This document shows positions 1-64,000 of a stretch of DNA of 64,000 nucleotides, piece by piece. Within the stretch, counting starts at the first letter, position 1. Each line of letters begins with the position of its first letter. Position numbers and translations under genes: made by a program. The DNA is from Lepisosteus oculatus (Eukaryota > Chordata > Actinopteri > Semionotiformes > Lepisosteidae). The DNA lies in assembly GCF_040954835.1 (NCBI RefSeq), contig NC_090703.1, positions 20,287,444 through 20,351,443 of the forward strand, given 5' to 3'. The notes beneath the pieces are model-generated. The model was not told the DNA's origin. It did not search any database and saw only the letters and a program-made list of their open reading frames with translations.

Positions 1-169
1 TATACCATACTGTATCTTAGTTAGTTCCAGCAATATTTCTGACACCGCCGCTACTGCATGAAGGAAAAAGTAGTTAAGTTGCTCAGCTCAGGCAGTCCGT
101 GTTAGCCGAACTGCAGAAGAAGCACTCAGTAATGTGGGTAACTGTGTGTTCTCCTCTGCCACTTCACAG

Positions 170-286
170 GATAAGGGCGCAGCCAGCATGTTTCTGTCTG
201 ACCACATGCTGAAGGAGAACTGGACTGGCTACTACAGCCAAGGCTCCATGTTCTTTGATAACTGCAGTCAGCTCATCAAACCACAG
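170..286 (+). CDS. TMEM87A: TMEM87A in-window exon 1
   Basis: 117 nt, phase 0 at both ends, between a cacttcacag acceptor and a gtataa donor. It encodes [11 protein letters not shown] to SQLIKPQ, with a glycosylation-type NWT and the FDNCSQL stretch of the luminal domain (human FQNCSEL). Confidence 0.88.
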
Positions 287-3200
287 GTATAACACTCAAG
301 TTCACTTTGGCAGGATTTGTTTTGGGCAAACCCTTGATATACGTGTCCTTGTTCTGGGTGGTGTGTGGCTGTTGCTTCTGGTCAGACCTTTTGGTGTGTG
401 AACTAACTCCTCCCCCCAACCCCACAAGGGCCTGCCTCCTGTTAAAGCTCAACAAACAGGAAGTGTGAGGGGAAATTATCTACAAATTATCTATCAAATA
501 CACTACTGGACTTGTCAGCATGCTGTGCCAGTATTTGCCATTTGCCATTTCACCCAGCTGAAATCCTCAGTCTGCTGAATGAGCTTTTAATGGATGTTTT
601 TGGAAAAAGTACACATCTAGAAATATATAAAATTGTCAACACATTATATAAAGACAATTTGACAGTTTTACGGTTTGGCATACAGTTGTAATGCCAGGTG
701 TTTTAAAGGGTTTTTATATCACAATTCATTATATAATCTGTTTTTGAATGATCTTATGAAGTATGTGGAGTATAAGAAGACACAAGTTTGCCAATTACCA
801 GAGACTAAATCCTGTGTTTGTTCATGAAGGGAACAGATACAAATACTCGTTTTTGCTAACAGTTCTGGTTCACAGGTTATACCATGTCCATCACTGTGCT
901 GTATGCCAATTTTTCTTGTTATGTTTTCAGATTTACTATAAGGAATTTATCCCATATCAGGCCCTGACCAGCGAGGTAAGTAGGCTACCTAATTTTTACC
1001 TGCAAACCACATCACATTACATGAGAGAATAAAGCTTTCTATATGTAGACTTCTTCTACATATAGAGTTTTTCCATCTTAGGAGGAAGGAAATAACTTTC
1101 AGAAATAATATTGAAATAAGCCCACAAACTTTTTTTAAAAAAGGAAATTTAAAGAGAGCAGAGAGGGAGAGTAGGGTAAGCTCTTTGTGTTTTTCTTTAA
1201 GGAAGGAGATCAGATATTGAAAAGGAGAAAACTGAAATAATCATTAGTATTATACCGAATGCTTATCTCGTGAAGCAACGCCAACAATCGGCAGAGCAAC
1301 AATCATTTGGTGGCTACAAAATGGTCCAGGCAGAAAGAAAAACTGAAAATGAAAACATAGCTTTGTGCTGTCAGTCATTACAAATTACCTCTTGACATGA
1401 TTAACAGGTTTAGCTTGCATAACCGACACAGCCTTATCATCTGCCAATACAGCGCGGCCATACTGCCTGCTAACTCACCAGCATTGCTGAATGTAAGGCA
1501 GTGAAAATGTGCTGTCAGAGTGATGACGTTGGATGGTTGGGTTGGCTGGGGAAAACCAAGGGTCTGGCAGAATGAAATAAATAAAGGACACCTCTCTTCT
1601 CAGACATGGTGATCAGGAAGTGACTGAGTGGTGGGTGTTGCTGTCATGTGAGAAACAAGAATGAAAATGAAGAAAGTAGAAACCCCTCAAAAAACATGTT
1701 AGTAGATAGGAGGCTGCAGATGAGCTCTAATTCCTTGCTGTTATTTGTGTGTAGTTGTTAGTTTGTGTAGAGACAACCATATTAGAACATAATTGAAGTT
1801 ACAAATGTTCAACTTGCCTTTGGTAGGAGGGAGGTCATTGATGGAAGGCTCTTGTCCAGCCTATTCTTGAAAGATCCTAAATATTCCATTACAGTGTCAT
1901 GGCTGTGTAGCTCGTTCCACACACCCACAACCCTTTGTTTGAAGAAACGTCTCCTGATTTCTCTCTTAACTACACTGCCCTTTCATTTCCATTGGTGTTG
2001 TTTGGTTTGGTGTAGGGCTTCTCAGATGGGCTGGAGTCGTTTAAAAAAAACAACTGAAATTTATGTTTTATTAAAGGGAAGTAAACCTCAAAACAAGACC
2101 TTCCCCCAAAGATGGAGCGAGAAACCTGTGAGTATAACCCTCCTGCTGTTTCAGATAGCTGTTGTATTTTCCTCCCCAGTGTAACAGGAACAAGTGGACT
2201 GAATGGTGAAGTAAAATAAAGACATTCAACCTAAAAAGTTATTCCCCTTCCACAGCTCCTTAATATTATAACACCTTAAAAAGTTAAACTGTGCAAATAT
2301 GAAGTATAGAACAATATGATTTTATTCTGAGAACAACCCTTTGGGCCTACCTGGTGTCCTTGTTTTTCCTTAGTGATTGTGCTATGTCAAGTCTTGAAAC
2401 ATACCAGCATGTCTTCATAATCTGTTACCTCCAGTATTAACCTGGTGAATGTCACAGCTTAGTTAGAGCCCGTGTCTGTGGCACAGGGCACAAGGTGTGA
2501 CTAAGAGCACACACCCACTTTTCCCTCCAGGAGGGGTTGCCAGCCCATCATAAGGGCACAGAAAGTGGCAGGAGCCGCGGCAACCCCCGATATGAGCCAA
2601 CGCCCCTTCTGAGAGGGCGGAGCGGTTAGCGAAAAACCGAAAAGAAAACGCCCGAAAAGGGGGAAACGCACAACAAAAAGGAAAGAAGAAAAAGGCGGCA
2701 CCCGGGCTGGACTTACCCTGTTTAACAGGGTCCAGTCTGGGATAGCAGGCAGGCAGCACAAGGCCAAATATAATACTCAGCATGGGAAAACCAGTCAGCC
2801 TGCCCCGGTAGAGATGCATGACGGGACAGGCAAAAAGAAAATAAAAATGCAGAAAAACAGCAGCCTTGCGCTCAGGTACAGTCCCCTCTAGGACTGCCGG
2901 TGGAAGTTCCTCCCCTTCTGGGGATCCCTGCTCGTCCCTCCGGGGAGGCGTTCAGTGTGTCTTTAAAGAGCCCTCACAGCTGTGGCTCGTCCTCGTTCAG
3001 CCAGTGCCGCTGTGGTTATAAAGGCAATGCGCATTGCCACAATGGTTGTTAACAAGTTTCCAGTTATATCTTACATCTTGTTCACTGATGTTAAGCTATT
3101 TTCTTGCTACAGACTCTCAATGCAGTCGCTAAGGCCTGGCAGGACAGACCCTACATGTTCATTGTGAAGATTGTGACCATTAGGCATGATGACAACAAGA

Positions 3201-6200
3201 GCACCCAGCAGGCCTATGATGATTCCACTGGGGAGTTGACCAGTAAGAACATGCATCCCGGGATTGTAATATCATGGAATCTCCTATATGAAATCATGAT
3301 GTTGTCACGGAAGTAAGATCCCTCACAGTGACATCTTGATAAGGCATATACACATCAGAAACGCAGAAAAAGATTTGAAAGCATTGTAAAAGGAAAGTTA
3401 AATGAAATATGTATTTTAACTAACTCTAAGATGAAAGTGGTGAATTCCTGTGAACTGCAGGGACTCTGGCTCTTGGTGTTTTGAGTCTTTCAAACGAAAC
3501 CTCCCAAACGGAACATGGAAATGGCAGAACCACAAGCTTTCTGACGCTCTTTTTCTTTTTCCTTCCTTTGTTGGTTTTGCTGTGGCGTGCAGCTGTGCTG
3601 ATGTGTTTTTTCCCCTCTCCCCCCCAGTGACTGTGGAGATGAAGGGGCCCCGCGAGTACTCCTCCCCAGCTGATTGGCCCCTCATGATCGTGAGTCTGCC
3701 AGTGTTTCGGATCACCGTGCGAGGAGGGCAGCGGGGTGTATTAATGTCAGTGTGGGGGCAACTGTTGCCAAAACGTCCCCACAAAAATGGCAGCTCCTGA
3801 TACTGTGGGGCGTTTCATTTGAGTAGACTTTTGAAAAAGTAAAGGAAAATTAAAATGTGCGTAAGTAGGAAGTCCCCACAGATATGGGAAAACCAGGGGT
3901 GTATGTACTGTATGAGAGAGAGACAGGCTAAATGCGCTTTTCTCTTGACCAAACCACTGGTTTACTTCCTTGATGAAAATCAGTGATTTGTTTTTATGCT
4001 TCCTAGTTGTGGTTCACTATTTCTGTTTGTCCAGGCAGCCACCAGTGTAAATTCTGCCTTGCGTTGAGAACCGGCGTCGTAAATGCTTAACTGAAATGCC
4101 CTCTTGGTTGTGCCCTGTCAACAGTTCTTCATGGTGATGTGCATCGTTTACGTGCTCTTTGGGGCGCTGTGGCTCCTTTGGTGCATCTGCTACTGGAAAG
4201 ACCTGCTACGCATCCAGTTCTGGATTGGGGCCGTCATCCTGCTGGGAATGCTGGAGAAGGCTGTGTTCTATTCCGAGTACCAGAACATCCGCTATAAGGG
4301 CGAATACAGTAAGGCTGGTCCTCCATGCAGTGCCCTAATGTTCAGAACTGGTACACGGGAAAACATTGTGAGCAAGTGCAATGCATGAGCCCTCTCTTTA
4401 ATATGTGCAGCAAAATGCTGGATTTCTGTTCCTCAATGGTTGTGAAACTGGAACATTTATGACCCAGTTTAATTTAATGCAAATAATTTCTGGTAAATCA
4501 GGTATTTTAGGAAAAATTTAGCTAAAAGATGTGATAATGTCTTATGGTAACACCTCTCTAAAATATGTAAAAAGAACTAGTTGACTTTTCCACATTTGTT
4601 TGAAGATGTATTGACCTTCATTTGGGACCTTGAGTTTTAATTTTTTAGAAATAAGCAGTAGTTCTCATATTGCGATAAGAAGGTGTGTCACATTAGTCCT
4701 GTCAATTGTACTTTGAACCTCTACATCATCCCCGCCACACAGTTTTTGCTATATTGATTTCTTCTTCAGACACCTGCAAGACGGTGTCTGATTTCAGAGA
4801 TCTGCCGCAGGTCATGTGGCCCAACAGGCAGGGCGATCGTGGCTCAAAAGAATAACCAAACCATAGCTGCTTCTTTGGAAAGCGTCTGTTCAAAAACAAA
4901 AGATGAGACTTTATACCTGGCCAATTATTTTTTTTTATGAACTGCTTTTATGTTTGGAAACATTACATGCATCGTTTTGTCTCCTGGGAAAAAAAACAGG
5001 TCAGTTCTGGAATGCTTTGTTAAATGTTAAATTGGTACCCCTGCAAATTTCCTAATTGACATTTGTAAGAGATCTTTTTGGAAAATACTTGTAGCAAAAT
5101 AGTTTAGAAAGCCAAGTGATTAGTACTGGGAACCGCCCACTGGCATGGAGAGGAGAAGGAACATACAGAGCTCTGTTCTCTGTCTGGGATACCAGTGTCC
5201 TGTGCCGCTGTCTCTCTTCAGTCCAGGGCGCAGTGATCTTCGCAGAGCTCCTCTCGGCCCTGAAGCGATCCCTGGCACGCATCCTCGTCCTCATCGTCAG
5301 CCTTGGCTATGGCATTGTGAAGTGAGTTCCTTTTATAACCAGTGTGCGGCCGGTCGGTGCTGTGGTCCCCGAGAGTCTGCGGGAACTCCAGACTGGCACA
5401 AACCATTTTATTCCTAGTCCCTTGCTTTCTTTGTGCTGCTGTGAAGTATGGTCTACAGGAATTGTAGTATTTGTAAATTTGTCAATTGCCCATAAGTGAG
5501 CTTCAGAATCGGGAAAAGGACAGGAGAACACAGACTCTTAAATGCCTTGAACTGATTGATTTGTTAGTGGTGTTTAAAGCTCCTCTGGGATGTGTGCGCT
5601 ACGAGCTTTAGAAGGAACCAGGTTGTTGGTCCTGTGCTTGCCTTGTTCCCATGTGTACCTGCTGTTGTGTTCTTCCCTCAGGCCCAGGCTAGGCACCACA
5701 GTTCACAGACTGGCAGCTGTGGGGCTGCTGTATTTGCTCTTCTCCTCTGTGGAAGGCGTCCTCAGGGTTACTGGGGTGAGTGCCAGTCCATCTTATGGTG
5801 GCATTGTGGGCACAGAGTGGAACCGCGATCTCGGAAACTGAAGTCCGTCACTTTACGTTCATGACTCAGCAGTGCTCAACCCTGGTCACGGTAGTGCCAT
5901 AATCCTGCAGGTGTTCTAGGACACTCTGAAATCATCACTTTAAGACTTTCATTCTGATCAGTTTAGAAGGTTCATTGGTGAAGTCCAATAAGAAAAGGGC
6001 AGCTGTGGTCCTTGAGAGATCCAGGATTATTTAATGATCTCTAAGCTATTTGACTGAGTGAGCAGTAAAAGTCTGCTTAAGTACTCAAAACAAAACTGTT
6101 CCAGCTTTTTTTGTAATTGATAAAATGAGGGGAAGCTATAAAATCTCCTGAAATGTTGGGCTCAATCCTACTGTACACAATTACAGACATCGGTAATGAC

Positions 6201-9200
6201 CCTGTCCATTTCCAGCAATATTTTTCACTGATTTAGAAAGTATATAATGCTTTTAAACTTTATAAGTTTATGATGGTCTATCCCCAGAGTTGATTAAACA
6301 CATTTTTATCCTAGCAAATGGTAGTGAATTAATTATGCCACAGGGTGTGAATACTTATTTGTAGAATGCTACGGAGTTCCAGAAATAAGTATGAACACCA
6401 TGTGAATGGTCAATCCTGACTGAACTGTCGGCCTCTGTTTTTGAGTGAAGAGCTGATCTGGTTTGAGGGTGAAACAGGCAATCGCTGCCAAGTCCTGTGT
6501 GCGACGTAATGTGTCCATTCAATTTTAGAATTATAGCAGTATAACAAAGTGAATGCCAGTGGGCACCGAAGGTCATCTAATCTCTCTTCTTCTCCAGGGT
6601 TTCTATGGGACTGTGGCACTGGTGGCCAACCTCAGCCTTTCCTTGATTGACTCCTGTGTGATGTGGTGGATATCCTTTCCTTATACCCAGGGTCTTACAA
6701 ATACAGTCCATGTACAGTAGTTAGAAGCCGGTGGTCAGAGTTACTCATCCATTCACTTACATAAAGTCAAGGAGAGTAAAGGAGTGCCCATTTCTAGACC
6801 CCGAGGGTTAGGCCTCTCAGTTAATAAGGTTAAAGAGGTACAACAAAGGTAATTACCTCGATTTCCTCATTAAGAGCCACTTTGGAACAAAAAGTACATG
6901 AGGTGGAATAACTAGCAAACTAGGGATTAAAAGTTTACTTTAGGTTTTTAGCATTAAAAAGACAATTATATTGCAGCTGATTATTCAGATTGAATAAAAA
7001 TAAATTAAATAAACAGTGACATCCCTAAGCAGATAGGATATTTTGGACATTTAGATTTTTTTTCTGAAGCCTATCTTTAGATAGGTATATTTGGAGGTAT
7101 AACCAGTGTTATAACTGTCCCATTTCTCACATGACAGTAATGTGATTTACCATAGCTAATGTTATTAGGATTGCTAACAGCTAGTATAAGCATATACCCA
7201 TCCATCCAACTGCTTCTTCCAATTCAGGGTTTTGGGGGAGCCAGAGCCTAATCATGGCAAGCCATGGGTACAAGGTGGGGTATGTCTGTCCATCACAGGG
7301 CAGACACACAAACACACACACTCACACTTAGGAACAATTTTCCCAGTAGTCAGTTAAGCTACCGGTATGTCTTTGGACTGTGGGAGGAAACCGGAGCATC
7401 TGGAGGTAACCCAGGCAAACACGGAGCGAACATACAAACTCCATGCAGATAGCACCCTGGTAATCGAACCCAGGGCCCCAGTGCTGCGAGACAGCAATGC
7501 CAACCAATATGCCCCCAGGCCACCCTGGTATAAGCTGCTGCAAAAATATACTGCATAGGAATGTACAGTGAAAGCAAGGTAAATTTATGCAAATGTAAAT
7601 TTACCCTTGAGTTAAGGTGTGCCATAATAGTGTAGATCTACCATGGCCTAGTTCAGGTCCAGAAACCATTGATCTGCTGATTATGGTTTTAACCAATGTC
7701 GTCCATCATTGTTCCTGAACTGCAGCTCACGTCTTCATTAGCCTCTCCCAGACCATCCGTCTCCTGAAGTTGCGCAAGAACGTGGTGAAGCTCGCCCTGT
7801 ACCGGCACTTCACCAACACCCTCATATTCTCAGTCCTGGGTGAGAGGCCACTGCTGACCCTACAGCCAGGGGGTGGGGGTGGACTGTCTGGATGTGGGCT
7901 TCCGACTGTCATCTCCTCATGCGCTCGTGCGGCTAGCATCAACATGGCCCGCTTCATCATGAAGCTCTACAGAGCCTGCGGTTTAGCCATGTGGCCTTGT
8001 GAGCTGTATGGTTTTTGATAGAATTACTAAGGCAGTGATTACTAATGCTGAGGTCTGTTAACTTGGTTTAAGCCCATATTCTCATACATGAAGCAGGGCA
8101 GCCAGCTTATCAGTGCTGCAGGACTTCTTTTGGATTGCAGTGAGGAATTGATCTGTGCTCAGAGTGGGGCTGCCTGATTCAGTAGCAGTAGGAGAGATTC
8201 CACAATCTAATGATTCAAGAAGAGTAATGGGATAATCAAGACTTTTATCTACAAGGAAACCAAGATCTTAAATTGCCTGTAGCTGATTTCTTGATTAGTC
8301 TCTTGTGGCATCGGAGAATTAACTGATGTTAGTTAGCCAAGTGGGTTTTGATTCCTCCTGTAAATTTTGAAGTGCCATAATCATGATGCGAACCTTGATT
8401 CAGTACTATCTGTGTTCTGTTGGATAAGCATGTGGAGTCTACTTTGCCTAGAAATAAGATTTTCAATCCCCAAAGTAACAGAGCAAACTTGCCTCTTTGT
8501 GTCTTTGGAAAGTGCTCATACACTATTGCTAGTCCCAGAACATCATCAATTATATCTCTACCTAAAAAATAATCTTTTTCTATTTTTGTATTTATGTTCT
8601 CAGCTTCTATGATTTTCATCATTTGGACAACAAAAGTATTTAAGATGGCGGACTGTCAGACGGTGAGTTTGTTTTCAGCTCCATTGAGCCTGTAATATGT
8701 TGTAATAGCTCAAGAAGAAAAAAAAAAGAAGAGGCTCCACAGCCGAAACGTTGAGTTTTCTTTCTTCTCTTTTCAGCATGGAATAAACCTATTACTTGTT
8801 TCTTTGCAGTCTGTACAGTATATGTTTTATTGTAATACCATAAATGTTATAAATAAACCATGGGCAAGGATATTAAAGTGCCCTTTCATTAGGTTCTTGG
8901 CTTAAGGGTTTTAAATGTTAGTGTCATAGATAATAGCTTGACACCATTGGCTCCTTGGCCAAGCACACACATTACTTTTTAATCTAAAAAAGCTCTCATA
9001 AAAAAATAATTTATTTTGTAATAACTGTCTTAGTTATTAGTAAAATAGTAGTAAAATGTGCAGTTGTTGATCGATCACAGTGGGCTGGTCCAGAGCTCTC
9101 TCATATTAAACTGAGCAGTGTTAGTTTTAATACGAACACTGAGTTGACACAACTGTCTGGAGCCAGTGTACGTACAAACACACATGCAACATGGATGGCC

Positions 9201-12200
9201 TGATGGAGAGAGTCATGCATATTTGTGCTGCATAGCTCTGTGTTGACAGTCAGTCAGTTACACTCTTTTTAGAGGGCTGGTTATTTGAAGTCGGTTCTGT
9301 AGAAAACTGTGAGAAAACCCCACCCTTGCTATCTGAACTGTGTTTGCAGGGCTGGAGGGATTTGTGGGTGGATGATGCCTTCTGGCGGCTGCTGTTCTCT
9401 ACCATCCTTTTGGTCATCATGGTTCTGCTCAGACCTTCTGTCAACAGCCAGAGGTAACTGAGCTCTCTGGGGGCCTGACAGGCTCTTCTGAAGTTTACTC
9501 TGCTAAATATGCACTCGTTTCTTACCTTGCTCTCGCCGTTTTCTATCCCAATTTTGCTGTTTAACTACACGTTGAAAATGCTTTGTAAGAACAATTTCAG
9601 ATTTCCCCTACATATGCATACTTGTGGCTAATCATATCAATGATTAGAGCAGAGTGGAAGCACTGCACCCACAAGAAAGCATAATGAAAACACTGTAAAT
9701 TAGACTAATGTGCAGAGAAAGCATAATAAAGGTTCACAGTGTTCACAAAATCACCGGAGTGAAGCTTGACGCTGAATTTCCAGCTCAAAATATTCTGAAA
9801 CTATTACACAATAACAGAGGGTTTCAAATACATTTTTGGGCAGTATTCTTGAGACACAGCTGGATGTTGATCTTGAGTTGAAAGATACAGTATTAATCTG
9901 TAAAGACAGCATTAAGCTTTACCTCAGATAAGAATTGGTCCTTAATGCTAGTGCACTGTCAAAATGTAATACTGATCAGCTGTTTGCTATTTTTGACTGT
10001 GTGAACGGACATCTTATACTGATTTGCTCACTAGTGAGATTTCAACTCAGGTTTTCTAGTGCTCTGCTGATCAGTACATTATGTAACAGTACACACACAT
10101 GTATTAAAAGTAGATTTTCACCCCAGCAAAGTGGCGTCTTTGTCTCACTCTGTACCAATTTTATAAATTATAATTTATCTTTCAGATTAAGGGCAAGTCA
10201 CACTGGATTGTATCTGAATAAAGAATGATAAAGGGCCCAAGCACTAGCACTGGAACTAGAAATTTAGGAATATATCATAATCAAGAAAGCCTTAATTAAA
10301 CGTTAATGTATGATAAATATTGATAAATTGAAAGAAAAGAAAAATCTCTTACAGACAAAACTTCAGTGCAACAGATGAGTAAGGACTGGAGTTCCCCAAG
10401 CTTTTGAATAATGCAGTAAGGCAGAGGTAACAAGTTGCATTGCTGAAAGGCCAGTGGTTTGGCAGCTGGTTGAGATCTCTTCAACAGCTGCACCTGCTGA
10501 CCCGGGAAAAGCTATTTAATTGGTCCAGCAGGTTTAGCCAGTTCATTAAGAACTCGGAAACGCCGTCCCACCAGGATCAGGACTGGACACCCATGCAGTA
10601 CACTTTCCAGGAATAAAGAATAAACATACTTGTTGCCTTTGAAAAGCCTGTGAAGCAGCTCAGCCCCCTCTTGTTCCATACAGGTTTTCCTACTCCCCAC
10701 TGATTGATGAGGATGAGGAGGATGAAGCCAAAGAACCCATGCTGAACGAAGCATTTGGTAAGGCTGAATGATCATGGGGTAACAGACGTGTATAACAGCC
10801 AACATTCCTTGACTGTTTTTTGAGCAAATCCCAGAGCAATTGTAGGCAACTTGATAAGCTAGTACTATGTAGAGTGGATGAATGTGAAGGGCACATGATC
10901 AGTCTATTCACACTGCTCTTGTTTCTCTTTGCCAAGTGGAGAAGTGTCTTGTCACTGGTGTCATTATGAGACCTCGTACAAAGTTAGTCCTGTGTTCGTC
11001 TTCACGAGGTTCTCCCTGAATTTGAGTTGCCATGAGCAACTGTGTCATTGCTTGTAAAGCTTTATGGTAGTAGTAAGGAAAGCAAACAGTTTGAACAGAT
11101 TCAACCTCAAAGCACTACACTGAAAACAGTGACCATTGGATTCCATCCCTGGTACTGGGCTGCCACTTTCTCTACTGGTTTTTGTTCCAATTGAGCTCTA
11201 TCTCCTTAGAGCCAGTTTGATGACTTCATTGATATGCTTGCAGGTTTAGACTTGGGAAGCCTGTTTCTGCACTGTCATTAGTTGAAAGAACTACGTCAAG
11301 AATACCAATTCCAACAACATAAGAATACAGAACTTTAAATAGCCTCTAATCTGCTTGATTATACTTATTTCAGACTGGACATTTCCTAATAGGTGATCAA
11401 TTGATGATAAGCAGAATAAATGATGAACAGAGTAAGGTAGGAAATGGAGCAGAAATATTAAGTCCCAAGGTAATAGAAATGGTTAATAAAATAAATTCCA
11501 CAGGATACATGTCTGGCAATTCCCTGTAGCTTGTTACCTCAAATTCAGACATAGGAGTGTTTTGAGAAGTTTGTTTTTGATTAACGAATTTTAAACTAAA
11601 AGCAAATCCAAAAATATAAAATCCATAAAGGAGATTCAGATTGATATCGAGTAGGAAATGAGTAAAAGAATGAACCATCAGGGAGAAAAGTATACATTTA
11701 CCAGTATTCAAAATATAGAAGAGGGTGAGTAGACTGTGTCCATCCCATTGTTTGTCTTTTTCATAGAGGGAATGAAGATGAGAACAACAAAAACTGAAAG
11801 CAATGGCACCCCAAAAACTTCAAACAAAGAGGTGAGCATAGTCCGGCAGTCAGGTCTGTCTGCACTGCACTCTGCAGTGTGTTCTGGGAGTATTGCAATT
11901 AGCTTAACTACAGTAGCTGATTAATAGCATATAAAATCATCTTCTAACAGTCGAAGGAGCTAGATAGGCTGAGTGGATGCCTCTCACCTTTAATTATTCT
12001 TAAGTTCTTATGGTTCTGTCTGTGGTGCCCTCTGCAGAGTGTGAGCACACCAAGAGAGAGCGATTCTGTCTGTACAGTAGAGTTGCCACATTACTGCAGG
12101 TTCCTGAGCATTGGTACTCCATTAAACTTGCATCATTCTTTGATCTCTTATATATTTAATTCATATTCAGAACACTTATAAATGTTAAACATTTCATCAA

Positions 12201-15200
12201 CCACCAAATGAAAAAGTATCTGAAGACTTTGTGGAGTGAGGAAAAATATTATGTCATTCTATAAATCCAGTATTTCTTGCTAATCTCTGTTGTTTCTGTG
12301 AAATGATATGTTTTTGATTCCCTCAGGATGAAGACCTAAAGTGGGTGGAAGAGAATATTCCCACGACAGTTGCAGATGTGTGAGTACAGCTGAAATGCAG
12401 AGATCAAGGAAGCTTTTTAAAAATATATATATATATTCCAGGCAGGATCAACTATTAGTCAACATTCAGCAAACAATAGTAGAAGACAGTGGTAATGTAT
12501 ACTATAACTTTAAAGATCTTAGTCTTTAGTTTAGCCCCAAAATACAGTAGCTTTGCTCCAAATCAGTTTAGAAGACAAATCCTGCTTGTGCACATCATGA
12601 GGTTATGAATGATTTACAGATGTGCACATTAGTGTTGTGATTCACATCTGCACACTGTGGACATCCCTTCTTACGAGGGGAATAAGGAGGAGGCTTGGAC
12701 TACCATGTGCGTCTTACTCTGTCCCAGGGCTCACAGTGGATAGGGCACACAATAGAATAAGAATCTGATAATTTCACTGGATTTTGCAAGCAGTGTTTCC
12801 TGCCCCATTCCTGATCATTTTTCTGTACTTTATACATACGTTTGTTTTTCTATCTTTGTCGGGACTTCCCATTGAGTCACTACTCTCTACTGTGCCAAAA
12901 TGAAAATCTGGACCGGGTGAAAGTAGACTTTTCTTGTCAGCAACATCTGGCTTGTTGACGGTCTCTACGTTAATACAACAGTTCTGTTTCCATGTGATCA
13001 ATGTCAGTCTCATCTCCACCTTTCACTCCCATGTCCAGTATTGCAATCGGTAATTTATTACGTATCTTCTTGTATCTTAAGAAAGAGGTAGATTTAGGCA
13101 AAGTGAGACTCAACAATGTGCACTCCTTTCCACACTTTACTAAGCTTAAAGTTTTCATTACCTTCTAAGGCCAACACTTTTCCTGTTTCCTTAATAAAGA
13201 CACTAGTTCATCACTGGTTAATCTTTCACAAAAGCAGGTACTGTACCTGATTGTACAGTCTGGATGTGTGGGACAACTCAGAATAAAACACAATACACTA
13301 TGGCACCACACAGGGTCATCAAAGCACTGGGTGATCCCTTTATTCCAGACATCACTGGATCCTGCCTGAACTATTACATTAACTGACCATGGCAGGGTTT
13401 CTCACGTTTCTGCAAAGTAGCTGAGACCATCTTGGTGGGCCTTACTGGGTTTCTTAGGCTTGCTGTGTGACACTCAATCCTGGAACCTGCCAGACACCTG
13501 TGATTTTGCAGGGACATCAAGCTGGAGACATACATCTCTTCCAGTGGGGTCTAATTCTCCTTCTAGCCAGCAGCTATATCACCCTGCAACTCACAATTGA
13601 CAACTCACCGAAGCTCAGCGGGTGTGAGCCTGGCAAGTACCTGGCTGGGAGACCTCCTGGGAAAGCTAAGGTGGCTGCTGGAAGAGCGGTTAGTGGGACC
13701 GGTAGGGAGCCCTCACCCTGCAATCTTTGTGGGTCCTAATGCACCAGTATAGTGAAGTTGGGTGTTTCTCAAAAAGAGTAGGGGTGTCACCCCGGTCTCC
13801 TGGCCAAATTTTTACCAATCATGGCTTCCTAATAATCCCCATCTGTGGATGTGCTTAATCACTCTGTTCTCCTCATTGATATCTGGCTGCCGTTGCATCA
13901 TCCAGATGGGGGTTACACATTGGTGGTGGTGGAGGGGAGTCCCTATTACCCTTGAAAGACCTTTGAGTGGAATGTCCAGAAATGTGCTATGCAGCAGACG
14001 TGTCAGGAAATATTCATTATATTGCACTGTTGAGGTCACAGTGGTACACTGGCTTTGACAAGTGACTGTGCCGTTGACTTCTCTGTGTAGACAGGGAAAG
14101 CTGAACCCCTGACTCATTAGTCCTACTTGCTACTTTGTATAGTGTTGAATGTCTTTGAATAATAAAAAACCCACTACTGAGTTGTTTGTTAATTTAGCCC
14201 TGAATAAAAGCAGCAACAGTATAGAAGGAACTTCTTGAATCGACAAGATTTAAAGAATGAAAGAGTATCATCCTGTTGTCTTTAGCAGGTGAGGTGTAGA
14301 TTTGGTCTTCAGTGCTGTGTGAATTGAATTTTCTTCCTCTCTGTCTCTCTAGGGCACTCCCAGCCATACTTGATGACGAGGAGGTATGGTCATCACTTTT
14401 TCATCTTAGTCTCATGATCCCAGTCATATTTTACTCATTAAGCCACAGAATTAGCTGTTCAAGACCTGCCCATAACACAAAGCCACTGATGTGTGCATTG
14501 CAGTTTGACTGTTTGTGTGTCTAGCTTGACTTTTGCATATTTGATCGTGTTTTGTGCATTTTCTGACTATGAGCTCTGTGTCTGCATGTAGATCAGATTT
14601 TTCATGTGGCGCCTATTATGCAGTGTATATCTGCTTATTAATCTTTGAACTCTTAAGGAATGTACTTATTGCCAACATATCTGAAGAATATTGACATTTC
14701 TAAATGTGTTGCTTTAACCTGACTAGATTTATAGTTTTATAGATAAATAGTTCATCTTGAGAGAGTAACTAATATATTTTCTGAATACTTTAAACAATAT
14801 TTTTGGAAGTGTCCCTATTCTCCTATACAGTTCCTAGTTCTGAAGTTTTTCTTGTTTTTCTATTTTTCTATTGGTCTCATAAATATTTAAGTTTGAAGTT
14901 GAAACATGTTGCCAAACATTTTATTTAAGAGCACTCTACATGAAAAAGAAAGAAATAGAATGTTTTCGTGTTAGAATAAATATGACAACTTTCTTGAGAA
15001 AAATAATTTTATGGTGGTGCTCTGATAGAAATATCAGAAAACAAATGTTGCAGGGGCATTCAAACAGTTTTGAACAAAAGTATATACAGTAAAATCAGGA
15101 TCATTTTTGGACTTCTGAGCGCAATCACATTTCACCTCAATGCAGTGCCAATTTGCCCTTGAAATGGGGTGTTCTCCAATAATTAAACCCCTCTGATTGC

Positions 15201-16142
15201 TCCCTTTACCATTTGCCAGTAGAAAACTTCAGTAAATTGTCTTTAAACTGTGTACCACACAATACAGGCTTCAGGTCCCATAATAATAAGGGGAGTAAAT
15301 CTGAGTTGTAGGCTGGATAATTCAGCTCTGTAATCAAATCATGATCTGTGATCAGACAAATTGCAATACAGCAGCAAAATGACATGTGTTTCTTCATTAA
15401 CTGCTTTATGCAGGGTGACCAGCAAAACAGAGCACTATTGAGCAGTTATTTTCAGACTTGTCTTGCATGAAATTCATGGGTCAAGATGTTTATACTGTAA
15501 ATAGTTTCAACAGTCCCCATTTTTCCCCCAATTTTTGTGACCTTAATTAAGCAATCGATCACTATCTTACTTTACATAACATATTGTAACTGAACTAGTT
15601 GCATTTGAAGTTTGTATGGACCTTAGGGTCATCTTCAATTTGATTCTTTACTATGTACTGTATAAAAGTCTTTATTTATTGTGCATCTGTGAAATAATTT
15701 GAAAACTCCATCATTCATTGGCTCTGAAACAACAGAACAGCATTAGTTATCAACAGAAATCTTTATTTTCAATACTTCATAAGAACTGCACAACACTCAC
15801 ACTCTAACTATGTAGTCACCAAGTCTTTTTGTGCCTTGCATATCGCAAATTGAGTCCTGTGCTACAGTGTACAGTTCAAGGTTTTTCTGTTCACAAGCTT
15901 TGCAATACAGTTCATCTTCTGATTTACTGCAGTTTGGAGACTTTCAGGTTATTTAAATCTCCAAAAAAAACAACGATTAATAATCCTTGGCCTACAGAGG
16001 TGATATTATAATTACAGCATACAACAGTTAATTTTACCACATTGTATTTCTATGCCATTCGGAGAATATATGGTCCTTAACAAGCCCTCTCTTTTGCCAG
16101 GAGATTTTGACAGCCACGCTGGAGAGGTCGAAGATGGAGTAG
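170..16142 (+). CDS. TMEM87A: TMEM87A, Golgi seven-transmembrane GOST-family protein (3' 16 coding exons; 5' end outside window)
   Basis: Joining the 16 exons listed separately gives one open frame of 446 codons plus stop, with compatible phases at every junction. Family members are about 555 residues, so about 110 N-terminal residues are missing upstream. The visible part holds the end of the luminal GOLD-like domain (to WPLMI), then seven hydrophobic segments: [91 protein letters not shown] and [14 protein letters not shown]. An acidic cytosolic tail follows and ends in ERSKME. TMEM87 proteins sit in the Golgi and are linked to endosome-to-TGN traffic, and to cation conductance or mechanosensing (literature). 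The paralogue TMEM87B is similar; I chose A because VPS39 lies directly downstream, as in human, and because of the tail. One intron is AT-AC type. The introns carry SINEs and other repeats listed separately. Confidence 0.93.
931..975 (+). CDS. TMEM87A: TMEM87A in-window exon 2
   Basis: 45 nt, phase 0-0 ([15 protein letters not shown]), acceptor ttttcag, donor gtaagt. It is shorter than the equivalent human segment, which has a longer luminal loop, and it could be skipped without a frameshift. Confidence 0.78.
1845..2010 (+). repeat. Interspersed repeat, family X (unclassified), copy 1
   Basis: Shares a core with the reverse complement of 41712-42066 (tcatggctg...gttccac...cccacaacc...gaagaaacg). 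From memory this family is abundant in non-teleost ray-finned fish; I cannot name it. Confidence 0.65.
2455..2985. repeat. GC/CpG-rich block of unknown origin in a TMEM87A intron
   Basis: Its composition is unlike the AT-rich intron around it: frequent CpG, purine-rich runs on + (cgaaaagaaaacgcccgaaa) and an internal stem, CCCTGTTTAACAGGG, at 2717-2731. It is probably an inserted mobile element, but I recognise no family and no coding motif. The 88-118 aa minus-strand frames look like composition artefacts. Confidence 0.4.
3113..3242 (+). CDS. TMEM87A: TMEM87A in-window exon 3
   Basis: 130 nt, starts in phase 0 and leaves one base over. It encodes the luminal [11 protein letters not shown] stretch, matching the conserved TWQDAPYIFIV of the human protein, then a divergent polar loop. 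Donor gtaaga. Confidence 0.9.
3628..3689 (+). CDS. TMEM87A: TMEM87A in-window exon 4
   Basis: 62 nt. It completes an ATG codon (Met) with the previous exon and encodes [20 protein letters not shown], the end of the luminal domain just before TM1. The acceptor follows a strong poly-C/T tract. Confidence 0.92.
4125..4308 (+). CDS. TMEM87A: TMEM87A in-window exon 5 (TM1-TM2)
   Basis: 184 nt encoding TM1 ([19 protein letters not shown]), the conserved RDLL-like loop ([14 protein letters not shown]) and TM2, ending YKGEY. The TM1-TM2 block is nearly identical to mammalian TMEM87. Donor gtaagg. Confidence 0.96.
5222..5321 (+). CDS. TMEM87A: TMEM87A in-window exon 6 (TM3)
   Basis: 100 nt, phase 1 in and phase 2 out. 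It encodes [20 protein letters not shown] and the following [12 protein letters not shown], a highly conserved family block. Donor gtgagt. Confidence 0.95.
5682..5775 (+). CDS. TMEM87A: TMEM87A in-window exon 7 (TM4)
   Basis: 94 nt encoding [20 protein letters not shown] to EGVLRVTG. It ends in phase 0 with a consensus gtgagt donor. Confidence 0.95.
5870..6035 (+). repeat. Short interspersed repeat of the 'ccctggtcctgg' type
   Basis: Begins cagcagtgctcaaccctggt and continues with tcctgcaggtgttct, a head common in fish interspersed repeats. Related heads or tails occur at 10545, 20208, 25320 and 48595. Confidence 0.4.
6598..6669 (+). CDS. TMEM87A: TMEM87A in-window exon 8 (TM5, first part)
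   Basis: 72 nt, phase 0-0, encoding [20 protein letters not shown] then VMWW. It is followed not by GT but by atatcctttcc, the consensus 5' splice site of an AT-AC U12-type intron. No GT nearby would keep the conserved WW-[IV]-FISL continuity. Confidence 0.92.
6670..7730 (+). other. AT-AC U12-type (minor spliceosome) intron of TMEM87A
   Basis: A 1061-nt intron beginning ATATCCTTT and ending in CAC. A U12 branch-site-like TTCCTGAAC (consensus TTCCTTRAC) lies at 7712-7720, about 11 nt before the 3' splice site, as minor introns require. Splicing here restores VMWW-VFISLSQ (human WWIFISLTQ). The intron contains a minus-strand SINE. Confidence 0.88.
7198..7520 (-). mobile_element. tRNA-type SINE with L2-like tail (reverse), inside the U12 intron
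   Basis: Reverse complement reads from a tRNA-like head (ttggcattgctgtctcgcag...ccctgggttcgatta) through the conserved body (gtttcctcccacagtccaaagacat) to the ttggatggatg end. Nine related copies occur in the window. Confidence 0.85.
7731..7839 (+). CDS. TMEM87A: TMEM87A in-window exon 9 (TM5-TM6)
   Basis: 109 nt after an AC acceptor. It encodes [20 protein letters not shown] and [16 protein letters not shown], a conserved cytosolic loop and the start of TM6. Leaves one base; donor gtgaga. Confidence 0.93.
8604..8662 (+). CDS. TMEM87A: TMEM87A in-window exon 10 (TM6 end)
   Basis: 59 nt encoding [19 protein letters not shown], matching human SIVFIIWTTMKF. Donor gtgagt. The coding bases at 8642-8651 (aagatggcgg) also form a YY1-like motif, probably by chance. 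Confidence 0.92.
8712..8830 (+). repeat. Short repeat tail resembling Penelope-like element ends
   Basis: gctccacagccgaaacgttg followed by a T/C-rich run and ggaataaacctattacttg. From memory this matches a widespread fish repeat tail associated with Penelope-like elements; identification is weak. Confidence 0.35.
9350..9453 (+). CDS. TMEM87A: TMEM87A in-window exon 11 (TM7)
   Basis: 104 nt encoding [29 protein letters not shown] and SVNSQ. WRxLWVDDAxWRLLFS is a family hallmark. Phase 2 out. Confidence 0.95.
10545..10612 (-). repeat. Short interspersed repeat fragment ('ccaccaggatcaggactgg' core)
   Basis: The core matches 48615-48640 and, in reverse sense, the heads at 5870 and 20208. Fragment only. 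Confidence 0.35.
10684..10757 (+). CDS. TMEM87A: TMEM87A in-window exon 12 (acidic tail)
   Basis: 74 nt encoding [20 protein letters not shown] then NEAF, the acidic cytosolic tail (human FSPLSEEEEEDEQKEPML). Phase 1 out; donor gtaagg. Confidence 0.93.
11767..11831 (+). CDS. TMEM87A: TMEM87A in-window exon 13
   Basis: 65 nt encoding [20 protein letters not shown] then E, a basic and polar tail segment. Acceptor tttttcatag, donor gtgagc. Confidence 0.9.
12327..12379 (+). CDS. TMEM87A: TMEM87A in-window exon 14
   Basis: 53 nt encoding [18 protein letters not shown], the conserved DDLKWVEEN motif of the tail. Phase 2 out with gtgagt. Confidence 0.93.
13567..13995 (+). mobile_element. SINE3-type element (5S rRNA-derived), internally deleted
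   Basis: The head resembles 5S rRNA (agctatatcaccctgc...gaagctcagcgggtgtgagcctgg...gtacctggctgggagacc). The body matches the copy at 37311, but bases corresponding to about 37500-37588 are missing. It ends in the ctttgagtggaatgtccaga tail. Confidence 0.85.
14353..14383 (+). CDS. TMEM87A: TMEM87A in-window exon 15 (microexon-sized)
   Basis: 31 nt encoding [10 protein letters not shown] after completing Val. Acceptor ctctctag, donor gtatgg. It matches the conserved VALPALLD motif. Confidence 0.9.
16101..16142 (+). CDS. TMEM87A: TMEM87A last coding exon (coding part)
   Basis: 42 nt to TAG, encoding [13 protein letters not shown]. The ERSKME end, as I recall it, is the TMEM87A C-terminus. Acceptor cttttgccag at 16091-16100. 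The exon continues as 3' UTR. Confidence 0.87.
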   Translation, partial: EILTATLERSKME

Positions 16143-18120
16143 AGATGGGAAGACTATGATGCCGAATTCCATGAAGTGCAATCCCGTTTCCTTTTTCAAG
16201 GATGACTTCCCAGAATGAGACACTTTTGGTCTTTTTGGCACCCAATTATTTTCCCCCTGAGGCTGTAGAGAGCCCGTCTGCACACGGGGGAGATTGTGTG
16301 CAGTGTTTAGTGTCTGGAGTAGGAGGGGAGCTGTTTACCTCATTGGGTGTAACTATCATGGGTTCGACGCAGTGAAATAGTCGGGCTTTGCACTTGGGCC
16401 TCGGAGCAGAATAACAGCAGGCCTCTGGATACCACGCCTGGAACTCCAGCAACAATCCGAAGTTGTGGAGTGAAGTGGATGGGGAATTAGTAGTAGGGTT
16501 TGACTTTTTATTTTAGTTTTTTTAAGAATTGTCTAAGCCACTGTTACCCATTCCACGGGGTTCATGGGCTTCCTGGATATTTCGTGCCTTTTCTTCGTCC
16601 GCTGTGTTGCCCTTGTGCATTCTGTTTGTTCGCAGACTGCAAGATTCTTTTTGCAATGTCTGATTTTAAGGGTGCGTTGAAAATCTCTCTCGTTTCTGAT
16701 TTCGGAAATTCTTAAAGAAGGCATCCAATGAATATTAAAAGGATTGAGGTTTACTGAGCAGTACATTACAGACTGTTTTGCAGTCTTTGTGTGCTTTTAT
16801 TTAATATAAGTTAGATCCTGATGTCTGATTTTTTATTAGCGTTTTTGAGAGATCAGAGTCTCCCATGTCTTTAAACGGGAAGGCTTTCAGAACGTCACAC
16901 TTGAATCACCTGAAAACTGTCATGATTTTTATCATTTGCTATTATTAACTCATGAAGGCTCCCAATTTGTTACACGTACCTTAAAGAAAACGTTTCGTCT
17001 TCCAGCTTCTCAACACACCAGGGCTTCTTTTCTGTCCTTTCAGATTTTTTTCATAGCGTGCATCGACAGTAAAGGACTATGGATTAGTTTCTGTACAATG
17101 TCACCATTTGCCATGATCCAAGCAGTGATTTGTAGAGCACATTAGTGTGGTAAAGGAATGAAGTTTTATTTTACATATCTTGAAAGAGCTTTTACCTTAG
17201 GAAAACATTTTTTACAACCATTTTTTGTTAATTTTTTAACATGCAAGTTAGCAGTCTAGTCAATTTTCAATGTATGAATAACACAATGGCCATAAATTGA
17301 TGATAATGCCTAAACAATGTGATCACCATGTTTACAAAGTAATACCTAACTCAGAAGCTGTAGTATGGGGATGTGTCATGCCTGTCTTACACCACAGATG
17401 AAATAATCTTTTACAGCTCAGCTGTGGGCTTGAGCTGGAGTATAGACGATGATCATGGGTTAAGGGAGAGAGCTGCTCTGAGTCACCTGGCACATGATGA
17501 AACTGTCCTAGCTCTACAGAGAACAGTGTCGGGCTCATTCTCCAATCTTCAAAGACTACGCTATGCGCTTGAAATGAAGGTTGAAATTGGAACAGTTCAC
17601 GTACTAATGTACGCTTAGTTCGACTCTGAGATCGGGCTGCTTTAAATTTAATTTTACAATGTTACCTAATGTTTTGTTTGCATGTGTTTGAAAAGTAGTA
17701 TTTCTTATGATTATTTTGCTAGCTTGCAGTATAATGTACTGTATAGCTACTTTCCACTTATGATCTTCAAGAAGCTACCTGCCTGCATTGTCCTACATGT
17801 GTTGACTGGGCAGTGGATCTAGTGCAGATCATTGATAACGGGAAGTGCTTTCTTGTAGATTGTACAGATTAGTTAAAATGTATGCTTAGTCAACTTTTGT
17901 TTCTATTGTGACTATTTTTTGTTTTAAAAAGGAATTATTTTTCCCTAATCATTTCCAAATATAGAATTCTTAATGGAAAGAAGAATCCCAAATGAAACAG
18001 TTTGAAGTCTCAGTCAGCACTTATTCTGTACTTTCATTACATTTTATCTTTCTTTAAAGGCTGTGGTCCAGTACACAGCCTGTGATCAGACATTGCAATA
18101 AATGTTTATATGTTCACAAT
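16143..18120 (+). other. TMEM87A: Probable TMEM87A 3' UTR
   Basis: No further splice-linked coding sequence is seen. The first convincing poly(A) signal, AATAAA at 18097-18102, is followed by T/G-rich sequence. The length (~2 kb) is typical for a vertebrate 3' UTR. Short open frames here have no recognisable similarity. A second AATAAA near 19219 could serve a longer form. Confidence 0.6.
18097..18102 (+). promoter_or_regulatory. Candidate TMEM87A poly(A) signal
   Basis: AATAAA followed by a tgtttatatgtt downstream element. It lies just upstream of a SINE that begins at 18197. Confidence 0.5.
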
Positions 18121-18196
18121 GATAAAACCAAAATCCCAGTTATTTGCCACTTTTGTTGTTCCGTGCTATTGCTCTGGACAAAATAGGCCTGCAAAA

Positions 18197-18515
18197 TGGG
18201 GTGGTGCAGTGGTTACCATTGCTGCCTCGCAGTGCTGGGCCCTGGGTTGCTGTCTGTGTGGAGTTTGCACGTTCCCCCCATATTCACATGCGTTTCCTCA
18301 AGATGCTTTGGTTTCTGCCCACAATCCAAAGACATACTGGTAGCTTAATTGGCTTCTTGGGAAAACTGACTCGGATGTGAGTGTGTACATGACTGTGTGT
18401 GCCCTGTGATGAACTGTGATGATCCAGGGTGTATCCTGTCTTGTGCCTGTTGCTTGAGGGACTCCGGCTCCCCCTCAGTCCTGTAATGGATAGAGCAGTT
18501 AGAAAATGGATGTAT
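18197..18515 (+). mobile_element. tRNA-type SINE with L2-like tail
   Basis: Head ggtggtgcagtggttaccat (A-box-like), body cacaatccaaagacatactg, tail tagagcagttagaaaatgga. It lies in the TMEM87A-VPS39 spacer just after the putative poly(A) site. Confidence 0.87.
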
Positions 18516-20640
18516 CGACAAACAAAATACGTGATCTTTCAAAACTCAATTTACTTGACCTTTGTACCATTAACAAAGGGTGTGATTTTTGTGATTTATT
18601 CTCTTACGATCTGATGACGAAGACAGACCTGTACACTGGGAGAAGAGAAGGTTGTATTCTGATGGGCTTTCTGCTTCACACCAGCTACAGTACAACCTCC
18701 CCATTGTTTGTTACCCAGACACTGATTGTGGATGTTCTTGATGCTGTATATGTGATGCTAAGAAATTTTAGCTCTAGGAGTTAAAGTGAGAATTTTGTCT
18801 GTTTTGTTAAAAGTAAAATATGGCTTACTTTCTTAAAGAAGACTAAAGGCATGAGACCTAGGATAATAATCATACAGTCACTGGTCAGTGGTCCGGTAAC
18901 AGTGGTTTATACAGTATAGTGGAGCACTTCACAAATTTATTTTAGTGCCTCAGACTTTGTCCTGATGCAGTTAATGATAAATACGTGGGGTATTTTTTAA
19001 AGATATATACTCTCCAAAAAAGAACATGTGTTGTTCACTGGTATGTGTGAAATGGGATCTGCTTGTAAAAAAAAACCAATTTTGTATGTATGATTTGTTT
19101 CCAGATTAAAGTTTCTATTAAACAGTATTTTGTGAGTTATTCTCACTTGGGTGCAATTTACTTGATTCAGATCTTGTAAAGAACACTCAGCATTTACAGC
19201 CCTGCAACAAAGTATCAATAAAATCTTTTTAATGAAGGTCAAACTAGTAAATTGCAGTGCACTTGCTGTCTTTTCTCACTTAGTTTTGCTTCCCCACTCT
19301 TAACACTCTTAATTACCGTGTAAATATGCACAAGAACAACATAGTCAATGTAATAACCGTTATGGCTCTGTTGTTTTGCAAAATCTTTAGGACAAGTATC
19401 CGGAGCCACTGTCCTGGAGAACTCCAGTCAGGAAGTTCAGATATTTGTTCCAAATTATATTTTAATCATTAAATTACATCTAATTGATCACAATTTAATT
19501 GCTGTGAAACTAGATGGCTATAAAACCCGGTGCACTGGTTTTCTCTAGAACCAAAGATGGGGACACTTGCTCTACACAGTAAAACGGAGAGGAAAACATT
19601 AACTTGCCATCCTGCAATGGCAGGGCAGAAAAAAGTTACGGGCAGCCTTAAAAGCTTTTGCATTTCTGTGAAGAAAAAATATATCTGTTGAAGGATGCTA
19701 AAGTACTACATTTAAAACGCCCTGAATTGCCTGGTAGATGTTTAACGTTGTTTGTATCTGTCTTGTGTGTACATTGAAATAACAAAATCAAACCTGAGAG
19801 TTTCATGGGAGGTTTGTTTTATTGGTTACAATTAAATCACCACCTTCTAAAGACCTACAAATTTAATTCTGGTCAATTAAGAAGCTGATTTGTCATTTGG
19901 TACTCCATCGAGTACTTTAGCCCTAGAAGACCATTTTTTCTTAATTAAAATGATTCATCAGAATCTTACAGATACATCCAAACTTCAGAAACGTGACATA
20001 AGATTTTATACGTAACTAGTTACATCATCACCGATTTATTTAGGCATTAGCCAAATGTTTTTTAGTACTTGCCTGACCTAGATACACAGAACTGTTTAAA
20101 AATACTTGTTTGACGTGTCTAAACTGAATTTTATGTGCCATTCACGCACCGTGCAAATGTATTTGCAAGGCTGCTGATGGAAAAAAACAGATCAGAAAAT
20201 ATCAAAAGCAGCAGTGTTTAACCCTGGTCCTGGGGGGGGGCAGCAGTCCAGTAGGTATCATACATAGTGTAACGCACAATAGCTTTATATCGGCAACCCC
20301 ACAGTTCAAGACCTGGGAAAGAATATTAAACTGGAAACAGTGGAATCTGAGAACAAAACTGTGCTTCAACAAATACCTTTGGAGGACCAGAATGGACACA
20401 CCAGAACTGAGATTGAGTTCGTTCAGACAGGAGCACTGAAAGAAACTTGATCAGGTTAAGACAATTTAAGTTTTAGAAGGAATGTTAGTCAAATACATAT
20501 AAATATACAGTCAATGTACATTATTCTGTGTTTTAACCAGAAGACACGTTCTCTATAGCGTTAAACTACAGTACATATACCAGAAGGTAGTCGATGGCTT
20601 TCATAGTCCAAACAGATATTTTTCCGCACAGCAGATCTTC
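18515..20640. other. TMEM87A-VPS39 intergenic spacer
   Basis: No coding exon recognised. It contains an AATAAA near 19219, possibly an alternative TMEM87A end, and short repeat-tail fragments near 19385 and 20208. The rest is AT-rich sequence without visible structure. Confidence 0.6.
20208..20250 (+). repeat. Short interspersed repeat head
   Basis: cagcagtgtttaaccctggt followed by a run of nine G; the same head as the element at 5870. Confidence 0.4.
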
Positions 20641-21149
20641 TGAATGTTCCCCACGTGAGAAGGGCATCGGGAATCACGTGTGTATCATGGTCCGTGTGGG
20701 CCAGGTCTGTAGACACAAACAAGAGGAAGTAAGAAACAGACCAATAAAAACATTTGCAGCTACTTCCGACATGAATCTCATCCTTCGATCAGCTGTTTGA
20801 CGGCGTTCGGTACAGGATAAGTCGGTGTTTGCAGTTTCGTGCACCTTTTAATTATAGCCTTTCCCGAGCAGCTGGATGTAAACAACACAGATCTGAAATC
20901 GCAGCCGGAATTTCAATTTCACGGAGTCGGCTTCGCCGTCAGCAGAGACCCCGGCTCCCAAGCGCTGGTGATCTGCAGGAGGAGGAGGACTTTGCCTTAT
21001 TTTTCGGAGAAGCTCTTCAAGATCTCGGCACAGCTAAAGAGAAGCCAGGTGCAGTTGTGCCTTGTCAGTAGAGAAGACGGAGGACCTGAGACCCTGCGGC
21101 GGCTTGTGTTGCGGTTTCCAGTCGGGCCGAGAAGGTCGCTGAACCGGCC
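20640..21149 (+). promoter_or_regulatory. VPS39: VPS39 promoter and 5' UTR region
   Basis: The 500 bp before the VPS39 ATG is richer in GC and CpG than its surroundings. It carries CACGTG E-boxes at 20652-20657 and 20675-20680, an ETS-type GGAAGT at 20725-20730 and a CCAAT box at 20741-20745. No TATA box is evident. The transcription start is probably between about 20780 and 20850 (inference). Confidence 0.5.
20652..20680. promoter_or_regulatory. Two E-boxes (CACGTG), candidate TFEB/TFE3/USF sites
   Basis: CACGTGA at 20652-20658 and TCACGTG at 20674-20680, 23 bp apart. Each matches part of the CLEAR consensus GTCACGTGAC found at lysosomal gene promoters. VPS39 acts at the lysosome, so this is plausible but untested. 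Confidence 0.45.
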
Positions 21150-21222
21150 ATGCACGACGCCTATGAAGCGGTCCCCATCCTGGAAAAGCTGCCTCTTCAG
21201 ATAGACTGCATGGCGGCCTGGG
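21150..21222 (+). CDS. VPS39: VPS39 exon 1
   Basis: 73 nt, residues 1-24, MHDAYEAVPILEKLPLQIDC then MAAW. Start context ggccATGc. Phase 1 out, donor gtgagt. Confidence 0.96.
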
Positions 21223-24200
21223 GTGAGTTAACCACCAGACCGGGAATGGGGACCACTTAGTGTGATATAATTTTACGAGTTTAGCGGAACAGTTGATGGA
21301 GAGCTCTCCGGAGCATTGAGACATGATAGAAAAGAGGAACTTTGTCAACGAGTGACATTGGTTCCTAGGCAGCACTTAACACGCATTCGCTTTCATTACT
21401 GTTGAACGTGTTTTTACATTGGTTTACATACATGTTATATATGTACAAATTTATTATTTTTGTACTTATGACATCACATGTTTGTATACATAACATCCAC
21501 ACGCCTCAGGTATTGTTCTCAATATTAGTTATAGAATAAATGTAGGATTAATTATTTTGCGTTATTTTACATTTACTTCGAATGACATTAAAAGAAGCAT
21601 AAGAAATACGTTTTTGTTTGTAGCTGCATTTTCTGTTTTTCATTTGTTTTACCCATTTTTTATGAAAGGTACAAACGCTTTATGCAATTCTCCTCGTAAT
21701 TTCCTTAGCGAAATTAGATGCTTATGGACTCAGATTTAAAACCCTAAATGTAGCATTCCTGAATCATTTGACTCCTTTCTCAGGTGGCCTGTGCGTTTTG
21801 ATGAGAGAACCCTGTGCAACTGGATTTTCAAGTTTCGCAGTTTCATCCATATTCCCTTTATTTCCTTTGGTGCTTAATTCCAGGACACATTGAGGAAGGA
21901 CAGGTTATAAACATTACAAACTGTAAATTGGTGTCAATCCTTTCATTTTCTCTTTAATTAAAAAGCATAAGCCTTTTCTCTTAATTTCCAAAACATTATT
22001 TTCAGATAAGTGAACACATTTTTATGTATATTTTTGCCTCATCGGACATTTAATTTGGGTTGCCTTGTGTATAGTTTTACAGATACAGTATGGTAGTAAT
22101 GAGCTCAGACTGTCCAATTGAATGAGTAGGTGGGCAGTGCTCCTGTCATTCAGACCCAGTGAGACCTGCTGATCAGTGTTCCTGTTCCAATGAGTCTAAA
22201 CAGATAAGAGTAAAGCTTTAACAACACAGTTATCAAATGTAGCCTACTGCGAAAACCATATAATACAAGTTATGAACATCTGATGGGTAGCACAGTGGGT
22301 TAGTATTGCTGCCTCTCAGCACTGGGTCCCTGGGTTCAAGTTTGGATCTGGGGTGTTATCGTCGTGGGGTGTTCTCCCTGTCTGTGTGGGTTTTTGCCAG
22401 GTGCTCCAGTTTCCTCCTGTTGACCAAAGACATACTGATAGGTTAAGTGGCTTCTGGGAAAAGTGGCCCTGGTGTGAGTGTGTTTGTGTGTCTGTATGTC
22501 TGCTCAGCGTCTGACTGGCATCCCATCCAGGGTGTACCCTGCCTTGTCTCTGTTACTTGCTGGGATAGGCTCCAGCTCTGCAGTGGAGGAAGAAGTTAGA
22601 AAATGAATGAAGGGACATATTTTTGATATTTTAAAATTTCATTTTTGTATTGGGAAGGTTTCTTCGGATTTTACTAAATGTTCTTCACATAAGCAGTAAA
22701 TTCTGGTGCGACAAATATCTGTGAGTCTAATGTGGAAAATGCAAGGTGAGCTATGACACAGTGACTTCACGTTAAATTTTCCAATAGGAGCTAAAGCTGA
22801 TTTTCTAGGCTGCGGTGTTTAATAGTTTTTGTTCACCCAAGCTGTTTCTTAGCTGGTATAATTATTTGAAGGAGAGTGATTGCCCAGTGACTGGGCAGTG
22901 TGTTCTTCTCCAGTGACCACTGTATGTGTTTTACAGAGGACTGGCTGCTCGTGGGGACCAAGCCAGGACACCTGCTGCTGTACAGAGTCAAGAAGGATTC
23001 AGGTGGGCTCCCTCACGCGCTGCTGAAGAGCAGTTCAAGTCACCTGTATCAGCATGTTGAAACCCTGTTTCACTTCCAGCCTTCTCTTCTGCTAAAATGC
23101 GTGAAATGAATTGCTTAGCAGCCAGTTAAATTAACAGTGCTGGATTAAAAGAATGCTCTAGGCCATAATCTCACGTCTCTTCTTTGGTTCTGGCCATATT
23201 TCCGGAATCTCAAGCCCGGGGGATATCTGTATGTGATGACGTTAAAAGCTTTTTGTCTATTTTGTTCTGCGTGACGCAACAACAGAAATATGAAATGACA
23301 GAAGCTATTCTGGCTAGCGTCCACCATTTTAGATCTTTTTTTTTGTAACATTGGGTTATGATTTTAGTTTCCAAAAATAACGGTAGTATTAACATAGCGA
23401 AAACTGACCAGGGCGTGCTGTGTTAAGTGTATTGTATTGTAACTTGAAGTCTCTCTGTTCTTAACCACTGCTGCTTACATGTCAAAATGACACCATGAAG
23501 TTAGGATGGGAAAGCACATAGGTCTTGCACAGGCGTCAGTGTATAGGGCTTTTCCAGTGTGCTTAAGAGCAGATTTGCTCACTTCTTGGCCCTCCCAGCT
23601 ACTGGGATGGCAGTAACGTATTTGGTCTGGTTTCTAGCAGGGATCATGCCATGGCAAATAGCAGTGGGCGTGGGGGCAGCAAAGTAGACTGTTGCAAAAC
23701 TGCCAGTGTGTAATACACACTAAATGAAAAGCAGTAGATGTTTACGACTTTAATTTTTTGGCATGCCGTAGTGCAGGCAGACATTCAGTAATTATTTGTA
23801 CAGTTCTTCATAAAGACCCATTGTCCCGACAAGGGAAATAAGAGACTTGTTGTCAAAGACAGCCCTGTTCTTTTGTATGTATGGGTGTAGACGCAGAAAT
23901 TGGGGATGTGCTGGCCTTGCCAGTTTCCATGCTGTAACCAGACTTCTTGTGCCTTCCTTATAGGCAGTAACAGGTTTGAAGTAACGCTGGAAAAATCCAA
24001 CAAAAACTTCTCCAAGAAAATTCAGCAGGTATGTGGTAAAGTAACTTCTGTGGACTGATGTCATTCACTATTGTTTCATATGCATGTGCATTTTTGTGTT
24101 AAATTAGTCGGGCCAGCAGTGGACTGATTGTCCCATTTGAAGCAGTGTGCTATTGTGTTTAGTGTCGGTATGATTTAATAAATGGGGCAGGCCTGTGGTT

Positions 24201-27200
24201 TGGCAGTTAGCGCTGCTGTCTCACAGCTCCAGGACCCAAAAATGCCAGTCTGTGTGGAGTTAGCATGGTGCGTGATGTGTTGGAATTGAATGCCTGTTCT
24301 ACTTCGTTTCTTTCTCCTTTACCTTGTGATGGACTAGTTGTTCTGTGCAGGAGGAGAGCAGTCATGTGCTCTTAAGTTGACTTTGTACCTTCTGTTTCTG
24401 GAATAGGCTCTGGTGTGCCACATCCCATCAGCCTGGTAAACAGGCTGACTGATAATATATAGAAGGGTGATATATTAATTCACACCTGCAACAAACGCAT
24501 TGTCAATGCGAAAAAAAATAGGCACTTTCCACAGGGTTCCCAGTAATTTAAAGTGGACAAATCAACCACCAGTGCCAAGTTAGATGACACAACTGGGGCA
24601 AACCAATCATACAAGCGTTGCAGCATAGCCCAAGTGTTTTGTGTTTTTAATACATGGTGCTCACCATATAGGCCTCTTGTTCATTGTTCAGCATTCCATG
24701 TTTTCTTGTTTTTTTTTTACTCTCCACTCATTAGCTTTATTCCCCTGACTCAACTGAAGAGCAATTCTTTGTTCACGCCAGCTGCCGGACAAGGTGATGG
24801 TGCTAAAATGGAGGTTGCTATTTTGAAATATGTCTTGGATTTTTGTTTTTAAATTAATGAGCCCCAGGAATAGTGCTGTAAGGAGGTGTCGATGGTCGGT
24901 ACGGTTAAAAATCTGTCAAGTTGGGAAGCCAAGAAAAAGAAAGTAGACATTGCTGCATAGATGTAGCACTTCAGCTGCACTGGTTTACAGAAATAATAAG
25001 ACCATATGTGAGGTTTGTCTCTCTGTTTTTTACATAATCTGACCTTTTTTTAAATCCGTGATAGGGCAATAACAGCATATTGGAAGTGTATTCTCTTCAT
25101 TCCAGCAGAGCTCTCAGTTACACAATTGAAGCCTTAATTGTTTTAATAATAGGATTAATTCCAGCTCTTTGACTGTTTTCACCTCTTTAATATGTTTGAG
25201 GTTGCCTTCCTACTATTGCATTTCATACTGTAAGTAACATAAAGTCCCAAACATTTGAGTGGCAAAAACAATGCAAATAATCCAATCGAGCACCTTCAGA
25301 GTTCACTGAAGTCTTCAGTTGGGTCATTAAGCTCACCTGGAATGGAAATTCTGGAGTGTGGGCCATCAGGGCCAGGTTTGGGAACCCCTGCTTTACTGCA
25401 TTGAGCATGGAAAGCTGTAGGAGTTGTTTTCTGTGGCAGTTAAAATGAGTCACCTCCCTGTTTCTGTTTTCTCACAGTTGTATGTGGTGTCGCAGTATAA
25501 AATCCTGGTTAGCCTTCTGGGTAAGTCTTCAGGTCCTTTGTTTTGCTGCATGATAGTACTTTCTACTCCTTTATTCCTGTTTTTATTTCATTGTTAGTTT
25601 TGCACAGTTTGTTTAGGTACCTAGTCTTTCTTGCCATGATGATTGTTCACGTGTTCATTATTGTGTATGGTACCATGTAATATTCTTCTTTTCTCTGAAA
25701 AACCAATAAACAAGTTAAACAACCAAAAAAAAAAGACTTGGCTTGCTTAGAAGGCATGACTCCTCCTTTTTTGTCAACAGAAAACAACATCCATGTCCAC
25801 GACTTGCTGACCTTCCAGCAGATCACTGTGGTTTCGAAGGCCAAGGGGGCCACTCTCTTTGCCTGTGACCTGCAGGTCAGTCACTGAGCCTCCACAAACC
25901 GCTATTCTCTGTAACAGCTTTCCACAGTTGTTGCAAGAGAGGAGAAGATACAGGTGCCTGCTTAGTGAATTATGAAGTCAACTCCTAGCCAAAACCTGTT
26001 GAATAAGTTTTGGTGGAGATTGAAGAGTGTTAGGTGGGGAGCTTCTTGAGTTTCAGAAGAACATGTACAGGTCAGTTCCATACAGGAAATCCCACTGCAG
26101 ACTGACACAACTCCTTATTATTGAACAGTTGAATAAATTGTTACTGCATTAGTAGGAACAGTACTTGAGAAGAATCCAGGAATTATTTTCACTCATTGAT
26201 TCTTTAGAGGCAGTGCTAGAGAAAATGTGGGAATTATTCCAGGTCTGGAAGTGTCGTACTTTGAAAAGAGCTGTGTTCTTTTAGCGTAGAATATGAAGGG
26301 ACAAAATCCAGAGGCGATATCTTCATAATGAGCAAGTGATAGTTAAGTTTAGGAGCATTCAAAACCGGGAGAAAAAATGCTTCACCCAGAAAGTAAGATG
26401 GGAATGGAGGAAATATTTATAGCCACGATGTTAAAGCAAAAGATTGGTCCCTGGGATCCCTTAAGAAAGGATTTGATGAACTTCTAGGTTATTGGCACAG
26501 TGGCGCAGTTGTTAACATTGGTGCCTTGCAGCTCTGGGGCCCTGGGGTGCTGTCTGTGTGTTCTATTTAGGTTTGTGTGGGTTTCCTCAGGGAGATGTGG
26601 TTTCCTCACAAAGTCCATAAACATACTGGTGTGAGTGTGTGTAGTGGACTGATGTCCTGTCCAGGGTAAATTCTGCCTTGTTTCCGTTGCTTGCTGGGGA
26701 TAGGTTCTGCCTCCGCTGCGATCATGTATTGGATAAAGCAGATTCCTGGGTTTTGAAGCTGCCAGAAATCAGGCTGGCGATTTGCAGTGGTGTGGGATGG
26801 TAGTGTGTGCCGATTCACCGTGCCTTCATCTGTGCAGCAGTCCAGCGAAGGAGAGGCCAAGCTGCGCATGTGTGTGGCGGTGAAGAAGAGGCTGCAGCTG
26901 TATTACTGGAAGGACCGTGATTTCCACGAGCTGCAGGTAGGACCTCTGTGTGACAAGGGGCAAATCCGAAGACCTGAATCCATTCCAATAAAACCTGTTG
27001 TTATCACTGTCCCTCACTGAATTGTAGAGTGAAACTGAACATGACATTGATGAATCGTTTGTGTACAGCCATAACAGTAAGAGAATTAGGATGTGTTCTA
27101 ACAGTATGCAGAAGCTTCCTGAAAAAAGTGAAGTGAAACGTTGATTCAGATGAGGCTAATACTGTACCTTTCCCGTGTTGCAGAAAAGGAAATGTCTGTC

Positions 27201-30200
27201 AGTGTGTTCAAAATGTCATGTACCGCAGCTCTTTGACAAATACGATATCTGTTTATGTGCAAAGATAGACGGATGTCTTTTTTTTAATGCTAACTTTTGT
27301 CGGCTATGAAATGCTAGCTGGGAAAGATAAATGGGATTGTAGCTCTTTAAAGTTGAGCATCTGTTTCTTTACTGTGTTTCAGGGAGATTTTGGGGCCCCT
27401 GATGTTCCCAAGTCCATGGCTTGGTGTGAGAACTCCATCTGTGTGGGGTTCAAGCGTGATTACTACCTGATTCGGGTAAGCTGGCTACAAGTCAGGAAAC
27501 GGGGCGGCACTTTGGGACCTGAATTCGCACTGTGGTGGTTCCTCCCTCATTACTTAACAAAATGTCTACATAGAACCACACCTCTAGTGACCACACAAAT
27601 ACCAGTACAAACGAATCTGGTTAAAGAAACACGACCAACCTTTAATGTCGACGTGATCTTCAGAACCATTAAACCTTAGCAGCTGTCATTTGCTTTCATA
27701 TCCTTTTAAGGTTGTCATTACCGTTCTACTGAACCACACAGAATAAGGGTGCTTTTATAGGGGTCATTCAACAGAAGTAATGCAGAGATCACGTCTCCCA
27801 GTCTCTGATCTTGGGCCTCCACTCTCATTGTCGTGTCTTTTGGGGTTCTCTTGTCTTTTCATGGTTCGGGTTTGTGTTCTGTGCACAGTAATGTATTGAA
27901 AATTGATCATTTTGAGTTGAAGCATAAGGTAAGCAATGCTGTTTGGTTCACTGAGCAGAAGTGTAACTAAACAGAGAAGTGTGCAAACTGTCAGGTGTTA
28001 CTTGTATAGTCTCACAAAGCTGAGCTGTAAAGTAAATTGGAAGCCCTGGTCTTGACAGTAGCTTGAATTGTTCTCCCTCACATCACATACTAGGTTTGCT
28101 GTAGTAGTTGCTGTAGTTTGCTGTGATATCTGAATTTTGAATTATTCACTAAACAGCTTAATTCCAGTTTTAGTACAATTAATATTGGAAAAGTCATGAA
28201 ACCATGCTGCAGGTTTTGATATTAATGACTCTCCCAGTTTTGCGAGTTATTTCCCACTGAGTGGCTGTGTCTTCTCCTCAGATGGATGGACGAGGGTCTT
28301 TCAAGGAGCTCTTCCCCACAGGCAAGCAGCTGGAGCCCCTGGTTGCCCCGCTGGCTGATGGGAAGGTGGCAGTGGGACAGGATGACTTGACGGTGGTTCT
28401 CAACGAAGAGGGGGTTTGTACCCAGAAGTGTGCCCTCAACTGGACTGATATCCCTATTGCAATGGGTGAGGTCCTTAATCCCGAATAAAGCTTTGGCTGC
28501 ATTGATCAGATTCATGTAGCAGTCTGTCGGTACACAATTCAGAGCTTTGTTCTCTTAGACATGCCTCCTGCTCACCATTCCTTATTTATAATGAACTGGA
28601 GAGCTCAGGCTGTTTCATTTTTTTGAAGAAAATAGAGAAAGGAAATTAAGAACGTGGAGCTACAGTATAACATCAGATCGTTCCAATTTCCTGTGCTCAG
28701 TAAATAAAAAAGCTGCTTTGACCAGAGATTTAGAGAGGAAGTGACTGTCGACCCAACTGAAATTGGCGGTACATACCCCTGGCAAAGTTTTAGAAAGATT
28801 GGACAAACATGTTACAGCTCTGCATGTTCTGCAAAAAAAACCCTTGGTTTGTTTTTTCTTCTGTTCAACAGTCAAAATGAACGTTTTTTAAACAATTCAA
28901 ATTGATTCTTAGAATTTGGGTTTCTTCTTTTTGCTACAGTTACCAAAAGTGTAATTAATTTTCATTGAGGCATTTCGGGAACCATTTCTTTCAGTCTCTT
29001 CAAGAGTATAATTGTCGATATGGTCTGAAAATGTGGAATTTAGATGGTTTCTGACCCATATTGTTTTTACTTTGCTGTCAGAAAATTATTTTGTGGTACA
29101 ATTCATGCCGTTTCCTGCAAGCCTTCATTTCCAACAGGAAAGTTGGCTGGTCATTGATCACGGAGGCCCACCACAGACTTTTAATCCTTGTCCAGTCGTT
29201 GGATTTGAAAGAGGCAGAGATTGATACTGTTGACTGGATGAGTTTTTAGAAATTAACTATAAATTAAGAAAATCAAGCAGAGACATGGCTCGTTTTGTAA
29301 CTCACTAATTAACATGACTGTGTCAGTTGCCATGAATGCTGTACCACCTCATTAGAGGTCACAGTGCAACCAAGGGTGTACAGATATGGGTGCCAGCCAG
29401 TGTTGTGATTAGTGATGTAATGAAGGTGGCATCTTTCAAATATTTCCTGATTTAAGTTAAAAATCCACAGAAAGGTTTTTTGCCACTCTCTGGAGTTACC
29501 CAATGTTTTTCAAAAGTCAGTGTGGATTACTTTGTATTTCTTTCACAACAATCTAAAACCCTTTCGTGCCAAGGTAGTAACTGTAGAACCACTGATCTCA
29601 GCTATAAATGTTGTCGTTTCTAATTCATCTGTCCAGATTCTGTGTTCAGTCCAAATCAGATTAGAACTTTTCCAGAAAAATGGGATGCCTAGAATTTGGG
29701 GAAATTGGGGTTTTTTCACCACTCTTTGCTTCCTGGTGCAAGTGTCCAAGGTCCTGTTGGACAGTCTTGGAGTGCAGGCAGTGCAGTGACCCTTTCTTCC
29801 TTTACCCCTGACCCAGAGCACCAGCCACCCTACATCATCGCTGTGCTGCCCCGCTATGTGGAGATCCGCACCTTTGAGCCACGCCTTCTGGTCCAGAGTG
29901 TGGAGCTGCAGAGGCCCAGATTCATCTCCTCGGCCGGGTAAGAGGGAGGGGGCCTGCTGGGGCTGATGGCGAGGGGGCCGAACCCCCAGATAACTCTGAC
30001 CTTGCGGTGTGCAGAATTTAGACTGGGGAAAAACGCGTTCTCTCTTCCACCTCCTGGTTGGTGTATTAATGATCTAACACATCAACAGAGTTGAGTTTGA
30101 AGGTGTAGTAATATACACGTTAATAGCACAGCAAGTAGTGTATTTGGGATGATGGAGTCACGAGGGCATTGCAAAGAAGATAGCCGCACAAAATGTCCGT

Positions 30201-33200
30201 ACTTGCCTTAAAAATTGTTGATTCATCCCAGGCTGATGAGACGTCTGGTTTAAGCAGGAGGAACAAAATTGGCAGTATCCAGTCAAACTGGTTGCACATA
30301 CATGTACTTACAATAACACTAGCTCCCATTACTGTAAGTAATTGTAAGTCTTTCAATGGTGTATAATGATAAGAATCGCCACACCTCACTGTCTTATCCT
30401 GGTCAGGACTGTTTGTGAACGTTGTCTGTGTTCCTGTCTTCTGGCTTCAGGAGTTTAAATGGGCACAAGTGAGTGTTTGTTTAGCTGGGCCCAAACAAGT
30501 GGGAGGGAGGTTGTTTAAATCTGAGTGTCCTGTGTGATTTACTGGGGGAGAATAGTGGTCTGAGATCGTTGGAGGAGTTGCTGAGGGAAACTTTTGGCTG
30601 GGATGAGCACACCCATAAACTACTCTTAGTCATTTAGCTGTAGGATTTGAGACTTGTGGTGTTTTTTTTTTCGCAATACCTTTGAGTTTGTCAGTCAGCC
30701 TCTCTGCAGTCTGCCATCCATCCTGGGGAGAGTAATGCAGGTCAGTGATGTTGGCAGAGGGGAGCTTTACGTAACATGTGGGTAATGCCAAGCTATTGTA
30801 GGTATGTGGTTGTAATTTTGTGTGCTTTGTGAGTTGAAGCAGTCTTCTGTAACATGTTTGTCTGTCACCTTCCTGGACATTTTGTTTGTTTTCTCCTGCA
30901 GGCCCAACATTGTGTACGTTGCCAGTAACCATTTTGTTTGGCGGCTGGTCCCTGTTTCCATAGCGACGCAGATCCGACAGCTCCTTCAGGATAAGCAGTT
31001 TGAGTTGGCCCTTCAGCTGGCGGTGAGCAGCCACTCGCATCTGTTTGGTCTAGAGGGAGTTATAACCAACACAGGAAATTGGTTAAGGGTGTTTAAATTT
31101 TCTGTTTCCATAATGTTGCACTAAGCTGTGGTGGGTACAGTGTATCCCATTTCTCACCATTACAGTAAGCATTACTGTTTTTACACATCATGCCTGCATA
31201 TTTTCAGTTGCTGTATTTTAACCAGTTCCAGCTGGACGTGTACTACTCACTCTACAGAACAGTTCGACAGAAGGTAGCTTTTAAACTTGAGAAAAATGTG
31301 TTTTTTACTTTATTCAGAATGCTTATCTTTCTGAACTTTTCATTGAATTAAGAAATTTACACATTTTACTTTTCATGTTCCATGCAGCTCTGCCATGAGT
31401 AGACATAGAACTTTACATTGAGGTTTAATCTCCCTGCCTGTCATACAAATTTCTCTGTACTCTATTATTCTTTCTGTTTTCTTAATACTACGCCGAAACT
31501 CCTGAGGTCCATAAATACTGCAACCAGAATTTCTAAACGCCAGAAATTCTTTCTGAATGTGCTACAGTGAAGATCTGAGGTCTGAGACATGCAACTTTTT
31601 TCATTTAGAACTATATCACCTCAACTTTAGATCTGTAGAATTTTCTCCTTGGACTTATTAACAGTGCAGTGCAATGAGACTCCTGTCTCCTCAGAGACAT
31701 TTTTGTTAAAATGAAATCTTAGATGGTCAAACTAGATCACTGGGGTCATAGTGCCAGTCCCATCATTCCATTCTCTGGTTCAGTGGCAGTACGTTTTTTT
31801 TTTCCATCAGCTATGCCATTTCTCTTCCAGAAGATGAAGGATGACTCGGATGGTGATAAGAAGCAGCAGATCCATCACATCCAGAACCTTTATGCCTTCA
31901 ACCTCTTCTGTCAGAAGCGCTTTGACGATTCCATGCAAGTTTTTGCCAAGCTGGGCACAGGTCAGTGAGGATTAGCAGGTAACAACCTTTCTGCTCTTCA
32001 CAGTGATGAAAACCACAGCAGAGTGAGACACTGCCACAGGTTTGACATGTCTGAATATATTTCTTGAAATCACTGCTGGAGGAGGGTAGTCAGTAGATGG
32101 GAGGTCATTGCTTGGCTGTTTAAGAAAACCTACTGCAGCTGGATCAGTAAACAGGCAGAATTGGAAGGGTGTATTACAGTAAGAGCAGAGACCATCACTG
32201 CATAAAGGAAAACCCTGGAAGGGCTTGTAGAAGTAGAATTGTGGGAACAAAAAAGTGGGATGAATAATGCATCTATGTATGAAACAGGTAATACTCAGCA
32301 CTTTAGAACAGAACATTTTGAACATTTTAGAGAGTTGGAGGATTACAATACAATAAACCAGAAGCACAATTAAATGGCAAATACAATGTGCTAGATCCCT
32401 GATCTTCACAACAGTCAGTGTGAAGTACTGCTCCTTTGGTGGTGATCATGTGTTGTATTGCAAGCATCACTAAAATGAAGAGATTGGTTTTGAAGAGACA
32501 TTCTAAGATGGTCAGAGGTCCTGGCATTATTTGAGTGTGTAGAATAGCGTGGTTGCAGAGTATTATATTCTGCACGCTCAATCAATGTACATCACAGGTT
32601 TTGAAAGGTGCTACAAGTGTCAATCAGGCTGAAATTCAGAGTGAGATGCAGGCACAACAGAGTTTTTTTCATTGCAAAGTAAGCAGAATTTCCCTGTCGT
32701 CTCCAGATCCCACCCACGTAATCGGGCTGTACCCCGACCTGCTGCCCTCTGACTACCGCCGGCAGCTGCACTACCCCAACCCCCTGCCCAACCTGTCTGG
32801 CGCTGAGCTGGAGAAGGCACACCTGGCTCTGATTGACTACCTGACCCAGGTAACAGCTCCCACGATGCCCAGCTCGAGTCCCAGCATGCGGCTCAGAATA
32901 AATCAGCATATCGATCATTTTAAGTAGTTGTTAAACATGTCTTGGCTTTATTAAACTTTATGCTAATTTATATTAGTGCAATTGTATCAACTACACATTT
33001 TTAGAAACCAATATAAAATACTGCACAATGAAAGCCATGAGAGAAGAGCACTTGGTCTTATTTGCTGTATAATGTTCCAGTTTAAGTGGAAGTACCATTC
33101 AGCTTTAATCGTTTTAAAACATGAAATTCAGAGAGAACAGTAATAAAAGAGAGTGTACTTTAGGCTCTGCACTGATATTCAGATTATCCTACTGTGGTTC

Positions 33201-36200
33201 CACAACCCAGGAGGCACAGTGGTTCAGTGGTTAGTATTGCTGCCCTGGGATCAATTCTGGACCTGGAGAGCTATCCGTGTGGAGTTCGAATGTTCTCCCC
33301 CGTTCGCATGGGTTTCCTCTGGGTGATCTGGTTTTGTCCCACAATCTAAACACATGCACGTAGGTTAATTGGCTTCTAGGAAAATTTACCCTGTTGTGAG
33401 TGTGTGCTAATCTGCATCTGTGTGTGCCCTGTGATGGACTGGCATCCCGTCTAGAGTGTACCCTGCCTCGTACCCATTGCTTTCCAGGGTAGGCTCCAGC
33501 TCTGTATTAGGTAAAGCGGTTAGAAAATGGATGGATGCTACAGCAATCCAATTCCATTAACTCCTTCTGTTTGTACCTTCTAAAGGCCAGGTGGTGACTT
33601 TAAAAGCTCTGGTGAATAATGAATCTTGATGCCCTCCATGCTCGTGCGCTGATCGGAAACGAAGATGATCTCCGATGCCTGGCGCGGCTTGTGGAGCCGC
33701 TCGTGGTGATGCGACGCCAGTGGCCAGCAGGCCGCGCCCCGAACCCAGAGCTCACCTGCCAGGCGGCTGTTCTCTCTTGCAGAAGCGGAGCCACCTGGTG
33801 AAGCAGCTCAACGACTCGGACCCGTCCACCACCTCCCCGCTCATGGAGGGCACGCCCACCATCAAGTCCCGCAAGAAGCTGCTGCAGATCATCGACACCA
33901 CGCTGCTCAAGTGCTACCTGCACGTAAGGGCCCCCTTCCTGCCCGCCAAAACCCTCATTTCATTCCTTCACTCGGTGTGGTCCTCATCCAGGGCGAAGTT
34001 GAAGAAAGGCTCCAGACAACGACATAACTTGGACCCTTCATTCCCTCTCTCCCATGCGGGTGGAAGTGTAGGCATTAGCTGAGCTATTTCGGCAATCGGG
34101 TAGGTAGGAAACTGATGCCTACCCCCTCCCTGAGCTAAAGAAGGCCCACATGGCTCTGATTGACTAATGAAAAATGAAAAATAAAAGGTCATTCTAAGCC
34201 TCCATGCATTTAGCCTTTGAGGTTAGAAGGCCTCACGGCTGTGAATATTTTATCTGTGCAGATCTGAGTCTCGATGAGGGAGTGAAACAAACAGAAATTC
34301 AGGAAATCCCAGAAGGCTTTTAATTACGGCTTACAGCCCATTAACTGATGCGGCTCGGCGTTATGCGAGAAGACAAGGCATTTCAGACAGGGAACATAAA
34401 ACGACAGGTCCTCTCTCCTGTCTGCTGCGTGGGAGCGTGTACAGGAGACACACTAGGCCCAGAGGGACTGACGTGGCTTTTGATTCCTGCTCACAATAAC
34501 TGCACACTCCTCCTCCCCCAGACCAACGTAGCCCTGGTGGCGCCGCTCTTGCGGCTGGAGAACAACCACTGCCACATCGAGGAGAGTGAGTACGTGCTGA
34601 AGAAGGCCCACAAGTACAGTGAGCTCATCATCCTATATGAGAAGAAGGGGCTGCACAAAAAAGGTGAGCCCGTTTGGCATTGCTGGCTTCAATTAGTCAT
34701 TTCGCCTTGGACACGGCTTGGAATCTCACTGAACAAGGAAGGCTTGTGGAGATTCGAGCATTTTCTATTCCCAGCAGATTGTAAACAACTTGTAAATAGG
34801 CCTTAATGTTGCACAGCTGTTAGAAATCCCTCTATGGAATAAAATATGCTCTGAAATCCAGGGATTGAGATCGCTCTGTTCAATCTCATGGCTTTGTTGC
34901 TGAACAGCTCGTGCTGGCCTCTGCTCAGGATGCGTAATGAGTTTAAGGTATTGCAATTTTCGGGGGACTGCCGTTGCTGTGTGAGCAGGGCATTAATGAA
35001 GCCAGGTTTCTCTCTTGGTGCAGCTGTTTTCTTTTATGTACTGGGATAGATAACAAAAGCCTTGTTGGTAGGCTTCGCCAGAGTTTTGTCATGCTTTTTA
35101 ATATGGATTTTTGTGCTGCTCCACCAGTGGTAAAGGGAGATTGCACTGCAGTGATCACTGTTCACCAGGGTGCCCAGTCTGTACAGCTAAAGATGTGATC
35201 TGCTGGAGTTTCCTCCTCCTGGACACAAGCTTCATAACCTTTTCTCTCTAGTGGCACTTAGGGGCAGCAGGAAACAAGGAAAATAAGAAATTAAGCCGGC
35301 CAAATTATCGCCTCAGACTGAATTAGATGTATCCGATGAAGAAGGCTAGTATTTACCAGTGTAACAAAATCCTGACCTCATGAGCAGAACTCCATATCTC
35401 CACTAGAGAAGGATGGGAATGCTTCTTCAGTGGAGATTTTTTTTCTGAAGTATGTAATGACAGGACCAAAATTCGGTCAATGGTGTGTGAAACTGCTGTT
35501 TAACCCTGTTCATGTGACTGAAAAGGCTTTGGATTGGTTGCAGGCTGTGGTTGCTCAGTGGATTGGTGAATTATGCATGTTGAATTAATGACTTACTGCT
35601 CAGCAGTCTGGAACTTGACAACGGCCTTCTTATCCACGGGCTAAGACACAGCAGATCTGTGCTCTAGAAAGTGGAGGAGGCAAACATGGTGATCAATAGC
35701 AATGTTCTGCTCTCGGTCATTTATTTTGTTTGATCATGATCTGTGTGTTGTGTGTGTGAAATATGAATGTTCCCTTCTCCATATGTGATGTATGAGCTTG
35801 CTGAAACATCTTCCTGGGGACAGCGCTGAAGTCTACTACCTTTAAATGTTCACAGTCCTGACTTGTCTAATCTTTCTGGGCACCCTGCTAGCTTTAACAT
35901 TTATTACTTGTTAACCGGTGGGCACCTAAGTACTTGACATTCCTCTGTAGGGTCTCATAGCCTTTTTGCCCTGAAGCACCTCAGCTTAGCCTGTCTGATA
36001 CCTGCACCTATCTGAGTACAGTATAGGCAGCGCTGGCCCAGCCTTATTCCATACTGTTTGAGTGTGTTGGTCTGTTGGATGCAAGAGGGAATCCTCCAGT
36101 TGTAGAAAGCCAGGTAGCTGATGGCTCTCCCTCAGCCCTCCAGGTGCTGCTGGACCAGTCCACCAAGGCCAACTCTCCCCTGAAGGGCCATGAGCGGACA

Positions 36201-39200
36201 GTGCAGTACCTCCAGAGACTCGGTAAGCTTTGCTAGATCTTAAAGAAATAAACCAGACTAAGTTCTCTGCTCAGGCTGAATTCGATGTGTCGGATGAAGA
36301 AGGCCAATATTTGCCAAATCACCTGCCAGTGTAGCAAGAACCTGCCCTCATCAGCAGAGCTCCATATCTCTGCTGGGGGAGGATGGGCATGTGGGAATGC
36401 TGCCTCAATGGAGGTTTTGGACTAAAGGATGTAATACAAATAACAGGGCTTATGGGGAAAAAGAGGGTTAGGGGCAGACCACTCAACCTAACCAAATGCT
36501 TTACCAAATATAATAATTATCCTAATAAAAATGTCAGCACAATTGAAATACATTTTAGATTCATAATAAATAAAGAAATACTGCAGTAAATTTTGGACTT
36601 TACCTGGGGGAAAAAAAGTGAAGTTCACCAGCTGAAATCCTATCACCAGCATGCTTCTTAGACACATTCTTGTTACCTTGTCCACTCATTTTTACGGCAA
36701 TGCAGACGATTTAGTGAAAATAGCACGACAATTGAGGAGCACCTCCCAATTGGCACTTCCAAAACAAAGCACGTGGGACATCATGTGTATGAGCATCATG
36801 TGTATTCTTCCGCGGACCACCAAGTTCGGTTGTGTTAATCCGTGACGCAAAACATAAACGCGTCTGGGATGAAATCGCGTATAAACCAACGTGAGGTTTG
36901 CATTATACAGACATCTTTCCCCTATTTACCAATCACATATGAGCCAATTCGTGTTTTGGAAACTCGTGTAATAGCAGAGATTACTTTAATTAGAGGACCG
37001 AAATTCATTCTACACTGTGTGAAGCCATGGTTTAAGTGAGTTCGTGTGTGTGATAAAAAGGCTTTGAGATGGTGAAAGGCTGCAGTTGCCCAGTAGATTG
37101 GCGTGGTCACATCACAAAACCATCTTTACACACTCCACCATCCCCAAGCTGTTGACTGGCCCAGCACCTAGGTCTAAGCTTGTTTCTGCTTGGCTGTTTC
37201 TCTTTAATTCTTTTTTTTTAAATGTGTGAAAAGTAAATCATTGCTCATCTAATTGATTTGACTTCTAAAACTATTAGTTTACATGAGAAGCTCAGTGGAA
37301 TCAACATTTCCCAGCAGCCATATCACCCTGCACCTCACAACTGGAAGCCCACTGAAGCTAAGCAGGTGTGAGCCTGGTCAGTACCTGGATGGGAGACCTC
37401 CTGGGAAAAACTAAGGTTTCTTCTGGAAGCTGTGTTAGTGGGGCCAGCAGGGGGGCGCTCACCCTGCGGTCTTTGTGGGTCCTAATGCCCCAGTATAGTG
37501 ACGGGGACACTATACTGTAAACAGGCGCCGTCCTTCGGATGAAACGTAAAACTGAGGTCCTGACTCTCTGTGGTCATTAAAAATCCCAGGGAGTTTCTCG
37601 AAAAGGGTAGGGGTGTAACCCTGGTGTCCTGGCCAAATTTCCCATTGGCCCTTACCAATCATGGCCCCCTAATAATCCCCATCTATGAATTGGCTTCATT
37701 ACTCTGCTCTCCCTCACTGATAGCTGATGTGTGGTGAGCGTTCTGGCACACTATGGCTGCCGTCGCATCATCCAGGTGTGGGCTGCACATTGGTGGAGTC
37801 CCCATTACCTGTAAAGCGCTTTGAGTGGAGTGTCCAGAAAAGCGCTATATAAGTGTGAGCAATTATTATTTCACAAAGCAGATGATTCATTATAAAGAGT
37901 GATTACAAAGGAAGTAATGGAATTAAATGGGAATTTTTGTGGAGTTAGAATTTACTCCGGATATTTTTGTTCGGCTCACCTGATTAAGAATACCCAATTG
38001 TTATGTTATTTTATATTGTTATTGTTAAACTCTGACTATTTTTCTCTTTCCTCAGGGATGGAAAATCTTGGAATTATCTTTGAGTTTTCTCCCTGGGTGC
38101 TGAAAAACTGCCCTGAGGATGGCTTAAAGGTAAAATTGCAAAAATTGCGACTTTTTCTGTGATTTTAATCTTAAGAATTTAAAATTCTTATGGGATTTTG
38201 GTCTGTACATACTCTGCGTTCATTTTTTGAGGAGTAGAATTTGCTAAACAATTTAAACATCCTTAAATTGCCTAGTCATATTTTTAATAAAAATCATTGG
38301 AATGTCTGCAGTTGTCTTAAGTCCATATATATGCTATTTTCCTTTATCGGTTTTACATAGAGTGGCTATCAAAAGTATTCATCCCCCTTTTTATATTTTA
38401 TTGGGTTTCAATATGGAATCATAAAGTATTTAACAGTTTTTACTGTTGAATGAAAGAAACCACTTTTTAAGTGTAAAAGTGAAAATGATTTTTCTAAATG
38501 TGCAAAGCTGATACAAACTTATCCAAGAAGACACATGGTTGTAATTTTTGCAATAAGTGCCTCTACTACTCAAACAGGGTGAATACTTACACAAACAGTT
38601 ACTTTCCATTTTATATTTTTAATTAATTTAGGAGGATCTGTAGAATTTTGTTTTCAATTTGATATTATGGAGTGGTTTGTGTTGATCAATGGCACACAGT
38701 GCCATTGTGATTTTATTTTGTAATTCTCCCTTTGAGTGTGGCAGTGTGCTCTGTAATCTGTGACCTTCCAGGCCTGAGCGTAATGGAAATGCGCAGTCCT
38801 TTCGGGATGTCTTCACGTCCTCTGACTGTCTCTGTGATTCGTGCGCCTTGGTTTTTGTCTCAGATCTTCACCGAAGACCTGACAGAGGTGGAGACTCTGC
38901 CCAGAGAGAAGATCCTGAACTTCCTGAAGGAGGGATTCAAAGAGCTTGCTATACCCTATCTGGTGAGACCAAGGAGACGGCAAGAAGCCTGTCAGCACCC
39001 CTTGTGCTTATTTACATTTTGGCAACGGTTGTTCCTGATTTTAAAAACTGAGCAGTGCTGGAATGAAACTTTAGAGTGGAAGACACATGCGAGTCTGGTT
39101 AAGTCATTTTTCCTGTGCCTTGTGTTTACCTTTTCATATGTGTGGAAATTCTGTTTAACTGCATGTAGATCTTAGGATTCTCCATATGTTTGCAAAACAG

Positions 39201-42200
39201 GACTCCCTGCATCGGTTTCAGTTCTTCCGAGCCGGGTTGTCTTTGGCAGCACTGTACACTGTAGTGCCAGGGTTGATTTGAAGTTGACGTTTCTGTGGAG
39301 GAGACGGACAAATATGGTATATTCAACCTCTATTAATTCAGAATAGAATTGAAATAAGACGTCTTGCCCTGTTTATTAAATGACCATCATGCTTTGGAAT
39401 TTAACAAAGTTAAACAGTAGGTAAGAAAGATATATTTTTCAAGTAATTTAAAAATAACAATGTGTGTACAGTAAGAAACAAAGCAAAAAGGTAGAATAAC
39501 TGTCTTTGCACCAAAGTACTAAGCCAGGTATTGCTGGTTTAATTGCAGCATTTCAATATTAAAATAAACAAAAGAGGGAAATAACGTTGGAGCCCTGTGC
39601 TGGTACAGTGGTGTATTAATGAATAATAGAATACTAGAATTCTAAACTGCAATGATACAGAAGTACCTGATTTGACTTTTTCTTTGGTAACACAGATTGT
39701 TGCTGTACCAAAAGAGCCTCAGCTCTGTTTGTGTAATAAAGGTTTCCATCCATCCATTTTTTAACTGTTTTATCCAGTACAGCATCACAAGGGGTGCTGG
39801 AGCCTATCCCAGCATGCAGCAGGTGCAAGGCAGGATACAGCCTGGATGGGATGCTAGTCCATCCCAGGGCAGATATAGACACAAACACACACACACACAC
39901 ACCATGTTCAGTTTTCCCAGAAGCCACGTAACCTACCAGTATGTGTCTGGACTAGAGCACCCAGAGGAAACTCATGGGAATGCTGGGAGAACTTACAAGC
40001 ACCATGCAGATAGCACCCCAAGCCTGGGATTGGACCCAGCGCCACCAGGACCCGAGAGACGGCAATGCTAACCACTGTGCTGCCCTGGAATAAAGATTTT
40101 CCCGTCTCTGAATGTCTCCCCTTTCACATGCAGGAGCACATTATTTCTGTGTGGGAAGAGGAGGAGCCTGAATTCCACAACTGCCTGATCGAGCTGTACC
40201 TGGAGCGAGTGCAGGCCTTGATGAAGGAATACCTGAACTCCCTGCCGGAGGGTAAGGACAGAAATCCGATCGCTTCCTGGACAGCCTGTGTGCTTGAGAA
40301 GAACATAAGAAAGGTTGTAAACAAGAGGAAGCCACATGGCTCATCTAACCCATTTGGTCATGCAGAGCAGGGTTTCCCTATCCAGGTCCCGGAGGTTCAC
40401 ACACCCGATGGGTTTCATTCCTGCTGAGCCTCATTACCGAGTTGAAGCCTTAACTGAAAAAAGTTTTGCGATTTGGAATATTGGCAAGAGTTCTGCTACT
40501 CAAAAAGTCTGAAGTTTTTAGAAGGCAAGTTAGAATGAAAGGCAGCAGTTAAAGGCAACCTCCAACATGTCTAAGAAAGCAGCCAAATAGTTCAAATTAA
40601 TTCTGTTATTGGGTCAGTTGAGGATTGAGTTGTGTAACTGAGGATTCAGCTGGAGCAACAACCAGCCACTGTGTTTGGTGGGGGGGGCCTCCAGGGAATA
40701 TTGGGTTAGGATGCTCCTACTGCAGTTCAGCAAATCAACAGCTTTTCTGTGTTCCTATGTGAGAGGTTTGTACTTAGTCTTTTTCTGTGCTAAACTAACT
40801 AGATAGTCAGACTTTAGAAGATTTTTTAGTAGACGCGGGGAAACCTTCAATAGTCTCAGTGCGCATAAATGCTCTCAGACACTGGTGTCATTGCCGAACA
40901 TTGTGGAAAAAGCGTTAAATATAATGGTGACGTTTCCCAACAGTTTTTGTTTTGAGAGGTCTTTTCAAAACAGAAGTCAGAATGCTGAGGTAAATCTGTC
41001 CAAATGTTACAGTTGATTAGTGTCTGAAGATGACTCAACTTTTAAAATGGGGAAAAAAAACCCAAACAGGATCCACACCTCTCCTTACACAGATAAATGG
41101 GAATGATGTTCATGCAGTGCAGTGCAGTCCACCAGTTTGACAGTAGGGAGTACTGACCCTCCGTCTCTTCCCCAGATGAGACCCCGGTGCCTGCTGGCCA
41201 GGAGGAGGGGGAGCTGGGGGAATTTCGCAACAAGCTGCTGAAGTTCCTGGAGTCCTCCACGCGCTATGAACCCGAGCGGCTCATCAGTGACTTCCCCTTT
41301 GATGGTGAGGGCTGCTCCACGCGCGGCTCAGCGCCCCCCATCCGTTGACCTGGCAGTGATCCCGCCTGCTCTGTGTGTCACTGGCCTCGGAACAGTTCCC
41401 GGGTCTTTCGAGTTTTCCCGTAATTCACTGTCTTCTTATTTTAACTGTGGCTCCTGTTAGTAAATTGGAAAGCACTGCCCGAAATCCATGAGTCGTCTAC
41501 CGGAAAGGTCAGACAAGCATTAACATTCCAACATAGCCACATGGCAGTGTGACTTTCTGTTGTTTGTTGGCAACATTTGCACTTAATGCTATAATTCTTC
41601 AGTGAAATCCCTGTGTTGCTCTTTTCCTTTCGCCTTTCACATTTCAAGAGCGGCCAGATGCATTCTGGGAGTTGGGGGGAACGTCCCACACTCAAAGAAC
41701 GGGCTGAAAGAACTTAAGCTTTTCAGTCTTGAACAGGGACGACTACAACTTGTAGTACAAGGGGACGTGATACAAATATTCAGTCCAAGTCAACCCAGCG
41801 TATTTGTTCGGAATGAACAGTGACGGGTAAACTGGAGGGCATAAGTAGAAACTACATGGAAGTACATTTAAAACTGAGAGCAGGAGGCATGTCTTTACAC
41901 AAATGGTTGTGGGAGAGTGGAACAGACCGCTCAGCCATGATATTGAAGCTGATGCCCCGTTTCTTTAACAAACAGCTGGATGCGAATGTGGGAGTAATTA
42001 GTAATTACTAACTACAAACTGGCTAGTTAGGCTGAATAGCTTCCTGTTGTCTGTAATCAGTTCTTACGTTCTTGCTTTGCAGGGCTGCTGGAGGAGCGAG
42101 CTCTGCTGCTGGGCCGCATGGGCAAACACGAGCAAGCCCTGTTCATCTACGTGCACATTCTCAAAGATATCCGCATGGCCGAGGAGTGAGTACCTCATCA

Positions 42201-45200
42201 AACCTAAGACTACAGCCTGCTTATATACCTTTCACTCTGTGCAGTTACAGCTGAAATTGCAATAGGTTCCTTTTTGATGGCGCCCACTTGTCCTGGGAGC
42301 TTGCAGACATAATCCCTTAGTCTGAAGAAGTCTTGGGAGACCGAGAGAAAACAAACATCTTAAGGGAAGAGTTTAACATGACGAACAATGCTTTGTTTAT
42401 GAATTGCCAGTAGATTAATGAGGCAGGATCTCTGCAGTCTAATTAAAATGCACTGCAGTGTGCAGGAGCGCAGTGCTGAAACATTTTGTGCTGCGTATTG
42501 CATCCTCAGACAGTGGTGTCATTGCCGAACGCTGGCAGTCAACTAACGCTAGTCCCTTAAGCTTCTTGGTGTGTTCCAAGGTTTTCCGTATTCATTGCAA
42601 TGGCCCATGGTGGAAGCAACCAGTGGAAAAGCTGAGTGACCTGTTTCATGTCCACTCACTGGGAAACGAGGGGAGGGCATTCAGATACTATTTAAAGAAA
42701 AACCTGACTCAGTTTCTTTTTCTGCAACAGGGAATCATGTAAAAGGCGTGCGATTTGAAACGTTTACTCGCATAGCAAATGAAGGAGAGCCAGTCCTCTC
42801 ATTTTTAAATGACTTTGTTCAGATTGCTTTTTAAGGAAATACTCCTTGAAAGTGCCTTAACACCATATCAGAAATGGCAAAAATACATTGTTGATGTACA
42901 TTTTAACAGTCTAGCCAGGTTTTTAACTCAGTTCAGACAGAAGGTTTGCTGTTCCCCTTTTGAATCAATTTGCTGTAAGAAATTGGTTTACAATAGGAGA
43001 TTTTCGTTTTGTAGATGTTGATGAGGTTTTTAAAAAGCAGCAGGGGATGTGATATTCTTTGTTTATTTGAAAGCTGAACGGTCTATCTTGTTGTGCATGC
43101 CTTTAGTGACTCTATAGGAAGGCTTCAGTTAAAGGAATTACATTACAGATGATTCCAGCCTGCTTGATAATACCCTCTGTCACGGTTTAATTAAAACTGA
43201 TTGACAGTGCTCGTTGAAGGTTTGCCTGCCAGTTTGATTGGAGACTCAGTGACTAATACCAGTGCTGTCTTCCTCGCTTAGGTACTGCCACCGGCATTAC
43301 GACAGGGTGACTGATGGAAACAAGGACGTGAGTATTGCTCGAGAGCAGCACATGAATTGAGGCCATTCAAGATATTTTTTTGCACCCCATTTGAAACTGC
43401 CAGTTGTTTTGAGACTACTCCCCAGATGGGACTCCTATACAGCTCAGGAGAGAATGAGGAACGCCACCACCTGCCGGGTCAGTTGTGGTTTGACATGCCG
43501 TTAGCACCTCAGTCCCTAACAAGAAAGTTTGGGTTAACTGGAGGCACAGCTCTTCTCTTCAACGCAAGCCTGACTGACAAATACCTGTTGTGTCTCAGCG
43601 GTGGTTTGCCAGTTGTGCTCCACCCTTGGTGAATCCCTTTGACCTTTGACCCAGACCTTTGAGTGCAAGGTGAGATCATTGGGGACTCCCTACTGTATGA
43701 GCCACTTGAAAGACCTATGATTAACTTGTCTTGATAAAGGCAGAATGGAGAACCTAAGATATTAAAATGTTGTTCACATTTGTGCTTTCAGTGTGTCCAC
43801 TGCCAGGAGGGCTTGGCAAGAGATTGAATCTCTGTAACTGGTCACTCCGGTTGCTTGACTGTTGATGTTGCAGTAATGTGCAGTGTAGGGTTAAGGTAGA
43901 CCAGTACAGTAATCTTGCCTTGACATCTGCTTGTCATTTTCTCCCACAAGTGAAAGCATTGTTTCTTAATTGGATATTAATTTTGGTGGGGCCGCAATTC
44001 ACCACTGAAATCCTGAGGAGACTTTGCAAGTCCATGGCTGGTGTAAAGAGATCATTTCTAATTTTGGCCATTTGAGAAGTGGAACAGTGTTGTAGGCAAA
44101 GAGACCTTGGTGACAAATCTTCGTGGGAGAGGAAATTGTATGAAAAATAAGCCGTGTGTGCTGTTCCTGTCTAGGTCTATCTGTCGCTGCTTCGAATGTA
44201 CCTATCCCCACCTGACGTGCACTGCCTGGGACCAATCAAAATGGAGCTTTTGGAGCCACAGGCCAATCTGCAGGCAGCTCTGCAAGTGCTGGAGCTTCAC
44301 CACAGCAAGCTGAACACCACTAAGGTACCGAGACTAGGGGAGCACCTGGGGGACCAGGCAAGGGTTTCTGACACCTAGTGAGGCATCCTGCTCAAGAAGT
44401 GTAGCTAGACTCATTTCTAACATTCATATAGAGTTTTCATGTCTAAGGATCAAGGATGTTGGATGGAGCCCCCTGGAGCACAGTGTCCCTGTACACTATG
44501 CTCAGGCACTGGTTTGGAAATTCAGGTCTTAGAGATTTCCTTGGTTTGCTCTTAGTTTTTCTTGGTTTGCTAAAGACTGACTGTGCAGACTTAACCCTTC
44601 AGTCAAAATTAATCTACAAAAAGTAAAACCCCACATTACACCTGTGTAGCCTGAGGTCAGCTTTGCTTATTTTCTGTAAATGAGTATAGTGTGTCAGTGG
44701 CCTAACTGAACCAATCATTAGCTTAATAGGTTCAGTCAAACACTTCTCAAAGCTCTTCAGCTCTTGGTGATTTAAAGAGATGTAAAAAACAGTCAGATCC
44801 AGTCTCACCTAGGCTGGACTGCACACCAGTGATGTGACCAGACGAATCCAGTTGACGCACAGCATTTTCACAGTCTCACCTTCTGCATTGTCCTTCAAAA
44901 TTTACCTTTTTTACTCCAAACTGCGTCTTCAGCTGGCATCGCCTGCAAGCTGTGGAGCTGAATGGTGTGCGATGATCTCGTTGTAACAGGCGATTAATCT
45001 GCTCCCGGCGAACACCCAGATCCGAGAGATCCGCGTGTTTCTGGAGAGCGTCCTGGAAGAGAACGCCAAGAAGAAACGCTTCGACCAGGTCCTGAAGAGC
45101 CTGCTGCATGCAGAGTTCCTCAGGGTAGGGGCGCCTCTGTGACCCCTTGACCACAGTGCCTTCCTGCTTTATTCCATTCAGCCGTGTTACCAGTTTGACT

Positions 45201-46593
45201 GTTAGAACAGTTACAGACATTTTACCTTGCAACCAGACAAGGGCATCAGGGAATTAATCACCATCTTGAGCCAATGCCAAATGTACAGATTAAGTAATTA
45301 GATTAATTTAGCTCAAAGGAAACCAAACCTTTCAATCCACAAGGATAGTAATTTGACACCTGTTCTAAAGTAAAATTAAATTGCGGGTTTTTTGGATCCT
45401 CAACTTGTATCCCATTCTTCAGTACATTACTAACTTTTGCTCTGTACAGCACCTTCTGTGGTGCAGCATGCCTTTCACTGGCCTTTCTGCTTGACTTCAG
45501 GTTAAGGAGGAGAGAATTTTCCACCAGCAGGTGAAGTGCATCATTACAGAGGAGAAGACCTGCCGAGTCTGCAAGAAGAAGATTGGGAATAGGTGAGCAG
45601 GATGAGACCTTTCCCCTTACCAGCCTTGCTGATTACGTTAATCACCTCACTTTTCAAGCACGTGAGATTCTTTAGTTACCCGCTGGGCATGCTAAGATAA
45701 GGGCCAACTGTAGGTTTCGAACTTGGTCAGAAGAACCCATCTCCAGGTAAGGCCACTGCCTGAGAACCTGAAAAGTCCTGTCAATCCTGCAGACGCTCCA
45801 GGTAACAGATTAGCCTTCCTATTGGAAATGTACAGTACTTGACACTGTAAAGCCTCTTGTTTTGACTAAAGATAATGTTTAATTAGAAATCCACCATTGC
45901 CACTCCCAAAGCAAAATCTGAAGGAAAGTAGCTGGAGTGTGGGCTGTGCCACTAGCCAGGCACTATTTACTATTTTCTGGCTGTGATTTGATTTTTCTAA
46001 GCAATCAAAAACATTTCAAAAGTTAGACACTTCAACAGAAATATTACTTTTAAAATGGTTTACACTTGGAGGGAAATAAGCTTTTTTTTAAATCTCCTAT
46101 GACTTGATCATGGTATTTATGTGAATCGGCAGTAGACTTGGTCCTGCCTCTTCAGCTTACTAATGAACAAGTTATTCATGTAGAAGGAATTAGGTCTGGT
46201 CAACATTTTAGCCCTGACAATAAGATCATATAGCAGGAAATGTGTTGTTTTTTCACATATTGGGTACTGTGGTGTAAAAGCCTACACAGAGCCATGGCAT
46301 TTCCCCTCAGGCATTTTTCTGTGCATATTATTTGAAACGAGAAATGAAATAAGATACCTCTAACTCTCAGCTCTCCATAGAAAGATAATGGTTTAATAAA
46401 TACAATGTATTTATAAAAAATGTCAAACAAAAAATCTGTCATCTATTGCTCTTATTTTATTGAGTCATTATTCCTCCTCTTCAACATGTCTGTCGCTGTT
46501 TCTCGTGACAGTGCGTTTGCCCGGTACCCCAATGGCGTTGTAGTCCATTACTTCTGCTGCAAGGACCGGAGCCTGTGCCCTACTGAGCTGTGA
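21150..46593 (+). CDS. VPS39: VPS39 (Vam6), HOPS complex subunit; complete 25-exon gene
   Basis: The 25 exons listed separately join to 877 codons including stop (876 aa; human ~875 in the shorter isoform, from memory), with phases agreeing at every junction. VPS39 is the Rab7/Ypt7-side subunit of HOPS, which tethers late endosomes, lysosomes and autophagosomes before SNARE fusion. Visible domains: N-terminal CNH beta-propeller (about 15-290), alpha-solenoid with clathrin-repeat-like helices (about 300-760), and a C-terminal Vps39 domain 2 with a Cys-rich CRVCKKKIGNSAFARYP...HYFCC element (about 838-865) that binds VPS11 in yeast and human. The start is MHDAYEAVPILEKLPLQIDC, matching human MHDAFEPVPILEKLPLQIDC, with G at -3. 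It runs head to tail after TMEM87A. The last residues (KDRSLCPTEL) differ from human. Confidence 0.97.
22283..22612 (+). mobile_element. tRNA-type SINE with L2-like tail (VPS39 intron 1)
   Basis: Head gggtagcacagtgggttagt, body caaagacatactgataggtt, end gttagaaaatgaatgaagg. Confidence 0.87.
22937..23002 (+). CDS. VPS39: VPS39 exon 2
   Basis: 66 nt, residues 25-46, EDWLLVGTKPGHLLLYRVKK then DS, first blades of the CNH propeller. Phase 1 to 1. The human long isoform carries about 11 extra residues near this junction. Confidence 0.95.
23964..24028 (+). CDS. VPS39: VPS39 exon 3
   Basis: 65 nt, residues 47-68, GSNRFEVTLEKSNKNFSKKI then QQ, nearly identical to human. Phase 0 out, donor gtatgt. 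Confidence 0.95.
24189..24275 (+). mobile_element. SINE head fragment (L2-tail family)
   Basis: ggcctgtggtttggcagtta followed by gctgctgtctcacagctcc and gtctgtgtggagtta. Only the 5' part of the family is kept. Confidence 0.5.
25225..25420 (-). repeat. Short interspersed repeat (reverse), 'cctggtcctgatgg' head
   Basis: Reverse complement begins aggggttcccaaacctggcc and continues with a conserved-looking cacactccagaatttccat. Related to the elements at 5870 and 20208. Confidence 0.4.
25478..25520 (+). CDS. VPS39: VPS39 exon 4
   Basis: 43 nt, residues 69-82, LYVVSQYKILVSLL. Acceptor ctcacag, donor gtaagt. CNH propeller. Confidence 0.93.
25781..25875 (+). CDS. VPS39: VPS39 exon 5
   Basis: 95 nt, residues 83-114, ENNIHVHDLLTFQQITVVSK to FACDLQ. 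CNH propeller; phase 0 out. Confidence 0.95.
26335..26490 (-). repeat. Interspersed repeat, family X, copy 2 (reverse)
   Basis: Plus-strand text gcattcaaaaccgggagaaa...ccctgggatcccttaagaaa corresponds to the same end of family X as at 41870. It directly abuts the SINE at 26492. Confidence 0.5.
26492..26745 (+). mobile_element. tRNA-type SINE with L2-like tail, internally deleted
   Basis: Head ggcacagtggcgcagttgtt, body gtttcctcacaaagtccata, end gtattggataaagcag. The attggcttctgggaaaa stretch is absent. Confidence 0.8.
26838..26936 (+). CDS. VPS39: VPS39 exon 6
   Basis: 99 nt, residues 115-147, QSSEGEAKLRMCVAVKKRLQ to HELQ. The acceptor is CAGCAG (NAGNAG); use of the second would drop one Gln. 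The first keeps the human length. Confidence 0.94.
27383..27475 (+). CDS. VPS39: VPS39 exon 7
   Basis: 93 nt, residues 148-178, GDFGAPDVPKSMAWCENSIC to YYLIR. Conserved CNH segment; donor gtaagc. Confidence 0.96.
28282..28465 (+). CDS. VPS39: VPS39 exon 8
   Basis: 184 nt, residues 179-239, MDGRGSFKELFPTGKQLEPL to IPIAM. Highly conserved CNH core with VAPLADGKVAVGQDDLTVVL. Confidence 0.97.
29817..29937 (+). CDS. VPS39: VPS39 exon 9
   Basis: 121 nt, residues 240-279, EHQPPYIIAVLPRYVEIRTF to FISSA. Acceptor acccag, phase 2 out. Confidence 0.96.
30902..31022 (+). CDS. VPS39: VPS39 exon 10
   Basis: 121 nt, residues 280-320, PNIVYVASNHFVWRLVPVSI to ALQLA. End of the propeller and first solenoid helix (QLLQDKQFELALQLA). 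Confidence 0.96.
31208..31273 (+). CDS. Candidate in-frame cassette exon of VPS39 (not in the core model)
   Basis: 66 nt between atattttcag and gtagct, phase 0-0 and without stops: LLYFNQFQLDVYYS then LYRTVRQK. It would add 22 residues between exons 10 and 11. Codon use looks coding-like, but the donor lacks the +5 G and I do not recall it in human VPS39. Confidence 0.35.
31831..31960 (+). CDS. VPS39: VPS39 exon 11
   Basis: 130 nt, residues 321-363, KMKDDSDGDKKQQIHHIQNL to FAKLGT. Solenoid; phase 1 out. Confidence 0.96.
32707..32849 (+). CDS. VPS39: VPS39 exon 12
   Basis: 143 nt, residues 364-411, DPTHVIGLYPDLLPSDYRRQ to LIDYLTQ. Part of this exon recurs as a decayed copy at 34112-34166. 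Confidence 0.96.
33209..33537 (+). mobile_element. tRNA-type SINE with L2-like tail (VPS39 intron 12)
   Basis: Head ggcacagtggttcagtggtt, body ggttaattggcttctaggaa, end gtaaagcggttagaaaatgg atgg. One of the best-preserved copies. Confidence 0.88.
33783..33923 (+). CDS. VPS39: VPS39 exon 13
   Basis: 141 nt, residues 412-458, KRSHLVKQLNDSDPSTTSPL to LLKCYLH. It lies in a CpG-rich patch that extends about 140 bp into the upstream intron. Confidence 0.96.
34112..34166 (+). pseudogene. Decayed duplicate of part of VPS39 exon 12, in intron 13
   Basis: 34130-34166 matches exon 12 bases 32803-32839 at 33 of 37 positions and reads ELKKAHMALID (exon: ELEKAHLALID). A shortened copy of the preceding CTACCCC...CCTG stretch comes before it. 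A stop follows directly, and there is no splice donor. Confidence 0.7.
34522..34663 (+). CDS. VPS39: VPS39 exon 14
   Basis: 142 nt, residues 459-505, TNVALVAPLLRLENNHCHIE to GLHKK. Conserved solenoid; donor gtgagc. Confidence 0.96.
35283..35575 (+). repeat. Repeat unit A, upstream of VPS39 exon 15
   Basis: Contains cgatgaagaaggctagtatt...cagaactccatatctcc...ggattggttgcaggctgtgg. Clearly homologous to 36241-37103, same orientation, but about 550 bp shorter in the middle. Confidence 0.75.
36136..36222 (+). CDS. VPS39: VPS39 exon 15
   Basis: 87 nt, residues 506-534, ALQVLLDQSTKANSPLKGHE to LQRL. Phase 1 to 1; donor gtaagc. Confidence 0.95.
36241..37103 (+). repeat. Repeat unit B, downstream of VPS39 exon 15
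   Basis: The ends match unit A (ggatgaagaaggccaatatt and agatggtgaaaggctgcagt), but about 36440-36990 is unique to this copy. It starts 19 bp after exon 15. No element family recognised. Confidence 0.7.
37311..37872 (+). mobile_element. SINE3 (5S rRNA-derived SINE), near full length
   Basis: The 5S-like promoter region (gaagctaagcaggtgtgagc...tacctggatgggagacctcc) is followed by the known SINE3 body (ccttcggatgaaacgtaaaa, tcctgactctctgtggtcat) and the tail gcgctatataagtg plus (ATT)n. The 5S box A/C region suggests an internal pol III promoter. Confidence 0.93.
38056..38129 (+). CDS. VPS39: VPS39 exon 16
   Basis: 74 nt, residues 535-559, GMENLGIIFEFSPWVLKNCP then EDGLK (human WVLRDFPEDGLK). 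Confidence 0.94.
38359..38715 (+). mobile_element. Tc1/mariner-type non-autonomous DNA element
   Basis: Begins agtggctatcaaaagtattc atcccc and has the typical internal text gggtgaatacttacacaaac followed by tatatttttaattaatttag. No transposase frame. The end boundary is uncertain. Confidence 0.7.
38864..38962 (+). CDS. VPS39: VPS39 exon 17
   Basis: 99 nt, residues 560-592, IFTEDLTEVETLPREKILNF to AIPYL. Phase 0-0. Confidence 0.96.
39744..40086 (-). mobile_element. tRNA-type SINE with L2-like tail (reverse), with (CA)n
   Basis: Reads in reverse from ggcagcacagtggttagcat to aaaaatggatggatgg. An internal CA microsatellite lies at about 39882-39902. It ends 47 bp before exon 18. Confidence 0.88.
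40134..40251 (+). CDS. VPS39: VPS39 exon 18
   Basis: 118 nt, residues 593-631, EHIISVWEEEEPEFHNCLIE to SLPE. Phase 1 out. Confidence 0.96.
40288..40460 (+). repeat. Interspersed repeat, family X head, copy 3
   Basis: agaacataagaaaggttgta followed by caagaggaagccacatggct, a head I recall for this family. The 3' half changes to the 'gggtttccctatccaggtcc' repeat. Confidence 0.55.
41176..41304 (+). CDS. VPS39: VPS39 exon 19
   Basis: 129 nt, residues 632-674, DETPVPAGQEEGELGEFRNK to DFPFD. The acidic linker and following helix are conserved. Confidence 0.95.
41712..42066 (-). repeat. Interspersed repeat, family X, copy 4 (reverse), abutting VPS39 exon 20
   Basis: Contains aggaggcatgtctttacaca...ggttgtgggagagtggaaca...agctggatgc and ends ctgtaatcagttcttacgtt, which runs into the exon 20 acceptor. 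Confidence 0.75.
42083..42185 (+). CDS. VPS39: VPS39 exon 20
   Basis: 103 nt, residues 675-708, GLLEERALLLGRMGKHEQAL to RMAE. Clathrin-repeat-like helices. Acceptor ttgctttgcag lies right at a repeat end. Confidence 0.97.
43282..43327 (+). CDS. VPS39: VPS39 exon 21
   Basis: 46 nt, residues 709-724, EYCHRHYDRVTDGNKD (first codon shared). Acceptor cgcttag, donor gtgagt. Confidence 0.95.
43640..43652 (-). promoter_or_regulatory. DR1 nuclear-receptor-like motif in VPS39 intron 21
   Basis: Minus strand reads GGGTCAAAGGTCA, two half-sites spaced by one base, the HNF4/PPAR-RXR pattern. Motif only; no functional support. Confidence 0.3.
44175..44324 (+). CDS. VPS39: VPS39 exon 22
   Basis: 150 nt, residues 725-774, VYLSLLRMYLSPPDVHCLGP to LNTTK. 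Conserved; phase 0-0. Confidence 0.97.
44990..45124 (+). CDS. VPS39: VPS39 exon 23
   Basis: 135 nt, residues 775-819, AINLLPANTQIREIRVFLES to AEFLR. Start of Vps39 domain 2. Confidence 0.97.
45501..45592 (+). CDS. VPS39: VPS39 exon 24
   Basis: 92 nt, residues 820-849, VKEERIFHQQVKCIITEEKT then CRVCKKKIGN. Includes the CxxC pair of the C-terminal Cys-rich element. Confidence 0.97.
46512..46593 (+). CDS. VPS39: VPS39 exon 25 (coding part)
   Basis: 82 nt to TGA, residues 850-876, SAFARYPNGVVVHYFCCKDR then SLCPTEL. The core to HYFC is conserved; the last ~10 residues are divergent. Confidence 0.95.
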
Positions 46594-46689
46594 GGGTGGT
46601 AGGGGCAGCACTCACTCCAGCCCCTGGATTGGCCGAGCGTCGGCAGGGACTGGGCCGGCCGAGGGATTCGAGCTCATCCCAAAAACCAA

Positions 46690-46717
46690 CTCGCTTGCTC
46701 GCTCGCTCGCTCGCTCA
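46690..46717. repeat. (TCGC)n tetranucleotide repeat in the VPS39 3' UTR
   Basis: About seven TCGC units with one TTGC interruption. A candidate length-variable site. Confidence 0.8.
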
Positions 46718-48594
46718 CGCCTGTGAGAGGAACTCCCATGGGACAGTTCGGGAGTCACGGAGCTACGGATGAATGGGGATGCGAGGTCGACTGCTTTGGT
46801 TTTTTAACTGGAATAGTTTTTATGGACGAAGTCGTATACGTTTTACCAATATGTGTTTTCCTCAAAGGAGATGGATGGAGGCGTTCTCTTTGGTAAAGCC
46901 CAAGCTACGCCGCCTGCTTTGTGCATACGCTGAAGGCCCTGCATGTCTTGAGCACTGAGATCTTCACTGGAATGTTACATTCTGACTTCAGCCAAGGGCT
47001 GAAGGACCCATGTTAATCAGCCCTATTGCTGTGTTATGTATTTCTTGTTGGCTTCTTCAGGCATTTTTGATGTCCTTCAGAATACTCTGTTTAAATGGAC
47101 TGTTCCCTTCTTTTACTTCTCAAGGTGTTTTTGAAGGCTGATCAATAGATATTTGTTCCAGAACCTGTTTAAAATCTGTCATTGTTTTATAACCTCAGGT
47201 AATCCCCATCTGTTGGTGAAGAGAGTGAAATGTGATTTTTGTTGCACAGCATTCATCTGAAATGTACTTCTAGGTCTGCCTGAATATGCTCTTGCAGTGG
47301 TTAAGGATTTAATGATCAATCAAAACAGCTTTCGAATTTAAAATCACAGTTCCCTGTTACATTAGAATTTATAAGACCTTTTCTAAGGTGAGCAAGCTTA
47401 ACTCGAAAGGACTGCTTGAGCAATCAGCTTGCCCCTGAAGCCTGAAGATAAATGTAGAAGAAATGGCTACCACAAGTATCTGCAGCCCTGCTCGTGGTTA
47501 GTCCCACACCATCATGTTTAAAAGGTAACGATTAAATTAATCAGCTTAATTGATCAATAAGTTAAGTTCCCAAATTTGAAGAAAATGTGATTAGGGGTGA
47601 ACCCAAGCTTGCTGGATTAGTGCAGGCTTGGGGACCTTGCAGAAGCTGCTGCTAGAAATCAGTCTGTCTTCAGTTTGCAGTACTAATATCCTAAGATAAC
47701 ATCCAGTGTGTCAAGAGTGTTTCACGTTTAAATGTGTAAAGCCTGTTTTTTTTAGTTTACATGGTGTGTTCCGTGATGAAACAAATGCAAACACAACCTT
47801 GAATTAATTTTTGCACTATTAAAATGGCACAGTGAAGGTTTTTTTTGCAATTTGTTGCTCTTAGTGTAGCACATAAACAGTGTGGAAATATCACCTTTTC
47901 TACGCAGGTGTGGGGTGTATTCAATTTCTGGTAATCTTGCAGCTACTTTCTTGCAAACCCTGTACTCTATTTTGGTTTTACCCCTGGTTTTATCTCAATT
48001 ATACAAATATTTTAAGTTGCAATGTCAAATCCTGAATCTCACTGGTTCTTCTGCTAGGTTGCTTTTCCCATTAGCAAATTATATAGTTCAATGCAGAGTT
48101 ACCCATTTTTTCCCCATCTTTTTCTTTCTCTTTAATTGTGAAAAAAGAAACTTCTACTTGGAACCCTTCATGCTTTAGGATTACATATAATAGATGTATG
48201 TAACCTGAATGTGTTTTAGTAATGATTCAGTCTGGTTGAATACTGCATAGTTGTGTATGTTTTATCAAAAATAATCTGCTTCTCTGCTCTGTATTGTACA
48301 GTGCAGAATTTTCTTTTATTCTCTACATGATTTTTTTGTATGTTATCGTTCATCTGTCGGGTGGAAACCCAGTGTCTGCTGGTGTCCTGTTCCAACAGAG
48401 CTCCCAGTGGCCTCATTCATCAAATGCCAGACTCAAATCAAGGTTGTACTGTAAACACCTACTGTATACCTACTTAAAGTGATAGAAATGTAGCAACTGT
48501 GCAATATCCAGCTGTCTGAGAACTGAAAGTTACAAAACAATTCTGCCTTATTTAATCATTAGTTCAGTACAAAGCTTGAGCACTGATGAGCTCC

Positions 48595-48650
48595 GTTTGA
48601 GAGGAACACTCTAGAACCACCAGGAGCAGGACTGGGAAGCCCTGTTTATA
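48595..48650 (-). repeat. Short interspersed repeat fragment
   Basis: agaaccaccaggagcaggac tggga core, as at 10545. Lies inside the VPS39 3' UTR. Confidence 0.35.
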
Positions 48651-49174
48651 CACTCCAAGTGGTGAACTGGCCTCATGAAATAATGGAATGCAGCAACAAA
48701 ATTTAAGAAAACAGTTTATTTATTTAAAAAGCTCTCTCAAAAAAGAAGCTTTTGATTTTAGACTATCTCGCCTTTGTAAAAAAAGTAAAACATTTAAACT
48801 TCTAAGGAAAGGTGTGTTAACGGATCTATTGCACTTTTGAAAAAATATTTTTTAAGCTCTTGACTAATATTATTTGCCTTATAGAACATTTATTTTCTGG
48901 CACATCTGTCAGTCCTACTGATAACCCATTTTAGCGCAGGACGTCCTGAACTAAAGGTTTAATTTGACGTCTCTGGTCTGTCTGGTGTCCTTTTCATTAA
49001 TTGCACATACTGTATATCATTCTATGGTTGTTACAGACAGAGAACTTTCTACAAAGGTGTTGTAGTATAGAAAGTTTGGGAAGATTGTATAAAAGTTTAT
49101 TTTTAGGTCTGTATTCAAAATGACTTTGTTCACTAACACAACCGGTCTGAATAGCACGGTACAAATTGTAAAAA

Positions 49175-49180
49175 ATAAAG
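49175..49180 (+). promoter_or_regulatory. Candidate VPS39 poly(A) signal
   Basis: AATAAA followed within 60 nt by tgtctgcctctggggtat and a gttgttgttgg run. Confidence 0.5.
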
Positions 49181-49774
49181 TTTGAAAGTGATAAAGTAAC
49201 CTTTATGTGTCTAGATGTCTGCCTCTGGGGTATCTGTTGTTGTTGGAGGCTAAAACAAAAGACTCCATATACCCCTTTTAATATATGCAAATGTAGATTC
49301 ACTTTACTAAAGTAACAATGGGTTTTTATTCCACCTTTTGATTACTGATCATTCGTCCTTACTTTGGCTTTGATTTAAACCATGGAAATTATACAATTAA
49401 GTTTTTTTTTCTTAGTTGAATAATATTTATGAAGTGCCTTCCAAACTCAAACATGCTATTTAGAATGACAAAGAGGAAAAGGAGAAACAATGTAAAAGAA
49501 AAATGAGACACGATAACATACAGGATAAACTGTAAGGCAATTAGACATACAGTAAACCTGTGTAAAAAGATTAGTTTCAATTTATTTGAAAAGGGTCAAA
49601 GACTTTGTCTCTCCAAGAGGCAGGGAAAGAACATTCAATTACAGAAGCAGTGACAGAAAAAGCAGTCTTTGAAAGTCTGCATTAGGAATTTGTCTTTTTG
49701 CATACCCCAGCTTGCTCTCCATGAGGGACACACAGGTGGGGAGAGAGAAGTTTGGGGATAGAGTGTCAGGGTCA

Positions 49775-49922
49775 GTCATTTATACAGCACCCCTGGAACA
49801 GTTGGGGTTATGGCCGTTGCTGGTCCAACGGAGTAGGCTTTCTCTGCTGGCCATGGGATTTGAACCTGCAACCTTCCAGCCACAGGCACAGATCCTAACC
49901 ACAGTGCCACCACTCTGCCTTT
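49775..49922 (-). mobile_element. tRNA-derived SINE-like element (reverse)
   Basis: Reverse complement: gcagagtggtggcactgtgg (A-box-like), then ggaaggttgcaggttcaaat ccc (B-box-like), then a non-tRNA body ending in a tgtataaatgac-type tail. Related to common fish tRNA SINEs. It abuts the LINE relic. Confidence 0.6.
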
Positions 49923-49969
49923 ATACTTTATAGTCAACCAATGTAAATAATTTTACATAGACAAATTAT

Positions 49970-50430
49970 TTTATATTGGGGGGGGAGGAGAGATTTTAAC
50001 ATACTGTAAATTTGAGTATCATCTGCATAATAATGAAACCGATGACCATACTGTATTTGTGTATAATCTGACTGAATGAAAGCATATAAATAAAAAAAAA
50101 AGCAAAGGGCCCAAGACTGAACCCTGGGGCACACCGTGATTGACTGGGGCCGTGGGGGATTTATGAGGACCAAGGGAAACGAAATGCTACCTGCCAGTCA
50201 GATATATGCGAAAACAGTTAAAATAGTTCATCGATAGACAAGAATGTCTGCAAGCGTTAGAGCAACATTGATTTACTATATCAAAATCTGCACTAAGGTC
50301 AAGGAGCTTAAGAATACTTATAGCTTCTAATACTTACAGCAACAAGCAAATCATTCACAACCTCTGACTAGAGCTGTCTCAGTGCTATGATTAAGGCAAA
50401 AACAGGACTGAAATGGTCCAAATAAATAAT
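49970..50430 (-). mobile_element. Degraded L2-type LINE reverse transcriptase fragment
   Basis: On the minus strand, across several frames, can be read LDLSADFDIVNQ (family LDLSAAFDTVDH), then NCFRIYLTGR, a shifted GVPQGSVLGP-like stretch, then FHYYADDTQIY, the YADD catalytic box of the RT. Frameshifts and stops make it non-functional. Confidence 0.82.
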
Positions 50431-51839
50431 TAGCTATCGTATGAACCTGTAATTGATGTGCAACACGTACTATGTTTTTTTTTGTGTGCTCAGACACCTA
50501 TACACTAGGCTGGCTCTTATAGCCTGCTTGTTCGTGAAATGGTTAATGGCACCGTGTCTCAAAATCCAGCTTGTGCTTTGGAAAGTCTATCCACAAACTT
50601 TTTGTTTTCTAAAAAAGGTTTTTGAAAGGTTTATGCAAATTTCTGCATGCAAAGATGTGAATTAATATTAATTTCATCTGAGGTTTGGACCAATGCCTTT
50701 TAGATTTCTTTTGATATGTGAGCACTGACAGCCCCCAGTTCCCCTCAGTACCTACTCCGATGTCGAATTTTGTGCCATAGATGTGCGTGGCAGATTTACT
50801 AACTACAGTACATGCAGAATGTAGGCCATGTGTATATTATAAACAACAGCAGTCTTACTGATCCCAGAGGGAGTGCCCTAACAGCTATTGTCCTTATTCT
50901 GTTAAATAATGGATGTTTAATTTATGAGCATGGACTACCTTAAAACTGGGTTTAATAACATATGGTACTTTGTCAAAGACTTTTTGGAAATTTCATAAAT
51001 ACAGCATAGCATGGTCTTTAAGAAGTGGAAAGTATTTTCTCCTTTACCAAAAGAGACCCACCCATATTCATTTTGAATTTTGAACAGCTATATCAGAGCA
51101 ATCTGCAGTCAGAATGCTTTATTCAAAACAAACGTTTTACTGCACAATAGGTATTTAAAACTAAACTCACGAGCGGCGGGGGGGGAATAAATGCAGCGTC
51201 CTCTATCTTCAGCGACCTTTTCTCGCGCTGAACATCAGGAATCTGTCAGGCTGTTCAAATCTTGCCTCTGGCCTTTTGTTTTACAAAGCAGTCTTGGATT
51301 ATCGAAAAACCCTTGGAGATTTTGTACTCTTTATCACTAACTCCTGTTTCATGTTGCTCTCAAGCTCTCATGTTGTTTTCTTCGATTGTCAGGGTAAACC
51401 CTCACTTTGTAACCAGGCCCCATTTTTCTCCTACATTATTTTAAAGTTCATTGGGATTAAACACAGGAGGGCACAGCTGTGACAAAGCTCAGAGAAAAAC
51501 TACCCTTCTTTCAGACACCAGTCTATTACAGGGGCTTTTTGACTTCAGGAATTGGCATTTAGACAGATGCAGCCCACAGTATGTAGTACTAACCTACCCC
51601 ACAGACGAGAGTCCAAGTTGCTTCGGATAATTTAAAACAAGATTCATCAGTCTAACTCAATCAAAACCCAGAGTAGCTGGTCAGTCTTCTGGATGAATAG
51701 AAACCTGCAGAGCTGGCTTCTACGAAGAAGGACTTTGTACTTAACCGGGTTTATCCCATTTGAACAGATGTCATTCTGATGACAAGGAAAAAGGTTTTGA
51801 AAGGTTTATGGCCATGTAAATGCATTAAGAGTGACAGAC

Positions 51840-52020
51840 TGGAACGGAGGTGAGCACTACTCCAGGGTCACAGGTTCGATTGCAGCCTGGTGCAGCTGCT
51901 CTCTACCTGGAGGGGGCACCAGTGGAACAAATGCACGATCTACCTGTACGCGTGTAAACTCGTACCAGCTGTTCTGGTTTCCTCCCACCTCAGTTGGTGC
52001 TCCATCTAGGATGCCTCCCT
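51840..52020 (+). repeat. Very degraded SINE-like sequence
   Basis: ggtcacaggttcgattgcag (B-box-like) followed by tctggtttcctcccacct, resembling the body of the L2-tail SINE. Poorly conserved. Confidence 0.35.
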
Positions 52021-53168
52021 GCTAATCTCCAGCTTGGCCACACTCTCACGTGGATGAACAGCCTCCAGATAACAGATGGGTGTTAAAGTCTTGCTTTGTT
52101 AACATAAGATTCATTAGCATGCTTGAAAGTCACTGAAAACTGGGTATGGGGAATGAAAATGTATTAGGGGGTTTAACACATGGGCACTCAGATGGACGTA
52201 ACAAAACTGCATCTGCCCCCAAGTTGTGGACGTGGGCAAAGGAATCTTATCTGTGCCAGTGTATATTTGGTGCCAGTGAGTCTTGACCTTCTTAAGACAA
52301 GGTAATGCACTTGTCTTTGGAGACTAAGACCTGGGGTTTGGGATGGAGGGTTGGCACACTAACACTAAGCCATCACTACACAAAGTCCTCAAGATTTGAA
52401 TCCAATGAAGATTCTTCAAGATCATCAAATCTACCTGCACCTTATGTAACCACCACTAAGAGGGCATGCAGCAATTCCCTACTTGTTCATTGTGTAAATG
52501 TTGGCGTTATCGTAAACGTGCAATTTTAAACTGTTTTTGGTTTGTTGTTACATAGCTTCAATAATTTATCAGAATCCAAAATGGTCTGATACTAATACAG
52601 TGTATGGTATTTCATACACTTGAGAAACACAACTTGTATTTTTAGTCCCATTTATTCTTAGGTCGTGTTCTGCCTGTAGCAATTTTTAAAGGTCATGTCC
52701 TCTTTCTACACTCCTACCTACCTCCTGCCATTTGCTTTCATAAATGTTAAGAAGGGCCACAGTTGTGGTAAAGCATGCTATTATCATTCATCTAGGTACA
52801 AGCATTGAAAAATGGAGGAAAATTGCACAAAAACAGGTAATTTAGTGTATATATATAAACCTCTGTGCAGTTGGGAAATGACCACAGTTATTTGTCACAG
52901 ATGGAGGTCTTGAATTGGAAAGCTGTTGTGTTCAGTGGCTGAGAGGTAAAATAGTTATACAGCATGTCCTCAGATGACTTATGTGGTCAATTTGCCTACA
53001 GGCCCCATTGCTGTGCTGGAAGCAGAAAGAATCAGCTGTATGCGGCTGCCCTTGCTGGGTTTCCATAGACCTTGCAGTCCAAGGAATCAAGAGTCTTTGT
53101 TGCAGCCTCATTTTTTCATGAAAAGGAAAGCAGTCTGCTCACTTTTGTGAACTTCTTACCCTGATCAA

Positions 53169-53467
53169 CCCATCCATACATTTTCTATACCACTTTACCC
53201 AATTCAGGGTCATGGGGAAGCCGGAGCCTATCTCAGTAAGCAATGGGCACAAGACAGGATACACACCCTGGATAGGACACCAGTACATCACAGGGCTAAT
53301 TTTCCCAGAAGCCAATGAAATTACCAGTATGCTTTTGGACTGTGGGAGGACATTGGAACATTTGGAGGAAACCCATGCGGGTATAAACTCCATGCATACA
53401 GCACCCTGAGAATTGAACCCAGGGCCCCAGAGTTACAAGGCAGCAATGCTAACCACTGGGCCACTGT
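53169..53467 (-). mobile_element. tRNA-type SINE with L2-like tail (reverse)
   Basis: Reverse order from ggcccagtggttagcattgc to gaaaatgtatggatggg. The CA-rich middle is missing. Confidence 0.87.
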
Positions 53468-54839
53468 TACTCCTGTGGTCTAAGCCTCTTGTATGAAATA
53501 CCCTATGTAATACAAAATATATTGTTTAATCCACACACTTTTAATATGCCCTCTATTTAAACAAAAAGCATTACAATGCTCTTTCTGTTCTGAAAGATCT
53601 TTAACAGAAAGCAAAAGAAATAAAGCAAAAGATAGAGGGAATATACTACAGCAAGAAAAAAAAAATTAAAAGGACACTCCATTGAACAGATACAAGAATC
53701 ATATCCCATTCCATTAAGCCACTTGGTGATCTACATGTTCATGAAATGTAATGAATGACACTGACTTCAAAATGAAACCACAGGTCGGTGAAAGAAGCCC
53801 CAATGTCTTGTAACAGTTTCCTCTGTTGACCCTGTCAATTGTTCAAAGGGGAAACCAAAAATAAACTCACCTTCCTTTGGAGGTTACCATAGCCACTACC
53901 CGTACTATTGGTACTCTTTATTTGGAGAGCACACATCTAACATCTACAGTACTTACTGAGTGTCATTCCATTTATTGTACTGGCATTCCAGAGGCAGTGT
54001 TTTCTGGGAAATTATCCTTTGGCACTTCAGTTAGAAATGCCAGAGATGCCAGTTAGCCTGGGGTTAGTCCACACCAGTAAAGGGGTGGGAAGGGACTCAA
54101 TCTCTCCGTGTCAAAGCAGAAGAAGAAACAAATGTGCTCGTTTGTTGAATTATTTTTCAACTTCACCACTATTCAGAAGACATCCTGCAGGGAATGCATT
54201 AGAGAATAGATACACTAAATAACAATATCTGAAAATTCCCTTGCTTTTATTAATGAAAGGCTCAAAAATGATTTGGACATTTCCTGTAGCCTTCAAGCAT
54301 TGAGAATAGCAGACTTTAGTGATTCTTGAGGGACAATGAAGGAAGATTGTGTGCTCCTGAACAGTGAAGTGGTAGAAAATAATTCCTAAAATGGTAAAAA
54401 AAAATCACAAAACACATTTTAAAGAGCTTCATTCCACAGTCAGAACAGGCTCTGATGTCCTTACAAAGTCACTGTTTCTTAACTCTTAATAAAATGCATG
54501 CCTATTTTCCTCAGAATACTTTTGCTTTCCTTTCCTAAAGGAAAAGGGGATTGAATTATTTAAAAGCACTTTTGTTTAATCTTGTTGAAAATGAATGAAG
54601 TGCTATACGATTCTAACTGACAGCTTCAAAGTGAATGAATACATTCTGAGCTAATTGGAAACAGCTGGGGTTTGAACGTCTAGATGCTAATCTTGGTGTA
54701 TGGGGTTATTAAATGCACAGAATCCTGCCACATTAAAATGAGCAGATGTGGGACAGTGGAAATACTTCTGCTAAAAAATAAATGGCTGCCATGGATTCTC
54801 CAGTCTCTCTGTCTATTGTTTTTATTACAGAAGCTTATT

Positions 54840-55141
54840 CCATCCTTTCATTTTCTAACTCCTTCATCCAATTTAGGGTGATGGGGGAGCCTGTGTCTAT
54901 CCCAGCAAGCAACAGGTTCAAGATGGGATATAACCTGGAGGGGACACACCCACTCACACTATGGCCAGTTTTTCCTGAAGCTAATTAACCTCCATTATGT
55001 CTTAAGAATGTAAAAGGAAATCGGAGCACCTGGAGGAAACATACTTGAACAAAAGGAAAACATACAAACTCCACACACATAGCCCGTTCCCAGATCCAGA
55101 ACTGAACCCAGGACCCCAATGATCACTGTGCCACCGCAACC
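54840..55141 (-). mobile_element. tRNA-type SINE with L2-like tail (reverse)
   Basis: From ggtggcacagtgatcattgg to ggagttagaaaatgaaagg. More diverged than the copy at 53169. Confidence 0.82.
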
Positions 55142-55317
55142 CTAACAAGTTTATTGATTCCTTGATTGAACTGCTTACTTCATTAGGTAAACATTTTCTC
55201 TACCTGACCCTTGATTACACAAACACCTTAAATAAGGTTAAAAAGTCACAGTTTTAATGCTCTAGCTGCAGGAATGTCAATGCCTTATTGACTCAAGAGG
55301 ACTTTTTCATCAATGTG

Positions 55318-55605
55318 GTTTGGGGGGGGTGGTGGCACCCCATTCTCCAGTGAAGATCTCCTCATAATCTCCAAAGGTACTGTATGTGTTTGCCTTCAAA
55401 GACCACAGATGTAACAGTCACTGATGCCCCTACAGATCCCTGATGAGATTTACATTTTTGCTCATCAGAGAAGAGCACGTTAGCCCACTGAGTCTACTGC
55501 TCAAGCAGTTGTGTCTTTCACCAATTCATGGTGCTTGCTGGGCTTTCTCACAGAGACACCTCGGAACAAAACTGGCACTAATGCACGCTGGGAATGGACC
55601 AGCTT
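55318..55605 (-). pseudogene. Tc1/mariner transposase relic
   Basis: Minus strand reads QWANVLFSDEQKCKSHQGSV, the second catalytic Asp region of Tc1 transposases (family W..VLFSDES.F), with stops before it. Only about 100 codons remain; no terminal repeats identified. Confidence 0.72.
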
Positions 55606-57254
55606 ACTGTAAAATGATCCAGTTTATTTTTATTGGGTAAAACTGGAGAATGAGCTGCAGCTCCCTGAGCAGTTTGACAGCATTGCTGAAGAAGTATTGT
55701 TCTGATTAAAGGGTCCTAGGCAGGTGTCATTAACTATCAGCCACCAACGTGCCCTTAAATTCTGGGATAGTGAATGGTCACTGCGTGCATCTGATATGAT
55801 TTGTCGTATTATGTTTCAACAGCATTGCCGATTTCTGAAATGAATCCCAGTAATTCTGAAATTATTCCCAGGAAGGATGAGTCATTTTTTATTTACATTT
55901 GTTTGTTATTAGTTTTTCAAATGGGATGGAATGCACTACAAGTCCAGTATAGTATTGACATCCTGAAACACTGTACATGGGGTGCATTTTTAAAGATGGC
56001 CAGTCCTAAAGGACTAACAGGCCATAAAAACCACACCACAGCCCCTGAGGGTTTCAGGAGTTTTTAACACTTGATGTTAAAGAAATTTGGCAACTGAGCT
56101 GCATGTCCTGTGGGAATACTGAAATCACTATCCGTTATTAATGGTCTGTCTGAAACAGCTGCACGAAGTTAAACTTTTGGGTGGAGCTCAAATTATGTCA
56201 TTCTGGATGCAGTCTCAGTGTGTACATTGTTTTCCTTGATGTTGTGGATAGTTTCGGAAATTAACATATAAGGTTTTGCATTTTCATGGGACTCTTCCAC
56301 AGTTGTTTTGAGTCAGTGACCTTTTTGCTACATATTTGAAACGAATGAGATCCTGTTTCTTTTTTGTAGTCCTTTCAAATTGCGTGGTGTTGTACGGGTT
56401 TATGACAATTTTAAAAAAAATATATTTGAATAATTCAGCTCTCACAATCGCATTTGCTAACCTGCCTTAGAAAAATTCCATCGTTTATGAGGGTGATAAT
56501 ATATTAGACCACTGTTTTTTCTTGTAGTTATGTACTTATGAAGGAAATTGATTAAATAACTGTCTATGGTTTACTGTCTTAAGTAGAAGGGTGTGATTTT
56601 ACTATGCAACTCTGTATGATTTCAGAATGATGCAATTATCTTTTCATTTGAGAGACACGGAAGTACAAATCAATATTAACAGCAGGAGATTACAAATTTC
56701 AGTATTCAAAAGCAATTAGTTATAGACAGATGTCCGGCAGGAAAGGATTACATTGAAATTGTATCATTACCGCTGATAGCTAAACAGTACTTGGACTACT
56801 AGAAATATTACATTTTATCTACTTAATACGACTGTAGATATATGATGATATTTACAGAACCACGGTGTTACCTTAAATAGTATTTTTTCTTCCTAGGCGT
56901 AACCGACTTTTTAATTGTATTCCAAAAGTAGTTTAAAATCTGTCAGACGAATTAATCAACACCACAGGGGCACTTATAGTTTCTTTCATCTTAATCCATT
57001 TTAATTGGGTAAAACTAGATTGAGCTGCAAGGTTTGGACATGTACTGCCACCAAAAATCATGCAGAATTGCGTTTCTGGTTCTGTTTCAATTGCAGGATG
57101 TTAAAACTAAAGCTCTACAATGTATATGTAGCAAAACCTGAATCAAGCAGTATGAGTTGTTTTATCATTATTTTGTTCGAACAGAAAAACATCCTTTTCT
57201 ATTATTTTTGACAAAATTTCAATACTAACTTATAACTAACTAATAATAACTAAT

Positions 57255-57532
57255 AATTAGTGGGTGGCAGCACTGGTAAGAAATACTTTGTGTTTGAAAC
57301 ATCTTGGAAACTGGAATATATCGGCGCTAGGACCTGATAAATACCTCGTGTGCTTCTGTGAACATCGGGAATCTCGGCTCCAACCAACCAGCTTGCGGGC
57401 AGTTAGTTATCAGAGGCACACAGACATCTCTGGGCTGTTTGCTTTCCCGAAATCTGGACCCTGCCCACCCAGCTGCTGTCCGCTGCAAACCCGAAACTCA
57501 CTGAGCCGGCGAGCCCTCCATATGGGCTCACA
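57255..57532 (+). promoter_or_regulatory. GALNT16: GALNT16 upstream region / 5' UTR
   Basis: More GC-rich than the flanks, without a clear TATA box. It includes an upstream ATG at 57522 whose 15-codon frame overlaps the main start. Transcription start not determinable by eye. Confidence 0.4.
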
Positions 57533-57736
57533 ATGCGAAGGATTAGGGCTAACGCCATCGCAATCCTAACTGTCGCATGGATCTTAGGCACCTTTTATTA
57601 CCTGTGGCAGGATAACAAACCCCAGACGTCCCCGTCTTCAGCATCCCAGTCGAGGTCTACCGCCACCAGGAACCATGGACAGAGACACCCGGGGCGGCTA
57701 GACATCCACCGGGAGGACAGGACCATCCCGCTCATC
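57533..57736 (+). CDS. GALNT16: GALNT16, polypeptide N-acetylgalactosaminyltransferase 16, first coding exon
   Basis: 68 codons from ATG to a consensus gtgagt donor. MRRIRANAIAILTVAWILG then TFYYLWQDN is almost identical to my recollection of human GALNT16 (MRKIRANAIAILTVAWILG). The exon ends REDRTIPLI, again as in the family. It encodes a short cytosolic tail, the type II signal-anchor (about residues 8-25) and the Ser/Thr-rich luminal stem. The enzyme transfers GalNAc from UDP-GalNAc to Ser/Thr in the Golgi; the catalytic GT-A and ricin-type lectin domains must lie beyond 64000. The stem (residues 29-58) is divergent. Start choice: A at -3 and match to family length. Confidence 0.95.
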
Positions 57737-60700
57737 GTGAGTAGCGCACAATTTTGCCTCCGCTGCATGAGAGTGTGTGTTGCATGTTGATGTGCAGCAA
57801 GCGGTGATGCAGTACACGAGGTGACATTGTAATTACCGAATAGCCGGGTACACGCATCCAAGCGAGCAGGATCTCATCAACAGAGATGATGAGAAGTGTC
57901 GAAGTGCACCTAAGTTTTTTTTCCCCAGACAATGTTCATGTTAGCAGTTGCCCTTCCAGACAGTTGATTCCTTGTGTTTATGTGCCTGCCTGCATAGCAT
58001 TTCGCTCAACATAAGCTCAAAAAGCTATGGGTAGATTTTTAATTATGGAACAGGTTGCGTAGGTAAATTGCTTCTGTTGTCTGTTTGGCGTGTTCTATCC
58101 GTTAAAGTGTCAAGGGCTGTGAATTACTGAAATGGGTTTATTGATTTCTTTGTGAATTGAGTAAATTGTGTCGATGAAACAGTACTCCTGAGCGCAACTG
58201 ACCACAGAGAAGTAAAAAGCATACTATGATCAGAATAAACATGCTACTCAGCATATAAATGGGCAGAGATGTTGTCAGTAGGCATTGCCTGAGAGCGAGC
58301 GATGACCGCAAACTGTTAGTTAAAAATGAAGGACTGTCGCATGATGCATGAAGTACATTTTTATCAGAGTTAATGTGCAAAGCAGGAGCACGGTGCCTCT
58401 TGTTCCATACAGATAATTTATGTTTAACGGTTTTCGCGATTTTTCTCATTCATAAAGCGAAATTTGTTTTATTTCTTAGTTGAAATCAAGGGCGCAACTA
58501 TCAAAATAAATATTGCTGATGGCTTATGTAAAGAAAACGCAAACGATAGCCCTCAACGATACAGTACAATGCAACTGAGAGGTAGGAATTCTGTGCCTCC
58601 TGAAAGGCATAGTCAGGAGATCTGTCTCTCCTGATATCCAATTGCTCCGGTCCAGAATAATCAGATACATCTGCACCAAAAAATTGCAACATGGAATCCG
58701 CTTTCTGATATTGGAGATATACTCCCTGTCTAATTTCTTATCTGATGATATGCCCCATACCGACGTTTATGTTAGTGTAGTAGCTGAGGTGTCATATATA
58801 GCAAGGTTTGATTTTCCTCCACAGTCCAATTTAATTGCTGTCTCTTTCACCTCAGCTAAAACTACCCTTTCAAAGTTCTCAGCTGTCAGACTTGTTCAAT
58901 TATCATTACATGTTTAGCAGCAAAGGGACAGGTACAGTACATGAGAACTGCCATACTGTACTGTATATCATACAAATGAGGCCTGAGAAGTGGAGTGAAC
59001 GCAAGCATGTGGTGTAAAGCCTAAAAACAGAAGGTGCAGCTAAATAACAGTTTTAAAAATGTAACAATATGGAAAAGCACAGAAGTTTGAGAAAGAACAA
59101 TGAGAGGGTAGAAAAATGTTCTGACTTGGTCATGTTTGCACAGAACGCAAAACCAGTTTGCTAATGTGTGATAGAAGGAGGGCCAGTGGTAACAAAGATA
59201 CTGTATGATGCCCATATGTCTGTGCCATGTGCGTGGGGATGAAATCAACACTTCAGTCACCACATATGAACGCCACCTTGATTGCCGAAAGTACGTTTCA
59301 AATGCATTATTCATGTTCTAGGTATGTGCAAAAAATCTGCTAGTAAGCACCTTAACTCTGCGCAGATCTGGGCAGTTATTCAGTTGAAAGCAGGCAACTG
59401 CACTCTGCTAATTCGTTTCACCTTCAGTTTACCTGTGCAATCTGTCTCCCTGATGCTCTTTTTTTGTAGGAACAGCAAACATTTAAAAACGTTCTTTACG
59501 TTTGTGTGCTGGCTGTTAATTTGTAGAGCTCTTTGTGTGATGTGTGTGTGTTTTGTTTAAAGTGGGCTGCTTTCTAAATCTCACTTTATTGGCACAACGT
59601 CTTGGAGCTTCTGCACAACATTGCCAAATGGCATGTTTAAGTATACTTGTTTTCTGTACTATATTCTGAATAATGTTTTTTAAATAGAGGTATTTAAGAA
59701 GAACACATTTACAAATCTGTTACAGACACTAAGCTTCTTACAATTTAGTAAGAGTAGGATACTTCAGATTTCCTTACACCTGAAAAATGTAGGAGGCAAT
59801 GGCAGAAAACTAATTTTCCTCATAGAAGTGAACAATGTCAATAAGAATTGCTGACTCTTTGTTCAACTGTATGCAAAAGTTTATTAATTGGTGCCTTTAA
59901 TATTCAGTAATTCCACAATTATTTATTTTTTGATACACTTTCCAAAATCTACAGTGAACCTTATGGACTTTCACACAGTCATTTTGTACAGTATGGTATT
60001 AGAATCATGATTTATTTAGGCTTTATTCTCCAAACACCAGGAGTTTTCAGGTTTATGAGCTTTGATATACTTTCTATACCTCTGTAAAGGTTGTTGTGCC
60101 TTAACTATTATTGTACTTTATGTTCATATCGGTAAAATCAGGAACCTGCAGTTAAATTGTAATGCGACATACAATTAATGTAATTTTTAATGTGCTAAGT
60201 AACAATATTAGAATTAATGCATGGCTTACAAGCGAGACACTTTGACATGAAAAAATGCTGAAATGCAGCATTCCAAACAGGCAGGTTTTGCAGAAGAAGA
60301 ACATATCAGATATTGCATACATTGACAATCTGCTTTTGGCATATAGTATCTGTCTGAAGACATGAGCTATAGCAGTCTTTGACAAAACCTTCAGGACTGC
60401 AGCCATACAATTTTCCCTCCTAAAACCTATAACAGCTGGAGATCAATAACTAGTTGTCATTTGTATTGCAAATTCATATTGGTGTGGTGCTATATCTGTA
60501 TTTACTTTTAAGGAGCAGTTTGTAGACTCAGAATTAATGTCAAAATACTGACTGCCTACATAACAAGAAAGTAACAGTGTCTCAAAGCACTGTTGCATGT
60601 AGTTTTGACTGAAACTCTCAGGTTCACAGCTGTTGTTTTCATAAAGTACTGTTGACTTTTGTTGAGTTCAAATATATATATACAATATACAATCACAATT

Positions 60701-62774
60701 GTTTCTTAATCTTTGTTGGGTTTTGTAAAGGAAACATACATTAAAATAAACACTTTGCCTTGCTCACATAATTAAGCTTAATTAAATAGTGAGAAAATTC
60801 AAACCTGTAAATTCTTTTACATGAAAAGCTGCATTTTTGCATTTTTTGTTTAGCCATTGTCCAAAAAATAGGACTTACTGTATGTCAGTATGACTGTATT
60901 ACCACATTCTGTAAATATCTCATAAACTCCTGTTTTATTCAGGTAACTGACTCAAATCTACCAGGTTTAGAAGAACTATGAGTACTGCCTAAAAGATTCA
61001 AGGCATTATTCATTGCCCACCAAATTACTATTCAGCGGTCAGAGGTTTGATAGAGCAATGCATTAAATAAAACAAATTATTTTCATTGGTAAGCACAATT
61101 AATAATAAATTTAGCTGTGCAATGCAATAAGTTGTCGGTTTTCCTAAAGCAACTGGAAGTTAGTGTTTAACTTTAAAAACTTTATAGGTGATGGGATGAT
61201 TTTCGGTAAAGTTTTCTTTCTCTCCGAGATTAAAGACCACTTAATGCGACAGAAAAAGCACAAAAAATGACTACGTTCTTTACAGAGGTTTCAGGTAACC
61301 AAATAGGAACTAGAGGTCAAGATTATATTGAAAGAGTATGTGGGCCCTAGAAGCAAGATTCAAGATAAGTGTTATATACTTCAGATTTATTGTATATTTT
61401 AGCTCCTGTCCTGCGTCAGGTAAATACAATGTTAGTCATAGTTGATCAACATAAGACATACTGTAGTGTTATTAATTAAATACAGTACCTAGTTTTTAGC
61501 CATCCTCAACAGAATCCTGTACACTGTACACTTTGACATAATTTCAGGCAGTGTGCAATATGAAGCTGTTTTCTTTCACAGACCTCAACAAATGTTTAGC
61601 ACTCTGTTGTATACTCAAACCCAGCCATTGCTGAATCTGACACCAGGCAGGGATTTAGCAGAAACCACTGCTCTTGACTTATATCCAGGGTTATGTTTTC
61701 CATGGCCCAGTGCATTTGAGTCAGCTTCTTAGCAATGTAGGGATGCTTGTATTGGATACTGGCATGGGATTATGGTCTCATTACCATAATCAACTTTGTG
61801 CCCTTTGGACATTAGCAGCTGTGTAGTGCTGACCCCTGAGGGGTCAGGGGTGTTAGATGACGGTGCCAGAGGAGGTAGGTGGAAGGATGCCTTATGCCTA
61901 AGGGATTACTGCAGCAGCATCCATGTAGTTTGTGAGCTATTGAAGCATTTTCTCCATGTCTAATGAAGCTCATTCAGTACATTACAGTGACATAGTCTCC
62001 CCAAAACATTGTTAATCCCAAATCCCTCCATGACAGGAGGCCAATGAAGTGGAACTTCACAGCTGTTGGGAAGGGGCGCTGCATGATCTGGGGCTCGAAG
62101 GTGGCTGAGCGACAATAATACAATCCCAGCATTGCCTAATTCAGAATTGTGGGGTTGCATGTGTACGCTTAAATTAGGAATTGGATCGATGTGTGTGAGA
62201 GTGTATTTAGCCACAGTCACCAAGCTGTTGGCTTTACAGTATCTCTGCATTGCAGCAGAAAAAGAAAACTCGGCCCTTTGAGATCTACATACGGGTTTCC
62301 TTCCATTTTGATCTTTGCAGGGATTTTTTGCGTCGTTCAGCAAGAGTGTTTGTGGTCACTGATGAGGTCCAGTGTTATGAATAACTCCAGTGATCACATC
62401 CTTTTAACACACAGCTGCCATCTCCTACTGTAGATAAGCAGTATACCTGCACATGCTGTAAACAGACCTGTGCTAAGCTAAGCAGAAGTTCTGTCTTTAC
62501 CATTGAGTGGTTTGGAGCATAGGTACATCACCATGGTGACTGACAAGGGAGGGCAGCTAATTCTTTTCTGATTATAACATATTGGTGCTGTAATCAAATT
62601 ATCAAGCTTAATGAAATATCAGGCTGACAGGGCAGAACTGTTTTGTTTAGAAGATTACAAGGGAAGCTGATTCAAGTATTCAACATCCCATGATTCAGTC
62701 TAAGACGATCCCACAGACGTCTACAGAATTAACAAAACCACATGATGTATAAGAGATCTGTAAAAAGTAGCAGA

Positions 62775-62850
62775 AAGTGTATTTCGATCTGAGAAGGGGA
62801 GGCACGTCTTTACACAAAGGGTAGTGGGAGCAGTGGCATCCCCGCTGCTA
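62775..62850 (-). repeat. Interspersed repeat, family X fragment (reverse)
   Basis: gatctgagaaggggaggcac gtctttacacaaagggtagtgg parallels 41870-41915. Confidence 0.5.
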
Positions 62851-62921
62851 TTATGTACACTGGCTTCTTTCGGGAAATGCTAAATGAGATGGGTCAATTA
62901 GTCATGTCATTTGCCAAACCG

Positions 62922-63062
62922 CTTTATACCATACGGTGTCGTGGAAAGCCAGAGCCTACCCAGCAACCAAAGGGCGCAAAGCAGGATACACCCTGGATGG
63001 GATGTCAGTCCATCACAGGGCAAGTGCAAGCCAATCATACATGGGGACAATTTGGAGGCCAC
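62922..63062 (-). mobile_element. L2-tail SINE fragment (reverse, 3' half)
   Basis: gccaaaccgctttataccat...caggatacaccctggatggg...ccatcacagggcaagtgc. It stops where a SINE3-like fragment begins. Confidence 0.7.
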
Positions 63063-63097
63063 AGTAAAGACTGAGGGGGGAATTAGGCCCGGACAAC

Positions 63098-63178
63098 TCT
63101 TATCGAGAAATGCTCGGAGATCTTTAATGACCACTGAGAGTCAGGACCTCGGTTTACATCTCATCCAAAAGACAGGGG
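63098..63178 (-). mobile_element. SINE3 body fragment (reverse)
   Basis: tatcgagaaatgctcggaga then tttaatgaccactgagagtc aggacctcgg is the reverse complement of the SINE3 body at about 37530-37600. Confidence 0.75.
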
Positions 63179-64000
63179 TCAATTAGTGACTAAGCAAAAA
63201 TTAAACCAAGCTGGACGGGCTGAGGTGACTCCTCTCATTGGAGCCATTCTTACGTAATATACAGATTGAGAATTAAGGAAAGAGAGAAAATTTGGACTCG
63301 CAGTATGTCGCAGTTAAAGTTTAAGTATGTTTTCCCCATTTTTATGTGATGTCTAACACATTAAAGGGGCTATGTTCAAAAATTCCATTCAATTAATAAT
63401 GTTCTATCTGTGTGTCTTGATATTGGCTAAAGTGTTTAAATAGTGCCAGATGTAATTTTTAGCAATTGAGAATACAGTATTGGGACTTCAGAGGACATCT
63501 GTTTATCAGTGATATACTGTACACTGACATTGACTTTCTTTTAATAACTTCTTATTGAAGAGCGTATGGATTGCAACAGCTGTCGTTCTGCTGGAATTAG
63601 CACAGCTGTATTATATGAACCCTAAGGCCAACTTTTGCGTAGCCATGGCGACTACGTTGATCCCTGGTGGTCCTTCCTCAAGCACTTGGCTTTGTTTCCA
63701 AGCATTTCTGTTTTCGCATGAGTTCAGTTCACAAGCTGAATTTCCAGTTCTTTCTTAGATTCTGGTTATCCAGAAGCTCATGCTGGTTGTGCATCATCTT
63801 TATGGAGCCTGAGAACTAGTGGTTGAGTTGACATGAACTCTAGAGCATGCACAGAAAGACGTTGGGTAGGGTACATGGAGAGGACTGGCCTTAGTTACAC
63901 AAGGCAGCCTTGAAAGTCAATGGAGCTGTAAATCACTACAGATTTCCTCTGAACTAATAATACTCTATTCTCACTTGCTAAAAATACATCTGGCAGTATT

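Follow-up and report, generated by a model that had tools for sequence, protein, structure and literature searches.

The TMEM87A gene and its surroundings

The window analyzed here is a 64,000-nt stretch of DNA located on contig C8 of a 1.2-Gb vertebrate genome that we regard as fish-like. Its first quarter contains, on the forward strand, a TMEM87 gene modelled at 170..16142 (the 5' exons lie beyond the window), in which 17 hand-joined exons form a reading frame that stays open until the stop codon 16140-16142. The encoded protein contains the Pfam domains TMEM87A-B_GOLD and GOST_TM, in agreement with the GOLD domain and GOST-type seven-TM region of TMEM87 proteins, and matches human TMEM87A with an E value of 1.1e-157 (PDB chain residues 104-511), which supports the gene name proposed in a first-pass annotation that a model had made from the letters alone.

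Among the best 20 matches of a TMEM87 protein search, we found the window gene, another TMEM87 gene on each of two other contigs of the same genome (C3 and C17), and a weak TMEM87-like match at C12:34447391-34447513 (E 1.64, query residues 140-180). Humans have two TMEM87 members according to the abstract of PMC9711517. When the window, C3, C17, and human TMEM87A proteins were compared by four-point sums over 187 aligned residues, the arrangement joining the window gene with human TMEM87A and C3 with C17 had the smallest sum (81; 88 and 93 for the alternatives), which places the window gene, rather than its paralogues, next to human TMEM87A, although C3 by itself has slightly more identities to human TMEM87A over the 187 residues (150) than the window gene (148). 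Genomic context was also considered. A Pfam Vps39_1 domain was detected in joined exon pieces downstream of the window gene, and human TMEM87A is, as we assume, a neighbor of VPS39. The kinase upstream of the C17 gene is closest to Mer (376 bits; UFO, 318 and TYRO3, 284), and human TMEM87B presumably adjoins MERTK. We therefore call the window gene TMEM87A and the C17 gene TMEM87B; the C3 gene is a further TMEM87 copy. The VPS39-like exon pieces extend over about 27300-34800 (+ strand) and, apart from the Vps39_1 domain, were named by eye; a search of the joined pieces against PDB gave no match. The C3 gene (C3:1825001-1834000) adjoins a large ORF that was named AKAP-like by eye and in which no Pfam family was detected.

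A U12-type AT-AC intron inside TM5

Within the window gene, a 72-nt exon (6598..6669, + strand), which encodes 24 residues and the first half of TM5, ends with ATGTGGTGG and is followed by a phase 0 intron of 1061 nt (6670..7730, + strand). This intron opens with ATATCCTTT (6670..6678, + strand), a sequence that conforms to the U12-type 5' splice site pattern [A/G]TATCCTTT, and its last letters are CTCAC, with the AC acceptor at 7729..7730 (+ strand). Near the acceptor, a U12-type branch site, TTCCTGAAC (7712..7720, + strand), agrees with TTCCTTRAC at 8/9 positions, and its last A is 11 nt from the intron end. The AT and AC termini are those of the AT-AC subtype. The following exon (7731..7839, + strand) begins with VFISLSQT and encodes the second half of TM5, and the junction between the two exons aligns at W377|I378 of human TMEM87A. 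An AT-AC intron with exactly these boundaries and ends had been proposed beforehand, together with a consensus U12 donor, a branch site about 11 nt from the acceptor, a W-W|V-F junction within TM5, and GT-AG ends for the remaining reconstructed introns; all of this holds, with 15 of the 16 modelled TMEM87A introns being GT-AG and the intron at 6670-7730 the one AT-AC case. Using approximate scoring matrices, the donor of this intron scored +15.2, and the other TMEM87A donors scored between -13.7 and -30.2 (n = 14).

Taken singly, these motifs are not rare. The 9-mer ATATCCTTT is not rare because 1.0 occurrence is expected from base composition on both strands of the window and two are present (6670 and 27698), and with the branch matrix, 12 or more other window sites score above TTCCTGAAC. 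The second exact ATATCCTTT, on the + strand at 27698 amid the VPS39-like pieces, was read as a chance occurrence, considering that about one is expected. What goes beyond chance is the combination of these signals at a boundary that is required by homology and its recurrence in the two paralogues. The sequence signals place the intron at 6670-7730 in the AT-AC subtype of minor (U12-type) introns, and no difference was found between its donor, branch site, and termini and those of U12-type AT-AC introns in general as given in the available excerpts of PMC3584512 and PMC7367187.

Considering that 35 GT/GC-AG pairs (donors within 6610-6799 and acceptors within 7600-7830) would also keep the frame open, it might be argued that the major spliceosome in reality uses one of the GT-AG or GC-AG pairs close by and that the AT-AC match is coincidental. 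However, the donors of these pairs agree with the consensus at 2-5 of nine positions, versus 6-8 of nine for the real donors (n = 13 scored), none of the 35 pairs yields a protein that aligns with human TMEM87A across TM5, and the AT-AC signals are found at the same place in two paralogues. All 35 pairs were rejected on the basis of their weak donors and non-homologous products, and we regard this explanation as so improbable that it can practically be neglected. In the window gene and both paralogues, a gene finder that only considers GT-AG introns would put the TM5 junction in the wrong place.

Tandem alternative exons in the paralogues and a single exon in TMEM87A

U12 introns associated with mutually exclusive exons 11 and 11a have already been published for mammalian TMEM87A and TMEM87B, according to the available excerpts of PMC6717393 and PMC8329584. 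Mouse Tmem87b has two 72-bp exons, 11 and 11a, that are used in a mutually exclusive manner, with 11a being predominant in cortex (Olthof et al. 2019, PMC6717393, excerpt), and mutually exclusive use of the two exons around the minor intron is stated for both TMEM87A and TMEM87B in the corresponding part of a review (PMC8329584). A further literature match on this topic is an editorial (PMC10565666), and TMEM87A is listed, with the exon unspecified, among cassette exons bearing a CNS tag in the accessible part of PMC2941758. The minor intron between exons 11 and 12 of mammalian Tmem87b/Tmem87a belongs to the same gene family and is of the U12 type, as is that of the window gene, and the upstream exon is of the same size (72 bp for both 11 and 11a of mouse Tmem87b and 72 nt in the window). 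For the mammalian introns, the excerpts give the U12 class; AT-AC ends are seen here in the sequences of the window, C3, and C17 genes.

The first-pass annotation overlooked that, in the C3 and C17 genes, this intron accompanies a pair of alternative exons, of which a single one was found in the window gene. Two alternative exons were found in the C3 gene (72 nt, DQDGTSRLLCDIVLAVTDSCIVWW; 69 nt, AQDDLVLLAAIPLAVLDSALCWW) and two in the C17 gene (72 nt, GRDNAPALISEIVLNMFNTGFVWF; 72 nt, 24 residues). By sequence, both genes display the same layout as mammalian Tmem87a/b, with two exons, each flanked by a U2-type 3' splice site and a U12 donor, that share one U12 acceptor, unlike the window gene, in which one exon was found. 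All five exon copies of the three paralogues (two in C3, two in C17, and one in the window) are preceded by AG and have retained the ATATCC donor, and all three genes have an AC acceptor together with a U12 branch site lying 11 nt from the intron end. The U12-based exon pair probably predates the duplication of the three paralogues.

Human, C3, and C17 11a peptides matched each other's 11a exons with E values of 6e-10 to 8e-9 when 9-kb loci were searched by tblastn. In the 64-kb window, which is approximately seven times larger than these control loci, the C3 and C17 11a peptides revealed the known exon only (tblastn, E 0.01), with E values of 3e-3 and 4e-4, a level comparable to that of 11-versus-11a matches within C3 (about 2e-4), and the human 11a peptide had no match below E 0.017. 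Apart from the known donor, the pattern [AG]TATC[CT] is absent from the + strand of introns 5776-6597 and 6671-7730, and no hidden 11a was found in introns 5776-6597 and 6670-7730 by using the U12-donor pattern, three-frame reading, and tblastn. No copy of the alternative exon other than that at 6598-6669 was found in the window gene. Because 11a, the type to which the human canonical exon belongs, was undetected although the control peptides work, the window gene has probably lost the minor-intron exon switch. Another explanation is that the animal does carry an exon 11a that is missing from the assembly or is too diverged for detection. Only a single assembly was used, and an interspersed repeat of about 315 nt (7199..7513; eight more alignments in the window and four in three other loci) lies within the minor intron, where assembly errors can arise. 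In addition, a strongly diverged 11a could escape the search because C17_11 itself was matched by no other exon peptide at E 0.01. However, the window is free of N letters, the flanking introns contain no second U12 donor pattern, and the positive controls for 11a succeeded, and we consider this explanation very unlikely. The loss, in the window gene, of one alternative exon that its sister genes retain seems to be new, and no report of exon 11a loss in fish was present among the literature matches listed.

We also compared the surviving exon with the exons of its relatives. The window exon is most similar to C3_11 (9/22 identities; BLOSUM62 score 61), followed by C17_11a (9/22; 52), C3_11a (7/22; 46), the human canonical exon (6/22; 38), and C17_11 (4/22; 25). 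The three 11a exons have 15-16 of 22 residues in common among themselves, and the two "11" exons (C3_11 and C17_11) have 7 of 22. Considering that C3_11 scores higher with the 11a exons (BLOSUM62 45-50) than with C17_11 (35), "11" is a class defined by position more than by sequence. At six positions chosen after looking at the alignment (358, 359, 366, 370, 374, and 375, human numbering), all three 11a exons are identical and all three other exons, including that of the window, are different. These comparisons favor, although not firmly, the possibility that the surviving window exon is of type "11". Alternatively, it might be a strongly diverged former 11a, exon 11 being the one that was lost, as its greater similarity to C17_11a than to C17_11 could suggest. 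On the other side, its best match is C3_11 (E 4.5e-6; 5.6e-5 and 5.1e-4 for 11a exons), it departs from the 11a exons at the six positions mentioned above, and its identity to them is limited to 6-9 of 22 residues, compared with 73-79% over the remainder of the protein. We therefore find an 11a origin unlikely and retain type "11" as the favored assignment.

Lipid-contacting residues of TM5 and a proposed evolution of the exon switch

The human canonical exon, which is of the 11a type, corresponds to residues 355-377. According to the available excerpt of PMC11239671, residues D371, C375, W376, I378, and F379 of TM5 contact phosphatidylethanolamine in the cavity and side opening, and the numbering used here reproduces the letters of these residues. 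In the window exon, D371 and W376 are kept, with Met at position 375 and Ser at position 366; both C3_11 and C17_11 have Val at 375 and 366. As lipid-contact residues of TM5 differ between exons, the choice of exon or the loss of a single exon would change the lipid-facing half of TM5, which may in turn influence lipid handling. In the accessible part of the eLife structure paper (PMC9711517), isoform, splice, exon, and TM5 are not mentioned. With exon choice mapped to named lipid-contacting residues, the function of the switch can be put to the test.

We propose, with considerable confidence, a model in which an ancestral pair of exons 11 and 11a preceded a U12-type AT-AC intron, 11a was lost from the window gene, and the intron is now constitutive. 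In the established pathway of minor splicing, whose signals are what is seen here, U11 and next U6atac would pair with ATATCCTTT and U12 with TTCCTGAAC, and the minor spliceosome would join codons W-W to V-F inside TM5. The ancestral TMEM87 gene might have possessed tandem exons 11 and 11a before the minor intron, each having a U2-type 3' splice site ahead and a U12 AT donor behind, with one common U12 AC acceptor. Exons 11 and 11a would be mutually exclusive because a U12 donor would not readily be joined to the U2-type 3' splice site that precedes the second exon; U12- and U2-type sites are described as generally incompatible in the available excerpt of PMC3584512. The C3 and C17 genes would have retained both exons, whereas in the window gene 11a would have disappeared and the exon most like the upstream "11" would have been kept, with the AT-AC intron probably being constitutive. 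As a result of 11a loss, TM5 of the window protein would be fixed with Met in place of human C375 and Ser in place of human P366. Thus, one exon may be lost while the class of the intron stays unchanged. Exons 6a/6b of the JNK genes MAPK8/9 (PMC8329584 and PMC3584512, excerpts) belong to unrelated genes and differ from the window gene, in which no second exon was found and hence no switch is expected.

A broader scenario, the chances of which appear evenly balanced to us, is that the exon pair on tandem AT-AC U12 donors preceded the vertebrate TMEM87 duplication and that the switch was then partitioned between the copies: the TMEM87A copy would have lost the human-canonical exon and would permanently contain the other TM5 half, with lipid contact altered at the cavity's side opening, and its two sisters would keep the switch. 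If this is true, the distribution of 11a among fishes would represent a natural experiment on the purpose of a minor-intron switch.

Several minor features were observed elsewhere in the window. Two 5S rRNA-like sequences are present on the + strand, one at 13566-13683 (47.2 bits) and the other at 37310-37428 (44.3 bits), which we take to be, perhaps, the heads of 5S-derived SINEs. An ORF containing MRRIRANAIAILTVAWILGTFYYLWQDN (57407-57787, + strand) resembles by eye what we assume to be the start of a GALNT-family enzyme.
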